From positions 19,582 to 62,891 of the forward strand of contig CABVRW010000018.1 in assembly GCA_902500785.1 (NCBI GenBank): a stretch of 43,310 nucleotides of DNA, read 5' to 3'. Source of the stretch: an uncultured Nitrospira sp. Lineage in GTDB: Bacteria > Nitrospirota > Nitrospiria > Nitrospirales > Nitrospiraceae. The notes under the pieces were generated by a model, which was not told the origin of the DNA, searched no databases, and saw only the letters and a program-made list of their open reading frames with translations. The position numbers and the translations under genes were made by a program. Positions 1 through 43,310 of the stretch are shown here, piece after piece; the stretch's first letter is position 1, and every line of letters starts with the position of its first letter.

Positions 1-990
<990 letters not shown>

Positions 991-1941
991 GTGGTCGAGA
1001 AACACGCGCGCATGTATGTTGCCGGACATCGGGGAATGGCGGGATCGGCCATCGTGCGAGCTCTCACGGCTCGTGGGTATGACAATCTGATCCTCCGGAC
1101 CAGCAAAGAATTGGATCTCCGTGACAATCGGCTTGTCGCCGCGTTTTTTTCGGAGGCCAAACCAAACTACGTGTTTCTTGCCGCGGCGAAGGTAGGAGGG
1201 ATTCTGGCGAACAGCACATTCCCCGCCGAATTCATCTATGACAACCTGGCGATTCAGACCAACGTGATTCATCAGGCATATGTTCATGGCGTTAAAAAAC
1301 TGCTGCTGTTGGGATCGTCCTGCATCTATCCGCGCGATTCGCCGCAGCCGATGAAGGAAGAGTACCTGTTGACCGGTCCATTGGAGCCGACCAATGAGTG
1401 GTATGCCGTGGCGAAGATCGCCGGTATCAAGATGTGTCAGGCGTATCGTCAGCAGTATGGGTGCGACTTCATTGCAGCGATGCCGACGAACCTCTACGGG
1501 CCGAACGATAATTTCGATCTGCAAACCGCTCACGTGCTGGCGGCGTTACTCCGGCGATTCCATGACGCGCGTGAGCAAGGGACAGTGCCGATGCTGTGGG
1601 GGTCGGGTACTCCGAAGCGGGAATTTCTGCATGTCGACGATTGTGCGGAGGCCTGTCTGTTCTTGATGGAGCGATATTCCGATGCCAGGATCATGAATGT
1701 CGGCGCTGGTCAGGAAATTTCGATCGGCGAGTTGGCCGCGCTGGTTGCTGAGGTGGTCGGCTATCGGGGAGACATACGCTGGGACCGCACCAAGCCCGAC
1801 GGCATGCCGAGAAAGTTGATGGATTCCAGCCGTATCGCCGCATTGGGGTGGAAGGCGACGACTTCCTTAGCAGAAGGTTTGCGCCGCACATATCGTTGGT
1901 ACCGTCAACAGCTGGGCGAGTCTCAAGCGGGTGTGTCATGA
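991..1941 (+). CDS. fcl: GDP-L-fucose synthase
   Basis: This is the bifunctional 3,5-epimerase/4-reductase that turns GDP-4-keto-6-deoxymannose into GDP-L-fucose using NADPH. The 316-residue length is normal for the family. Visible are the nucleotide-binding motif VAGHRGMAGSAIVRAL near the N-terminus, the SSCIYP serine motif, the catalytic YxxxK in EWYAVAKIAGIK, and the downstream MPTNLYGPNDNF and REFLHVDDCAEA stretches. I chose GTG 991 because it follows the gmd stop directly and has AAAGGGG about 5 bases upstream. ATG 1012 is an alternative that would remove seven residues. With gmd it gives a complete GDP-mannose to GDP-fucose step, so fucose is a likely constituent of the polysaccharide made by the downstream genes. 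Confidence 0.95.
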   Translation: MVEKHARMYVAGHRGMAGSAIVRALTARGYDNLILRTSKELDLRDNRLVAAFFSEAKPNYVFLAAAKVGGILANSTFPAEFIYDNLAIQTNVIHQAYVHGVKKLLLLGSSCIYPRDSPQPMKEEYLLTGPLEPTNEWYAVAKIAGIKMCQAYRQQYGCDFIAAMPTNLYGPNDNFDLQTAHVLAALLRRFHDAREQGTVPMLWGSGTPKREFLHVDDCAEACLFLMERYSDARIMNVGAGQEISIGELAALVAEVVGYRGDIRWDRTKPDGMPRKLMDSSRIAALGWKATTSLAEGLRRTYRWYRQQLGESQAGVS

Positions 1942-2095
1942 CGGGCGGCAACATAGGTCGGTCGGTGCGTAGGCCGGCAGGAACTAGCATGTGGGTGGCA
2001 GCGGCGCTCGTCTGTGCTCGCGGCTACGTAATGCTCTATCTGTTCTTCAAACACAGTTATCCTTCCTCAGTCGTTCATCGTAGGAATCTCTTGTC

Positions 2096-3994
2096 ATGTG
2101 TGGTGTAGTCGGAGCACTGGTCCTCTCCCCCGGTTCAGTTCGTATCTCAGAATCCTATGTAATGCGGATGAGGGACAGTCTGGTTCATCGGGGGCCGGAC
2201 GGAGCAGGGCTATGGATCGACGCTCACGGACGGATCGGTCTCGGGCATCGCCGCCTCTCGATCATCGATTTGAGCGAGGCAGCTCGGCAACCGATGACCA
2301 ACGAAGATGAAACCCTCTGGGTGGCGTTCAATGGGGAGATCTACAACCATAGAGCGATCCGGGGCGAATTGGAGGCGCTGGGCGGTCACTGCTGGCGGAC
2401 GGACCATTCGGATACCGAAGTCATCCTGCATGCGTTCGAAACCTGGGGCATCGATTGCGTGGCGAAATTTCGCGGCATGTTTGCCATTGCGCTTTGGGAT
2501 GTGCGGCGGCAAGAATTGTGGTTGATTCGCGACCGCATCGGAGTGAAGCCGCTGTATTACAGCGTGCATCACGGCCGGTTGGTCTTCGCGTCCGAGATCA
2601 AGGCATTGCTGCAGGACCCGGAGCAGCCGCGGGCGCTGCACGAGGAATCGCTCTTCCATTATCTGTCATTCCTCACGACACCGGCTCCGCAAACCTTGTT
2701 TGATGGAATCAAGAAGTTGCCTGGAGGAACCTGGTTGCGTGTGCGTGCAGATGGGACCATGGAGGAGCGTCGCTACTGGGACGTCTGGGACTACACCTCT
2801 CCCCTGATCGGGCATTCGGATGCAGACATTGCGGCGCGAGTGTTGACCCAATTGCGAGAGTCGGTCGCGCTTCGCAAAGTGAGCGATGTGCCGGTTGGTG
2901 TGTTTCTGTCCGGGGGAGTCGATTCCAGCACCAATGCAGCCTTGTTCTCGCAAGGCGAAACCCATCCCGTCAGGACATTTACGATCGGGTACGACGGGGA
3001 GTATCCAAGTTATCGCAACGAACTCGGCTATGCGCGCTTGATGGCCGACACCGTCGGCGCGGAGCATCATGAACAGCTGCTGTCGCTGGAGGATCTGCTG
3101 GCATTCTTGCCGCGGATGGTGGCATTGCAGGATGAACCGATTGCGGATCCCGTTTGTGTTCCGGTGTACTACGTGTCTCAACTAGCACGCCAGCATGGAG
3201 TGATTGTCTGTCAGGTCGGGGAGGGGGCCGATGAACTCTTTTGGGGCTATCCCTCCTGGAAAACATCCAAGATGCTGGAGGAGTGTAATCATTGGCCGGT
3301 GCCGTCGTTGTTGAAACGGCTCGGCCTTCAAGGGTTGCAATGGCTCGGTCAAGGAGAGAGCTTTCATTTTGAGCGGCTACGGCGTGGCCTGCTCAAACAG
3401 CCGGTGTTTTGGGGGGGGGCGGAGGCCTTTCCGGAAGCTTTGAAGCATCACCTGCTGTCACCGCGATTGCGGCGCCGGTTTCATGGCCTGACGTCCTGGG
3501 AGGCCATTCGGCCGATCCATGAACGGTTCCAAGCCAAGGCCTGGGAGCAGGGCCCGCTGCAGTGGATGAGCTACCTCGATCTCAATTTCAGACTCCCCGA
3601 GCTGTTGCTGATGCGAGTCGACAAAATGAGCATGGGTGCAAGCTTGGAAGCTCGGGTACCCTTTCTCGATCATGAGTTCGTGGAATTGGCCATGAGCATT
3701 CCCGAGGCGGTCAAAACCAGAGGGGGCGTCGTCAAGACTCTGCTCAAACAGGCAGTGCGCGGGGTCATTCCGGATGCGATTATCGATCGGCCGAAACAAG
3801 GGTTTGGCGTTCCTGTTCAGGAATGGATGCAGGATCGGCTCGGTACGATGATGCAGGCGACGCTCACTGAGTTCTGTAATCGGACCGATATTTTGGATAA
3901 GAATGCGGTGTTGCGTATGGTAAGAGAACAACGTGACCCTCGCAGCTGGTATCTGTTCAACCTGGCCTTGTGGTGGAACCACTACATGGTGTAG
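2096..3994 (+). CDS. asnB: Asparagine-synthase-like glutamine amidotransferase (first copy)
   Basis: A 632-residue protein with the full AsnB architecture. An N-terminal class II glutaminase domain starts at the nucleophile Cys2 (MCGVVGA) and carries HRRLSIIDLS, NGEIYN and the DTE motif. A C-terminal AMP-forming synthetase domain has the pyrophosphate loop SGGVDSS at residues 272-278. All expected active-site motifs are present. AsnB-family enzymes in polysaccharide loci often amidate a sugar carboxylate rather than make asparagine; given the heparinase-fold gene next door and a second copy at 15,823, I favour glycan amidation, but the substrate cannot be read from sequence. The gene contains a run of nine G at 3411-3419 (around residue 440). 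The start is fixed by the need for Cys at position 2. Confidence 0.9.
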   Translation: MCGVVGALVLSPGSVRISESYVMRMRDSLVHRGPDGAGLWIDAHGRIGLGHRRLSIIDLSEAARQPMTNEDETLWVAFNGEIYNHRAIRGELEALGGHCWRTDHSDTEVILHAFETWGIDCVAKFRGMFAIALWDVRRQELWLIRDRIGVKPLYYSVHHGRLVFASEIKALLQDPEQPRALHEESLFHYLSFLTTPAPQTLFDGIKKLPGGTWLRVRADGTMEERRYWDVWDYTSPLIGHSDADIAARVLTQLRESVALRKVSDVPVGVFLSGGVDSSTNAALFSQGETHPVRTFTIGYDGEYPSYRNELGYARLMADTVGAEHHEQLLSLEDLLAFLPRMVALQDEPIADPVCVPVYYVSQLARQHGVIVCQVGEGADELFWGYPSWKTSKMLEECNHWPVPSLLKRLGLQGLQWLGQGESFHFERLRRGLLKQPVFWGGAEAFPEALKHHLLSPRLRRRFHGLTSWEAIRPIHERFQAKAWEQGPLQWMSYLDLNFRLPELLLMRVDKMSMGASLEARVPFLDHEFVELAMSIPEAVKTRGGVVKTLLKQAVRGVIPDAIIDRPKQGFGVPVQEWMQDRLGTMMQATLTEFCNRTDILDKNAVLRMVREQRDPRSWYLFNLALWWNHYMV

Positions 3995-4140
3995 CAGAAT
4001 GCCGAAAAGAACCGTCGGCTTGTTCTCGCATCGTCCATGACCGCTATCTATCCTGCATGGGAAAAGATCCTGTCTCGCTTCGACCCGAGGCACCCCATGT
4101 CGATGGCCTCTTCTGACGTATTCTTTGTGGCCGCTCTGGT

Positions 4141-6261
4141 ATGAACCACGATTCCTCGATCGATCTTTCCGAACGTATTCGCTCGAAGATCCATAGCGTG
4201 GGATTGGGCGCCACCTTCCGCATGGGAGTCCGTAAAGCCGTGCGACCTCTGCTGTTGCTATGGCATCGCGCGCAAACCACGCGACGTTCCTATCAGGTGG
4301 ACAGGACAGAATTGGCGGTTGCGCTACACACGACCCCCGACGAGGTCCTCTCTGTAGTGGCCCGGATGAAGAGCGACTTTGCCCGCCGCCTGCCGATCTC
4401 GCCCGGTGATGTGCCGACGATTCGTTTTCTCTATCAAGAACGGGCGCCCGGCCTCCTTGAGGCGACCATCGAGTCAGCCGACCAGGTGTGCCACCATGTG
4501 TTCGATCTGCTGGGATCCGGCCCTGTCGTGTTGGGCGAGACCATCGATTGGCACCGGGATTTCAAAAGCGGATACCGATGGAATCCCGATCAGTGCTTTC
4601 TGGACATAGCCCATGGCCATCGGGCCGGCGTCGACATCAAAGTGCCATGGGAGCTGTCTCGCGGCCAACACTTGGTGCTGCTGGCGCAAACGGCGCTGCT
4701 GACCGGAGAATCGAAGTACTCCACCGAATGTGTGGCGCAGTGGGCCGATTGGATCGCAGCCAATCCACCAGGGTGCGGGGTTAACTGGACCTGCCCGATG
4801 GAGGTCGCCATACGCGCGGTCAATTGGTTGTGGACGCTGGCCCTTCTGACGGAGTCGCCGGTTATGAACGACGCGTGGCTGGCAGAGATCTTCGCGTCGT
4901 TGGTGGCGCATGGCCGGTTTCTCATGGCGAATCTGGAGGTCCGTGACGACGGAGTGACGACGAATCACTACCTGGCCGATGTGGTGGGCTTGCTGTATCT
5001 TGGACTGTGCTTGACGGAGGTGCGCGAAGCCGAATCCTGGCGGACCTTTGCGGTTCGCGAATTGGCGCGTGAGATGGAACGGCAGGTGCTTTCCGATGGC
5101 GTGCACTACGAATCGAGTCTGTCCTATCACCGGCTGGTGACGGAACTGTTTCTGTCTTCGGCGGTGCTCTGTCGGCAGCACAGCATAGAGTTGCCCCGTG
5201 CGTTTCACACTCGCCTGGCGAGGATGTGTGACTTTGTACAGGGCTATACGAAACCGAACGGACTGGCTCCACAAATCGGGGATGGAGACAACGGTCGTTT
5301 GCATATCCTCACCGGATACGGCCGGGTCGACGTGCGGGACCACCGCCATCTGCTTGCCGTCGGGGGACTGCTTTACGATCGGGCGGACTGGCTCGCTGGG
5401 GCGGGGCCTTCCTGGGTCGAAGGCTTGTGGTTCGGCGGGATGCGCCATATGGCGTGGGTGGAAGCGACAGCAAGCGGGGCGCCGCTGTCCCGGAGCGTGG
5501 CGTTTCCGGATGGCGGATTTTACATCCTGCGTGAGCAGAAAGATTATGTTCTATTTAACTGTAATCCCCCCGGCACGAGTGGAGTAGGAACCCATAAACA
5601 TAATGATTTGCTCTCGCTGGACATGCAGCTCGGCGGGGAAGATATTCTTGTGGATCCTGGCTGTTTTCTCTATACTTCCGATCCGCAGGCCTATAATCGA
5701 TTCCGTCGCACCGGCTACCATTCGACCGTCAGAGTAGATCAGGCAGAGCAGAATCGCGTGATTCCTGGAAAACTTTTTTGCCTGCACCCGGATAGCCGCC
5801 TGTTTGTGTTGCAGTGGGAGATCGGTCAACCGATCGAACAGGTGGTAGCGGAACATAGTGGATATGGCCGGCTTTCCGACCCGGTTCGGCATCGGCGTGA
5901 GGTGCTATACCATCGGGCAGACGGGTTGTGGCAGGTCACCGATCATCTATCGAATGTCTCCGACCGGTCTCAATCCCATCGTCTCGAGTGGACCTTGGCA
6001 TTCGCTCCCCATTGTTCTCTGCATCCCGAGGGGACTGGATGGCATGTTGTGACTTCCACGCAGCATTTGTGGCTGGAAGGTCCGCGGTTATCGGCCGCCG
6101 ACTGGTCCACGGAAATTCACCCACAGGTCGAGTTGGAGGAGATAGCGCTCCAGTACGGAGTTACATGCCCGGCTCCCTTCTTGCGTTGGAGTTGGGTGGG
6201 GCCTCTTCCCGTGAAAGGAACCTTCGCCATTTCGCGCCGGAGTCCACGCCTCATAGGATGA
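4141..6261 (+). CDS. Heparinase II/III-family protein
   Basis: A 706-residue protein with the heparinase II/III layout: an alpha-helical toroid region with IDWHRDFKSGYRW, IKVPWELSRGQHL, a WIAANPPGCGVNW segment and EVAIRAVNWLW (about residues 135-240), then a C-terminal beta domain with GTHKHNDLLSLDMQLGG and ILVDPGCFLYTSDP (about 480-515). Known members are polysaccharide lyases acting on uronic-acid polymers, and related proteins recur in exopolysaccharide clusters beside AsnB-like amidotransferases. I see no Sec signal peptide: the N-terminus is MNHDSSIDLSERIRSK, with only a short later leucine run. It could act in the cytoplasm, leave by another route, or be a non-catalytic relative. Family assignment is solid; substrate and location are unknown. 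Confidence 0.88.
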   Translation: MNHDSSIDLSERIRSKIHSVGLGATFRMGVRKAVRPLLLLWHRAQTTRRSYQVDRTELAVALHTTPDEVLSVVARMKSDFARRLPISPGDVPTIRFLYQERAPGLLEATIESADQVCHHVFDLLGSGPVVLGETIDWHRDFKSGYRWNPDQCFLDIAHGHRAGVDIKVPWELSRGQHLVLLAQTALLTGESKYSTECVAQWADWIAANPPGCGVNWTCPMEVAIRAVNWLWTLALLTESPVMNDAWLAEIFASLVAHGRFLMANLEVRDDGVTTNHYLADVVGLLYLGLCLTEVREAESWRTFAVRELAREMERQVLSDGVHYESSLSYHRLVTELFLSSAVLCRQHSIELPRAFHTRLARMCDFVQGYTKPNGLAPQIGDGDNGRLHILTGYGRVDVRDHRHLLAVGGLLYDRADWLAGAGPSWVEGLWFGGMRHMAWVEATASGAPLSRSVAFPDGGFYILREQKDYVLFNCNPPGTSGVGTHKHNDLLSLDMQLGGEDILVDPGCFLYTSDPQAYNRFRRTGYHSTVRVDQAEQNRVIPGKLFCLHPDSRLFVLQWEIGQPIEQVVAEHSGYGRLSDPVRHRREVLYHRADGLWQVTDHLSNVSDRSQSHRLEWTLAFAPHCSLHPEGTGWHVVTSTQHLWLEGPRLSAADWSTEIHPQVELEEIALQYGVTCPAPFLRWSWVGPLPVKGTFAISRRSPRLIG

Positions 6262-6345
6262 GAGAGCAAGATGCTTGGAATAGAATTGTTGGTAAATATC
6301 ACCATATCGCCACACGCTGTTTAGTGGGAGTCTAGAGGAGGCTGG

Positions 6346-7413
6346 GTGAGTCAGCGTATACTTATCACGGGTGGGGCTGGCTTTGTGGGGTCGAGTCTAG
6401 CGGTATTGTTCAAACAGCACCATGATAATTGTACGGTAATCTGTCTGGACAATCTCAAGCGGCGAGGTTCTGAGCTCAGCCTGTCCAGACTTCGTAAGAG
6501 TGGCATTGAATTTAGGCATGGTGATATTCGAAACAAAGAAGATCTGGAGGGATTGGAGAAGATCGACTGGATCATTGACTGTTCAGCGGAGCCTTCCGCA
6601 CTCGCTGGGATTAATGAAAGTCCGCACTATCTTCTGAATACCAATCTGGTCGGCACGATCAACTGTCTAGAGTTGGCCCGTGCCTGTCAGTCAGGATTTT
6701 TATTTGTCTCCACAAGCCGCGTGTATCCGTTTCATGCAATCAATTCAGTTCCTTATTACGAGCAGGAGAGCCGATTTACTTGGGAACCCGCCCATAGGTC
6801 TCCAGGCGTGACCTGTGATGGGATTTCTGAAGAGTTTCCGTTGGATGGTGCGCGGACGCTGTATGGGGCGACGAAGCTATGCTCGGAATTGCTGTTGCAA
6901 GAGTACTCTGAAATGTATGGGATTCGCACAGTAGTGAATCGGTGTGGAGTTATTACGGGTCCCTGGCAGATGGGCAAAGTTGATCAAGGTTTTGTGGTGT
7001 TGTGGCTCGCCCGGCATTTTTGGGATGGAGCATTGTCCTACTACGGATATGGTGGGTTAGGAAAGCAAGTCAGAGATGTTCTCCATGTGGCAGATTTATT
7101 TGAGCTCATTGATCTACAAATACACAATTGGACGATTCACAATGGCCAAACGTATAATGTGGGAGGCGGTGTATCCGGTAGCGTATCTCTATACGAGTTG
7201 ACGTTACTATGCCGTGAGGCAACAGGAAATACGATCCATATTCAGTCTGTTCCGGAATCTCGACCTGGCGATGTACGGATGTATGTGAGTGATTACGACA
7301 AGGTGTGTGCCGCAACGGGGTGGAAACCAAAAAGATCCGTAGAGGATATCATCAGCGAAATCGCACAGTGGATCGCGACCAGACAGAGTGAGCTTAAACC
7401 GATTTTATCTTGA
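6346..7413 (+). CDS. SDR-family sugar-nucleotide epimerase, CDP-tyvelose 2-epimerase-like
   Basis: A 355-residue extended short-chain dehydrogenase with the N-terminal NAD motif ILITGGAGFVGSSLA, a VSTSRVYPF serine region, the catalytic YGATK (Tyr173, Lys177) and GKQVRDVLHVADLFELI. The pattern around GKQVRDVLH and the second half recalls CDP-paratose/tyvelose 2-epimerases (RfbE), but no other CDP-dideoxyhexose genes are in the window, so the substrate is open. The start is GTG 6346, supported by AGAGGAGG at 6334-6341, one of the best ribosome-binding sites in the window. It is the first gene of the lower-GC block that runs to about 18,700. Epimerase or dehydratase is certain at fold level; the specific reaction is not. 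Confidence 0.85.
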   Translation: MSQRILITGGAGFVGSSLAVLFKQHHDNCTVICLDNLKRRGSELSLSRLRKSGIEFRHGDIRNKEDLEGLEKIDWIIDCSAEPSALAGINESPHYLLNTNLVGTINCLELARACQSGFLFVSTSRVYPFHAINSVPYYEQESRFTWEPAHRSPGVTCDGISEEFPLDGARTLYGATKLCSELLLQEYSEMYGIRTVVNRCGVITGPWQMGKVDQGFVVLWLARHFWDGALSYYGYGGLGKQVRDVLHVADLFELIDLQIHNWTIHNGQTYNVGGGVSGSVSLYELTLLCREATGNTIHIQSVPESRPGDVRMYVSDYDKVCAATGWKPKRSVEDIISEIAQWIATRQSELKPILS

Positions 7414-7547
7414 TTCCGAACACTGTTCGTCCTGCCGACTGTGGAATGCGTTGAGAGTCCTCTTCGACTGCACGATTCAACTAATTAATTTGGTGCCTTG
7501 GACGACAGGCCAATGTTGCGTCTTGGGCACTTCAATAGCTTGCCGAA

Positions 7548-8822
7548 ATGTCCCATATGAAAGCTGTCGTGGCAAAGCACCATTTCGCAATTATTGCTGA
7601 TACAGTCCCTCACTGTATGCACGGTGGAGGGGGTATTACGGCTTATGCTGCCGCGCGAGCAATCCGAGATCGCGGGCACGATGTCACGGTGATTGCGCTC
7701 ACGCCTTGTCATTACACTGGCGGCATGTCGGAGGAGTCCCATGTCACGCACTTGGAGGGACTTGGGATACGGGTGGACCGCCTAGAAGGTTCCTTCGATT
7801 TGTCACGACGCAGTATTTGGAAAAGGCTCGCTCCTGCATATACTGATTTGCTGCCGGGATTTAGTATGAGAGCTGAGCTCAGGCTTCGTCTCGAAAAGGA
7901 ACGTGTCCATGGAATATTAATGTATCACTGGAACGCTTTAGCAGCACTTCATCACATACATATCGCGCCTAAAATTGGATTGGTTGGCGACCCATTACAT
8001 TTACCTCATCTATTCAGACGAGAGTTCTTGAGACGGAACAGTGAGCGCGAGTCTTTAGTCGGTATCATAAAACGGTTGGCTCATAATGCTTTGATAGCGC
8101 CAAAGCAAATTGCTGTAATGAAAACATTACTGCGGGATTGCGATATCGGTGGTGCGTTCGCAGCCCATCATGCGGTCATGCTGAGTGATTTAGGAGGTCG
8201 AGAATGCCAGTATTTTAGGACTCCGACGCCGGACCCACTGCCAAGTTCATTTCAGCCTGAAGAACCTAGCGAATTTCGACTGCTCCATATTGGTCATCTA
8301 CAGGGAATTGCCACCCTCTCCGGTATAGAAATCCTTGCAGATGAAATGATTCCCTCCCTTGCCGCCGGTTTCCCTAAGAATGGATTCAAGATACATCTGG
8401 TTGGCGCAGGATTTGAGACGATGCCTGAAAACCTGCGCCGAAAACTCACGCAATCTTGCGTAACAGTTCGAGGACAAGTCTCTCCCCCCGACCGTGAATT
8501 TCTGGAGGCGCATTGCGTGATAGTCCCAACGCCTATTGACCTAGGGATACGGGTAAGAATCTTGACCGCATTTTCATTCGGGAGTTGTGTCGTTGCTCAT
8601 GTAGCGAACAGATGTGGTATCCCCGAGTTGGAGCATGGACACAATTGCCTTTTGGGTTCTAGTGGGCAAGAACTGGCGAATCTTTGCAGAGAAGTCGCAC
8701 TGAATCTCGATTTGAGGACACGGTTGGCGAAGAATGCAAGGCAGACATTCGAACAATCATTTTCTCCTAGTGTCGCGGGAGGGCACATTTGTGATGCACT
8801 AGAGCGGTTAAGCAATTCGTGA
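7548..8822 (+). CDS. GT-B fold glycosyltransferase
   Basis: A 424-residue protein recognised as a glycosyltransferase family 1/4-like enzyme. The N-terminal half has a glycine-rich acceptor loop (CMHGGGGITAYAAARAI) followed by RGHDVTVIAL. The second half carries the donor-binding type of fold, with LLHIGHLQGIATLSG, IHLVGAGFE and a CGIPELEHGHNCLLG segment. The usual EX7E motif is not obvious, so the family call is weaker than for the other transferases here. Neither ATG 7548 nor ATG 7557 has a convincing ribosome-binding site; I give the longer form. The gene lies between the epimerase and the first flippase and probably adds one sugar to the lipid-linked repeat unit. Donor and acceptor are unknown. 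Confidence 0.75.
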   Translation: MSHMKAVVAKHHFAIIADTVPHCMHGGGGITAYAAARAIRDRGHDVTVIALTPCHYTGGMSEESHVTHLEGLGIRVDRLEGSFDLSRRSIWKRLAPAYTDLLPGFSMRAELRLRLEKERVHGILMYHWNALAALHHIHIAPKIGLVGDPLHLPHLFRREFLRRNSERESLVGIIKRLAHNALIAPKQIAVMKTLLRDCDIGGAFAAHHAVMLSDLGGRECQYFRTPTPDPLPSSFQPEEPSEFRLLHIGHLQGIATLSGIEILADEMIPSLAAGFPKNGFKIHLVGAGFETMPENLRRKLTQSCVTVRGQVSPPDREFLEAHCVIVPTPIDLGIRVRILTAFSFGSCVVAHVANRCGIPELEHGHNCLLGSSGQELANLCREVALNLDLRTRLAKNARQTFEQSFSPSVAGGHICDALERLSNS

Positions 8823-8847
8823 TGAAAAGTGGAACGAATTTCGTTAG

Positions 8848-10320
8848 ATGACACTCACTAACTGTGAATCAAAATCTCCTTCTGTCGCGAGTAAACTCGC
8901 GGCTCGAGTGTCGTGGTTCTTCCTGGCGACAGCCGTTCAGGGTGGCATATCATTTGTAATGGTTCCGGTTATTACATACGTGTTGGGACCTCGCGAATTT
9001 GGAATTTTTGCCTTGATGACAGGTGTAGGAGGCTTACTTAGTCTTTTTGGTTCTCTGGGTACAGGGTATTTGTACGCCGAACATTTCTTAGGCCTTTCCG
9101 TCTCAAATAGGCGTGAGCTTGTCTCAACGACGTTTTGGATGGGAGCTGTATGCCTCGTTCCCATTACTGGTTTAGTTTTAGGACTATGGCCGGCACTTGC
9201 CGGCTATTTTACAGCATTAGCGGTCATACCGTATGTAGGAGCTAGTTTGATCTTTGTAAGCGTAGTTGCCTGTTACCCTTGGAGCTTAGCGATCGAGATC
9301 TTGGTTCTGGAAGGACGCGCTCAACTTTATGCGACTATCATTGTGAGTCAGGCAGTTGTCTCGGCAATTACGACGGTTGTGGGATTGTATGTTCTTGACT
9401 GGGGAATTTTTGCCATGTTTCTAGGTTATTCTGTTGGTACCTTGGCCTTGCTGCTCGGTTCAATGGTCGTGCTTCAGCCCTATTTGGAATGGAGCATTAA
9501 GCATGTATGGATAAAAAGGGCCGCTCGTATCGGAGGGGCCGTCACGGTTGCCAATTTGTTAGAGTCGTTGCAATCTTTCCTTGAGCGGTACCTTCTTTCG
9601 GTGCAAGCAGGCATTGTTCAGACCGGGTTATACTCTCACTCTCAACAATATAAGAATCTTGTCAGTCTACCGCTTAAAGCTGCAGCCAGAGGAATCTGGC
9701 CGATTAGTTTGGATGAAGCTCGTCTGCCGCGCTCAGAATTTCTTCTCACAAAGCGCACTTGGGAAATTGGTTATTCAGCAGTGGCTATTGCAGGAATCGG
9801 CTTTGCTATTTTCGGGAAAGAGTTGGTCGCTCTATGGACGCATGACAGATTTACTGAGGCGTATCGTATTATCGCGTTGTGGATGGTGTTTGTATTGGTT
9901 CAAAATGCTGGGAAAGCTCAAACAGCAATCTTGTATGCCACGGGCAATTCGATGCGATACGCGAAGCTGATGGTAGGGAGCGCGGTGGCTGGAATTGTTG
10001 CCTTGTTTATGCTTGTTCCATCTTTCGGAAGCACCGGGGTATTGCTGGCATTATTGCTGCAGCAAATTCTGCTCCGTATGGGTGTTCAGTACGTGGCTCG
10101 AACGATTCGACGGAGCCCATTTCAAGATGCGTGGGTCTTCATCGGTTGTGGGGGAATCATCTTGGCGCTAGTGATTGTCGAGCCGCTTTCCGGGGAGGTG
10201 TACCTACGAGTTCTCCTCTTTCTGGCCTTGGTGGTTCCCTTTGCTATGCAGCTCGCGCGTCTCGTGCTATCTGTTCTGCATGACAGAGCGAATCGAGGCA
10301 TTGAATTACCCGTATTGTAG
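8848..10320 (+). CDS. Wzx-type polysaccharide repeat-unit flippase (first copy)
   Basis: A 490-residue integral membrane protein with about a dozen hydrophobic segments spread evenly along it, as in the MATE/MVF-superfamily polysaccharide transporters (RfbX/Wzx, PST family). It begins WFFLATAVQGGISFVMVPVI after a short cytoplasmic tail, a typical first helix for the family, and ends in a basic tail. Its role would be to flip undecaprenyl-diphosphate-linked oligosaccharide across the inner membrane. It is one of the most AT-rich genes in the window (a 60-base sample at 9001-9060 counts 43% GC). A second, shorter flippase lies at 28,002. Which repeat unit each serves cannot be told from sequence. 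Confidence 0.88.
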   Translation: MTLTNCESKSPSVASKLAARVSWFFLATAVQGGISFVMVPVITYVLGPREFGIFALMTGVGGLLSLFGSLGTGYLYAEHFLGLSVSNRRELVSTTFWMGAVCLVPITGLVLGLWPALAGYFTALAVIPYVGASLIFVSVVACYPWSLAIEILVLEGRAQLYATIIVSQAVVSAITTVVGLYVLDWGIFAMFLGYSVGTLALLLGSMVVLQPYLEWSIKHVWIKRAARIGGAVTVANLLESLQSFLERYLLSVQAGIVQTGLYSHSQQYKNLVSLPLKAAARGIWPISLDEARLPRSEFLLTKRTWEIGYSAVAIAGIGFAIFGKELVALWTHDRFTEAYRIIALWMVFVLVQNAGKAQTAILYATGNSMRYAKLMVGSAVAGIVALFMLVPSFGSTGVLLALLLQQILLRMGVQYVARTIRRSPFQDAWVFIGCGGIILALVIVEPLSGEVYLRVLLFLALVVPFAMQLARLVLSVLHDRANRGIELPVL

Positions 10321-10351
10321 TGCATGATCCAAAACTTACAGCAGGTCCTAA

Positions 10352-11197
10352 ATGATTGAGAGCCAGATGAAAAAACCTCCTTTCAATGAGACTTCTACCG
10401 ATGAACGTTTTGTCGAGGCCTTGGGGCGCTGGGCCGAAACGGCGGCAAATTTGTCATGGGTAGAACAGTGGGTTGAGGGAGCAATATTTCCTTGCGAGAT
10501 GGTCTTCTTCCTTGCACGCTGCGAGCAACTCGACATAGATGTCGTAATCGAATCTGGACGTCAGGATGGCTACTCCACGATGATTCTTGGAGAATTCATT
10601 AAGGGAAGGGAGAAGCAAGTATACTCCATCGATTACGAAGCAGACGCAGAACGGGCGAGGCGTTGTCGCGAACGTCTCAAGGCCTATTCGTCCGTCATTC
10701 CCGTCAAGGGCGACGCCAATATTCTTCTAGGGCAGTTAGTGAACCAAGTGGCCCCACGAAAAGTTGCCATGCTTGTCGATGGGCCAAAGGGGTTCTGGGC
10801 CATTGCGCTGATGTTCGCTTGTTCGGGAAACACAGCGGTGAAACTCCTGGCGCTGCACAATCTTAACCGAGGGGAAGCTCCTGGAAAGTTGCTAGGTGGC
10901 CTCGCAAACAGTCCTCTCTATTATGAGGATGTTGTTAGGCAAAGCCCCGCTTCCTGGCTCCGTCTGCGAGAGCTTGAGCGATTGCATTGCGAAAGACTCG
11001 GTGCGAGACGTTCGTTGGAATATTCTAGCCTTGGGGTTATGGAAGTGGCGGACAGAAACCGCAAGAACATTGTTCGCAAAACCAGCTGGCACTTTCGACT
11101 TCACCAGCCGCCTCTCGTTCGGATGGCCTGGAAACTCGGACTCTTTTGGCCTACGAACCGGCTGTTTGACTTATCCAATAGATTGTTTAACAAATGA
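10352..11197 (+). CDS. CmcI-like / class I methyltransferase-fold protein
   Basis: A 281-residue protein with features of the cephalosporin hydroxylase (CmcI)/class I methyltransferase fold: a first strand and loop VVIESGRQDGYST where SAM-binding motif I would sit, an acidic strand end VYSIDYEADAERARR, and a MLVDGPKGFWAI strand that matches the DGPKG-like motif of this group. Relatives in polysaccharide loci are usually predicted O-methyltransferases, but the glycine-rich motif is poor (ESGRQDG), so cofactor use is uncertain. The stop overlaps the ATG of neuB by four bases, which ties its expression to sialic-acid synthesis and makes modification of that sugar a reasonable guess. ATG 10,367 is an alternative start. 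Confidence 0.6.
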   Translation: MIESQMKKPPFNETSTDERFVEALGRWAETAANLSWVEQWVEGAIFPCEMVFFLARCEQLDIDVVIESGRQDGYSTMILGEFIKGREKQVYSIDYEADAERARRCRERLKAYSSVIPVKGDANILLGQLVNQVAPRKVAMLVDGPKGFWAIALMFACSGNTAVKLLALHNLNRGEAPGKLLGGLANSPLYYEDVVRQSPASWLRLRELERLHCERLGARRSLEYSSLGVMEVADRNRKNIVRKTSWHFRLHQPPLVRMAWKLGLFWPTNRLFDLSNRLFNK

Positions 11198-12195
11198 AAG
11201 TGTGCGTGATAGCTGAAATCGGATCCGTCCATGATGGAAGCGTGGGGAATGCCTTACGATTGATCGATGTGGTGGCGGAATGTGGGGCGGACGCCGTTAA
11301 GTTTCAAACCCACATTGGCGAAGCCGAGACGCTTCCAACCGCCCCTGCTCCATCGTTTTTTTCAACTGAACCTCGCCTAGCATATTTCAAACGGACCAGC
11401 TTTAGAGTCGACCAATGGGAAATGCTTGCACGCGTCTCGGCAGAACGTGGACTGACCTTTCTCTCGTCGCCGTTTTCAGATGAAGCCGTAGATCTACTTG
11501 AAGAGGTCGGAGTTACCCAGTACAAGATTCCTTCCGGAGAAGTCACGAATTTGCCCTTGTTAGAAAAAATAGCGCGACTAAAAAAACCCATCATCCTGTC
11601 ATCTGGGATGAGTACATGGAATGAATTAGATCGAGCGGTAGAGGTAATTCGCAAGGAGCACAATCATGTGACCATTTTACAGTGCACTAGCGAATATCCG
11701 TGCGCGTACGAGCGGGTCGGACTGAACGTCATGCTTGAGATGCGAGATCGATATAAGGTGCCGGTTGGGCTGTCTGACCATACACTTACGCCATATGCTT
11801 CGTACGCTGCGGTAACATTAGGCGCGAGTGTTATCGAGAGGCACGTAACGTTCAGTCGCAGAATGTATGGTAGCGACGCAAGACATTCACTCGAACCCGG
11901 TGAGTTCGCCGAATTGGTCAGGGGAGTGCGGGCATTAGAGGTGATCCTCACGAGCCAGGTTGAGAAGAATGATCTTTCACGCCTCAGCGGAATGAAGGAA
12001 GTCTTCGAGAAAAGCGTTGTGGCCCTCGTTGATATTCCGGCAAGCGCCATCATTACGCGGGAGATGTTAGGTATCAAGAAACCCGGGACCGGCATCCCCG
12101 CGGCGAGACTTTATGAGGTCATCGGGAAACGTGCGAGGCGAACAATTTCGGCGGCCACGCCAGTGACACCTCAAGACGTGCAAGGGCTGGATTAA
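11194..12195 (+). CDS. neuB: NeuB-family sialic/nonulosonic acid synthase
   Basis: Condenses phosphoenolpyruvate with N-acetylmannosamine or a related amino sugar to give a nine-carbon acid. The 333 residues hold a TIM-barrel synthase domain with AVKFQTH, LSSPFSDE, YKIPSGEV, LSSGMST, QCTSEYP, GLSDHTLTPY and IERHVTF, then a C-terminal SAF (antifreeze-like) domain from about residue 275 with KKPGTGIPA. Two sites differ from the textbook enzyme: the N-terminal motif reads IAEIGSVHDGS where many NeuB proteins have NHNG, and the late motif reads GSDARHSLEPGEF where many have GPDHxxSLEP. It may therefore belong to a branch with a different substrate. It overlaps the upstream gene by four bases and is followed three bases later by neuC. 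Confidence 0.88.
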   Translation: MKVCVIAEIGSVHDGSVGNALRLIDVVAECGADAVKFQTHIGEAETLPTAPAPSFFSTEPRLAYFKRTSFRVDQWEMLARVSAERGLTFLSSPFSDEAVDLLEEVGVTQYKIPSGEVTNLPLLEKIARLKKPIILSSGMSTWNELDRAVEVIRKEHNHVTILQCTSEYPCAYERVGLNVMLEMRDRYKVPVGLSDHTLTPYASYAAVTLGASVIERHVTFSRRMYGSDARHSLEPGEFAELVRGVRALEVILTSQVEKNDLSRLSGMKEVFEKSVVALVDIPASAIITREMLGIKKPGTGIPAARLYEVIGKRARRTISAATPVTPQDVQGLD

Positions 12196-12198
12196 CGG

Positions 12199-13350
12199 AT
12201 GCGAAAGATTTGTGTCTTTATTGGCTCACGAGCCAACTACAGCAGTATTAAGTCTGCAATGCAGGCAATTCAAGTTCACCCAGATTTGGAATTACAGGTT
12301 GTCGTTGGTGCCTCCGCCTTGCTGGATCGGTATGGGTCAGTTGTGGAACTCATCGAAAAAGATGGGTTCCAGCCCTTGGCGCGTGTCCACATGCTGATAG
12401 AAGGTGAAACGCCCACAACGATGGCCAAGTCGACTGGGTTGGGCCTACTCGAACTGCCGACGGTATTCGAGAAGATTTGTCCCGATATTGTATTAACGGT
12501 CGGGGACCGATTCGAAACGATGGCCACCACCCTCGCTGCCGCGTACATGAACCTTCCGCTGGCACACACCATGGGAGGAGAAGTCAGTGGGACGATAGAT
12601 GAGAGTATCCGCCACGCCGTGACGAAGTTCGCGCACATTCATTTCCCGGCTTGCTCAGAGGCACGGGACCGCATTGTGAAAATGGGGGAGCGACCTGATA
12701 TGGTTCATCTCGTCGGCTGTCCGAGGATTGATTTGGTCATGGAGGTGATCACGAAAGACCGAAGCGGGATTGGGCCAGACCTGTTTGCTGAAGGGGTGGG
12801 CGAGGCATTTGATATGGCTAAACCGTTTGTCATGGTTTCTCAACATCCAGTGACCACAGAATTTGGTGAAGGGGAACGTCAGATTACTGAAACACTACAT
12901 GCGGTCAAAAAGGTTGGCATCCCAACGATTGTCTTTTGGCCCAATGCGGACGCGGGGTCGGAAGACATTTCTCGTGGAATTAGAAAGTTTCGAGAACGGC
13001 ATGAGGATTCCGGCATGCACTTTTTCAAGAATCTTTCCGCGGAAACATATATCAGGCTGATGGCACGCACAGCTTGCCTCGTGGGGAACTCCAGTAGTGC
13101 AATACGCGAAGGCGCCTTTATTGGGACGCCGGCAGTGAACATCGGGTCCAGGCAGGAGATGCGCCAGCGCGGCCACAATGTCGTTGATGTGGGTAACGAT
13201 GCAGCTCAAATTGCGGATGCCATTCGATCGAGAATGGCGCACGGCGCCTACCCGCCGGAGAAGATCTATGGAGATGGACGTGCGGGAAAAAAAATCGCAG
13301 ATATTCTTTCCCAGTGTCAGGTCCGAATTCAGAAACGGATTACCTACTGA
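12199..13350 (+). CDS. neuC: Hydrolysing UDP-N-acetylglucosamine 2-epimerase
   Basis: Converts UDP-GlcNAc (or a diacetylated bacillosamine derivative in legionaminate makers) to free ManNAc-type sugar plus UDP. The 383 residues show the epimerase signature GSRANYSSIKSAMQAI at the N-terminus, VLTVGDRFETMATTLAAAY, the diagnostic GGEVSGTIDESIRHAVTK followed by FAHIHF, and the nucleotide-binding end VGNSSSAIREGAFIGTP. The GGEVSGTIDESIRH block is typical of the hydrolysing NeuC type rather than the non-hydrolysing WecB type. The window lacks the dehydratase, aminotransferase and acetyltransferase of the legionaminate and pseudaminate routes, which favours plain UDP-GlcNAc as substrate. An A8 run sits near the 3' end (13,287-13,294). 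Confidence 0.9.
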   Translation: MRKICVFIGSRANYSSIKSAMQAIQVHPDLELQVVVGASALLDRYGSVVELIEKDGFQPLARVHMLIEGETPTTMAKSTGLGLLELPTVFEKICPDIVLTVGDRFETMATTLAAAYMNLPLAHTMGGEVSGTIDESIRHAVTKFAHIHFPACSEARDRIVKMGERPDMVHLVGCPRIDLVMEVITKDRSGIGPDLFAEGVGEAFDMAKPFVMVSQHPVTTEFGEGERQITETLHAVKKVGIPTIVFWPNADAGSEDISRGIRKFRERHEDSGMHFFKNLSAETYIRLMARTACLVGNSSSAIREGAFIGTPAVNIGSRQEMRQRGHNVVDVGNDAAQIADAIRSRMAHGAYPPEKIYGDGRAGKKIADILSQCQVRIQKRITY

Positions 13351-13353
13351 ACC

Positions 13354-14058
13354 GTGAAGGTCTTTGGTATCATTCCGGCTCGAGGTGGGTCTAAAGCAAT
13401 TCCCAACAAGAATCTTGTTCCGCTCCTGAATAAGCCACTTCTCAGCTACACTTGTGAAGCTGCGCATCAGAGTTGTCGCCTGAGTCGCATCATTCTTTCC
13501 ACCGATAATGAAGAAATTGCGGAGGTGGGGCGATCCTGTGGAATTGACGTTCCATTTTTACGTCCTCCAGAGTTGGCGCAAGATGAGACGCCTATGCTTG
13601 ATGTTCTGCGCCATGCTCTCGCTTGGGCACGTGAGGAAGGGGACGAGCCCTGTGCCGTGGTCCTCTTGCAACCCACCTCACCCCTCCGTCGTGCCGAACA
13701 CATCGACGGCGCGATAGATCTATTCCTGTCCTCACAGGCTGACACCGTGGTCTCAGTGGTTCAAGTTCCGCATCAATACGGTCCTGCGTCACTGTTGCAG
13801 ATCGATTCCAATGGCCAGCTCCACCCGTATATGGATCAGCCGATAGTTCTTCGCAGACAGGAGAAGCCTAAGTATTACGCGCGTAATGGGCCAGCTGTAT
13901 TGGTAATAAAACCTCAAGTCTTAGAGGCAGGACAACTTTACGGAAATATCGTTCGGCCGTTTGAGATGGAGTGTGCCGACTCGGTGGATATTGATGTGAA
14001 AGACGATGTTGCCCTGGCGGAGTTTTGGCTACTTCGCAGGCGTGGTCATCATAGTTGA
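13354..14058 (+). CDS. neuA: CMP-sialic acid synthetase (acylneuraminate cytidylyltransferase)
   Basis: Activates the nonulosonic acid with CTP to give the CMP-sugar donor. The 234-residue length fits a single-domain enzyme. Visible motifs are IIPARGGSKAIPNKNL (nucleotide-binding loop; many homologues have RKN where this has NKN), ILSTDNEEIAEVGRSCG, VLLQPTSPLRR, YYARNGPAVLVIKP and the metal-site region VDIDVKDDVALAEF. The start is GTG 13,354, three bases after the neuC stop. Together the three neu genes form the minimal route from UDP-GlcNAc to a CMP-sialic acid. The following gene, also three bases away, is the best candidate for the transferase that uses the product. Confidence 0.9.
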   Translation: MKVFGIIPARGGSKAIPNKNLVPLLNKPLLSYTCEAAHQSCRLSRIILSTDNEEIAEVGRSCGIDVPFLRPPELAQDETPMLDVLRHALAWAREEGDEPCAVVLLQPTSPLRRAEHIDGAIDLFLSSQADTVVSVVQVPHQYGPASLLQIDSNGQLHPYMDQPIVLRRQEKPKYYARNGPAVLVIKPQVLEAGQLYGNIVRPFEMECADSVDIDVKDDVALAEFWLLRRRGHHS

Positions 14059-14061
14059 TGT

Positions 14062-15786
14062 ATGAAATGGACAGCGTTCAAAAATGTGGTGCGTCGAAGC
14101 AGACTGTTTCTGCTTCTCGATTGCTTGGGCCTCGCTGAGTCTGCCTATGCACTGTGTCAGGTAGGCAGCCGAATACAACGCGAAAGAAATGCCCTCATCA
14201 GGCAAGATTTTAAAAGGTTCCGCCTTGAGTTGGCGCGAATGGTCGCAGGTGAGGAAGAGGATCATCCGCGAAAGAGGGCATGGATCATTTCGAGCTTATC
14301 GACGGTTTGCGGGTGGAAGCTGGATGGCGTACTTTCCCTGGGATTACGCCTGCACGGGTATGCTCCGATGGGCATACAGGTGAACTTCGATCCCTGGGGA
14401 AGACGATACTACGAGTTGTTTGGTATCAAGCATGCGCAGAACTTTCGTGCTACGGTCTCACGAGTTGGTGCTGTCGCGCCAGCTCGCGAGATCATTCAGT
14501 TCCAGAACAGTCGGCCGACGATTAAAGACCTGTTACAGGTTCAGTATCGTCAGGTGGACATCGGTCGAATTGCACTTTCGAATGTCTTGAACCGACACAA
14601 GTTTGTAAGTTTCGATCTGGACCGTCCCGATATGCTGGCGGAGGTCTGTAATGAATTGATCCAGTCCCAACGGAACGTTTTAGCGGCTGAGTCATTGATC
14701 GAACAACAACGACCTGACCTCGCACTTTTATTAGAGAAAGGCCTCTCTCCGATGGCAGAGCTGTTTGGTGTCTGCGTCGCGAACGGCATTCAGGTCGTGC
14801 AGTACGTGGGATCCCAAAGCATGGACCAATACGTCCTCAAACGATATAACCTCAAGAATCGACATCAGCATCCGTTCTCCCTGGATCCAGCTACCTGGGA
14901 GCAGGTTAAAGGGATGCCGTGGACGACAAAACAAGAAGTCTTACTTCTGAAGGACTTTTCGGATAGCTATCAGAAGGGTTTATGGTTTAATCGTAAGTTT
15001 TTGCACCAGGGAAAGCAAATTAAGACCGCCGATGTCGTCCGCAAGCAGTTGGGGGTGGATCCAGAAAAAAAAACTGCGATCATTTTTTCGCATGTCCTTT
15101 GGGATGCGACATTTTTTTATGGTGAAGGACTGTTTGACGACTACGAGACGTGGCTCCTTAAATCGGTACAAGCGGCTTGCGAAAATCCCAACGTGAATTG
15201 GATTGTGAAGCTCCACCCAGATCTGGTCTGGAAGCTTAAGTACGAAGGTTATATAGGGGAACTTCGAGATGTGATCGCCATGAAGAGCGCGATTGGCAGA
15301 TTTCCCGACCATGTGAAGCTGGTTCTACCAGAGACGGATATTAGTACATACTCATTTTTTGAAGTGGCAGATTACTGTCTCACTGTGCGCGGGACGATTG
15401 GAATTGAAATGGCTTGCCACGGGGTTCCCGTATTGACCGCCGGGACGGGACGCTATTCAAATCTCGGTTTCACCATCGATTCGAAAACGAAGGAAGAATA
15501 TCTCGATCGGCTGAAGAACATTCATATCCTACCGCCTATGTCCTCCCATCAAGTGGAACTTGCGCGCCGGTTTGCTTACGCTCTTTTCAAACTTCGACCA
15601 TGGCCTATGACCAGTTTCGAAATGATCAAAATGCCGATTGAGCAGATCGGACACCCACTAGACCATAATCTTGCTCCTATAATTAAAAGCAACGAAGACC
15701 TCGTGGGGGCTCCCGACTTGCAGGCCTTTGGACATTGGATTACGACTGATCAGGTAGATTATATCCGGTCTGTCATCGACAACTAA
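14062..15786 (+). CDS. Capsule-type GT-B glycosyltransferase candidate, possible nonulosonate transferase
   Basis: A 574-residue protein that I do not recognise as a named enzyme. Its C-terminal third has a strand ending WIVKLHPDLVWK (His385-Pro386), then SFFEVADYCLTVRGTIGIE (Gly444 to Glu449) and GVPVLTAGTGRYSNLGF. The HP dipeptide followed by an S/G-T-x-G-x-E block and GxPV...GxxxY is the pattern of KpsC/KpsS-type capsule transferases and CDP-glycerol-type transferases, which have a GT-B fold and often use CMP- or CDP-donors. The N-terminal 150 residues show no domain I can name. It sits three bases after neuA, which makes transfer of the CMP-activated sugar the simplest hypothesis. An A9 run lies at 15,065-15,073. 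Confidence 0.65.
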   Translation: MKWTAFKNVVRRSRLFLLLDCLGLAESAYALCQVGSRIQRERNALIRQDFKRFRLELARMVAGEEEDHPRKRAWIISSLSTVCGWKLDGVLSLGLRLHGYAPMGIQVNFDPWGRRYYELFGIKHAQNFRATVSRVGAVAPAREIIQFQNSRPTIKDLLQVQYRQVDIGRIALSNVLNRHKFVSFDLDRPDMLAEVCNELIQSQRNVLAAESLIEQQRPDLALLLEKGLSPMAELFGVCVANGIQVVQYVGSQSMDQYVLKRYNLKNRHQHPFSLDPATWEQVKGMPWTTKQEVLLLKDFSDSYQKGLWFNRKFLHQGKQIKTADVVRKQLGVDPEKKTAIIFSHVLWDATFFYGEGLFDDYETWLLKSVQAACENPNVNWIVKLHPDLVWKLKYEGYIGELRDVIAMKSAIGRFPDHVKLVLPETDISTYSFFEVADYCLTVRGTIGIEMACHGVPVLTAGTGRYSNLGFTIDSKTKEEYLDRLKNIHILPPMSSHQVELARRFAYALFKLRPWPMTSFEMIKMPIEQIGHPLDHNLAPIIKSNEDLVGAPDLQAFGHWITTDQVDYIRSVIDN

Positions 15787-15822
15787 TACTGTCATTCAGG
15801 ATAAAAGGTTTCGGATTTTTCT

Positions 15823-17793
15823 ATGTGTGGAATTGTTGGACTTGTCGGTGACGGAGCGACGACGCGAATCGCGGATATGAACAGAAGGATCCTTCATCGA
15901 GGTCCTGATGACGAAGGCTTTTATCGAGATGAAGTAAATAAAGTTGCATTAGCGATGCGGCGGCTGAGCATTCTCGACGTGGCAAATGGGCATCAACCAA
16001 TGTCGAATCGCGATGGTTCCACGTGGGTTGTCCACAATGGGGAAATATTTAACTCGCCTGAGCTGCGCCGAAAACTAGAAGCCAGCGGACATGTCTTTTC
16101 AACAGCCAACTCCGATACGGAAGTTCTCCTTCATCTGTACGACCTGAAGCAGGAAGACATGCTGGCAGATCTCAACGGGATGTTTGCCTTTGTGATTTAC
16201 GACCGTGTGCGCGGTCGACTGTTCGGTGCCCGTGATCGAATCGGAATCAAGCCTCTCTATTACATTGACCAGCCTGGGAGGTTTGCATTCGCATCTGAGC
16301 TAAAAAGTCTCCTGGTGCTTCCGGAGGTTGAACGGAAGATCGATCAGGATGCCTTATTTCATTATATGAGCCTTCGTTTTGTGCCTGGTGAGCAATCGAT
16401 CTTGCAAGGGATCCGGCGTTTGCAGCCAGGGCATTGGTTTCGGTACGACCTCCGTCGCAAACACGTCGATATTCACTCATACTGGAAGCAGACCTTTCAC
16501 CCGCAACAGGAGCGGTCGGAGGCGGAATGGGCTGAGTTGATTCGATATGAATTAAGAGAGGCCGTCCGACGTTGGGTGCTCAGCGATGTGCCGGTTGGAT
16601 GTTCACTCTCCGGGGGGGTGGATTCCTCCGCACTTATTGGTCTGTTGGCCGAACTTGGCGCTGTTCCGCTGCGGACTTATTCACTAGGATTCACGGGTTC
16701 GGGAGAGGAATCTTGGAATGAATTGCCGTTGGCCCGCAAGGTGGCAGAGCGCTGGGAGACTGAACATCACGAATTGGTCTTGGAGCCCGAAGAACTTTTG
16801 CGCGATCTTGTGAAGATGGTCTGGCATCTGGACGAACCTTATGGCGGCGGGCTTCCCTCGTGGTATGTGTTTCAATTCATGAGTCAACATGTGAAAGTCG
16901 GGCTCACAGGAACTGGTGGAGATGAGCTTTTTGGCGATTATGGACGTTACAGAAGGCTGGAAGAGCGTCGAGGAGGCCCGATTTCATCGAGGATACACCC
17001 GTCCTCTATTCGGCTTTTCCGACATTTTGATTCTCTTTGGCGATTGTCGTCACCATTGCTTTCTTACATCCCGGACCAATTGCTAGGTTTCCGCGAGAAG
17101 CATGAATGGCGGCACAGGCCGATGCTCAGCGAAGATCCTTTCCGATGGTTGTACTTCAACGCCTATTATTATTTTCCGGACGACTTAAAACGGCTCACGG
17201 TGTTCGAGGATAAGACGTCGATGCAGAAGGTGCCTGATACATCGACTGTCCTCGAAAGGTACTATCAAGCTTGCGGAACCGCGGATGCTCGGGATGCTTC
17301 GTCATTTGTAGCCTTTTCCACTCAATTGCCGGATGAGTTTCTTCTCATGACGGATCGTCTATCAATGGCCCATGCCCTCGAAGCTAGGGTTCCTTTTCTC
17401 GATCACGTTTTTGTGGACTTCATGTGTCGTATTCCTTCTAAGATCCGAACGAAGCCGGGAGATCCTAAGTATCTATTAAAGCGAGCCGTGGGTGATCTCA
17501 TTCCTAATGAGGTTCTGCGCGCACAGAAGCGAGGCTTTGTGATTCCCATTGCGCTATGGTTGCGAGGGCAATTGCGTCCCTTGGCTGAAAGGCTGCTTGC
17601 GCCGGAGCGTCTCAGAGCACAAGGGATTTTTCGTCCCAGCTTTTACGAAGCGTACGTCAGGCCTCATTGCGAAGGGCGTGCAGACTTTCATGCACAGGTT
17701 TGGACCGCCTTGATGTTCCAGATTTGGCACGTGGTTTTTATCGAGGAACAGGAGGAGGGCGTTCCTAACTTTTCATGGCGAGATCTCTGTTAA
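15823..17793 (+). CDS. asnB: Asparagine-synthase-like glutamine amidotransferase (second copy)
   Basis: A 656-residue AsnB-family protein, divergent from the one at 2,096 but with the same layout. The glutaminase domain has Cys2 (MCGIVGL), MRRLSILDVANG, the family NGE motif in VVHNGEIFN, and SDTEV. The synthetase domain has SGGVDSS at residues 263-269, GTGGDELFGDYGRY and HALEARVPFLDH. The start is ATG 15,823, with AGGATAAAAGG upstream. It follows the sialic-acid block and lies in the lower-GC region, so it may have arrived with those genes. Amidation of a carboxylated sugar such as a nonulosonic or uronic acid is a reasonable role, but ordinary asparagine synthesis is not excluded. A G7 run overlaps the pyrophosphate loop codons at 16,612-16,618. 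Confidence 0.9.
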   Translation: MCGIVGLVGDGATTRIADMNRRILHRGPDDEGFYRDEVNKVALAMRRLSILDVANGHQPMSNRDGSTWVVHNGEIFNSPELRRKLEASGHVFSTANSDTEVLLHLYDLKQEDMLADLNGMFAFVIYDRVRGRLFGARDRIGIKPLYYIDQPGRFAFASELKSLLVLPEVERKIDQDALFHYMSLRFVPGEQSILQGIRRLQPGHWFRYDLRRKHVDIHSYWKQTFHPQQERSEAEWAELIRYELREAVRRWVLSDVPVGCSLSGGVDSSALIGLLAELGAVPLRTYSLGFTGSGEESWNELPLARKVAERWETEHHELVLEPEELLRDLVKMVWHLDEPYGGGLPSWYVFQFMSQHVKVGLTGTGGDELFGDYGRYRRLEERRGGPISSRIHPSSIRLFRHFDSLWRLSSPLLSYIPDQLLGFREKHEWRHRPMLSEDPFRWLYFNAYYYFPDDLKRLTVFEDKTSMQKVPDTSTVLERYYQACGTADARDASSFVAFSTQLPDEFLLMTDRLSMAHALEARVPFLDHVFVDFMCRIPSKIRTKPGDPKYLLKRAVGDLIPNEVLRAQKRGFVIPIALWLRGQLRPLAERLLAPERLRAQGIFRPSFYEAYVRPHCEGRADFHAQVWTALMFQIWHVVFIEEQEEGVPNFSWRDLC

Positions 17794-17823
17794 CCAGGAA
17801 ACAAGTGAGAAGGCACGCAGGTT

Positions 17824-18570
17824 ATGAGCAAGTTCGAAGTTCATCCGGTCCAGTGGACGCCGGATAAAATTAGTCGATTTTGGGCGTACCTGACCAGTAC
17901 TCCCACCGCTGAAGGATCCTATTTCAGTGGACTCTTTGGAGGGCGCATACTCGCCTTGACTGCGCCCTACATTCCTCGGCATGCCAAAAGGATTGTGGAC
18001 TATGGGTGTGGTCCTGGTTTCTTAGTCGAACAGTTACTCCGCTCCGGCCTGCCCGCTGAAGGACTTGAATTTTCCGACGTTTCTGCGCAAAGCGCCAGGA
18101 GTCGATGCCGAACATATCCAGCATTCGGAGGGGTGACCCATATTAAGGACCTGCCGTCTCCCATTCAGACTGGGACCGTCGAGGTGCTTTTCTTGGTAGA
18201 AGTAATAGAGCATCTGGTTCCTGCGCAAAGAGATGCGACCCTCAAGGAAATTCAACGTCTATTGTCGATTGGCGGTGTTCTTATCGTCACGACGCCACAC
18301 CGTGAAGACTTAGGCAGAGTGAGCACTATTTGCCCAGATTGTGGTTGTGTTTTTCACCCGTGGCAGCACGTGGAATCCTTCGATGCGAGGAGATTGGCAG
18401 ATCTTTTATCACAGTATGGCTTCGATCAGGTGGCCTGCAAGGCGACGAACCTCGAGGCGAGGTGGTATGGTCGAATTTTGCGAGCAGTGCGTCGGCTCTT
18501 TTTCGGCGATCGTGCACTACAGAACGAACCGCATTTGATTTACGTTGGTCGTCGGACCGAACGGCAGTGA
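17824..18570 (+). CDS. Class I SAM-dependent methyltransferase
   Basis: A 248-residue cytoplasmic enzyme with SAM motif I IVDYGCGPGFLVEQLL, acidic strand-2 region GLEFSDVS, a VLFLVEVIEHL motif (the EVIEHL type of the UbiE/Methyltransf_11/23 group) and GGVLIVTTPH. A short Cys cluster, ICPDCGCVFHPWQHVESF (about residue 160), follows; the last part resembles the FHxxQHxxxF segment of glycan methyltransferases, and the CPDCGC might bind a metal. It probably methylates a sugar or sugar nucleotide of the repeat unit. It starts 30 bases after the second asnB, with CAGG just before the ATG, and is the last gene of the lower-GC block. Confidence 0.85.
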   Translation: MSKFEVHPVQWTPDKISRFWAYLTSTPTAEGSYFSGLFGGRILALTAPYIPRHAKRIVDYGCGPGFLVEQLLRSGLPAEGLEFSDVSAQSARSRCRTYPAFGGVTHIKDLPSPIQTGTVEVLFLVEVIEHLVPAQRDATLKEIQRLLSIGGVLIVTTPHREDLGRVSTICPDCGCVFHPWQHVESFDARRLADLLSQYGFDQVACKATNLEARWYGRILRAVRRLFFGDRALQNEPHLIYVGRRTERQ

Positions 18571-18703
18571 TGTCCAGTCGCTCAAGTGGAGTCTCACAAA
18601 TCACAAGAAGTCTGGTGTTTCCGTTGTATAGTGAAGTCCAATTCCTGAAGCTTCATGGGAATGAGTTTCGTTTTTGCTGCCGTGATTTCGTGGTCAGATC
18701 CAC

Positions 18704-19939
18704 GTGAATATTCTTCATCTCAGCACTGAGTACAATCTGGGCGGGTCTGGCCGAGCCGCATACCGCATTCACTCCAGCCTTATTAAACAGGGGCATGCGT
18801 CGCGGATGCTCGTGTCCGGTCCGGTCCAAGGCGTGCCTGACGTGGGCCCGATCTGGGGAACTCTGTCATGGCGGACAATGGATTGGATCGCCCGTCGGAC
18901 TACCGATGCGTTGAGTCTCCAGTATCTCTTCTTACCGTCTTCCTGGAGACTGCTGAGGCATCCCTGGTTTCTTGCGGCGGACGTGGTTCAGCTCTACAAC
19001 ACGCACGGAGGATATTTCAGCCACTCAGCACTGGGAGTTGCCAGTCGCCAGAAGCCATTCGTCTGGCGATTATCCGATATGTGGCCGTTGACGGGCCATT
19101 GCTGCTATTCCTATGAGTGCGATCGATGGATGACCGGCTGTGGTTCGTGCCCGTTGCTGGCGGATGATCCGGCCTTGAAGACAGACCGGACCGCGCTGCT
19201 GTGGCGAACCAAACAGCGCATTTATGCTCGTGCGAACGTGACGCTGGTCGCCCCTTCGCAATGGATCGCCGGTCTTGCCAAGCAGAGTGCGCTCGTCAGG
19301 CATTGGCCTGTCACAGTGATTCCAAATGGCCTGGATCTGACTGTGTTTCGACCAATCAACCGAGCAGCAGCCCGGGAGGTATTGGGGCTTCCGCAAGATG
19401 AAGATCTCGTGTTGTTCAGTTCGGTGGAAACTCAAGCCTATCGCAAGGGTGGCACATTCGTCACAGAAGCCGTGAACGCGCTCAAAGGGAAGACGCGCAA
19501 ACCCTTCCGCCTGTTGGTGGTCGGCAACCGGGCCTGTGAGTGGGAGACGGCTGTGAATGTTCCTGTGACGGCCATCGATACGGTGAAAGACGATCATCTG
19601 TTGGCGACGTTGTATTCGGCTGCAGATCTATTCGTTCATCCCGCCCTGGCGGACAATTTGCCGAACGGTGTGCTGGAAAGCTTGGCTTGCGGCACTCCAG
19701 TGGTGGCGTTCAACGTGGGTGGTGTGGGTGAAGCCGTACGGACGATGGAGACCGGTTACCTGGCGCGCTACAAGGATACCGGCGACCTGTCGCAGGGCAT
19801 CCAGCGTCTCCTGGACGATCCAGACCTGCGACGAGGTCTTCGCATAAGGTGCCGTAAAGTTGCGGAAGCCGAATACGACATGGCGTTGCAAACGCAACGG
19901 TTCGAGGAATTGTACGAGACGGTGATCCATGGCCGATAG
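18704..19939 (+). CDS. Glycosyltransferase family 4-type enzyme
   Basis: A 411-residue GT-B glycosyltransferase starting at GTG 18,704 (NILHLSTEYNLGGSGRAAYR, a classic N-terminal acceptor-side strand and glycine loop). The donor side shows VIPNGLDLTVFRP, RLLVVGNR and a C-terminal FVHPALADNLPNGVLESLACG, i.e. an EX7E-like region in which the first acidic position reads Asp. A Cys-rich stretch GHCCYSYECDRWMTGCGSCP (about residues 132-151) matches a pattern I recall from WcaC-like colanic acid transferases. It follows a 133-base spacer after the methyltransferase and overlaps the next gene by 11 bases. Base composition returns to the GC-richer level of the flanks here. Sugar specificity is unknown. 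Confidence 0.87.
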   Translation: MNILHLSTEYNLGGSGRAAYRIHSSLIKQGHASRMLVSGPVQGVPDVGPIWGTLSWRTMDWIARRTTDALSLQYLFLPSSWRLLRHPWFLAADVVQLYNTHGGYFSHSALGVASRQKPFVWRLSDMWPLTGHCCYSYECDRWMTGCGSCPLLADDPALKTDRTALLWRTKQRIYARANVTLVAPSQWIAGLAKQSALVRHWPVTVIPNGLDLTVFRPINRAAAREVLGLPQDEDLVLFSSVETQAYRKGGTFVTEAVNALKGKTRKPFRLLVVGNRACEWETAVNVPVTAIDTVKDDHLLATLYSAADLFVHPALADNLPNGVLESLACGTPVVAFNVGGVGEAVRTMETGYLARYKDTGDLSQGIQRLLDDPDLRRGLRIRCRKVAEAEYDMALQTQRFEELYETVIHGR

Positions 19940-20774
19940 CCAGGCTAGGAATTTCCCGGAAACTTCCTATGGGATTGTGAAGCGACTGGAAACCATTGAA
20001 ACCTGGACGGCTGCGGTGGCGAAGCGTCTGGGGAAATCCTCGCTTTCGATTCTCGACTACGGCTGCGGCACCGGTGATCATGTGACCTATCCATTGGCCT
20101 GCCTGGGCCATGGCGTGCTGGGTGTGGACATGCATGAGCCGTCCATTCAGGAAGCGCAACGACGGTATCCGTTGCCGAACCTCGTGTTTCGAACCGATCG
20201 TCTTGAATCGCTGATCCAAGAACATCTCAATTTCGATCTGATCGTCTGTTCCGAAGTGCTGGAACACCTGCGCGAGCCGCTGGACTGTCTCGGTATCATG
20301 CAGCAACTTCTCAGCCCGGGAGGGGCGCTCGTTATCACCACACCCAACGGCTATGGATCCTATGAGATGTTCTGCCGGCTGCAGCGAGGACTGACCAGGA
20401 TCGGGATCGATCAAATTGCCCGCGGTGTGGTTCATGCCCGGCGGCGGGCCAGAGCCCGGTCGATTGAAGCATCCTCGCCGGTGAAAACTTCGCCCTCACA
20501 CGATCAGGTGGGATTCTTGAATTTCGAGTCCGGCCATGTGCAGTTTTTCCGTGTGCGGCGTCTTATGCAATTGTTCGATGCCGGTGGATTTCGGGTGGCG
20601 GACCGGCGGGCAAGAACCTTCTTGTGCGGGCCCTACATTGATGTCCTGCTTCGACTGCCGCCGTTTCGACAGGCTTTGTATAGGATCAACAATCGGGCCG
20701 CCGATGTGTTGCCATTTGCATGGTCCGCTGACTGGATGTTTCTGCTGGAACCCACCGAAAAGAGTGTCGTGTGA
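19929..20774 (+). CDS. Class I SAM-dependent methyltransferase
   Basis: A 281-residue protein with motif I ILDYGCGTGDHVTYPLA, strand-2 acidic end VLGVDMHE, the LIVCSEVLEHLREP motif and a GGALVITTPNGYGSYE strand, all typical of UbiE/Methyltransf_11-type enzymes found in glycan loci. The segment around residues 160-200 is Arg-rich (RRRARARSIEAS) and probably an exposed loop. The ATG overlaps the upstream transferase by 11 bases, and the stop overlaps the GTG of the next gene by four (GTGA), so three genes in a row are translationally coupled. O- or N-methylation of a repeat-unit sugar is the likely role; it could also act on the polymer terminus. Confidence 0.86.
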   Translation: MADSQARNFPETSYGIVKRLETIETWTAAVAKRLGKSSLSILDYGCGTGDHVTYPLACLGHGVLGVDMHEPSIQEAQRRYPLPNLVFRTDRLESLIQEHLNFDLIVCSEVLEHLREPLDCLGIMQQLLSPGGALVITTPNGYGSYEMFCRLQRGLTRIGIDQIARGVVHARRRARARSIEASSPVKTSPSHDQVGFLNFESGHVQFFRVRRLMQLFDAGGFRVADRRARTFLCGPYIDVLLRLPPFRQALYRINNRAADVLPFAWSADWMFLLEPTEKSVV

Positions 20775-22081
20775 CGCAGGACTATCCTCGAATTCTGGTG
20801 GTGACGGGAAATAACTTCAATCTCGTAACCGGCGGCGGCATCACGTTGACCAATCTTTTCCGCGGCTGGCCGTCCGATCGAATTGCTAATGTGCATGACG
20901 ATGCCACGCCGGTGGATCGGACTGTCTGCCAAACGTTTTATCGTCTGACGGAACAGGACATTCGCTGGGTCTGGCCTTTCTCTCTGGTCAGAGGGTCGTA
21001 CGGGCACGTCAAGCGTCTCTCCGGGGGTAGGGAGGGCCCAGCCGGCACGCCGGCCCTATCTGCCGCCACATCCTCCATCGAGATCGCCAGACGATTTATC
21101 GGCGACAGCGTGCCCAAGCGTGCCCATCTCACCGGAGACCTCACCGCGTGGGTGAATGAATTTCAACCCACCCTGTTGTATGGCTTTCTAGGGTCTCTGG
21201 AACAGGTGGATCTGACCCGTCGACTCGCGAAACGGTGGGCGATTCCGTTAGTGGTGCATATGATGGATGACTGGCCGGCTGTGTTGCACACCGGCGGTCT
21301 TTTGGGGCCGGTCATTGGACCGATCCTGCGTCGAGAATTGAAAGCGACGCTCCGTGACGCTGTGGGCCGGTTTGCCATCTGCGAACAAATGTGCGAGGAG
21401 TATCAAGAGCGGTACGGGTATCCGTTTCTGTCGTTTCAGAACGCTCTGGATGTTGACCGGTGGTTGCCTCATGCGCGAACCAGCTGGAAAGCGGGGGCTC
21501 CGTTCGTGTTGCGCTACGTCGGGTCCATCGTGCCGGACGGACAGCGGGAAAGTCTCAGAGATCTCGCCCGCGCCATCGCCCGGTTGTCGGGAGAAGGCAT
21601 CGATGTGCAATTGTGGATTCACTCACCGCCACATGAATCCGCCTATCTTCGCGATCTGTCTTCTCATGCCGTTCGGATCATGGGGCCTCCGGATCCACAT
21701 TCGATCGCGGCCCTCCTCGCAGGAGCGGATCTTCTAGTCTTGCCCTACAACTTCGATGCGCGCAGTGCGCGATACATCCGGCTTTCCCTTCCGACCAAGG
21801 CGCCGGCATATATGATTTCAGGAACTCCGATTCTGGTGTATGCTCCCGGCGACGTGGCGACCGCACGGTATGCCACACGCGAGGGATGGGGATATGTCGT
21901 GGCTTCTCGAGGTGAGGAGCGGTTAATGTTAGCGGTGCGAACGCTGATGCAGAACGAATCGCTTCGCGAACAATTCGCCCGCCGCGCGCAACAGGTCGCC
22001 GTGGCACGGCATGATGCATCGGTGGTTCGGTCGGCCTTTTGGACAGCACTCAGTGAGGCATCCCGCAAGAGATCTAGTTAG
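20771..22081 (+). CDS. GT-B fold glycosyltransferase
   Basis: A 436-residue glycosyltransferase starting at GTG 20,771, which overlaps the preceding stop by four bases. The N-terminus has ILVVTGNNFNLVTGGGITLTN, the acceptor-side strand and glycine loop. The second half has FVLRYVGSIVPDGQRESL, IMGPPDPHSIAALLAGADLLVLPY and PTKAPAYMISGTPIL, the pattern of GT4-like transferases without a strict EX7E. Around residues 85-100 it carries a Gly/Ala/Pro-rich insert (GGREGPAGTPALSAATSS) encoded by a strong GC-rich palindrome at about 21,033-21,057, which looks like an added loop. It forms a coupled trio with the two genes before it. Donor and acceptor are unknown. Confidence 0.82.
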   Translation: MTQDYPRILVVTGNNFNLVTGGGITLTNLFRGWPSDRIANVHDDATPVDRTVCQTFYRLTEQDIRWVWPFSLVRGSYGHVKRLSGGREGPAGTPALSAATSSIEIARRFIGDSVPKRAHLTGDLTAWVNEFQPTLLYGFLGSLEQVDLTRRLAKRWAIPLVVHMMDDWPAVLHTGGLLGPVIGPILRRELKATLRDAVGRFAICEQMCEEYQERYGYPFLSFQNALDVDRWLPHARTSWKAGAPFVLRYVGSIVPDGQRESLRDLARAIARLSGEGIDVQLWIHSPPHESAYLRDLSSHAVRIMGPPDPHSIAALLAGADLLVLPYNFDARSARYIRLSLPTKAPAYMISGTPILVYAPGDVATARYATREGWGYVVASRGEERLMLAVRTLMQNESLREQFARRAQQVAVARHDASVVRSAFWTALSEASRKRSS

Positions 22082-22214
22082 AGGCGAGCCTGGATTCTGG
22101 CGCAGCCGTCTCGCGTGGCACCGCATCGGACGACCCTAAGATCGATCAGATGATGGTCGTCATCCAGAACCGATTGCAAACCGGTATGTGAGAGGGGAAA
22201 GTCCGAAGGAATTC

Positions 22215-22994
22215 ATGCTGTCATCATCCATGAACGACGATAACGAGGACGTCCGCCGGTATTGGAACCAGGAGGCCTGCGGTACTGGCCTCCCCATCGT
22301 GGGAGAGGTGCCGGATCTCAGTCGCGAATGGTTCGAGCGGATCGAATCCTACCGCTATGGGCTGGAGCCGTTCATCCACTCTGTCGCGCAATTCACCCGT
22401 CACCACGGTAAACGATTGCTCGAAATCGGCGTCGGGGCCGGTACCGACCATCTGCAGTGGGCGCGGGCTGGTTTGGATTGCCACGGAGTGGATTTGACTG
22501 AGCGGGCCATTGAGGTCACACGCGCGAGGTTGGCGCTATATGGCTTGACCAGTAATCTGCAACGGATCGATGCTGAAATTCTTCCCTTCCCTGATCAGTC
22601 TTTCGATCTAGTCTATTCCTGGGGAGTCATTCACCATGCGGAGCATCCCGAGCGAATCATTGCCGAAGTCCGACGGGTGCTGAAGCCGGATGGACTGTTC
22701 ATCGGCATGTTGTACGGCAGGCATTCTCTGGTTGCGCTGAAACTATGGGTGAAATATGGTTTGCTACGTGGCCGGCCGGATAGGACTCTGACGGATGTTG
22801 TCGCCGAGCATATGGAGAGCCCGGGTACCAAGGCCTATACGATTCGTGAGGTGCGAGGGTTGTTCTCCCGGTTCAGTCAGGTGAGCGCAACCCCACTGAT
22901 GACCGCCTACGACAGACGGCGGATCCCATCCTGGCTGACAGCCCTTGTCCCTGACCGGTGGGGATGGTTCATCTGCATTCATGCGGTCAAGTAG
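22215..22994 (+). CDS. Class I SAM-dependent methyltransferase
   Basis: A protein of about 259 residues with motif I LLEIGVGAGTDHLQWAR, strand-2 HGVDLTERAIEV, the strand-4 motif LVYSWGVIHHAEHPE and VLKPDGLFIGMLYG, typical of Methyltransf_11-type enzymes. I start it at ATG 22,215 because GAAGGA lies four bases upstream. GTG 22,188 would add nine residues but lacks a clear ribosome-binding site, and ATG 22,230 is also possible. It follows a spacer of about 130 bases and is abutted by the next gene (TAG then GTG without a gap). It is the third clear methyltransferase of the locus, so the polymer is probably heavily methylated or carries methylated terminal sugars. Confidence 0.85.
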   Translation: MLSSSMNDDNEDVRRYWNQEACGTGLPIVGEVPDLSREWFERIESYRYGLEPFIHSVAQFTRHHGKRLLEIGVGAGTDHLQWARAGLDCHGVDLTERAIEVTRARLALYGLTSNLQRIDAEILPFPDQSFDLVYSWGVIHHAEHPERIIAEVRRVLKPDGLFIGMLYGRHSLVALKLWVKYGLLRGRPDRTLTDVVAEHMESPGTKAYTIREVRGLFSRFSQVSATPLMTAYDRRRIPSWLTALVPDRWGWFICIHAVK

Positions 22995-24170
22995 GTGGAG
23001 AGAGGGGCATCCACTCATAAGATCCTGATGGCCTGCGCCAATTACTGGACGACTCCGTTCCAAGTGGGAAGCCACCATTTGGCTCGGGGGTTCGTGGACG
23101 CCGGTTGGACGGTCGGGTTCATTTCAGATCCCATTTCTCCGCTGCATCTCTTGGGGGGAGCTCGGAAAGAATTGGCGAGCAGGTTTCGACTCTACCGCGC
23201 CGGTGGTATGTGGGATCTCGAGAAAAATCTCTGGACCTACGTTCCAGGAGCGTTGGCCACCCCGCGCAAACAGCCGCTGCTTCGCAGTCACGCCCTTGAG
23301 CGCGGGTGGGCCAGCCTGACATGGCCTTCACTCGGAGACACCGTGCGGAGCCACGGATTCGGTGAAGTTGAGTTGTTGTACTGCGATAGTCCCAAGCATC
23401 TGTCCTGGTTGTCTCAGATTACCCGCGCGCGAACCATATTTCGGGTTGCCGACAACACCGCGGGGTTCGGGCGAACGACGCCTGCCGCACGAGCGGCTGA
23501 GCGGGAGCTGGCCGGCGCCGCCGATTTGGTGGTGTATAGTGCGGAGACCTTGAAAGAGTATGTGGAGAGCTTGAAGCCGCGTCGCATGGCCCATTTGCCG
23601 AATGGCGTGAATTTTTCTCATTTTGCCAGGCCTGATGTGCCTGTTCCCTCCGAATATGCCTCGATTCGGCGGCCCATTGCCGTCTATGCGGGCTACATGG
23701 ACGCCTGGTTTGACTACGCGCTGTTGAATCGTGTCGTAGCGTCATTGCCGGACGTCTCGTTCGTGCTCATCGGGGGAAGCAATCATGCCCATGCCAGGTT
23801 CGCGCCTGCGCCGAACCTGTATTTACTCGGGCCCCGGCCGTTTTCACGTTTGCCGGAGTACTTACGGGCCGCGGATGTGGGGATCATCCCGTTCGACGTA
23901 CAAGGTCATCCGACGCTCGTGCATAGTATCCATCCCCTGAAGCTCTATGAATACCTCGCTGCAGGGCTTCCCGTGGTCGCTACCCGCTGGAGGGAGCTGG
24001 AGCGTTTGCAGAGCCCGGCGAAGCTGTGTGTATCGGCGGCAGAATTCTCCGGCGCAGTGGCAGCCAGTGTGTCGGAGTCGCCTCGGCGCGCAGAATATTC
24101 GCGATTTGCACAGCAGGCCGATTGGAAGCACCGCGTTCTCCGTCTGCTGGATCTCGCATTTTCTGAGTGA
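22995..24170 (+). CDS. Glycosyltransferase family 1/4-type enzyme
   Basis: A 391-residue GT-B glycosyltransferase starting at GTG 22,995, directly after the preceding stop; GTG or ATG codons a few residues further in are possible starts. Visible are YWTTPFQVGSHHLARGF at the N-terminus, VVYSAETLKEY and HLPNGVNFSHF at the domain linker, and FVLIGGSN, ADVGIIPF and KLYEYLAAGLPVVAT in the donor domain, where KLYEYLAAG is the acidic-loop motif of TuaH-like members. The C-terminus is complete. The following gene has its own ribosome-binding site just after this stop. Role: adds a sugar to the repeat unit; specificity not deducible. Confidence 0.87.
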   Translation: MERGASTHKILMACANYWTTPFQVGSHHLARGFVDAGWTVGFISDPISPLHLLGGARKELASRFRLYRAGGMWDLEKNLWTYVPGALATPRKQPLLRSHALERGWASLTWPSLGDTVRSHGFGEVELLYCDSPKHLSWLSQITRARTIFRVADNTAGFGRTTPAARAAERELAGAADLVVYSAETLKEYVESLKPRRMAHLPNGVNFSHFARPDVPVPSEYASIRRPIAVYAGYMDAWFDYALLNRVVASLPDVSFVLIGGSNHAHARFAPAPNLYLLGPRPFSRLPEYLRAADVGIIPFDVQGHPTLVHSIHPLKLYEYLAAGLPVVATRWRELERLQSPAKLCVSAAEFSGAVAASVSESPRRAEYSRFAQQADWKHRVLRLLDLAFSE

Positions 24171-24189
24171 GCCTCGGAGGAGTGCCGAT

Positions 24190-25287
24190 ATGTCACGCCC
24201 ATTACTGACGATAGACATGCGGATGGTCTTGGCCGCAGGCATCGGCACCTACCTCCGTCAGCTGGTGCCGCGTGTATGGCAAGCAGTGCCGTCTCTCAAC
24301 CTGTGCTTGTTGGGAAGAGCGGAGGCACTGAAGCGATTTGAGTGGGCGCAACAACCCGGTGTCACCATTGTCGAATGTGGTGCACCCATCTATTCCTTGC
24401 GGGAGCAGGGTGAGATTCCCTTAAAGATTCCAACGAAAACAGATCTCTTCTGGTCGCCTCATTACAACATTCCCCTGTTCTTCCGAGGGCGCATGCTCGT
24501 CACGGTTCATGACACCTTTCATCTCGCCATGCCACAATTTGTCAAAGGATGGCATCGTCGACTGTACTCGCGTGTCATGTTTCGAGCGGTACGGTCAAAA
24601 GCAGCCGGCATTGTGTGTGTCTCGCGCTTTGCCAAAGACCAAGTTCTGAAATATTGTCCGACCGGAAAGCAGAACGTCACGGTCGTGCATAACGGAGTGG
24701 ATTCCTCCTGGTTGGAGGTCGTGCCCGGTCCTGCGCCCCATCCGAAACCCTATCTTCTCTTCGTTGGCAGTGTAAAACCCCATAAAAATCTTTCACGACT
24801 CTTAGAGGCCTTTGATCGATTGTTAGAGAAGATTCCGCACGATCTCATCATCATCGGCCGACAGGAGGGGTTCATCACCGGAGACGCGTTGGCGAATGAA
24901 CGAGCCTCTGCAATGCACAGGCGTGTCAAATGTGTGGGGGAAGTAGACCATGATCACGAGATGCTCAGACGATTCTATGCTCATGCCGATGCGCTGATTT
25001 TGCCATCGATCTATGAAAGTTTTGGTCTTCCGGCATTGGAAGCGGCCGCCTCGAGCTGTCCGATTGTCGTCTCTCGGGTAGGGGGGTTGCCGGAGGTGTA
25101 TGGGGAGTCGGCGTTATATTTCGATCCATATGATGTCGGTGATATTGGGAATAAAATATTTCAAATGGTCACGGATCGAGAATTGAGACGTCGGCATATC
25201 GACCGTGGTCGAGCCGTTGCGACCCTGTATGGATGGGATCAGGCCGCGCAACATACGAGCAGGCTTATCCACACACTCCTGGCATAG
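24190..25287 (+). CDS. Glycosyltransferase family 4, mannosyltransferase-like
   Basis: A 365-residue GT4 enzyme. The N-terminus IDMRMVLAAGIGTYLRQLVPR is the GIGTYxxxL pattern seen in GDP-mannose-dependent transferases of O-antigen loci. The donor domain has YLLFVGSVKPHKNLSRLLEAF, the EX7E-type YESFGLPALEA and SRVGGLPEVYGESALYFDP. The frame stays open upstream to 23,947, but the start is ATG 24,190 because GGAGGAG at 24,176-24,182 lies seven bases before it and a longer form would overlap the previous gene by over 200 bases. Mannose is a plausible donor because GDP-mannose is made by ManB and ManC downstream, but this is family-level inference only. Confidence 0.9.
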   Translation: MSRPLLTIDMRMVLAAGIGTYLRQLVPRVWQAVPSLNLCLLGRAEALKRFEWAQQPGVTIVECGAPIYSLREQGEIPLKIPTKTDLFWSPHYNIPLFFRGRMLVTVHDTFHLAMPQFVKGWHRRLYSRVMFRAVRSKAAGIVCVSRFAKDQVLKYCPTGKQNVTVVHNGVDSSWLEVVPGPAPHPKPYLLFVGSVKPHKNLSRLLEAFDRLLEKIPHDLIIIGRQEGFITGDALANERASAMHRRVKCVGEVDHDHEMLRRFYAHADALILPSIYESFGLPALEAAASSCPIVVSRVGGLPEVYGESALYFDPYDVGDIGNKIFQMVTDRELRRRHIDRGRAVATLYGWDQAAQHTSRLIHTLLA

Positions 25288-25317
25288 GCACTCCGTTCTC
25301 TGCGACCGTTTCCTGGT

Positions 25318-28005
25318 GTGTTTCCACGGAATGCACCCGTGGTTTCGCCGGTCGTAGGCAGGTGGCAAACACTCTTACGTGGTCTATCGAGAGCAGATGC
25401 CATGTGTGACCGAATAGGGCTGATTCTTATCGGGGGACTTCTCCTTTCCCCTCTTGTGTTTAAGGTCCAACTGGCGCCTGGCTTGGTGATCCATCCGGTC
25501 GTGCTGCTCTTGCTGCTCAGTTGGTGTTGGATTGCCGTCGTCATGGTGGCGCCTCTCCGCAAGAGTCTTCGTGGTCTTTATGTGGCTGAATGGCAAGCAT
25601 GGAATATTCCCATGTTCCTGATCGGTCTCCTTGTTGGTGGGCTGGCGTGCAGTCTGACCATCAACAATCTGCGAGTGGGCTCGTTTCAATCGGGTGGCTG
25701 GCTGCTTTTGGCCAAATGGTCGCTGTATCTCGCACCGCTGCCGCTCGCCGCGCTCCTGGCCATACGTACCGGATTGACGGTGGTCAGGGTTGTGAGTTGG
25801 CTGGTGCCCCTGACGGCCTGCGCGACGCTGCTGTATTCGCTGTACCGACTACGCCATGGGATTGGCTTGGATTTGCCTCAGCACTATGTCGGGTCCTCTC
25901 CCGAGTTCCAAGCTCTGGGAATGTTGGGCGAAGTCTGGACCCGAGAAGGGTTGCAGGTGCGGACGGATACGGTGAGTCAGGGCGCCTATGGCATGTATCT
26001 GGTGCTCATCCTGGTCTTTAGTCTGCTGATGGGTCTTTTTCGAGGCTGGGAAGGGATCGTTCCGGTTCGATATGCGATCGGTCAGTGCCTCATCCTGGCC
26101 CCTTTGGCGATCATGGGGATTCTCTTTACCGGGTCCCGAGCGAGTTTCTTCTTGATGGCAGGATGTCTGACCATTTTAGTTGGTCTGATCCTCATCAATC
26201 CAAAGCGCATAGTGCCCTCCGTCGCCAGACGATGGTTCCTGCTCAGTCTGGGCGTCATCGTCTGTGTGCTGCTGGTCAGCCAGGCGTTCTGGAAGCCCTT
26301 TATCCCCACACTGGACCGTGTGCGTGAGACCGTTCAGACCGCGCACACGATGAGCGGCCACTACGCCGTGTCTCCCGGAGAACAGCCGGTCGAGACACGC
26401 GTCGTGCTGCGTAACGTTCAGACGCGATTGTGGCTATGGAGGCAAGTCGTTCATTATTTACAGACCCATCCGTTAGCCATTTTGATCGGAGTGGGCTACG
26501 ACCGCCAAGTATTCGTTGAGCGAGTGTTGGGCCTGCCCTACACAAATGCCAACTTCCAATTTCAAACTGCTCATAGTTTGTTGCTCGACATTCTCGTGAA
26601 GGGCGGCTTGGTGCCGTTTGTCGCATTGATTTTGCTTTATGCATGGTTATTGTGGGAGGCGGTGCTGGGCATGATGATTCCGCGCGGCATCAAACAAGAT
26701 CACGCCAGGATCGGATTGGCATGGGCGCTGCTCTGTTTTTGGCCTCCTTTTTTTGGAGCCAATTTTTCCGGTGAAGAGATGTTCACCGACAATCTCCTCC
26801 TCCATTGGTCGCTGTTAGCCGGTTTGTTGCTGGGGCTGTGTGTGGTGGCCCTCCGGCAATGGCTCCCAGGCCAAATTGCGCATGTCACCGCTACGGCAGG
26901 CCTGGGCGGAGGCCCCGCATACATTACGGCCTTGGCCAGGCATCAGCTGAGCGAAGGCAAGAATGTCCGCATCTTCTGTTCGGATGAAAAGCCATATGTA
27001 GACACTTGGTCACAGATGGGCATTGATGTGTCAGCACTCCCTATGCGCCGGCCGAATATCTCGTCTGTATGGCTGCTCTTGAAAGAACTGCTACGTGCAC
27101 CCGCCCCGATACATGCTCATGGAAGGGGCGCTGCGTTTTTTGCCGTGTGGGTCAAAATACTAGTGCGGATCCCGGTCATTTATCAGCCACATGGGCCGCA
27201 CTATGCCTTCAAACGTGGATGCCGGTATGTGTCCGGCTGGTTTTTTGAAGCGTTCTGCCGCTTGCTATTCGATGCCATAATCTACGTATCCGAGGGAGAA
27301 CGAGCGATTGCCCGCCGTCAGAGGCTTCCCGTCGGTCGATCCCGTGTGATCGTATCCGGCTTCATGCAGGAATCGGGTATCGTCTCGGCCAACCGATTGG
27401 AACGAGATGTCCTGCTCGCCACGTTACATATCCCCAAGGAGAGATTCGTGATCGGGTGGATCGGCCGGTTTCAATATCCCAAGGGCCTCGATCTCCTGTT
27501 CGATTCGATCGCGAACGTTGCGGCATGCGTGCCGGAAGCGATCTGGATTGTCATCGGAGAAGGCAGTGGTCAAGAAATGAGCGACTCTCGAGAGAGAATC
27601 GCGAAGCTGGGGATTCAAGAAAAGATCATCTTTCTCGGCGCTCGCACTGATGCCTTCGAGCTCATCCGGGTGTTCGACCTGTATATCTCGACGTCACGCT
27701 GGGAAGGCCTTCCACTCGTATTGCTCGAAGTGATGGAACAAGGCGTACCGATCGTGGCGAGTGACGTGGTCGGCAACCGGGACGTGCTCGACGGCTGGGG
27801 AGCCCTATATCCTCCGAACGATTCACGGGCCGCGGCGGATGCTCAGGTGCGATTAGCGGCCGACGCGTCGTTGAGGCAACGGTTGGCGGCGGCCGGCCGA
27901 GAGGTTCGCCTGACCCGGTTTTCGCTTTCCCGCATGCTTGCGGATATGGATCGTGCCTATGTCGACATTCTTGGTGATGAGATCGCGGGCGAGGCCAGGC
28001 AGTGA
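25318..28005 (+). CDS. Fusion of Wzy/O-antigen ligase-like polymerase and GT4 glycosyltransferase
   Basis: One uninterrupted 895-residue frame with two parts. Residues 1 to about 520 are a polytopic membrane protein with O-antigen polymerase/ligase character: many hydrophobic helices, FTGSRASFFLMAGCLTI (about 270), a large extramembrane loop (about 330-420) and TAHSLLLDILVKGGLVPF, the usual HN/HS-x-LLD region. Residues from about 525 are a GT-B transferase: TAGLGGGPAYITAL at the acceptor loop, FVIGWIGRFQYPKGLDLL, and an EX7E pair at Glu796/Glu804. No stop or frameshift separates them. The likely job is polymerising repeat units outside while adding a sugar on the cytoplasmic side. The start is GTG 25,318; ATG 25,402 would also suit the topology. 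Confidence 0.88.
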   Translation: MFPRNAPVVSPVVGRWQTLLRGLSRADAMCDRIGLILIGGLLLSPLVFKVQLAPGLVIHPVVLLLLLSWCWIAVVMVAPLRKSLRGLYVAEWQAWNIPMFLIGLLVGGLACSLTINNLRVGSFQSGGWLLLAKWSLYLAPLPLAALLAIRTGLTVVRVVSWLVPLTACATLLYSLYRLRHGIGLDLPQHYVGSSPEFQALGMLGEVWTREGLQVRTDTVSQGAYGMYLVLILVFSLLMGLFRGWEGIVPVRYAIGQCLILAPLAIMGILFTGSRASFFLMAGCLTILVGLILINPKRIVPSVARRWFLLSLGVIVCVLLVSQAFWKPFIPTLDRVRETVQTAHTMSGHYAVSPGEQPVETRVVLRNVQTRLWLWRQVVHYLQTHPLAILIGVGYDRQVFVERVLGLPYTNANFQFQTAHSLLLDILVKGGLVPFVALILLYAWLLWEAVLGMMIPRGIKQDHARIGLAWALLCFWPPFFGANFSGEEMFTDNLLLHWSLLAGLLLGLCVVALRQWLPGQIAHVTATAGLGGGPAYITALARHQLSEGKNVRIFCSDEKPYVDTWSQMGIDVSALPMRRPNISSVWLLLKELLRAPAPIHAHGRGAAFFAVWVKILVRIPVIYQPHGPHYAFKRGCRYVSGWFFEAFCRLLFDAIIYVSEGERAIARRQRLPVGRSRVIVSGFMQESGIVSANRLERDVLLATLHIPKERFVIGWIGRFQYPKGLDLLFDSIANVAACVPEAIWIVIGEGSGQEMSDSRERIAKLGIQEKIIFLGARTDAFELIRVFDLYISTSRWEGLPLVLLEVMEQGVPIVASDVVGNRDVLDGWGALYPPNDSRAAADAQVRLAADASLRQRLAAAGREVRLTRFSLSRMLADMDRAYVDILGDEIAGEARQ

Positions 28006-29303
28006 TGGCGGCGAGCTCTGCGTCCTCATTGGGCCGTGCAGCGCTCCCATTGATTGTCTCCGATGTCGCGCTTCAGGGCGCGCGATATGCCTTCATTCTC
28101 TACCTCGGCTCCCAATCACTGTCCTACTTGGGATCATTCCTAATGGGTGGGGCATTGGGGTCGCTTTTGGGGGTGCTCACCGATTTCGGGATCAGTCAGC
28201 ATTGGCTGCGTCTGAGTGTGAAGGATGCGCGCCTCACTCGCCGAACGTTTACGGGAGTGCTGCTCGGCAAAACTCTCTGTTCGCTCCTAGGACTACTCCT
28301 GCTTGATTTGCTCGTCGTCGGAGGCATGTGGAACGTGACGACTCCGTTGGCGATGACCATCGGGGTTTTTCTTATGACACTTCAGTCGCTGGGGGACACG
28401 TGCGAAGCCGTCGGCCTGTTGTTCCATCGTTATGTAACCGTGGCCCTGTTCCGGCTGTTACTGAGCCTAGGCATGTATGCCATACCCCTCGCCTGCGGCG
28501 TCCTGCTGGCCCAAGCTCATTATTCGGGTGGGATCTTCATCATGCTGGTGACAGCCGCAGCCGGTGGCGTGGCGTTATCGTCGCTGTACATTTGGAAGGT
28601 GGCCGGCGCATTCCATGGGCAACAGGGCACGAGAGTCGGGTATGGAGAGGCATGGTGGGATGCTCGGTGGCTCGGATTGAATCAATTGGCCGTGGTGGTT
28701 GACGTGCGAGCCCCATTGATCATCCTGGGTTTCATGCTGGGAGAAACAGCGGTCGGTTTGTACGGTCTCGTGCAGAGGACCACCGCGGTGGTGGAGCTGG
28801 CGTGGGCGTCCATCTCCAGATTGCTGCTGACTTCATACTCGGAACTTGTCGGAGAACATGGTGCTCAGAGGATGAGAGCGCAGGTCATCCATGCGGGCAG
28901 GGTGACGGCTATAATCATGGCGGTGGCGGCGATGTGTGTGTGGGGATCGGCGCTTCTTCTTGTCAGAATCGCTGAATGGTCGAGAGAGACTATCCTCGCC
29001 ATTTCGCTCTTGCAATGGGCGATGGTAGCCATCGGACTCAGCTCAATCAAGCGGCCGTTCGTGTCGGGGCTGATCGCCCTGCATCGAGAGCGAGCCATCG
29101 TCCGCGTCAATATGGGGGTGGCCGCAACAGGCCTGATTCTGGTTCCACTGCTCATCGCCTATTGGGGCATTTGGGGTCCAGTTCTCGGATGGGTCATTCT
29201 TGAAGCTGCCGCCTGTGTGTGGATCATTCAGCTCTTTCTTGCCGTGCCGCTCGCTGCTGAAGCGAATCTTGATCCGTCACTGTCTCAACGTGCCGTCCTT
29301 TGA
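28002..29303 (+). CDS. Wzx-type polysaccharide flippase (second copy)
   Basis: A 433-residue hydrophobic protein with roughly a dozen transmembrane segments and the general composition of PST-family repeat-unit flippases: an N-terminal DVALQGARYAFILYLGSQSL, short charged cytoplasmic loops (SVKDARLTRRTF, HRERAIVRV) and a long C-terminal hydrophobic run. Start choices are GTG 28,002, overlapping the fusion stop by four bases, or ATG 28,005. It follows the Wzy fusion directly, so Wzy and this Wzx probably serve the same repeat unit. The other flippase at 8,848 lies in the lower-GC block. Family assignment rests on hydrophobicity pattern and context rather than a sharp motif. Confidence 0.82.
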   Translation: MMAASSASSLGRAALPLIVSDVALQGARYAFILYLGSQSLSYLGSFLMGGALGSLLGVLTDFGISQHWLRLSVKDARLTRRTFTGVLLGKTLCSLLGLLLLDLLVVGGMWNVTTPLAMTIGVFLMTLQSLGDTCEAVGLLFHRYVTVALFRLLLSLGMYAIPLACGVLLAQAHYSGGIFIMLVTAAAGGVALSSLYIWKVAGAFHGQQGTRVGYGEAWWDARWLGLNQLAVVVDVRAPLIILGFMLGETAVGLYGLVQRTTAVVELAWASISRLLLTSYSELVGEHGAQRMRAQVIHAGRVTAIIMAVAAMCVWGSALLLVRIAEWSRETILAISLLQWAMVAIGLSSIKRPFVSGLIALHRERAIVRVNMGVAATGLILVPLLIAYWGIWGPVLGWVILEAAACVWIIQLFLAVPLAAEANLDPSLSQRAVL

Positions 29304-29335
29304 ACGGGATCGTACTCTCTCGACGAAGGGATGGA

Positions 29336-30511
29336 ATGCGAGTCGCGATTATCCATGATTGGCTGACCGGCATGCGTGGTGGAGAACGGTGCCTGGAAGC
29401 GTTTTGTGAACTGTTTCCCGACGCCGACATTTATACCCTCCTCCACATCAACGGGAGCGTGTCACCCACGATCGAGCGTCACCGAATCCGGACCAGTTTC
29501 GTGCAATCGTTGCCGCTGGCGGAGCGATACTACCGGTATTATTTGCCTGTCTTTCCTTTTGCCATCGAGCGATTTCGACTGCCGTCCTATGATCTGGTCT
29601 TGAGTTCAAGCCATTGCGTCGCGAAGGGCATTCGTCCCCCGGTCGGCGCAAAACATCTTTGTTACATCCATTCGCCTATGCGGTATGTATGGGACCAATT
29701 CGATAACTATGCGCGTGGCGGGAGGTCGGGAGGGGTAGCACGGTTGGGCATGGGGTTGTTTCGAAGGCGTCTGCAGCGATGGGATGTGGCCTCCGCAGCG
29801 CGGGTGGATCAGTTCGTGGCCAATTCCCATAACATCGCCGGGAAGGTGCACCGTTATTACAATCGCCCGGCATCCGTGCTGCATCCGCCGGTCGATTGGC
29901 AGACATTTGAGGCAGCGGAACAATCCGAAGACTTCTATTTGATGGTTACGGCCTTTGCTCCGTACAAGCGAGTTGATCTCGCTATTCAGGCGTGTAATGT
30001 TATGCATCGGCGACTGAAGATCATCGGCAAGGGGCAAGAGGAGGCGAGGTTGCGAAAGCTGGCCGGTCCGACGGTTGAGTTTCTCGGCTGGCAGCCCGAC
30101 ACAGTCGTGCGGGACCATTACGCGCGGTGCCAGGCGCTACTCTTCCCAGGTGAGGAAGATTTTGGTATTGTCCCGCTGGAAGCCATGGCCTGTGGCAAGC
30201 CTGTGATCGCATTCGGGCGCGGCGGCGTCTTGGAGACCGTGTGTCCCCTGACGGAAGGAGTCAGGGGAGGCGAGGGGCTCGCGCGAGTGGACTCAGCCGG
30301 TGCCGAGGCCCCGGCCGGAGCTGCGACGGGAGTGTTTTTTTTCGCGCAGACCACGGAGTCGCTGGTTCAGGCGATGGAGCGTTTCGAGCGCCGCCGGGCA
30401 GCGTTTGATCCACACACCATTCGTGCCCATGTAGCCGCATTCGACCGGCGGTCGTTCAAGGAGCGCATGAAAGCCTTCGCGATGGGAGCGCTGACCGGTA
30501 CGGCTTCATAG
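29336..30511 (+). CDS. Glycosyltransferase family 4, WbaZ-like
   Basis: A 391-residue GT4 enzyme beginning VAIIHDWLTGMRGGERCLE, the hallmark N-terminus of WbaZ/MtfC-type mannosyl- and related transferases. Also visible are HLCYIHSPMRYVWDQF, FVANSHNIAGKVHRYY, LHPPVDWQTF and the EX7E-type GEEDFGIVPLEAMACGKPVIAF. The start is ATG 29,336, with GAAGGG five bases upstream; the frame is open back to a TTG at 29,300 that overlaps the flippase stop. After GGVLETV there is an extra loop of about 25 residues (around 305-330), Gly/Ala-rich, encoded partly by a perfect 8-base inverted repeat and followed by a T8 run. The fold should tolerate it. Confidence 0.9.
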   Translation: MRVAIIHDWLTGMRGGERCLEAFCELFPDADIYTLLHINGSVSPTIERHRIRTSFVQSLPLAERYYRYYLPVFPFAIERFRLPSYDLVLSSSHCVAKGIRPPVGAKHLCYIHSPMRYVWDQFDNYARGGRSGGVARLGMGLFRRRLQRWDVASAARVDQFVANSHNIAGKVHRYYNRPASVLHPPVDWQTFEAAEQSEDFYLMVTAFAPYKRVDLAIQACNVMHRRLKIIGKGQEEARLRKLAGPTVEFLGWQPDTVVRDHYARCQALLFPGEEDFGIVPLEAMACGKPVIAFGRGGVLETVCPLTEGVRGGEGLARVDSAGAEAPAGAATGVFFFAQTTESLVQAMERFERRRAAFDPHTIRAHVAAFDRRSFKERMKAFAMGALTGTAS

Positions 30512-30518
30512 AGGGAGC

Positions 30519-31919
30519 ATGCTCAAACGCCACTCCCAATTTCTCAAGAGTCTGCTGTTCTGTATCGATCTCGGGCTGATTTGCGCCTGCTGGATCGGCG
30601 CCTACTATCTTCGTTTCTCAGAGTTTATTGAACCGGCACCCAAGGGAATTCCTCCCTTGGATATCTATCTCCTGCTGCTCGTTCCGATCGTCGCGGTCTG
30701 GGGCATGTCGTTTCAAGCCTTCGACCTCTACCGGCCTCGCCGGATGGGGACGCGTCTCGCCGAATTTCTGGATGTGGCCAAAGCCAACACCCTCTCGGTA
30801 CTGATTCTGGTCGCCCTGACGTTCTTTCTTCGACAATACGAATATTCCCGATTGGTGCTGTTGTATTTCTGGCTGTTGAATCTTGTCGCGCTGGGCTTTT
30901 CGCGCGTCCTGTTTCGGGAAGCGCTACGATTCCTGCGCCGGCATGGGTACAATCAACGTCATGCGCTGATCATCGGTGCCAGTCGATTGGGTCGCCGGGT
31001 GGTGACGGCGCTGGCGGAGCATCCGGAACTGGGCGTTCACGTGCAAGGGTTTTTGAGCGCGGATCCTGGAAAAGTGGGCGAATGTATCCATAATGTTCCG
31101 GTCCTGGGACGGTACGATGATCTGGAAGAACTCGTCCAATCGGGCATCGACATCGTTTTTGTCTGTCTTCCTCCCGAAGACGAACAGTGGGCGGAGAAGA
31201 TGTTTGTCTATCTGGCCACGACCATGGTCGAAGTGAAGGCCTTGCCGGCGATGTGCGAGTTTGTGAGTTTACGGGCGGAAGCCGAGATGTTCGAGGGCCT
31301 CCCGTTGATCACGTTGCAAGGATCGCCGTTGTACGGGTGGAATTTGGTCATCAAACGGGTGTTGGATGTGGTCGGCGCATCGGCTGCGTTGGTCTTGTTC
31401 TCACCGCTGTTGTGCGCGGTGGCGTCCTTGGTGAAACTGACCTCTCCCGGTCCGATCTTTTTCCGTCAGCTCCGCATGGGATTGGACGGGCAGGCGTTTG
31501 AAATGTTGAAGTTCCGGTCGATGAAAGTCGATGCCGAGTCCGAAACCGGTCCGGTCTGGACGCAACCCAACGATGATCGCCGGACTTCTATCGGAGCGTT
31601 TTTGCGTCGCACGAGTTTGGACGAGCTGCCGCAATTCTGGAACGTGTTGCGCGGGGAGATGAGCATCGTCGGGCCCAGGCCGGAACGGCCGGAATTTATC
31701 GCGCGATTTCGTGAGACTCTGCCGCAGTATATGTTGCGGCACAAGATGAAAGCAGGGATTACCGGCTGGGCGCAAATCAACGGCTGGCGCGGCAACACGT
31801 CGCTGGAAAAACGAATCGAGCATGACCTGTACTATATTGAACATTGGTCGATCTGGTTTGACTTAAAGATCATGCTGCTCACGGTTTGGCGAGGGTTTAT
31901 CCATCGGCATGCCTACTGA
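30519..31919 (+). CDS. Undecaprenyl-phosphate phosphoglycosyltransferase, WcaJ-type
   Basis: A 466-residue polyisoprenyl-phosphate hexose-1-phosphate transferase that starts repeat-unit synthesis by moving sugar-1-phosphate, typically glucose, onto undecaprenyl phosphate. The N-terminal half has four hydrophobic segments, then a Rossmann-like region (HALIIGASRLGRRVV). The C-terminal catalytic domain (about 275-466) has KRVLDVVGASAAL, SPGPIFFRQLRMG, FEMLKFRSM, the DE motif in RRTSLDELPQFWN (about 363-375), MSIVGPRPERPEF and GITGWAQINGWRG. The gene starts at ATG 30,519 with AGAGGGAG immediately upstream, and is the last glycan-assembly gene of the locus. The class is certain; glucose versus another sugar is not. 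Confidence 0.93.
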   Translation: MLKRHSQFLKSLLFCIDLGLICACWIGAYYLRFSEFIEPAPKGIPPLDIYLLLLVPIVAVWGMSFQAFDLYRPRRMGTRLAEFLDVAKANTLSVLILVALTFFLRQYEYSRLVLLYFWLLNLVALGFSRVLFREALRFLRRHGYNQRHALIIGASRLGRRVVTALAEHPELGVHVQGFLSADPGKVGECIHNVPVLGRYDDLEELVQSGIDIVFVCLPPEDEQWAEKMFVYLATTMVEVKALPAMCEFVSLRAEAEMFEGLPLITLQGSPLYGWNLVIKRVLDVVGASAALVLFSPLLCAVASLVKLTSPGPIFFRQLRMGLDGQAFEMLKFRSMKVDAESETGPVWTQPNDDRRTSIGAFLRRTSLDELPQFWNVLRGEMSIVGPRPERPEFIARFRETLPQYMLRHKMKAGITGWAQINGWRGNTSLEKRIEHDLYYIEHWSIWFDLKIMLLTVWRGFIHRHAY

Positions 31920-32003
31920 GTGCGCCGCCCGCCATCGATCACCGCTACTCCGGACCGGGCCAGTCGCCACGGGCACCGGACGCTCCGATAGGGCCGAGTT
32001 TTC

Positions 32004-32032
32004 TTGAGTTTCAGGCGGTGGCTTGTTAACAT
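32004..32032 (+). promoter_or_regulatory. Candidate sigma-70 promoter ahead of kdsC-manC-manB
   Basis: TTGAGT at 32,004-32,009 and TAACAT at 32,027-32,032 are separated by 17 bases; each matches the sigma-70 consensus at four of six positions. Transcription would start near 32,039, which lies after the TTG at 32,023 and so supports ATG 32,056 as the start of the phosphatase gene. Seen in sequence; activity is inferred. Confidence 0.4.
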
Positions 32033-32055
32033 CGGCGTCAGTCGAAAGCCCTCGC

Positions 32056-32595
32056 ATGTCCAGCACAACACGCCGGTCCACAACTCCCGCTAAGCCTCGC
32101 GTCTCCTTACAAGGAACGCTCCGAAGGATCCGATTGTTTGCGACGGATGTCGATGGCGTGTTGACGGACGCCGGCATGTACTATTCCGAATCCGGCGACG
32201 AATGGAAAAAGTTCAACACGCGTGATGGGATGGGGATCAAGCTCCTGCAGAAGGCAGGCATTCTGACCGCCATCATTACGCAAGAGTCGACGAAAATCGT
32301 GATGCGACGAGCACAAAAGCTGACGATTCCTGAAGTGCACCAGGGAGTCTATGACAAGCTCGCCCTGCTCAAGGAGTTGATTGTCCGACATGGCCTCACG
32401 ATGGAACAGGTGGCCTATATCGGCGATGATGTGAACGATCTTCAGGCGTTGAGGGCGGTCGGATTTTCGGCCTCCCCGGCCGACGGGATGCCGCCGGTGT
32501 TGAAGACGGTTCGATACGTGTGCAAGCACAAGGGCGGAGAAGGCGCCGTACGCGAAGTAGCCGATCTCATTTTGGCGGCTCGGCAGTCGCGCTGA
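32056..32595 (+). CDS. KdsC-like HAD-family phosphatase
   Basis: A 179-residue HAD phosphatase of the C0 (capless) type, like 3-deoxy-D-manno-octulosonate 8-phosphate phosphatase. Motif I is FATDVDGVLTD, followed by KKFNTRDGMGIKLLQKAG and AIITQEST (motif II Thr). The motif III/IV region is VYDKLALL followed by VAYIGDDVNDLQAL, and the C-terminal tail CKHKGGEGAVREV is the one that completes the neighbouring active site in KdsC tetramers. A Kdo-8-phosphate role is typical. No other Kdo gene is present and NeuB uses an unphosphorylated sugar, so the link to the neu genes is weak. The start is ATG 32,056 (weak ribosome-binding site); the frame is open to TTG 32,023. It is 47 bases before manC. Confidence 0.82.
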   Translation: MSSTTRRSTTPAKPRVSLQGTLRRIRLFATDVDGVLTDAGMYYSESGDEWKKFNTRDGMGIKLLQKAGILTAIITQESTKIVMRRAQKLTIPEVHQGVYDKLALLKELIVRHGLTMEQVAYIGDDVNDLQALRAVGFSASPADGMPPVLKTVRYVCKHKGGEGAVREVADLILAARQSR

Positions 32596-32642
32596 GTCAT
32601 CCGCAATCACGGTATGCCAATGACAATAGTGAAGGGCGCTCC

Positions 32643-34091
32643 ATGGACATGACGAAACATCTCTATCCGGTGATTTTGGCCGGCGGCAGCGGGACACGCT
32701 TTTGGCCGTTAAGCCGGCATCTGTATCCGAAACAACTCCTGCGGATCATCGGCAACGAGACGCTCATTCAACAGACGATGCGGCGCGTCCTCTCCTGCGC
32801 GAAGCCCGAGCAGGTCATCATCTCCACCAACCCGGGTCAGGCGGATTCGATTCGCGTACAGTTGGCCGAGTGGAAGTCCGCGTTGAAAAGCAATTATGTG
32901 ATCGAGCCGGTCGGTCGAAACACCGCTCCGGCCATTGCGTTGGTTGCGGCGGAGCTCTTGCTGCGCGATCCTGATGCGATGATGCTGGTTCTTCCGGCGG
33001 ATCATGTGGTGACGGGCGAAAAGGCGTTTCAGTCGGCGGTGGCGTTGGGCGTGCAACTGGCCGATCAGGGACATCTGGTGACGTTCGGCATTAAGCCGAC
33101 CAGGCCGGAGACGGGCTATGGCTACATTCAGCCTAATCGACGATCATCGCTCGCCAAGAAGGGTCGGCTGACCGGGCATCCGGTCGCGCGGTTTGTCGAA
33201 AAACCGAACCGGACCAAGGCGGCGCAGTATCTGAAGAACGGCAATTACTTTTGGAACAGCGGAATGTTTCTCTGGAAGGCGGCCACCATTCTGGAGGAAA
33301 TTCACCGGCATCAGCCGCAGCTGGCCAAGGCCATTCAGCGGGTCCATGCTCTCATGGCATCGGGTGCCGAGCCAGGGCTGGTCGAGACCGCCTATAAGAA
33401 GGTGCCGTCGGTGTCGATCGATAACGGGGTCATGGAACAGTCGGCCCATGCGGCGATGATTCCGGTCGGATTCGGATGGTCGGATGTAGGCAATTGGAGC
33501 AGTCTCGAAGAGGTTTCCCCACGCGACAAGGCCGGGAACGTCGTCAGTGGGCGAGTCATCGATATGGACAGCACCAATTCCGTCCTCTACGCCGATCGAC
33601 GAGTGGTCGCGACCATCGGACTCTCCGATATGGTGGTGGTGGATACGCCGGATGCCACGTTGATCTGCCCGAAATCGCGCTCCCAAGACGTGAAGCAGAT
33701 GGTCGAGATTCTCAAGCAGCAGGGGGCTCCCGAACATTTGGAGCATCTGACCGTGTTTCGCCCCTGGGGATCCTACACGGTCTTGGAGGAAGGTCCTGGA
33801 TACAAGGTCAAGCGGGTGACGGTGAGCCCCGGAGGACGTTTGTCTCTGCAATTGCACCATAAGCGCAGCGAGCATTGGGTCGTCATTGCCGGAACCGCGC
33901 GGGTGACGAGAGGTGAAGAACTCCTGGATCTGCGGGTCGGACAGAGCACCGCCATCCCTGTGGAGACGCCCCATCGTCTTGAAAATCTCGGCCCTGAGAT
34001 GTTGCACATCATCGAGGTCCAGAACGGCCCCTATCTTGGTGAAGACGATATCGTGCGGTTCCAGGACGACTATGGCCGAACACCGAAATGA
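32643..34091 (+). CDS. manC: Bifunctional mannose-1-phosphate guanylyltransferase / mannose-6-phosphate isomerase
   Basis: A 482-residue type II enzyme. The N-terminal domain (about 1-345) makes GDP-mannose from mannose-1-phosphate and GTP: ILAGGSGTRFWPLSRHLYPKQ is the pyrophosphorylase signature, with NTAPAIALVA, LPADHVV, FVEKPNRTKAAQYL and NYFWNSGMFLW. The C-terminal cupin (about 360-480) is the mannose-6-phosphate isomerase domain, with RPWGSYTVLEEGPGYKVKR, LSLQLHHKRSEHWVV and IPVETPHRLEN. The frame stays open upstream to 32,520, but ATG 32,643 is preceded by GAAGG seven bases away and gives the family length. It supplies GDP-mannose for Gmd/Fcl and for mannosyltransferases. manB follows after 83 bases. 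Confidence 0.95.
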   Translation: MDMTKHLYPVILAGGSGTRFWPLSRHLYPKQLLRIIGNETLIQQTMRRVLSCAKPEQVIISTNPGQADSIRVQLAEWKSALKSNYVIEPVGRNTAPAIALVAAELLLRDPDAMMLVLPADHVVTGEKAFQSAVALGVQLADQGHLVTFGIKPTRPETGYGYIQPNRRSSLAKKGRLTGHPVARFVEKPNRTKAAQYLKNGNYFWNSGMFLWKAATILEEIHRHQPQLAKAIQRVHALMASGAEPGLVETAYKKVPSVSIDNGVMEQSAHAAMIPVGFGWSDVGNWSSLEEVSPRDKAGNVVSGRVIDMDSTNSVLYADRRVVATIGLSDMVVVDTPDATLICPKSRSQDVKQMVEILKQQGAPEHLEHLTVFRPWGSYTVLEEGPGYKVKRVTVSPGGRLSLQLHHKRSEHWVVIAGTARVTRGEELLDLRVGQSTAIPVETPHRLENLGPEMLHIIEVQNGPYLGEDDIVRFQDDYGRTPK

Positions 34092-34174
34092 AGTGACTGG
34101 TCTGGCGACTTGTTGCAGTGAAGGCCCAGCAATTGACCAGATCGCCGAATCTAACTTCGCACTTGGAGTGATGC

Positions 34175-35575
34175 ATGGCGCTGTTTCGCGAATATGATCT
34201 GAGAGGCATTGTCGGAGAAGAACTCACCGAAGCAATCGCCGAGCAAGTGGGGCGAGCCTATGCCACCATGGCCCGGGAACAGGGAGCATCACGAATCAGC
34301 CTCGGGAGAGACGGCAGGCTGAGCTCGCCCGGGTTGCAAGAGGCCTTGGTTCGCGGACTGTTGGCCGGCGGGCTTGATGTGGTCGACTTGGGGCTCTGTG
34401 CCTCTCCGCTCCTGTACTTTTCATTATTTACCTTGCCGGTGGACGGTGGGATCATGATCACCGGCAGCCACAACGCCGCTGAATACAATGGCTTTAAGAT
34501 CTGCATCGGGAAAGAAGCGATTCACGGGGAAGAGATTCAGCGATTGCGGCGGGTCATGGAAGCCGGTCAATTCACGGCTGGTTCCGGTCGGCTCTCCGCC
34601 CATCCCATCATTCCCGATTACTTGCACCATCTCAAAACGAACTTTGCCGGCGTGCGGGCCGACCATCTCCATGTCGTGATCGATTGCGGCAACGGCGCGG
34701 CCTCGTTGGTGGCCAAGCAGGCGCTCGAGCAGATGGGGTGCCGCGTCACCGGACTCTATGATGAATTGGACGGACGATTCCCCAATCACCATCCTGACCC
34801 CACGGTCGTGGAAAACCTTCAGGATTTGATCGCGACGGTGAAGGAGCAGAAGGCCGATGTCGGCATCGGCTACGACGGAGACGCCGACCGGATCGGTGCG
34901 GTCGACGAACGGGGAGAAATTCTTTGGGGCGATCGACTGATGATTGTGTACGCGCGGGATATCCTTGCCGAGCGGCCCGGCACTACGTTTATCTCCGAGG
35001 TCAAGGCCTCGCAATGTTTGTATGACGACATCGCGGCGAAGGGCGGACGGCCGATCATGTGGAAAACCGGCCACTCGCTGATGAAGGCCAAGCTGAAAGC
35101 CGAGTCCGCAGTCCTGGCCGGAGAAATGTCCGGCCATATGTTTTTTGCCGATCGCTATTTCGGTTTCGATGATGCCATCTATGCGTCCTGCCGCTTGGTT
35201 GAGATTCTGGCCAAAACCAAACAGTCGCTCTCCAGTTTAGTCGCCGACCTTCCCCAGACGACGGTGACGCCGGAGATTCGCGTTGACTGTCCCGATGCGT
35301 TGAAGTTTCAACTGGTCGATCAGGTGCGAGCGCAATTGACGGCCTACCTCGCTGACGGTCAGCCGGTCGGCGCGTCGAATCTTCGCCTGCGTGAGTTGGT
35401 GACGATCGACGGCGTCCGCGCGATTTTTGATGATGGATGGGGCCTGATCCGAGCCTCCAATACGCAGCCAGCGCTGGTCCTCCGGTTTGAAGCTCCCTCG
35501 CCGGCCCGGCTGGATGTGATTCGCGCGACCATCGAAACCGAGCTCGCGCAGGCACGACGTGTTCTGTCGGCATAA
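34175..35575 (+). CDS. manB: Phosphomannomutase / phosphoglucomutase
   Basis: A 466-residue alpha-D-phosphohexomutase that interconverts mannose-6-phosphate and mannose-1-phosphate (often glucose phosphates too). Key sites in order: ISLGRDGRLSSPGL; the phosphoserine loop TGSHNAAEYNG with Ser98; the Mg site GYDGDADRIG (Asp234, Asp236, Asp238); the sugar-specificity loop GEMSGHMFF; and the C-terminal phosphate-binding GLIRASNTQPALVLRFEA. The length and the GEMSGH loop fit the AlgC/ManB type with dual specificity. GGAG sits about six bases before ATG 34,175. With ManC it closes the path from fructose-6-phosphate to GDP-mannose. The stop overlaps the next start by 17 bases. Confidence 0.94.
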   Translation: MALFREYDLRGIVGEELTEAIAEQVGRAYATMAREQGASRISLGRDGRLSSPGLQEALVRGLLAGGLDVVDLGLCASPLLYFSLFTLPVDGGIMITGSHNAAEYNGFKICIGKEAIHGEEIQRLRRVMEAGQFTAGSGRLSAHPIIPDYLHHLKTNFAGVRADHLHVVIDCGNGAASLVAKQALEQMGCRVTGLYDELDGRFPNHHPDPTVVENLQDLIATVKEQKADVGIGYDGDADRIGAVDERGEILWGDRLMIVYARDILAERPGTTFISEVKASQCLYDDIAAKGGRPIMWKTGHSLMKAKLKAESAVLAGEMSGHMFFADRYFGFDDAIYASCRLVEILAKTKQSLSSLVADLPQTTVTPEIRVDCPDALKFQLVDQVRAQLTAYLADGQPVGASNLRLRELVTIDGVRAIFDDGWGLIRASNTQPALVLRFEAPSPARLDVIRATIETELAQARRVLSA

Positions 35576-36389
35576 CGTACTATTCTCTTCTGCCTCAGTC
35601 CGAGCCATCCTGTTTTTTGCTGTCGTGATCGTGGCTCCAATCGTTTCTTCCGGTCCGTCGCTGTCTCACGCGTCAACAGATGGGCAGCTCCTCGCGCCGG
35701 TCGCGCTCCCCTTTGCCAACGGCGAACGACTTTCCTATGACGTGACCTGGTTGGGGATGCGCGCAGGAATTGCGACCATGGTCGTTCAGGAATATTCAGA
35801 CGAGCTTGGCCGGCAGCAGCTCATTTTTGCCATGACGGCTCGATCAAGCCCCACCGTCACCAAGTTCTATCCCGTTGAGAACCGCGGGGTGTCCATCGTC
35901 GATCTCGAGACCTTTTTGCCCAGACACATGACGTTTGCACGCCGTGAGGGGAAGCGGTTCAATGATTTCGACTATACCTTCCGGCACAGCGAAGGTCTGG
36001 TCACCGCCGTGAAAGACGGGAAAACCGACGAACTGCCGATTCCTCCCGATGCGCAGGATGCCATGTCCTGTTTATACTATGTGCGCAAGGTCCTGCCGTT
36101 CGTGCCGGGGGCGTCTCTGACGATGACCGTGCATCACGACAAGAAAAACTATAAGATGGATGTCCGGGTCGAAGCCATTGAAACATTGGAAGGTAGATGG
36201 GGGAAACAACAGACGGCCCGGGTCGTGGTCATCATGCCGTTTCAGGGAATTTTCCTCAATGAGGGCAACATTCGCGTCTGGTTTACGACCGATGAGCACC
36301 GGGTGCCCGTCCGAATGAAGGCCAAGGTTGTGGTGGGCTCGATCGTGGCTGAATTGACGGAAGGGTATGGTTCGGCCGGCCATCCGTAA
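35559..36389 (+). CDS. DUF3108-type exported protein
   Basis: A 276-residue protein with a Sec-type leader (AILFFAVVIVAPIVSSGPSL, cleavage probably near SHAS), so it should be periplasmic or envelope-located. The mature part is beta-rich with GERLSYDVTWLGMRAGIATM, FYPVENRGVSIVD, MTFARREGKRFNDFDYTF, LPFVPGASLTM and EGNIRVWFTTDEHRVPVRMKAK, the repeated pattern of the DUF3108 family, whose function is unknown. The start used is GTG 35,559, overlapping manB by 17 bases; a shorter start would damage the leader. Its place at the end of the kdsC-manC-manB run suggests co-transcription and perhaps a role in envelope or polysaccharide handling, but this is weak inference. Confidence 0.8.
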   Translation: MFCRHNVLFSSASVRAILFFAVVIVAPIVSSGPSLSHASTDGQLLAPVALPFANGERLSYDVTWLGMRAGIATMVVQEYSDELGRQQLIFAMTARSSPTVTKFYPVENRGVSIVDLETFLPRHMTFARREGKRFNDFDYTFRHSEGLVTAVKDGKTDELPIPPDAQDAMSCLYYVRKVLPFVPGASLTMTVHHDKKNYKMDVRVEAIETLEGRWGKQQTARVVVIMPFQGIFLNEGNIRVWFTTDEHRVPVRMKAKVVVGSIVAELTEGYGSAGHP

Positions 36390-36404
36390 GGCATCGCTCT
36401 CGGT

Positions 36405-36433
36405 TTGCTCGCTCGGCCAGAAACCGCTATAAT
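36405..36433 (+). promoter_or_regulatory. Candidate sigma-70 promoter of fbp
   Basis: A perfect TATAAT at 36,428-36,433 lies 17 bases after TTGCTC at 36,405-36,410. Transcription would begin near 36,440, about 83 bases before the fbp ATG and just ahead of the hairpin at 36,452. This is the best promoter match noticed in the window. It separates the sugar-nucleotide genes from the fbp-aldolase pair. Not tested. Confidence 0.55.
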
Positions 36434-36451
36434 CGCGCCAAGTTCAAGGGG

Positions 36452-36477
36452 AGGGCTTCGGCTCTGTCCGAAGCCCT
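36452..36477 (+). terminator. Strong hairpin between the DUF3108 gene and fbp
   Basis: A perfect 10-base inverted repeat, AGGGCTTCGG and CCGAAGCCCT, with a six-base loop CTCTGT. The following bases TTGTCGTTT are only moderately T-rich, so termination may be partial. Read from upstream it could end the manC-manB-DUF3108 transcript. Read from the TATAAT promoter at 36,428 it would lie in the first 40 bases of the fbp leader and could act as an attenuator or stability hairpin. Confidence 0.6.
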
Positions 36478-36522
36478 TGTCGTTTCGACCCATCGTCGTT
36501 CAGTTCATGAGGAACCCCGAGC

Positions 36523-37521
36523 ATGGCGAAGTTTCCCATTACGTTAAGCCGTTTTATTATCGAACAACAGGCTGCGCATCCCGAAGCGACCGGAGAATTC
36601 TCCGTCCTGCTGACCCAAATTGGCCTAGTCGGCAAAATGATTGCTCATGACTTACGCCGAGCCGGATTGAACAAAATCCTCGGCACCACCGGAGAGACCA
36701 ATATCCAAGGTGAGGTCGTCAAGAAGCTCGATCAGATCGCAAATGATACCTTCGTTCGCGTGTTCGAACACAGCGGCCTCGTGTGCGTCTTGGCTTCTGA
36801 AGAGATGGAAAAACCTCTGAAAATGGTCCACGAAGGAGCTAAATACATGTTATTGGTCGATCCGCTGGACGGATCCTCCAATACCGATGTCAACATGCCA
36901 TTGGGAGCAATTTTCTCTATCCGCAGATCGAGGATGGGGCAGCGACGGCCTGTGGAGGACGAGTTGCTTCAAAAAGGGACTGAGCAGATAGCCGCAGGAT
37001 ACGTGTTGTACGGGGCGAGCACCATGCTCGTGTTCACGGTCGGGCAGGGTGTGCATGGCTTCACGCTTGAACCGTCCATCGGGGAATATCTCCTGTCCAA
37101 CGAGAACATTCGGATTCCTTCAAGGGGCAAGGTCTATTCAGTCAATGAGGGGAACTACCACCGATGGCCAGCCGGGACACAGAAATATCTCGATCATCTG
37201 AAAATGCAGGACAAGGCGACCGGGCGTCCCTATAGCGGGCGATATAGCGGGTGTTTGGTCGCGGATGTTCATCGCATACTCTTGGGTGGCGGCATCTATC
37301 TGTATCCGGGTGAGAATGACAAGCCGGAAGGAAAACTGCGATTGATGTACGAGGGAAATCCGCTTGCCATGGTCGTGGAACAGGCCGGGGGTAAGGCGAC
37401 GACGGGGATGATGCGCATTCTCGACGTTGAACCGAAGGCCCTCCATCAGAGGGTTCCATTGATCATTGGGAGTGCCGAGGATGTCGGCCAGGCGGAGGCC
37501 TGCATACAAGGACGTGCGTAA
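36523..37521 (+). CDS. fbp: Class 1 fructose-1,6-bisphosphatase
   Basis: A 332-residue cytoplasmic enzyme that dephosphorylates fructose-1,6-bisphosphate to fructose-6-phosphate in gluconeogenesis. Diagnostic sites are ASEEMEKP (metal-binding Glu), the VDPLDGSSNTDVNMPLG signature starting at Asp113 (Asp113, Asp116, Gly117, Ser118), GYVLYGASTMLVFTVG, the RYSGCLVADVHRIL substrate region and a late KLRLMYEGNPLAMVVEQAGG. The length is standard. ATG 36,523 has GAGGA in the expected area. It is followed after about 36 bases by the aldolase, the enzyme one step earlier in gluconeogenesis, so the two should be co-expressed. Both would feed fructose-6-phosphate to ManC. Confidence 0.96.
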   Translation: MAKFPITLSRFIIEQQAAHPEATGEFSVLLTQIGLVGKMIAHDLRRAGLNKILGTTGETNIQGEVVKKLDQIANDTFVRVFEHSGLVCVLASEEMEKPLKMVHEGAKYMLLVDPLDGSSNTDVNMPLGAIFSIRRSRMGQRRPVEDELLQKGTEQIAAGYVLYGASTMLVFTVGQGVHGFTLEPSIGEYLLSNENIRIPSRGKVYSVNEGNYHRWPAGTQKYLDHLKMQDKATGRPYSGRYSGCLVADVHRILLGGGIYLYPGENDKPEGKLRLMYEGNPLAMVVEQAGGKATTGMMRILDVEPKALHQRVPLIIGSAEDVGQAEACIQGRA

Positions 37522-37557
37522 CCACAACTGTGACTGAGGTCTGTTGGGAGGTTGATT

Positions 37558-38481
37558 ATGAGCAATCGGGTCCAGGAAATCCTGAGCTGGTATGAGAGTG
37601 ACAATGCGGGGACAAAGACAAACATCGCTCGGCTGCTGACCCACGGGAAGTTGGCGGGGACGGGCAAATTGGTTATCCTGCCGGTGGATCAGGGGTTCGA
37701 GCATGGTCCGGCCAGAAGTTTTGCCCCTAATGCCGGCGGGTACAATCCGCATTACCATTTTCAGCTCGCGCTCGATGCCGGGTGCAACGCGTACGCGGCT
37801 CCACTTGGGTTCATCGAGGCCGGTGCCAGCCATTTCGCCGGAAGAATTCCACTCATCCTGAAGCTGAACAGCCACGATACGCTCCACGACGAGAAGGATC
37901 CGATGCCGTCGGTGACCGGTAGTGTGCGGGAAGCCTTGAGATTGGGTTGTTCGGCGGTCGGCTTCACGATTTATCCGGGGTCGTCCCACTGCAATGCCAT
38001 GTATGAACAACTGCAGGCGATTGCGGAAGAGGCCAAGGGCTGCGGGTTGGCCGTCGTGGTCTGGTCCTACCCGCGGGGGTCAGGATTGAGTAAGGAAGGT
38101 GAAACGGCCTTGGACATAGTGGCGTATGCCGCGCAGATCGCCGCGCAACTGGGGGCGCATATCATCAAGGTCAAATTACCCACCACCCATTTGGAACAGG
38201 CGGCCGCCAAGAAGGTATATGAAGCCGAAAAGGTCCCGATCGCGACATTGGCGGAACGGGTCAAACATATCGTGCAGAGTTCATTCGACGGACGCCGGAT
38301 CGTCATCTTCTCCGGCGGCGCGAAGAGCGACGAGAAAACGGTGTTCGATGAAGTGCGCGCGATTCGCGACGGCGGAGGATTCGGATCGATTATAGGCCGA
38401 AATTCGTTCCAACGCCCCAAAGCCGACGCTGTCAAGTTTTTGAACACCATCATGGGCCTATATGCGGGCGAGAAGCCCTAA
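37558..38481 (+). CDS. fbaB: Class I fructose-bisphosphate aldolase, DhnA type
   Basis: A 307-residue Schiff-base aldolase of the DhnA/archaeal type that joins dihydroxyacetone phosphate and glyceraldehyde-3-phosphate. It carries VILPVDQGFEHGPARSF near the N-terminus, LKLNSHDTL, AVGFTIYPGSSH, the VVVWSYPRGSGL segment, the lysine strand HIIKVKLPTTH (Lys204 or Lys206 as Schiff-base former) and the phosphate loop FSGGAKSDEKT. The frame is open back to TTG 37,552, but ATG 37,558 has GGGAGG at 37,546-37,551 six bases upstream. It pairs with fbp just before it, a combination suited to an autotroph running gluconeogenesis from triose phosphates. Confidence 0.93.
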   Translation: MSNRVQEILSWYESDNAGTKTNIARLLTHGKLAGTGKLVILPVDQGFEHGPARSFAPNAGGYNPHYHFQLALDAGCNAYAAPLGFIEAGASHFAGRIPLILKLNSHDTLHDEKDPMPSVTGSVREALRLGCSAVGFTIYPGSSHCNAMYEQLQAIAEEAKGCGLAVVVWSYPRGSGLSKEGETALDIVAYAAQIAAQLGAHIIKVKLPTTHLEQAAAKKVYEAEKVPIATLAERVKHIVQSSFDGRRIVIFSGGAKSDEKTVFDEVRAIRDGGGFGSIIGRNSFQRPKADAVKFLNTIMGLYAGEKP

Positions 38482-38508
38482 TCGGCTGGACACCCGAGAC
38501 GAATCACT

Positions 38509-40053
38509 ATGGACGACTTTCGCCACCCAATGGAACAGAAGCCCGCAATGCGGTCCTGGATAGTTCCCGGACTGCTCGTGATCGCGGGCGTGCTCATCGG
38601 AGTCATCTTGGCTTCCGATTTCGGCTGGTTGCCGACGGGCCATGCGGTTCCGGAACCGCTTTCTGTACCTCCTGCCAGACCGGTCTCCACGGCGGTGCAG
38701 CCCACGCTACCCGGCGCGGGTGGCCAGAGTTTCGTCGATGTCGCCAAAATCGTCAAACCGGCGGTTGTGAATATTTTTGCGACGCGGAACGGATCAAGTG
38801 AAGAGGGGAAGAGCACCCCGTTTGAAGACCCATTCTTCAGGCGCTTCTTCGGCGAGGAATGGATGAAGCGTTTTGAGGCACCCAAGGAACGCAAAGAACG
38901 GGGATTGGGATCCGGAGTCATCGTCGACCAGAACGGCCTCATCATCACGAACAATCACGTGGTCAACAAGGCCGACGAGATCAAAGTGTTCCTCTCCGAC
39001 AAGCGCGAGTTCAAGGCGAAGCTGGTCGGCACGGATGCCAAGACCGACGTCGCCGTGCTCAAAATCGAGGCGAGCGGATTGCCGACCATAGCCTGGGCTG
39101 ATTCCGACAAGCTGGAGGTCGGGGAGTTTGTCCTGGCGGTGGGGAACCCCTTCGGGCTGACGCAGACGGTGACGTTGGGAATCGTCAGTGCCCTTGGTCG
39201 CGCGGCCGGCATCGCTGAATACGAAGATTTCATTCAGACCGATGCGGCGATCAACCCTGGAAATTCAGGGGGCGCGCTGGTAAACGTGCGCGGCGAACTG
39301 GTCGGCATCAACACGGCCATTTATAGCCAGAGCGGGGGAAATATGGGAATCGGCTTTGCCGTTCCGAGCAACATGGCCCATTCCATCATGGAGCAGCTGG
39401 TTCAGCACGGCAAAGTGGTGCGCGGCTGGTTAGGCGTCTCGATTCAAGAACTGACGCCTGAATTGTCGTCGCAGTTCGGCGTGCCGAAAGATGTGAAAGG
39501 CGTCCTCGTGAGTGATGTCATGGATGACAGTCCGGCCAAGAAAGCCGGTTTCGAGCGTGGCGATGTCATCGTCGACTACGATGGAAAACCGATGGATTCG
39601 CCGGCCCACTTGCGAAATGCCGTGGCCCAGACAATGGTGGGGAAGAAGGTCACGGTGAAGATCATCCGTGAAAAGAAGCCCAAGTCCATCGATCTTACCA
39701 TTGCCGAGCAACCGAAGAACCTGGCGCAAGCGGGCGTGGAAGAAGGCGGAGAGTCCGTGGCGCCTGCCGGACTACTCTCGGATATCGAGGTGAGGGAGCT
39801 GAACACGGAACTGGCCGGCCGGTATGGCCTGAAACAGAGTGATCGCGGAGTGGTGGTCGTGCGGGTGAAGTCGGGGAGTTCCGCGGAAGAGGCCGGGGTG
39901 CGTGAAGGGGATCTTGTGTTGGAGGTGAATCGAAAATCAGTGGGTACAGTAAAGGCGTACGAACATGTCGCCGCCAATTTGCCGAAAGACCAATCGGTGT
40001 TGCTCCTGTTGAAACGGCAGGGGCGAGCCATTTATCTGACGCTGAGGCCGTGA
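38509..40053 (+). CDS. HtrA/DegP-family periplasmic serine protease
   Basis: A 514-residue envelope quality-control protease. An N-terminal hydrophobic segment ([20 protein letters not shown], about residues 19-38) serves as signal or membrane anchor. The chymotrypsin-like domain has the full triad: His150 in ITNNHVV, Asp180 in TDVAVLKIE and Ser253 in [11 protein letters not shown]. Two PDZ domains follow, with [20 protein letters not shown] (about 305-395) and [19 protein letters not shown] (about 425-510). The length and two PDZ copies match the Do family (DegP/DegQ/MucD). It starts 27 bases after the aldolase stop. It is probably not dedicated to the polysaccharide. Whether it stays anchored or is cleaved is unclear. 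Confidence 0.94.
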
Positions 40054-40089
40054 TTGCTCCGAATCGTCCGTTCGGGGTGAATCACAGAG

Positions 40090-40095
40090 AGGAGG
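40090..40095 (+). promoter_or_regulatory. Ribosome-binding site that fixes the PIN/TRAM start
   Basis: AGGAGG lies eight bases before ATG 40,104. The frame remains open to a GTG at 40,050, but this site and the hydrophobic helix beginning just after the ATG show that the shorter form is the real one. Confidence 0.8.
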
Positions 40096-40103
40096 CAAAC
40101 AGT

Positions 40104-41129
40104 ATGGTAACACGGGCCATATTTGTTCTGCTCAGCGCTCTTGCCGGCATGGCCTTGTTTCTGCGGGCCCAGGATCCAAATCGCGAATTCCTGTTGATGG
40201 GGATGGGAATAGGTGGGGTGGCAGGCGGACTCATTCTGGCGAGCGAATACGCGCTTCGAAGACTTTCATTCGGCATTATTCTCGGCGGTGCCGTAGGGCT
40301 CGCGGGCGGCCTTATCCTGACGGGTCTGGTGGAATGGGTGGGCAGTGCGGTCTTCGATGTAGAGACCTTTCTATTTCATATCGGCGGGTTGGTGTTTTTA
40401 TTAGGCTTGCCCTACTTGGGTCTGGCCATGGGAGCCCGGTTCGGCAACGAACAGTTTCCCGGCCTGGATCAAGGGGCGCCGGTAGCCGGGACGTCCAATG
40501 CCAGCCTCAAGGTGCTGGATACGAGCGTCATCATCGACGGCCGAGTCGCCGACCTCTGTGAGACAGGGTTTCTAGAAGGACCGTTTCTGGTTCCCCATTT
40601 CATTTTGCATGAATTACAGCATATCGCCGACTCATCCGACTCTCTCAAGCGGGCGCGCGGCCGACGCGGGTTGGATATTCTCAACAAGATTCAGAAAATG
40701 CCGGACGTCGATGTTCGGATCATCGAAGAAGATTTCCCCCATGTGAAGGAAGTAGACGCCAAGCTCGTGGTCTTGGCCAAAAAAGTGGGGGGGCGCATCA
40801 TCACCAATGATTTGAATTTGAACAAAGTCGCCGAATTACAGGGTGTCCGCGTGTTGAACATCAACGAACTGTGTAACGCCCTGCGTCCGGTGGTGTTGCC
40901 CGGTGAAACCATTCGAGTCTTCGTGTTGAAGGAAGGCAAAGAGGCAGGTCAGGGGGTCGCGTACTTGGATGATGGAACGATGATCGTCGTGGACAATGCG
41001 CGTCGCTGTATCGGCCGCAATGTGGATGTGACCGTGACCAGTGTGCTCCAAACGACGGCGGGGCGGATGATCTTCACCCGTTTGAAGGAAGAGTCTGAAC
41101 GGGAAGAGTATCAGGTCGCGCGTGGATAA
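40104..41129 (+). CDS. YacL-like membrane-anchored PIN/TRAM domain protein
   Basis: A 341-residue protein with four hydrophobic segments in the first 115 residues, then a cytoplasmic PIN nuclease-like domain ([56 protein letters not shown]; the acidic residues expected of a Mg-dependent nuclease are present), and a C-terminal TRAM domain ([33 protein letters not shown]) likely to bind RNA. This is the layout of Bacillus YacL, whose cellular role is not settled. As in Bacillus, it precedes ispD and ispF. The start is set by AGGAGG at 40,090. A membrane-tethered RNase role is plausible but inferred. Confidence 0.9.
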
Positions 41130-41158
41130 ATCGGCGTTAGGAAAGCCAGCAGCTCAGG

Positions 41159-41992
41159 GTGACTCGGTCTTACGCCTGTGGCGCGTATCGTGGTCGCGGA
41201 ATCGAACGCCGCCCGCCGCGCCCTGGTGCCTCTTCTGTGAGTGTGTCAGTGTCCTCTCGTGAGGAGCAACCGTCCTGGACAGGACCGCGTACGGTGGCGC
41301 TGGTCCCGGCCGCCGGTCGTGGACTTCGCATGGGAGGCCAGATCCCCAAGCAGTTTCTCTCCCTGGGGGGACAGCCGATTCTCGCGCAGTCTCTCCGCGT
41401 TCTCCAAGCCTCTCCGGTCATCCACGAAATCATCCTGGCGGTGCCTCCAGCGGAACGCCAGTATTGTCTGGATCATATTGTGGCGGGTGGTGAGTTTGGT
41501 AAGGTGACTAAGGTGGTGTCCGGCGGCGAGCACCGGCAAGATTCAGTTCGTCATGCCTTGGCAGAAGTGGGGAAGGACACGGAGATCGTTCTGGTGCATG
41601 ACGCGGTGCGCCCGTTTCTGACCGAGGACATGATTCGAAACGTCGTGCAGGCCGCCGTGGAGCACGGGGCGGCCATCATCGCGCTTCCGATGCGGGACAC
41701 AGTGAAACATGTCGGCGGCGGCGGGGTCATTGAACGGACGGTCGATCGGCGGCCCTTGTGGTTGGCGCAGACACCGCAGGCATTTCGTCGTGCTTGGTTG
41801 GAAGAGGGGCATCACAAGGCCCTATTAGGCGGCGTGCAAGCGACGGATGACGCCCACCTGGTGGAGTTGATCGGAAAGCCGGTTGTGGTCGTTGAAGGAA
41901 GCGGCGAAAACATCAAGGTGACGAGGCCGGAAGATCTCGTGATCGGAGAGGCGATTCTCCGTTCACGAACGACGGCGAGGAGCGCAGAATGA
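41159..41992 (+). CDS. ispD: 2-C-methyl-D-erythritol 4-phosphate cytidylyltransferase
   Basis: Third step of the MEP isoprenoid pathway, which also provides the undecaprenyl carrier used by the glycan locus: MEP plus CTP gives CDP-ME. The signatures are ALVPAAGRGLRMGGQIPKQ, VLVHDAVRPFL, LWLAQTPQAFRR and ATDDAHLVE. The start is uncertain. The frame opens at GTG 41,159, which gives 277 residues with an unusual Arg/Pro-rich front of about 45 residues. GTG 41,237 or GTG 41,294 would give lengths nearer the usual 230; no candidate has a strong ribosome-binding site. The stop overlaps the ispF ATG by four bases (ATGA). Confidence 0.92.
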   Translation: MTRSYACGAYRGRGIERRPPRPGASSVSVSVSSREEQPSWTGPRTVALVPAAGRGLRMGGQIPKQFLSLGGQPILAQSLRVLQASPVIHEIILAVPPAERQYCLDHIVAGGEFGKVTKVVSGGEHRQDSVRHALAEVGKDTEIVLVHDAVRPFLTEDMIRNVVQAAVEHGAAIIALPMRDTVKHVGGGGVIERTVDRRPLWLAQTPQAFRRAWLEEGHHKALLGGVQATDDAHLVELIGKPVVVVEGSGENIKVTRPEDLVIGEAILRSRTTARSAE

Positions 41993-42471
41993 CGGCTGTA
42001 CGTGTGGGCTGTGGGTGGGATATCCATCCGCTGGTCGCGGGGCGCAAGCTGATCTTGGGCGGGCTCGAAATTCCTCACCACAAGGGACTGCAAGGGCATT
42101 CCGATTCCGATGCCTTAGTGCATGCCATCTGCGATGCGCTGCTCGGCGCGATGGGAGAGGGAGATCTTGGACGGCACTATCCAAGTTCAGACCAACGGTT
42201 CAAGAACATTTCAAGCCTCACGTTGCTCGAAGACGTCGTGGGGAAGCTGCGCGCGAAGGGCTATCGTCTCGGCAATGTGGATAGCACCATTATTGCGCAG
42301 GCCCCGCGACTGAGCCCGCATTTGGCGGCCATGCAGAAAAACATCGCCGAGGTGCTTCAAGTCGATCCCGATCTCGTGAACGTCAAAGTCAAAAGCGGAG
42401 AAGGATTGGATGCGGTCGGACGCGAGGAAGCGGTCGCCGCTCAGGCCGTCTGTCTGATCGAGCGTGCCTGA
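41989..42471 (+). CDS. ispF: 2-C-methyl-D-erythritol 2,4-cyclodiphosphate synthase
   Basis: A 160-residue enzyme, the usual family length, that cyclises CDP-ME-2-phosphate to MEcPP in the MEP pathway. The metal ligands are visible in GCGWDIHPL (Asp11, His13) and [19 protein letters not shown], with the flexible-loop [10 protein letters not shown] and the C-terminal [20 protein letters not shown]. The ATG overlaps the ispD stop by four bases, which implies translational coupling of the two MEP enzymes. IspE is not in the window. Identification is firm. Confidence 0.96.
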
Positions 42472-42512
42472 CTTCGCGATATCGAGCCCGACTGTTGAGT
42501 CTGGTGCCACGT

Positions 42513-43163
42513 ATGTTCAAGACCATCTCTCAGGACCTCCAAGCGATTTTTGACCGGGATCCTGCCGCCACCAGCAGGCTTGAAGTCATTCTGACCTACG
42601 CGGGATTCCATGCGTTGCTGGCCTATCGGCTCGCCCATTGGTTGAAAGGACGCCAGGTGCCGTTCGTGCCGCGGGCGATCTCCCAGCTGGCCCGTTGGCT
42701 GACTGGAATTGAGATCCATCCCTCGGCGAAGATCGGGGCGCGTTTTTTTATCGACCACGGTATGGGTGTGGTCATCGGAGAAACGGCTGAGGTCGGAGAC
42801 CATGTCACCCTGTTTCAGGGCGTAACCCTGGGTGGAACAGGGAAAGAGCGCGGCAAGCGCCATCCGACACTCGGCAATCACGTCGTCGTCGGGGCAGGGG
42901 CAAAAATTCTGGGCGGGATTACGATCGGCGATAATGTGAAAATCGGCGCGAATTCCGTCGTCTTGAAGTCAGTTCCCCCGAATTCGACCGTGATCGGCGT
43001 GCCCGCCAGGATCATCAAGTCGCAAGGCGAGCGGCTGCCCGATGCGACCATGGACCATACGAATATGCCGGACCCGATCGCCGATCGATTCGCCGCTCTT
43101 GAAATCGAACTGATCGAATTGCGAAAGAAACTCGAAAACCGAGATGCCAACAGCCCTCGCTAA
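42513..43163 (+). CDS. cysE: Serine O-acetyltransferase
   Basis: A 216-residue enzyme making O-acetyl-L-serine from serine and acetyl-CoA, the first step of cysteine synthesis. The short N-terminal helical domain is of the EpsC/short CysE type. The left-handed beta-helix has [35 protein letters not shown], the [15 protein letters not shown] active-site region, and hexapeptide repeats [18 protein letters not shown] and [11 protein letters not shown], ending [10 protein letters not shown]. The frame is open to TTG 42,495, but ATG 42,513 fits the family N-terminus better. The order YacL-ispD-ispF-cysE is the Bacillus order with gltX missing; cysS would be the expected next gene past the window. 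Confidence 0.93.
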
Positions 43164-43310
43164 GATCCTCTCCGTGCTGTCCTGAGCGGCCATCCGACCC
43201 CGTGCCTTCGTGTCGACAGGCTCGCCAAGAGTATGGATACGCGGCGATCAATTCATGGGCCCTGTCGGCATCAGGAACGCCCGCTGGCGGACTTTTCCGC
43301 GTCGTATTAG
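43164..43310. other. Terminal 147 bases without a recognised gene
   Basis: After the cysE stop no convincing gene, hairpin terminator or promoter is seen. An ATG at 43,255 opens a frame that is still open at the window end (GPVGIRNARWRTFPRRI), but it is too short to judge and lacks a clear ribosome-binding site. Confidence 0.4.

Follow-up and report, generated by a model that had tools for sequence, protein, structure and literature searches.

Organization of the Locus

The hep gene encodes a heparinase II/III-fold protein and lies in a polysaccharide synthesis locus of the window, i.e., the whole stretch of 43,310 nucleotides analysed here (Table 1). The first part of the locus contains GMD, a GDP-fucose synthase-like gene, AsnB1, hep, a sugar epimerase, a GT4 glycosyltransferase, Wzx, and NeuB/NeuC/cytidylyltransferase genes. 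The rest comprises AsnB2, methyltransferases, a GumK-like glycosyltransferase, a GT4 glycosyltransferase, a Wzy_C-GT4 fusion, a WcaJ-type transferase, ManC, and ManB. As originally predicted, hep is thus embedded in a Wzx/Wzy-dependent locus: an initiating phosphotransferase of the WcaJ type, a Wzx flippase, and a Wzy polymerase domain are present together with two AsnB-like genes, the Wzy_C domain being one that is also common to O-antigen ligases. An assignment as an XrtA/PEP-CTERM locus was rejected, the AsnB-like proteins reaching 490.8 and 477.4 of the 816.9 bits of TIGR03108; AsnB1 passes the general asparagine synthase model only. A scan of 30 window ORFs detected no nucleotide-sugar dehydrogenase domain, and UDP-sugar dehydrogenase-like genes of the same genome lie on other contigs (C7 and C52), among the matches listed.

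Table 1. Features of the hep gene, its product, and the surrounding locus, with positions in the window.
Feature	Positions	Strand	Basis or remark
AsnB1, asparagine synthase-like amidotransferase, directly 5' of hep	2096..3994	+	
In-frame TGA closing the hep frame, 8 codons 5' of the ATG	4114..4116	+	
hep, heparinase II/III-fold protein, 706 aa	4141..6261	+	Pfam domains; no signal peptide seen
Basic helical N-terminal segment, residues 1–45	4141..4275	+	kept in orthologues; low model confidence here
Asn275-His276	4963..4968	+	Asn275 aligned with catalytic PL12 position of Pedobacter HepIII
Tyr329	5125..5127	+	aligned with PL12 acid/base Tyr294
His485-Lys-His487	5593..5601	+	His485 aligned with PL12 position; His487 completes HxH motif
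Tyr511, candidate second tyrosine (cf. PL33 Tyr470)	5671..5673	+	spacing, not superposition
His527	5719..5721	+	aligned with PL12 position; His in 40/40
Wzx-like flippase	8848..10320	+	Polysacc_synt above cut-off
AsnB2, second asparagine synthase-like amidotransferase	15823..17793	+	
GumK-like glucuronosyltransferase	22995..24170	+	GumK_N E 7.7e-18
Wzy_C domain fused to GT4 glycosyltransferase, 895 aa	25318..28005	+	Wzy_C above cut-off
Undecaprenyl-phosphate glucose phosphotransferase, WcaJ-type	30519..31919	+	WcaJ cut-off passed

Two further stretches of the locus deserve mention. In the NeuB-NeuC-cytidylyltransferase trio (11194–14058), NeuC scores over the NCBIfam cut-off and NeuB and the cytidylyltransferase score below it, so that a nonulosonic acid is predicted but its kind is not clear. 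Between Wzx and NeuB, a 281-aa ORF (10352–11197) has no Pfam or NCBIfam match, and tblastn gave no counterpart in the parts of the six orthologous loci that were read.

The hep Gene and Its Product

The hep product contains both domains of the heparinase II/III superfamily, Hepar_II_III_N (PF16889, E 2.9e-35, 122.6 bits against a cut-off of 22) and Hepar_II_III_C (PF07940, E 1.1e-30, 107.4 bits against a cut-off of 24). The family assignment first made from the letters alone is therefore sound, as both scores lie far above the curated cut-offs. The product does not reach the NCBIfam equivalog models for HepC (90.3 of 700 bits for NF045573 and 66.6 of 600 bits for NF045572). The annotated start, which the original prediction had made a condition of its argument, also holds for the window gene: the frame is shut eight codons upstream by the in-frame TGA, which excludes a longer N-terminus. 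With dN/dS values of 0.17–0.23 against five orthologues, which are rough because dS exceeds 1 in four of the five pairs, hep is a real gene under purifying selection. A search of its own genome gave no second match of this kind. The nearest named relative (L002, 86%) lies on a contig from a metagenome-assembled genome that bears the name Nitrospira defluvii, and it was also the one relative found in a scan of genome contigs.

For the comparisons below, the hep product of the window (P0001) was combined with 39 relatives: alignment A1 holds 30 proteins, P0001 included, and 10 more come from plasmids. Start codons of the relatives were picked by hand; L017, a truncated frame, was left out of A1, and L053, annotated in two pieces, out of the residue and leader tables. 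In L053 (8944–10741, Rhizobium sp. CC-CFT758), the heparinase gene is annotated as two overlapping CDS, perhaps because of a frameshift.

The first 60 residues of the hep product carry a net charge of +6. An N-terminal amphipathic membrane helix was rejected, since a fraction of 0.11–0.63 of shuffled sequences scored as high in P0001 and L002–L008. In 8 of the 40 proteins (L013, L021, L025, L027, L054, L056, L057, and L058), the N-terminus bears a shared R-L-x-x-M-S-P-x-E-hydrophobic-x-x-R motif, a pattern defined post hoc, at the position where HepC carries its leader.

Conservation within the Genus

In the phylum sample, 61 of 295 genomes gave a match at 1e-10. Orthologues of hep at 65–68% identity occur in six genomes of the same genus (G127, G094, G055, G115, G143, and G224), and in these six loci the order GMD (91–95%), Fcl (84–89%), AsnB1 (81–90%), and hep is kept. 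In all seven same-genus genomes carrying hep, the gene stays behind AsnB1, and this conservation suggests a routine role. The GumK-like glycosyltransferase (55–85%) and WcaJ (87–92%) follow hep in the five loci read further downstream; in G224, both are on another contig. Across the six loci, Wzx is 25–26% identical or, in G115, was not found. The search for GumK_N covered 30 heparinase-bearing genomes, of which 10 belong to this genus; the domain was found in seven, the very seven with a hep orthologue. As this co-occurrence is confined to one genus and one homologous locus, it counts as a single event, showing joint retention of the two genes and not repeated gain.

Compared with the six orthologous loci, the locus (61–35575) is a mosaic, with outer genes such as GMD, AsnB1, WcaJ, ManC, and ManB at 81–96% where read, whereas the inner genes Wzx, GT4_a, NeuB, and NeuC are at 25–49% or missing. 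Serotype-switching loci are likewise mosaic, with conserved outer and divergent inner genes. The Wzy_C-GT4 fusion (25318–28005) has near full-length matches in four of the six loci (coverage 0.96–0.99, 51–54%); it was not matched in G055, and the stretch from G224 ends before it.

Active Site

In alignments, Asn275, Tyr329, His485, and His527 of the hep product correspond to chain positions 216, 270, 400, and 445 of Pedobacter HepIII, which were counted by hand with an offset of 24 to the published numbering. Positions 216, 400, and 445 are those that we take to be Asn240, His424, and His469. Position 270 corresponds to Tyr294, given as the acid/base of PL12 enzymes in the PL33 report (PMC11848413). 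The original prediction had called for the catalytic His and Tyr residues to be aligned with known lyases; in this alignment, the catalytic Asn, Tyr, His, and His of PL12 are all intact in the hep product. His487 and Tyr511 extend the comparison to other members of the fold. In DS-epi1, His450 and the metal-binding His452 lie on one loop (PMC8006597), and by analogy they may be likened to the HxH motif of the hep product, where HepC has Gln at the position of His487. Based on alignment and spacing, His276, Tyr329, and Tyr511 are candidates for a His/double-Tyr site of the DS-epimerase type.

Among the 40 proteins, Asn275 is found in 34, His276 in 36, Tyr329 in 39, His485, His487, and Tyr511 in 37 each, and His527 in all. 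All seven positions are intact in 30 proteins, including P0001 and its seven closest relatives (L002–L008), so that, judged from these residues, the hep product is catalytically intact within the genus. The positions are likewise intact in the plasmid relatives from Shinella and Rhizobium rhizoryzae. At least one position is altered in the other ten, i.e., L010, L014, L022, L023, L026, L028, L029, the Deinococcus protein, and both Sphingobium proteins. The Deinococcus protein (L052) has Ala, Ser, and His at 275, 276, and 329, and a pairwise alignment agrees; both Sphingobium proteins have Pro and Gln at 485 and 487. In seven proteins (L022, L026, L028, L029, L052, L061, and L069), the changes are Pro/Gln at 485/487, His-Asp for Asn-His, or Ala/Ser/His at 275/276/329, and these proteins perhaps represent non-catalytic or differently acting branches.

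Altered sites of this kind would be in line with a fold used for binding and not for catalysis, serving as a scaffold or in length control of an assembly complex, and the ten deviating proteins, among them a Deinococcus protein without Asn275, His276, and Tyr329, lend this idea some substance. The seven intact positions in P0001 and L002–L008 argue against a non-catalytic factor here, and we regard such a role for the hep product as improbable.

Predicted Structure and Fold Relatives

The AlphaFold model of the hep product, built from alignment A1 (pLDDT 86.8, pTM 0.89), is predicted to adopt an α-toroid plus β-sandwich fold, as indicated by the model and its matches. Foldseek ranked PL12 first (4mmi, E 1.9e-24), followed by PL17, PL15, PL33, and DS-epi1 among others; the human DS-epi1 structure 6hzn was found with an E value of 3e-12 and a TM score of 0.60 by query length. 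With VIA-align, the model matched 4mmh with a Z score of 29.3 and an rmsd of 6.9 over 551 aligned residues, and 6hzn with a Z score of 23.0 and an rmsd of 3.9 over 540 residues, with 12% identity over the latter structural alignment. DS-epi1 (6hzn) was absent from the 32 profile matches of the hep product. AlgL is also listed as a fold neighbor. Structural matches mostly begin at residue 53 or later of the hep product, and at residue 20 for exoHep.

The fold that the model shares with lyases and with DS-epi1 does not in itself show a function. The PL33 paper (PMC11848413) describes lyases and DS-epi1 as having the fold and the greater part of the catalytic machinery in common, and the DS-epi1 authors proposed that minute active-site changes can convert one activity, that of a lyase, into the other, that of an epimerase (PMC8006597). 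Epimerases and lyases could not be told apart by any of the sequence features considered. The nearest sequence relatives with known function are lyases, PL12 lyases are its closest sequence matches among solved structures, and the four PL12 catalytic positions match. These likenesses would fit a cytoplasmic lyase of the synthesis pathway performing β-elimination at the uronic acid of a lipid-linked unit or a stray oligosaccharide, either clearing faulty intermediates off the carrier or leaving an unsaturated uronic acid cap. However, to destroy an intermediate that the neighboring genes have built would presumably be futile unless the reaction were tightly gated, and the gene is kept in all seven genus loci carrying it; we consider this lyase unlikely.

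Compartment

No signal peptide is evident in the hep product. By a home-made rule, 0 of the 40 heparinase-fold proteins were flagged with a leader at the chosen start, and this, together with the closed frame in the window, bears out the original observation that a leader is lacking. The same rule flagged the catabolic HepC of Bacteroides (L060) and six of nine other positive controls, missing DegP, GumC, and a Tat protein, and it flagged none of four negative controls. None of the six candidate starts in the frame of the hep product was signal-peptide-like by this rule.

A wider scan of 42 loci took in 189 candidate starts, beginning at the upstream stop and ending 50 codons inside the protein; 12 loci were flagged, including the HepC control. 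In the other eleven, the flagged start is upstream in L069, both upstream and internal in L006, and internal in the remaining nine; their cores are weak (1.3–1.9 vs. 2.9 in HepC), and these flags are regarded as false positives of a lenient rule. A missed upstream start with a leader is ruled out for the window gene by the in-frame stop. In the G143 orthologue, the reading frame opens just past the end of AsnB1.

The cysteine content hints only weakly, if at all, at a reducing compartment. The hep product has 13 cysteines (1.84%), compared with 7 in the 666 residues of HepC and 0 in the 514 residues of the window's DegP, but the argument is weak because the window's cytoplasmic proteins range down to 0.3% cysteine. 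Taken with the missing leader, the hep product is probably located in the cytoplasm. The original prediction placed the characterised lyases of this family outside the cytoplasm or in the periplasm. Cytoplasmic degraders do exist in the heparinase superfamily, such as the oligoalginate lyase of Sphingomonas A1, so that a missing leader alone does not exclude a lyase.

Alternatively, the protein might be exported with neither a Sec nor a Tat leader and trim or epimerise the finished polymer outside, in the manner of AlgL. The fold neighbors include AlgL, which is listed as periplasmic, and the catabolic HepC does have a leader. Against this stands the count of 0 in 40 proteins flagged at the chosen start, and leaderless export appears very unlikely to us.

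Relatives on Plasmids and in Other Phyla

The comparison of gene neighborhoods covers 26 proteins of the set of 40 (the window, 15 genomes, and 10 plasmids). In 14 of the 15 genome neighborhoods, labelled by BLAST against a small reference set, several genes resemble polysaccharide synthesis genes; G083 has only weak labels. Relatives of hep occur in 23 plasmid records, 16 of which were examined; three regions without annotation (L072–L074) were left out of the context count. The 13 annotated plasmid regions comprise 11 polysaccharide loci, from Deinococcota, Pseudomonadota, Actinomycetota, Bacillota, and Nitrospirota, and two catabolic-looking ones (L060 and L071).

L071, the Halomontanus relative, has no flagged leader and lies beside an ABC transporter with no synthesis genes. 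As cytoplasmic oligoalginate lyases exist, the hep product could likewise be a catabolic lyase of imported uronic-acid oligosaccharides that is merely located in the locus. The synthesis-type genes in 14 of 15 genome neighborhoods and 11 of 13 annotated plasmid regions speak against this, as does the lack of uptake genes in the scanned part of the window's ORFs, and a catabolic role is accordingly given little probability.

Of the 11 plasmid synthesis loci, 9 contain a nucleotide-sugar dehydrogenase within 9 kb, compared with 0 of 10 controls (Fisher p 2e-4). These figures should be read with the nature of both sets in mind: the plasmid loci are partly related (Rhizobium/Shinella and two Sphingobium), the controls are loci around initiating transferases hand-picked from 30 listed of 835 records, some of them outside full clusters, and the plasmid gene table is incomplete. 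One control (L083) contains a UDP-glucuronic acid decarboxylase, which shows that uronic acid metabolism also occurs outside hep loci. Dehydrogenase, GT4, and hep lie side by side in four plasmid loci (L052, in another order, L053, L054, and L058). Three of the nine dehydrogenase-linked proteins have changed active sites (Deinococcus and two Sphingobium), and a fourth (L053) is in two pieces. The linkage was not confirmed across the phylum: in a set of 30 genomes, with one second gene piece (G139) left out, a dehydrogenase was found within 6 kb of 4 of the 53 heparinase-domain genes and of 1 of the 83 controls; the corresponding counts are 4 and 8 at 12 kb, and 5 and 8 at 25 kb.

The association with AsnB over controls is weak. 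An AsnB match within 5 kb was found for 9 of the 27 heparinase-domain genes and 4 of the 38 controls (p 0.03), and the p value is 0.08 at 8 kb and 0.10 at 15 kb; this count leaves out matches weaker than about 1e-40 and includes the hep place of G214, added from the phylum search. AsnB lies close to the hep relative in 2 of the 11 plasmid synthesis loci, directly upstream in Deinococcus L052 and one gene away in Streptomyces L056. In Deinococcus, the relative sits between asnB and the dehydrogenase, and the wider locus also encodes a flippase and a member of the O-antigen ligase family. The pairing with AsnB-like genes in other phyla, to which the original prediction pointed, is seen in these individual cases.

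Proposed Function

The missing leader at a correct start and the position in a synthesis locus make intracellular action on an assembly intermediate the best reading. The original suggestion of cytoplasmic action on lipid-linked intermediates is supported in part. Specifically, we tentatively propose, with somewhat less than even confidence, that the hep product is a cytoplasmic C5-epimerase that modifies a uronic acid in the lipid-linked repeat during assembly, with a lyase as the next candidate. The lipid-linked substrate, the uronic acid target, and epimerase rather than lyase activity are each inferred. C5-epimerisation is favored over β-elimination because cutting a nascent unit would seem futile.

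In the proposed mechanism, the GumK-like transferase would add glucuronic acid to the undecaprenyl-linked oligosaccharide at the inner membrane face, and the simplest place for the hep product would be this cytoplasmic face, acting on the uronic acid so added. A Tyr/His pair would remove the C5 proton, and a proton would be given back on the opposite face, yielding the C5 epimer, e.g., L-iduronic from D-glucuronic acid. The epimerised unit would then be flipped by Wzx and polymerised by Wzy. By analogy, the AsnB-like neighbors may amidate the same or another uronic acid. Such amidation, which converts the uronic acid carboxyl into a uronamide, is described for WbpS-type amidotransferases (PMC6025236), and it offers a possible role for the AsnB-like neighbors, not for the hep product. 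Extended to its relatives, the C5-epimerase proposal becomes more doubtful: it is conceivable that an intracellular branch of heparinase II/III proteins in five bacterial phyla edits the uronic acid of lipid-linked units before flipping, by C5-epimerisation and perhaps with AsnB-like amidation.

In the plasmid records, genes of the hep type are named as members of the alginate lyase or heparinase II/III family and would be read as degraders. If hep-type proteins are assembly enzymes, such annotations mislead, it becomes possible to test where some bacterial surface polysaccharides obtain their L-uronic acids, and soluble bacterial epimerases for making iduronic-acid glycans might follow.

Comparison with Known Systems

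Among the open-access papers searched, none on the function of heparinase-fold genes in wzx, O-antigen, or exopolysaccharide clusters was found. Passages of PMC11340318, PMC13262394, and PMC4784049 contain nothing on heparinase genes of this type, and in PMC13262394 heparinase appears as a degrader. The hep product apparently represents an uncharacterised leaderless branch of a known family.

Its best sequence and fold match is PL12 heparinase III/HepC (Pedobacter 4mmh; Bacteroides 4fnv and 5jmd), with which it shares Asn/Tyr/His/His. Unlike HepC, it has no signal peptide and belongs to a synthesis locus; HepIII has HxQPD in the alignments where the hep product has HxHxD, a motif that also occurs in the alignment with the alginate lyase 6jp4. 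The alginate and glycosaminoglycan lyases of PL15, PL17, PL21, and PL33 have the two-domain fold of toroid and β-sheet and the catalytic Tyr in common with the hep product, but are degradative and match it less well in sequence than PL12.

AlgL and AlgG, the lyase and the C5-epimerase of the alginate synthesis operon, differ from the proposed enzyme in being periplasmic, in acting on the finished polymer, and in belonging to a synthase-dependent system; the fold of AlgG is also different. WbpS resembles AsnB. DS-epi1 has the predicted fold in common with the hep product, shares the HxH motif by analogy, and acts during synthesis. Yet, it is a luminal Golgi membrane protein with the polymer as substrate (PMC8006597), unlike the proposed cytoplasmic enzyme. 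In alginate and glycosaminoglycans, stereochemistry is set on the polymer, whereas in the proposed hep branch it would be set before flipping and polymerisation.

Follow-up and report, generated by a model that had tools for sequence, protein, structure and literature searches.

Does the single long frame that joins a Wzy-type membrane domain to a glycosyltransferase in an exopolysaccharide locus of Nitrospira encode one bifunctional enzyme, or two activities that merely share a chain? The window analysed here is a stretch of 43,310 nucleotides, positions 19582-62891 of contig C18 of a Nitrospira genome (Table 1). The first-pass annotation, made from the letters alone, had described one open frame of 895 codons in which an O-antigen polymerase/ligase-like domain, reaching to about residue 520, is followed by a complete GT-B transferase of the GT4 family with an EX7E pair at Glu796/Glu804, and each of these points was borne out, the border lying at about residue 516. 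Our Pfam analysis found Wzy_C (PF04932) at residues 263-438 (E 5e-12; 46.3 bits against a curated cut-off of 31.7), GT4 N-domain matches at residues 530-679 (E 8e-12 and 1e-11) and a GT4 C-domain match at residues 703-862 (E 1e-26), the transferase half exceeding the cut-offs of PF13692, PF00534, PF13579 and PF13439; by these sequence matches the domain identities of both halves are well supported. The exact start codon is unsure, because residues 1-23 are poorly conserved and modelled with low confidence.

Table 1. Features of the window around the fusion gene (positions are those of the window)
Feature	Position	Strand	Evidence or remark
Wzy_C-GT4 fusion gene	25318..28005	+	895 codons, GTG start, TGA stop, one open frame; kept in 11 Nitrospira genomes
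12-TM Wzy/O-antigen-ligase-like half, residues ~25-515	25390..26862	+	Pfam Wzy_C, model, loop charges, dN/dS 0.10-0.20
GT4 (GT-B fold) half, residues ~518-886	26869..27975	+	Pfam; HepE/BshA/PimA fold match, Z up to 30.7; dN/dS 0.10-0.18
EX7E motif Glu796-Glu804	27703..27729	+	Invariant in 11 orthologues
Wzx-like MOP flippase	28002..29303	+	Overlaps the fusion's stop codon (GTGA); model; always with the fusion
GumK-like glycosyltransferase, conserved left flank	22995..24170	+	Pfam GumK_N, E 8e-18; kept with and without the cassette
GT4 glycosyltransferase, cassette left border	23947..25287	+	62-64% identical in loci without the cassette
GT4 glycosyltransferase, cassette right border	29300..30511	+	74-85% identical across loci
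WcaJ-type undecaprenyl-phosphate glucose phosphotransferase (initiating enzyme)	30519..31919	+	NCBIfam TIGR03023, 508 bits against a cut-off of 411
HAD-like protein and ManC (GDP-mannose supply)	32023..34091	+	Pfam/NCBIfam
Phosphomannomutase/phosphoglucomutase	34175..35575	+	Pfam/NCBIfam

The AlphaFold model of the fusion protein (pLDDT 71, pTM 0.69) contains twelve transmembrane helices, the last at residues 491-515, and the first strand of the transferase follows at residues 519-525, which leaves practically no linker between the halves. With both termini inside, the predicted cytosolic loops are mostly rich in Lys and Arg (18, 21, 8, 25, 14 and 13 per 100 residues), and the charges of two long loops and of the 484-490 loop are compatible with the periplasm. 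The model, the loop charges and the alignment together predict a long periplasmic loop of the Wzy half with a conserved His and conserved Arg residues. The earlier expectation that the polymerase would face the periplasm and the GT4 the cytoplasm thus agrees with the predicted topology, and a cytosolic C-terminus would place the GT4 where its nucleotide-sugar donor is. In a fold search the GT half resembles solved GT4 enzymes, namely HepE (Z 30.7 over 331 residues at 2.9 A), BshA, PimA and WaaG. The lists returned for the full model were filled by such GT-domain matches, and a sequence comparison of the Wzy half with the PDB gave chance matches only.

Searching 197 related genomes revealed ten further full-length copies, all in the genus Nitrospira and 48-55% identical over about 860-890 residues, so that with the window the fusion is present in 11 of 29 Nitrospira genomes; it occurs in about a third of the species. 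A TGA flagged in one copy (G027) proved to be the stop codon of the gene itself, which the match happened to include. The alignment of the orthologues has no indel from residue 505 to residue 535. Both halves and the junction are maintained by purifying selection, since dN/dS between close pairs is low throughout: 0.10-0.20 for the membrane half, 0.10-0.18 for the GT half and, across the junction, 0-0.11. The active-site residues are invariant among the 11 orthologues: in the GT half these are E796, E804, R717 and K722, in the membrane half R215, R274, R396 and H419.

Both halves have unfused relatives within the genus. In five other Nitrospira loci the fusion's position, immediately ahead of the conserved GT4 and WcaJ genes, is taken by a stand-alone GT4; in a FastTree phylogeny of few sequences these stand-alone enzymes are sister to the fused GT4s (support 0.88). 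The genome G016 holds a membrane-half relative, 46-47% identical and with its start cut by a contig edge, which ends directly after the last transmembrane helix and has no GT after it, as well as a broken second copy of the Wzy half (C111:5318-5569, L159) that is spread over two frames with stops and ends after TM12; alternatively, both copies may be leftovers of fusions from which the GT was lost. The existence of unfused relatives implies that the fusion is not required for either activity. It also lends weight to the view that two operon neighbours were joined by chance and that the joint product was kept as harmless, both enzymes being active with no functional coupling: the genes of the locus run head to tail and overlap, a stand-alone GT4 occupies the same slot elsewhere, and the G016 relative stops just where the transferase would begin. 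However, the junction has survived roughly 50% divergence of the sequence across 11 genomes without an indel and under a dN/dS of 0-0.11, and the same pair of domains was fused a second time independently, which makes a chance join, in our judgement, fairly unlikely.

That second fusion is an 830-residue Wzy_C-GT4 protein of another Nitrospirota family (L078, 2406-4895 on G386:C3), the one case of fusion to a GT4 when about 30 long Wzy_C frames from the phylum were checked; three other long PF04932 frames scanned with Pfam contained TPR repeats, DUF192 and nothing else, respectively. Like the Nitrospira protein, it has Wzy_C followed by GT4 in one frame; it differs in having a linker of about 30 residues before the canonical GT4 start and in being known from one genome. 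Its GT4 falls on a different branch of the tree from the fused GT4s of Nitrospira, and on the strength of this branch and the linker we conclude that the Wzy_C-GT4 fusion arose at least twice. The membrane-half family had no member outside the genus Nitrospira at E 1e-10 among 395 Nitrospirota genomes of 169 genera. A scan of genome contigs with two short patterns, which distant relatives would escape, returned Nitrospira-type records only, and neither fusion protein is covered to 80% by any plasmid record; these figures describe the Nitrospirota and the plasmid records and carry no claim of global rarity. No published description of a Wzy-GT fusion was found in the open papers searched.

The surrounding genes form an exopolysaccharide locus. 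Methyltransferases, the GumK-like GT and GT4 genes lie 5' of the fusion; a GT4, the WcaJ-type initiating enzyme (of which most genomes of the genus have a near-identical copy), the HAD protein, ManC and the phosphomannomutase lie 3' of the fusion and the flippase gene. The true start of the left-border GT4 is probably near 24171-24200, since the frame opening at 23947 overlaps the previous gene. Three genomes (G012, G023 and G007) have the same gene order with the fusion and the flippase both missing, and the GT genes at the two borders there share 62-64% and 82-84% identity with those of the window. Where the pair is present, both of its members show 45-55% identity to their counterparts in the window, against 74-96% for the downstream genes. 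All 11 fusion-bearing genomes have the flippase gene; in a twelfth (G005) the flippase is a contig-edge fragment and the expected place of the fusion lies off the contig. Joint absence from otherwise colinear loci and joint presence elsewhere indicate that fusion and flippase are gained and lost together. In O-antigen loci the wzx and wzy genes behave alike, being gained and lost as a pair and diverging quickly, as this pair does against its flanks. In the same cluster, window 20771-22081 encodes a protein of 436 residues with no Pfam match and a weak match to a WcaI-type GT model, which is 62-85% identical in most cassette-bearing loci and is also kept where the cassette is absent.

The kinship of the adjoining gene, on which the first reading was silent, is recognizable by predicted fold alone. 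No Pfam or NCBIfam family matches the gene at 28002-29303, and a profile comparison with the other Wzx of the window gave no match. Its model (pLDDT 82, pTM 0.81) is a 12-helix MOP transporter whose best Foldseek match is the lipid III flippase WzxE (E 1e-6; Z 25.7 over 389 residues); MATE proteins score equally well and MurJ proteins nearly so. We call the putative flippase Wzx-like, not Wzx, because no curated Wzx-type sequence family matches it. Judged from the model, it looks like a member of an undescribed Wzx family.

PF04932 spans ligases and polymerases alike, and the membrane half might be a WaaL- or PglL-like ligase that hands the completed glycan on to a lipid or a protein; the same cluster does contain a separate Wzy_C protein. 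The membrane half, however, is accessory (11 of 29 genomes), diverges fast (41-50% identity) and comes and goes with its paired flippase gene, a behaviour more in keeping with a serotype-type polymerase than with a ligase whose acceptor is fixed; we hold the ligase to be improbable, and gene context points to a polymerase.

The cluster already contains another Wzy_C protein (C18:18261-19616, just upstream of the window) and another Wzx (window 8848-10320), which speaks against the fusion as clearly the sole polymerase. Relatives of the upstream Wzy, 71-79% identical, are found both in cassette-bearing genomes (L152, L155) and in genomes that lack the cassette (L146-L148); genes for multi-helix Wzx-like proteins occur at the corresponding position. 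Since a second Wzy and Wzx are present with and without the cassette, the cassette is an addition and not the sole polymerisation set. One way to read such an addition, in which GT4, putative GT-C domain and flippase make up a single cassette, follows three-component glycosylation systems: a sugar or short branch would be built on a lipid by the GT4, carried over by the flippase and added as a decoration, by the Wzy-like domain, to the polymer that the other Wzy produces. Known systems of that type rely on a GT2 enzyme as polyprenyl-phosphate sugar synthase, together with a small flippase of the GtrA type. Here, in contrast, a GT4 acts in the cytoplasm and the flippase is of the MOP type that serves whole repeat units, and this reading is even less probable than the ligase. 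An artefact of sequencing or assembly that joined two genes can be dismissed, as no hidden stop or frameshift was found near the junction, no orthologous locus was seen split there into two genes, and ten other Nitrospira genomes, several of them finished to one or a few contigs, keep the identical frame.

We are modestly inclined to regard the fusion as one enzyme with two functions, polymerase and glycosyltransferase, in an exopolysaccharide module of the Wzx/Wzy type, the GT4 acting in the cytosol and the polymerase site facing the periplasm. It is proposed that the WcaJ-type enzyme would start an undecaprenyl-diphosphate-linked repeat unit, to which the GT4 domain would add a sugar at the cytoplasmic face, probably late in the unit's assembly or as its last residue. 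The unit would then cross the membrane by way of the Wzx-like flippase that the overlapping gene encodes, and the 12-helix Wzy domain would polymerise the units at the periplasmic face. Which sugar is added, and its late position, are inferred parts of this scheme, as is the functional coupling of the GT4 and Wzy activities; with both enzymes in one chain and a likely carrier encoded by the adjoining gene, physical coupling of these steps is probable. Because the predicted topology puts the two active sites on opposite faces of the membrane, the substrate cannot be channelled directly and must be flipped between them. What the fusion may do is keep the transferase at the assembly site in a 1:1 ratio with the polymerase and let both specificities be inherited together, as a cassette gained or lost within a conserved locus. 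Wzy_C has been linked to beta-linked O antigens (82%), in a report quoted in PMC12502699; by analogy, this might hint at a beta bond between the units.

The protein combines features of two well-known enzyme classes. With Wzy polymerases and O-antigen ligases (PF04932, GT-C fold) it shares the Wzy_C match, the twelve predicted transmembrane helices, the long predicted periplasmic loop with an invariant His, and invariant Arg residues; a usual Wzy, however, ends at the last helix, as does the G016 relative, whereas here the GT4 follows directly. With the GT4 enzymes HepE, BshA, PimA, WaaG and WbnH it shares the GT-B fold, as predicted by the model, the EX7E motif and the conserved donor-site Arg and Lys, though those enzymes are separate and peripheral while this GT4 is tethered to a polytopic membrane protein. 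The enterobacterial common antigen genes wzxE, wecF, wzyE and wecG (rffM), adjacent in E. coli K-12, similarly bring flippase, transferase and polymerase genes side by side, nearly or actually overlapping, but encode four separate proteins; by analogy, their arrangement could plausibly represent a stage before fusion.

A complex of Wzx, Wzy and Wzz has often been proposed and little proven, and Hong and Reeves asked in 2015 whether the complex proposed is real (PMC4863624); two-hybrid tests of one terminal GT against Wzy yielded single positives that were ambiguous (PMC7589315). Tethering of the transferase to the assembly site is plausible and fits this literature on suspected complexes. A bolder version, in which fusion and overlapping flippase form a cross-membrane repeat-unit assembly complex that makes completion, flipping and polymerisation one coupled event, is possible and we offer it tentatively. 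A conserved covalent GT-Wzy fusion provides a Rosetta-stone argument for joint action, it opens a direct test of coupling, and the single chain could be used for structural work on Wzy. New beyond the first-pass annotation are the flippase-like neighbour, the presence and absence of the pair as a cassette, the unfused relatives of both halves and the independent fusion in another Nitrospirota family.

Two further features may be recorded. Upstream of the window on contig C18, in the same gene cluster, a gene (L035, 418-2247) encodes another fusion, in which a GT9 heptosyltransferase-like domain and a HAD phosphatase domain share 609 residues. Within the window, genes for a NeuB-family synthase, a UDP-GlcNAc 2-epimerase and a cytidylyltransferase are consecutive (11194-14058), which suggests a nonulosonic acid in a surface glycan of the organism.
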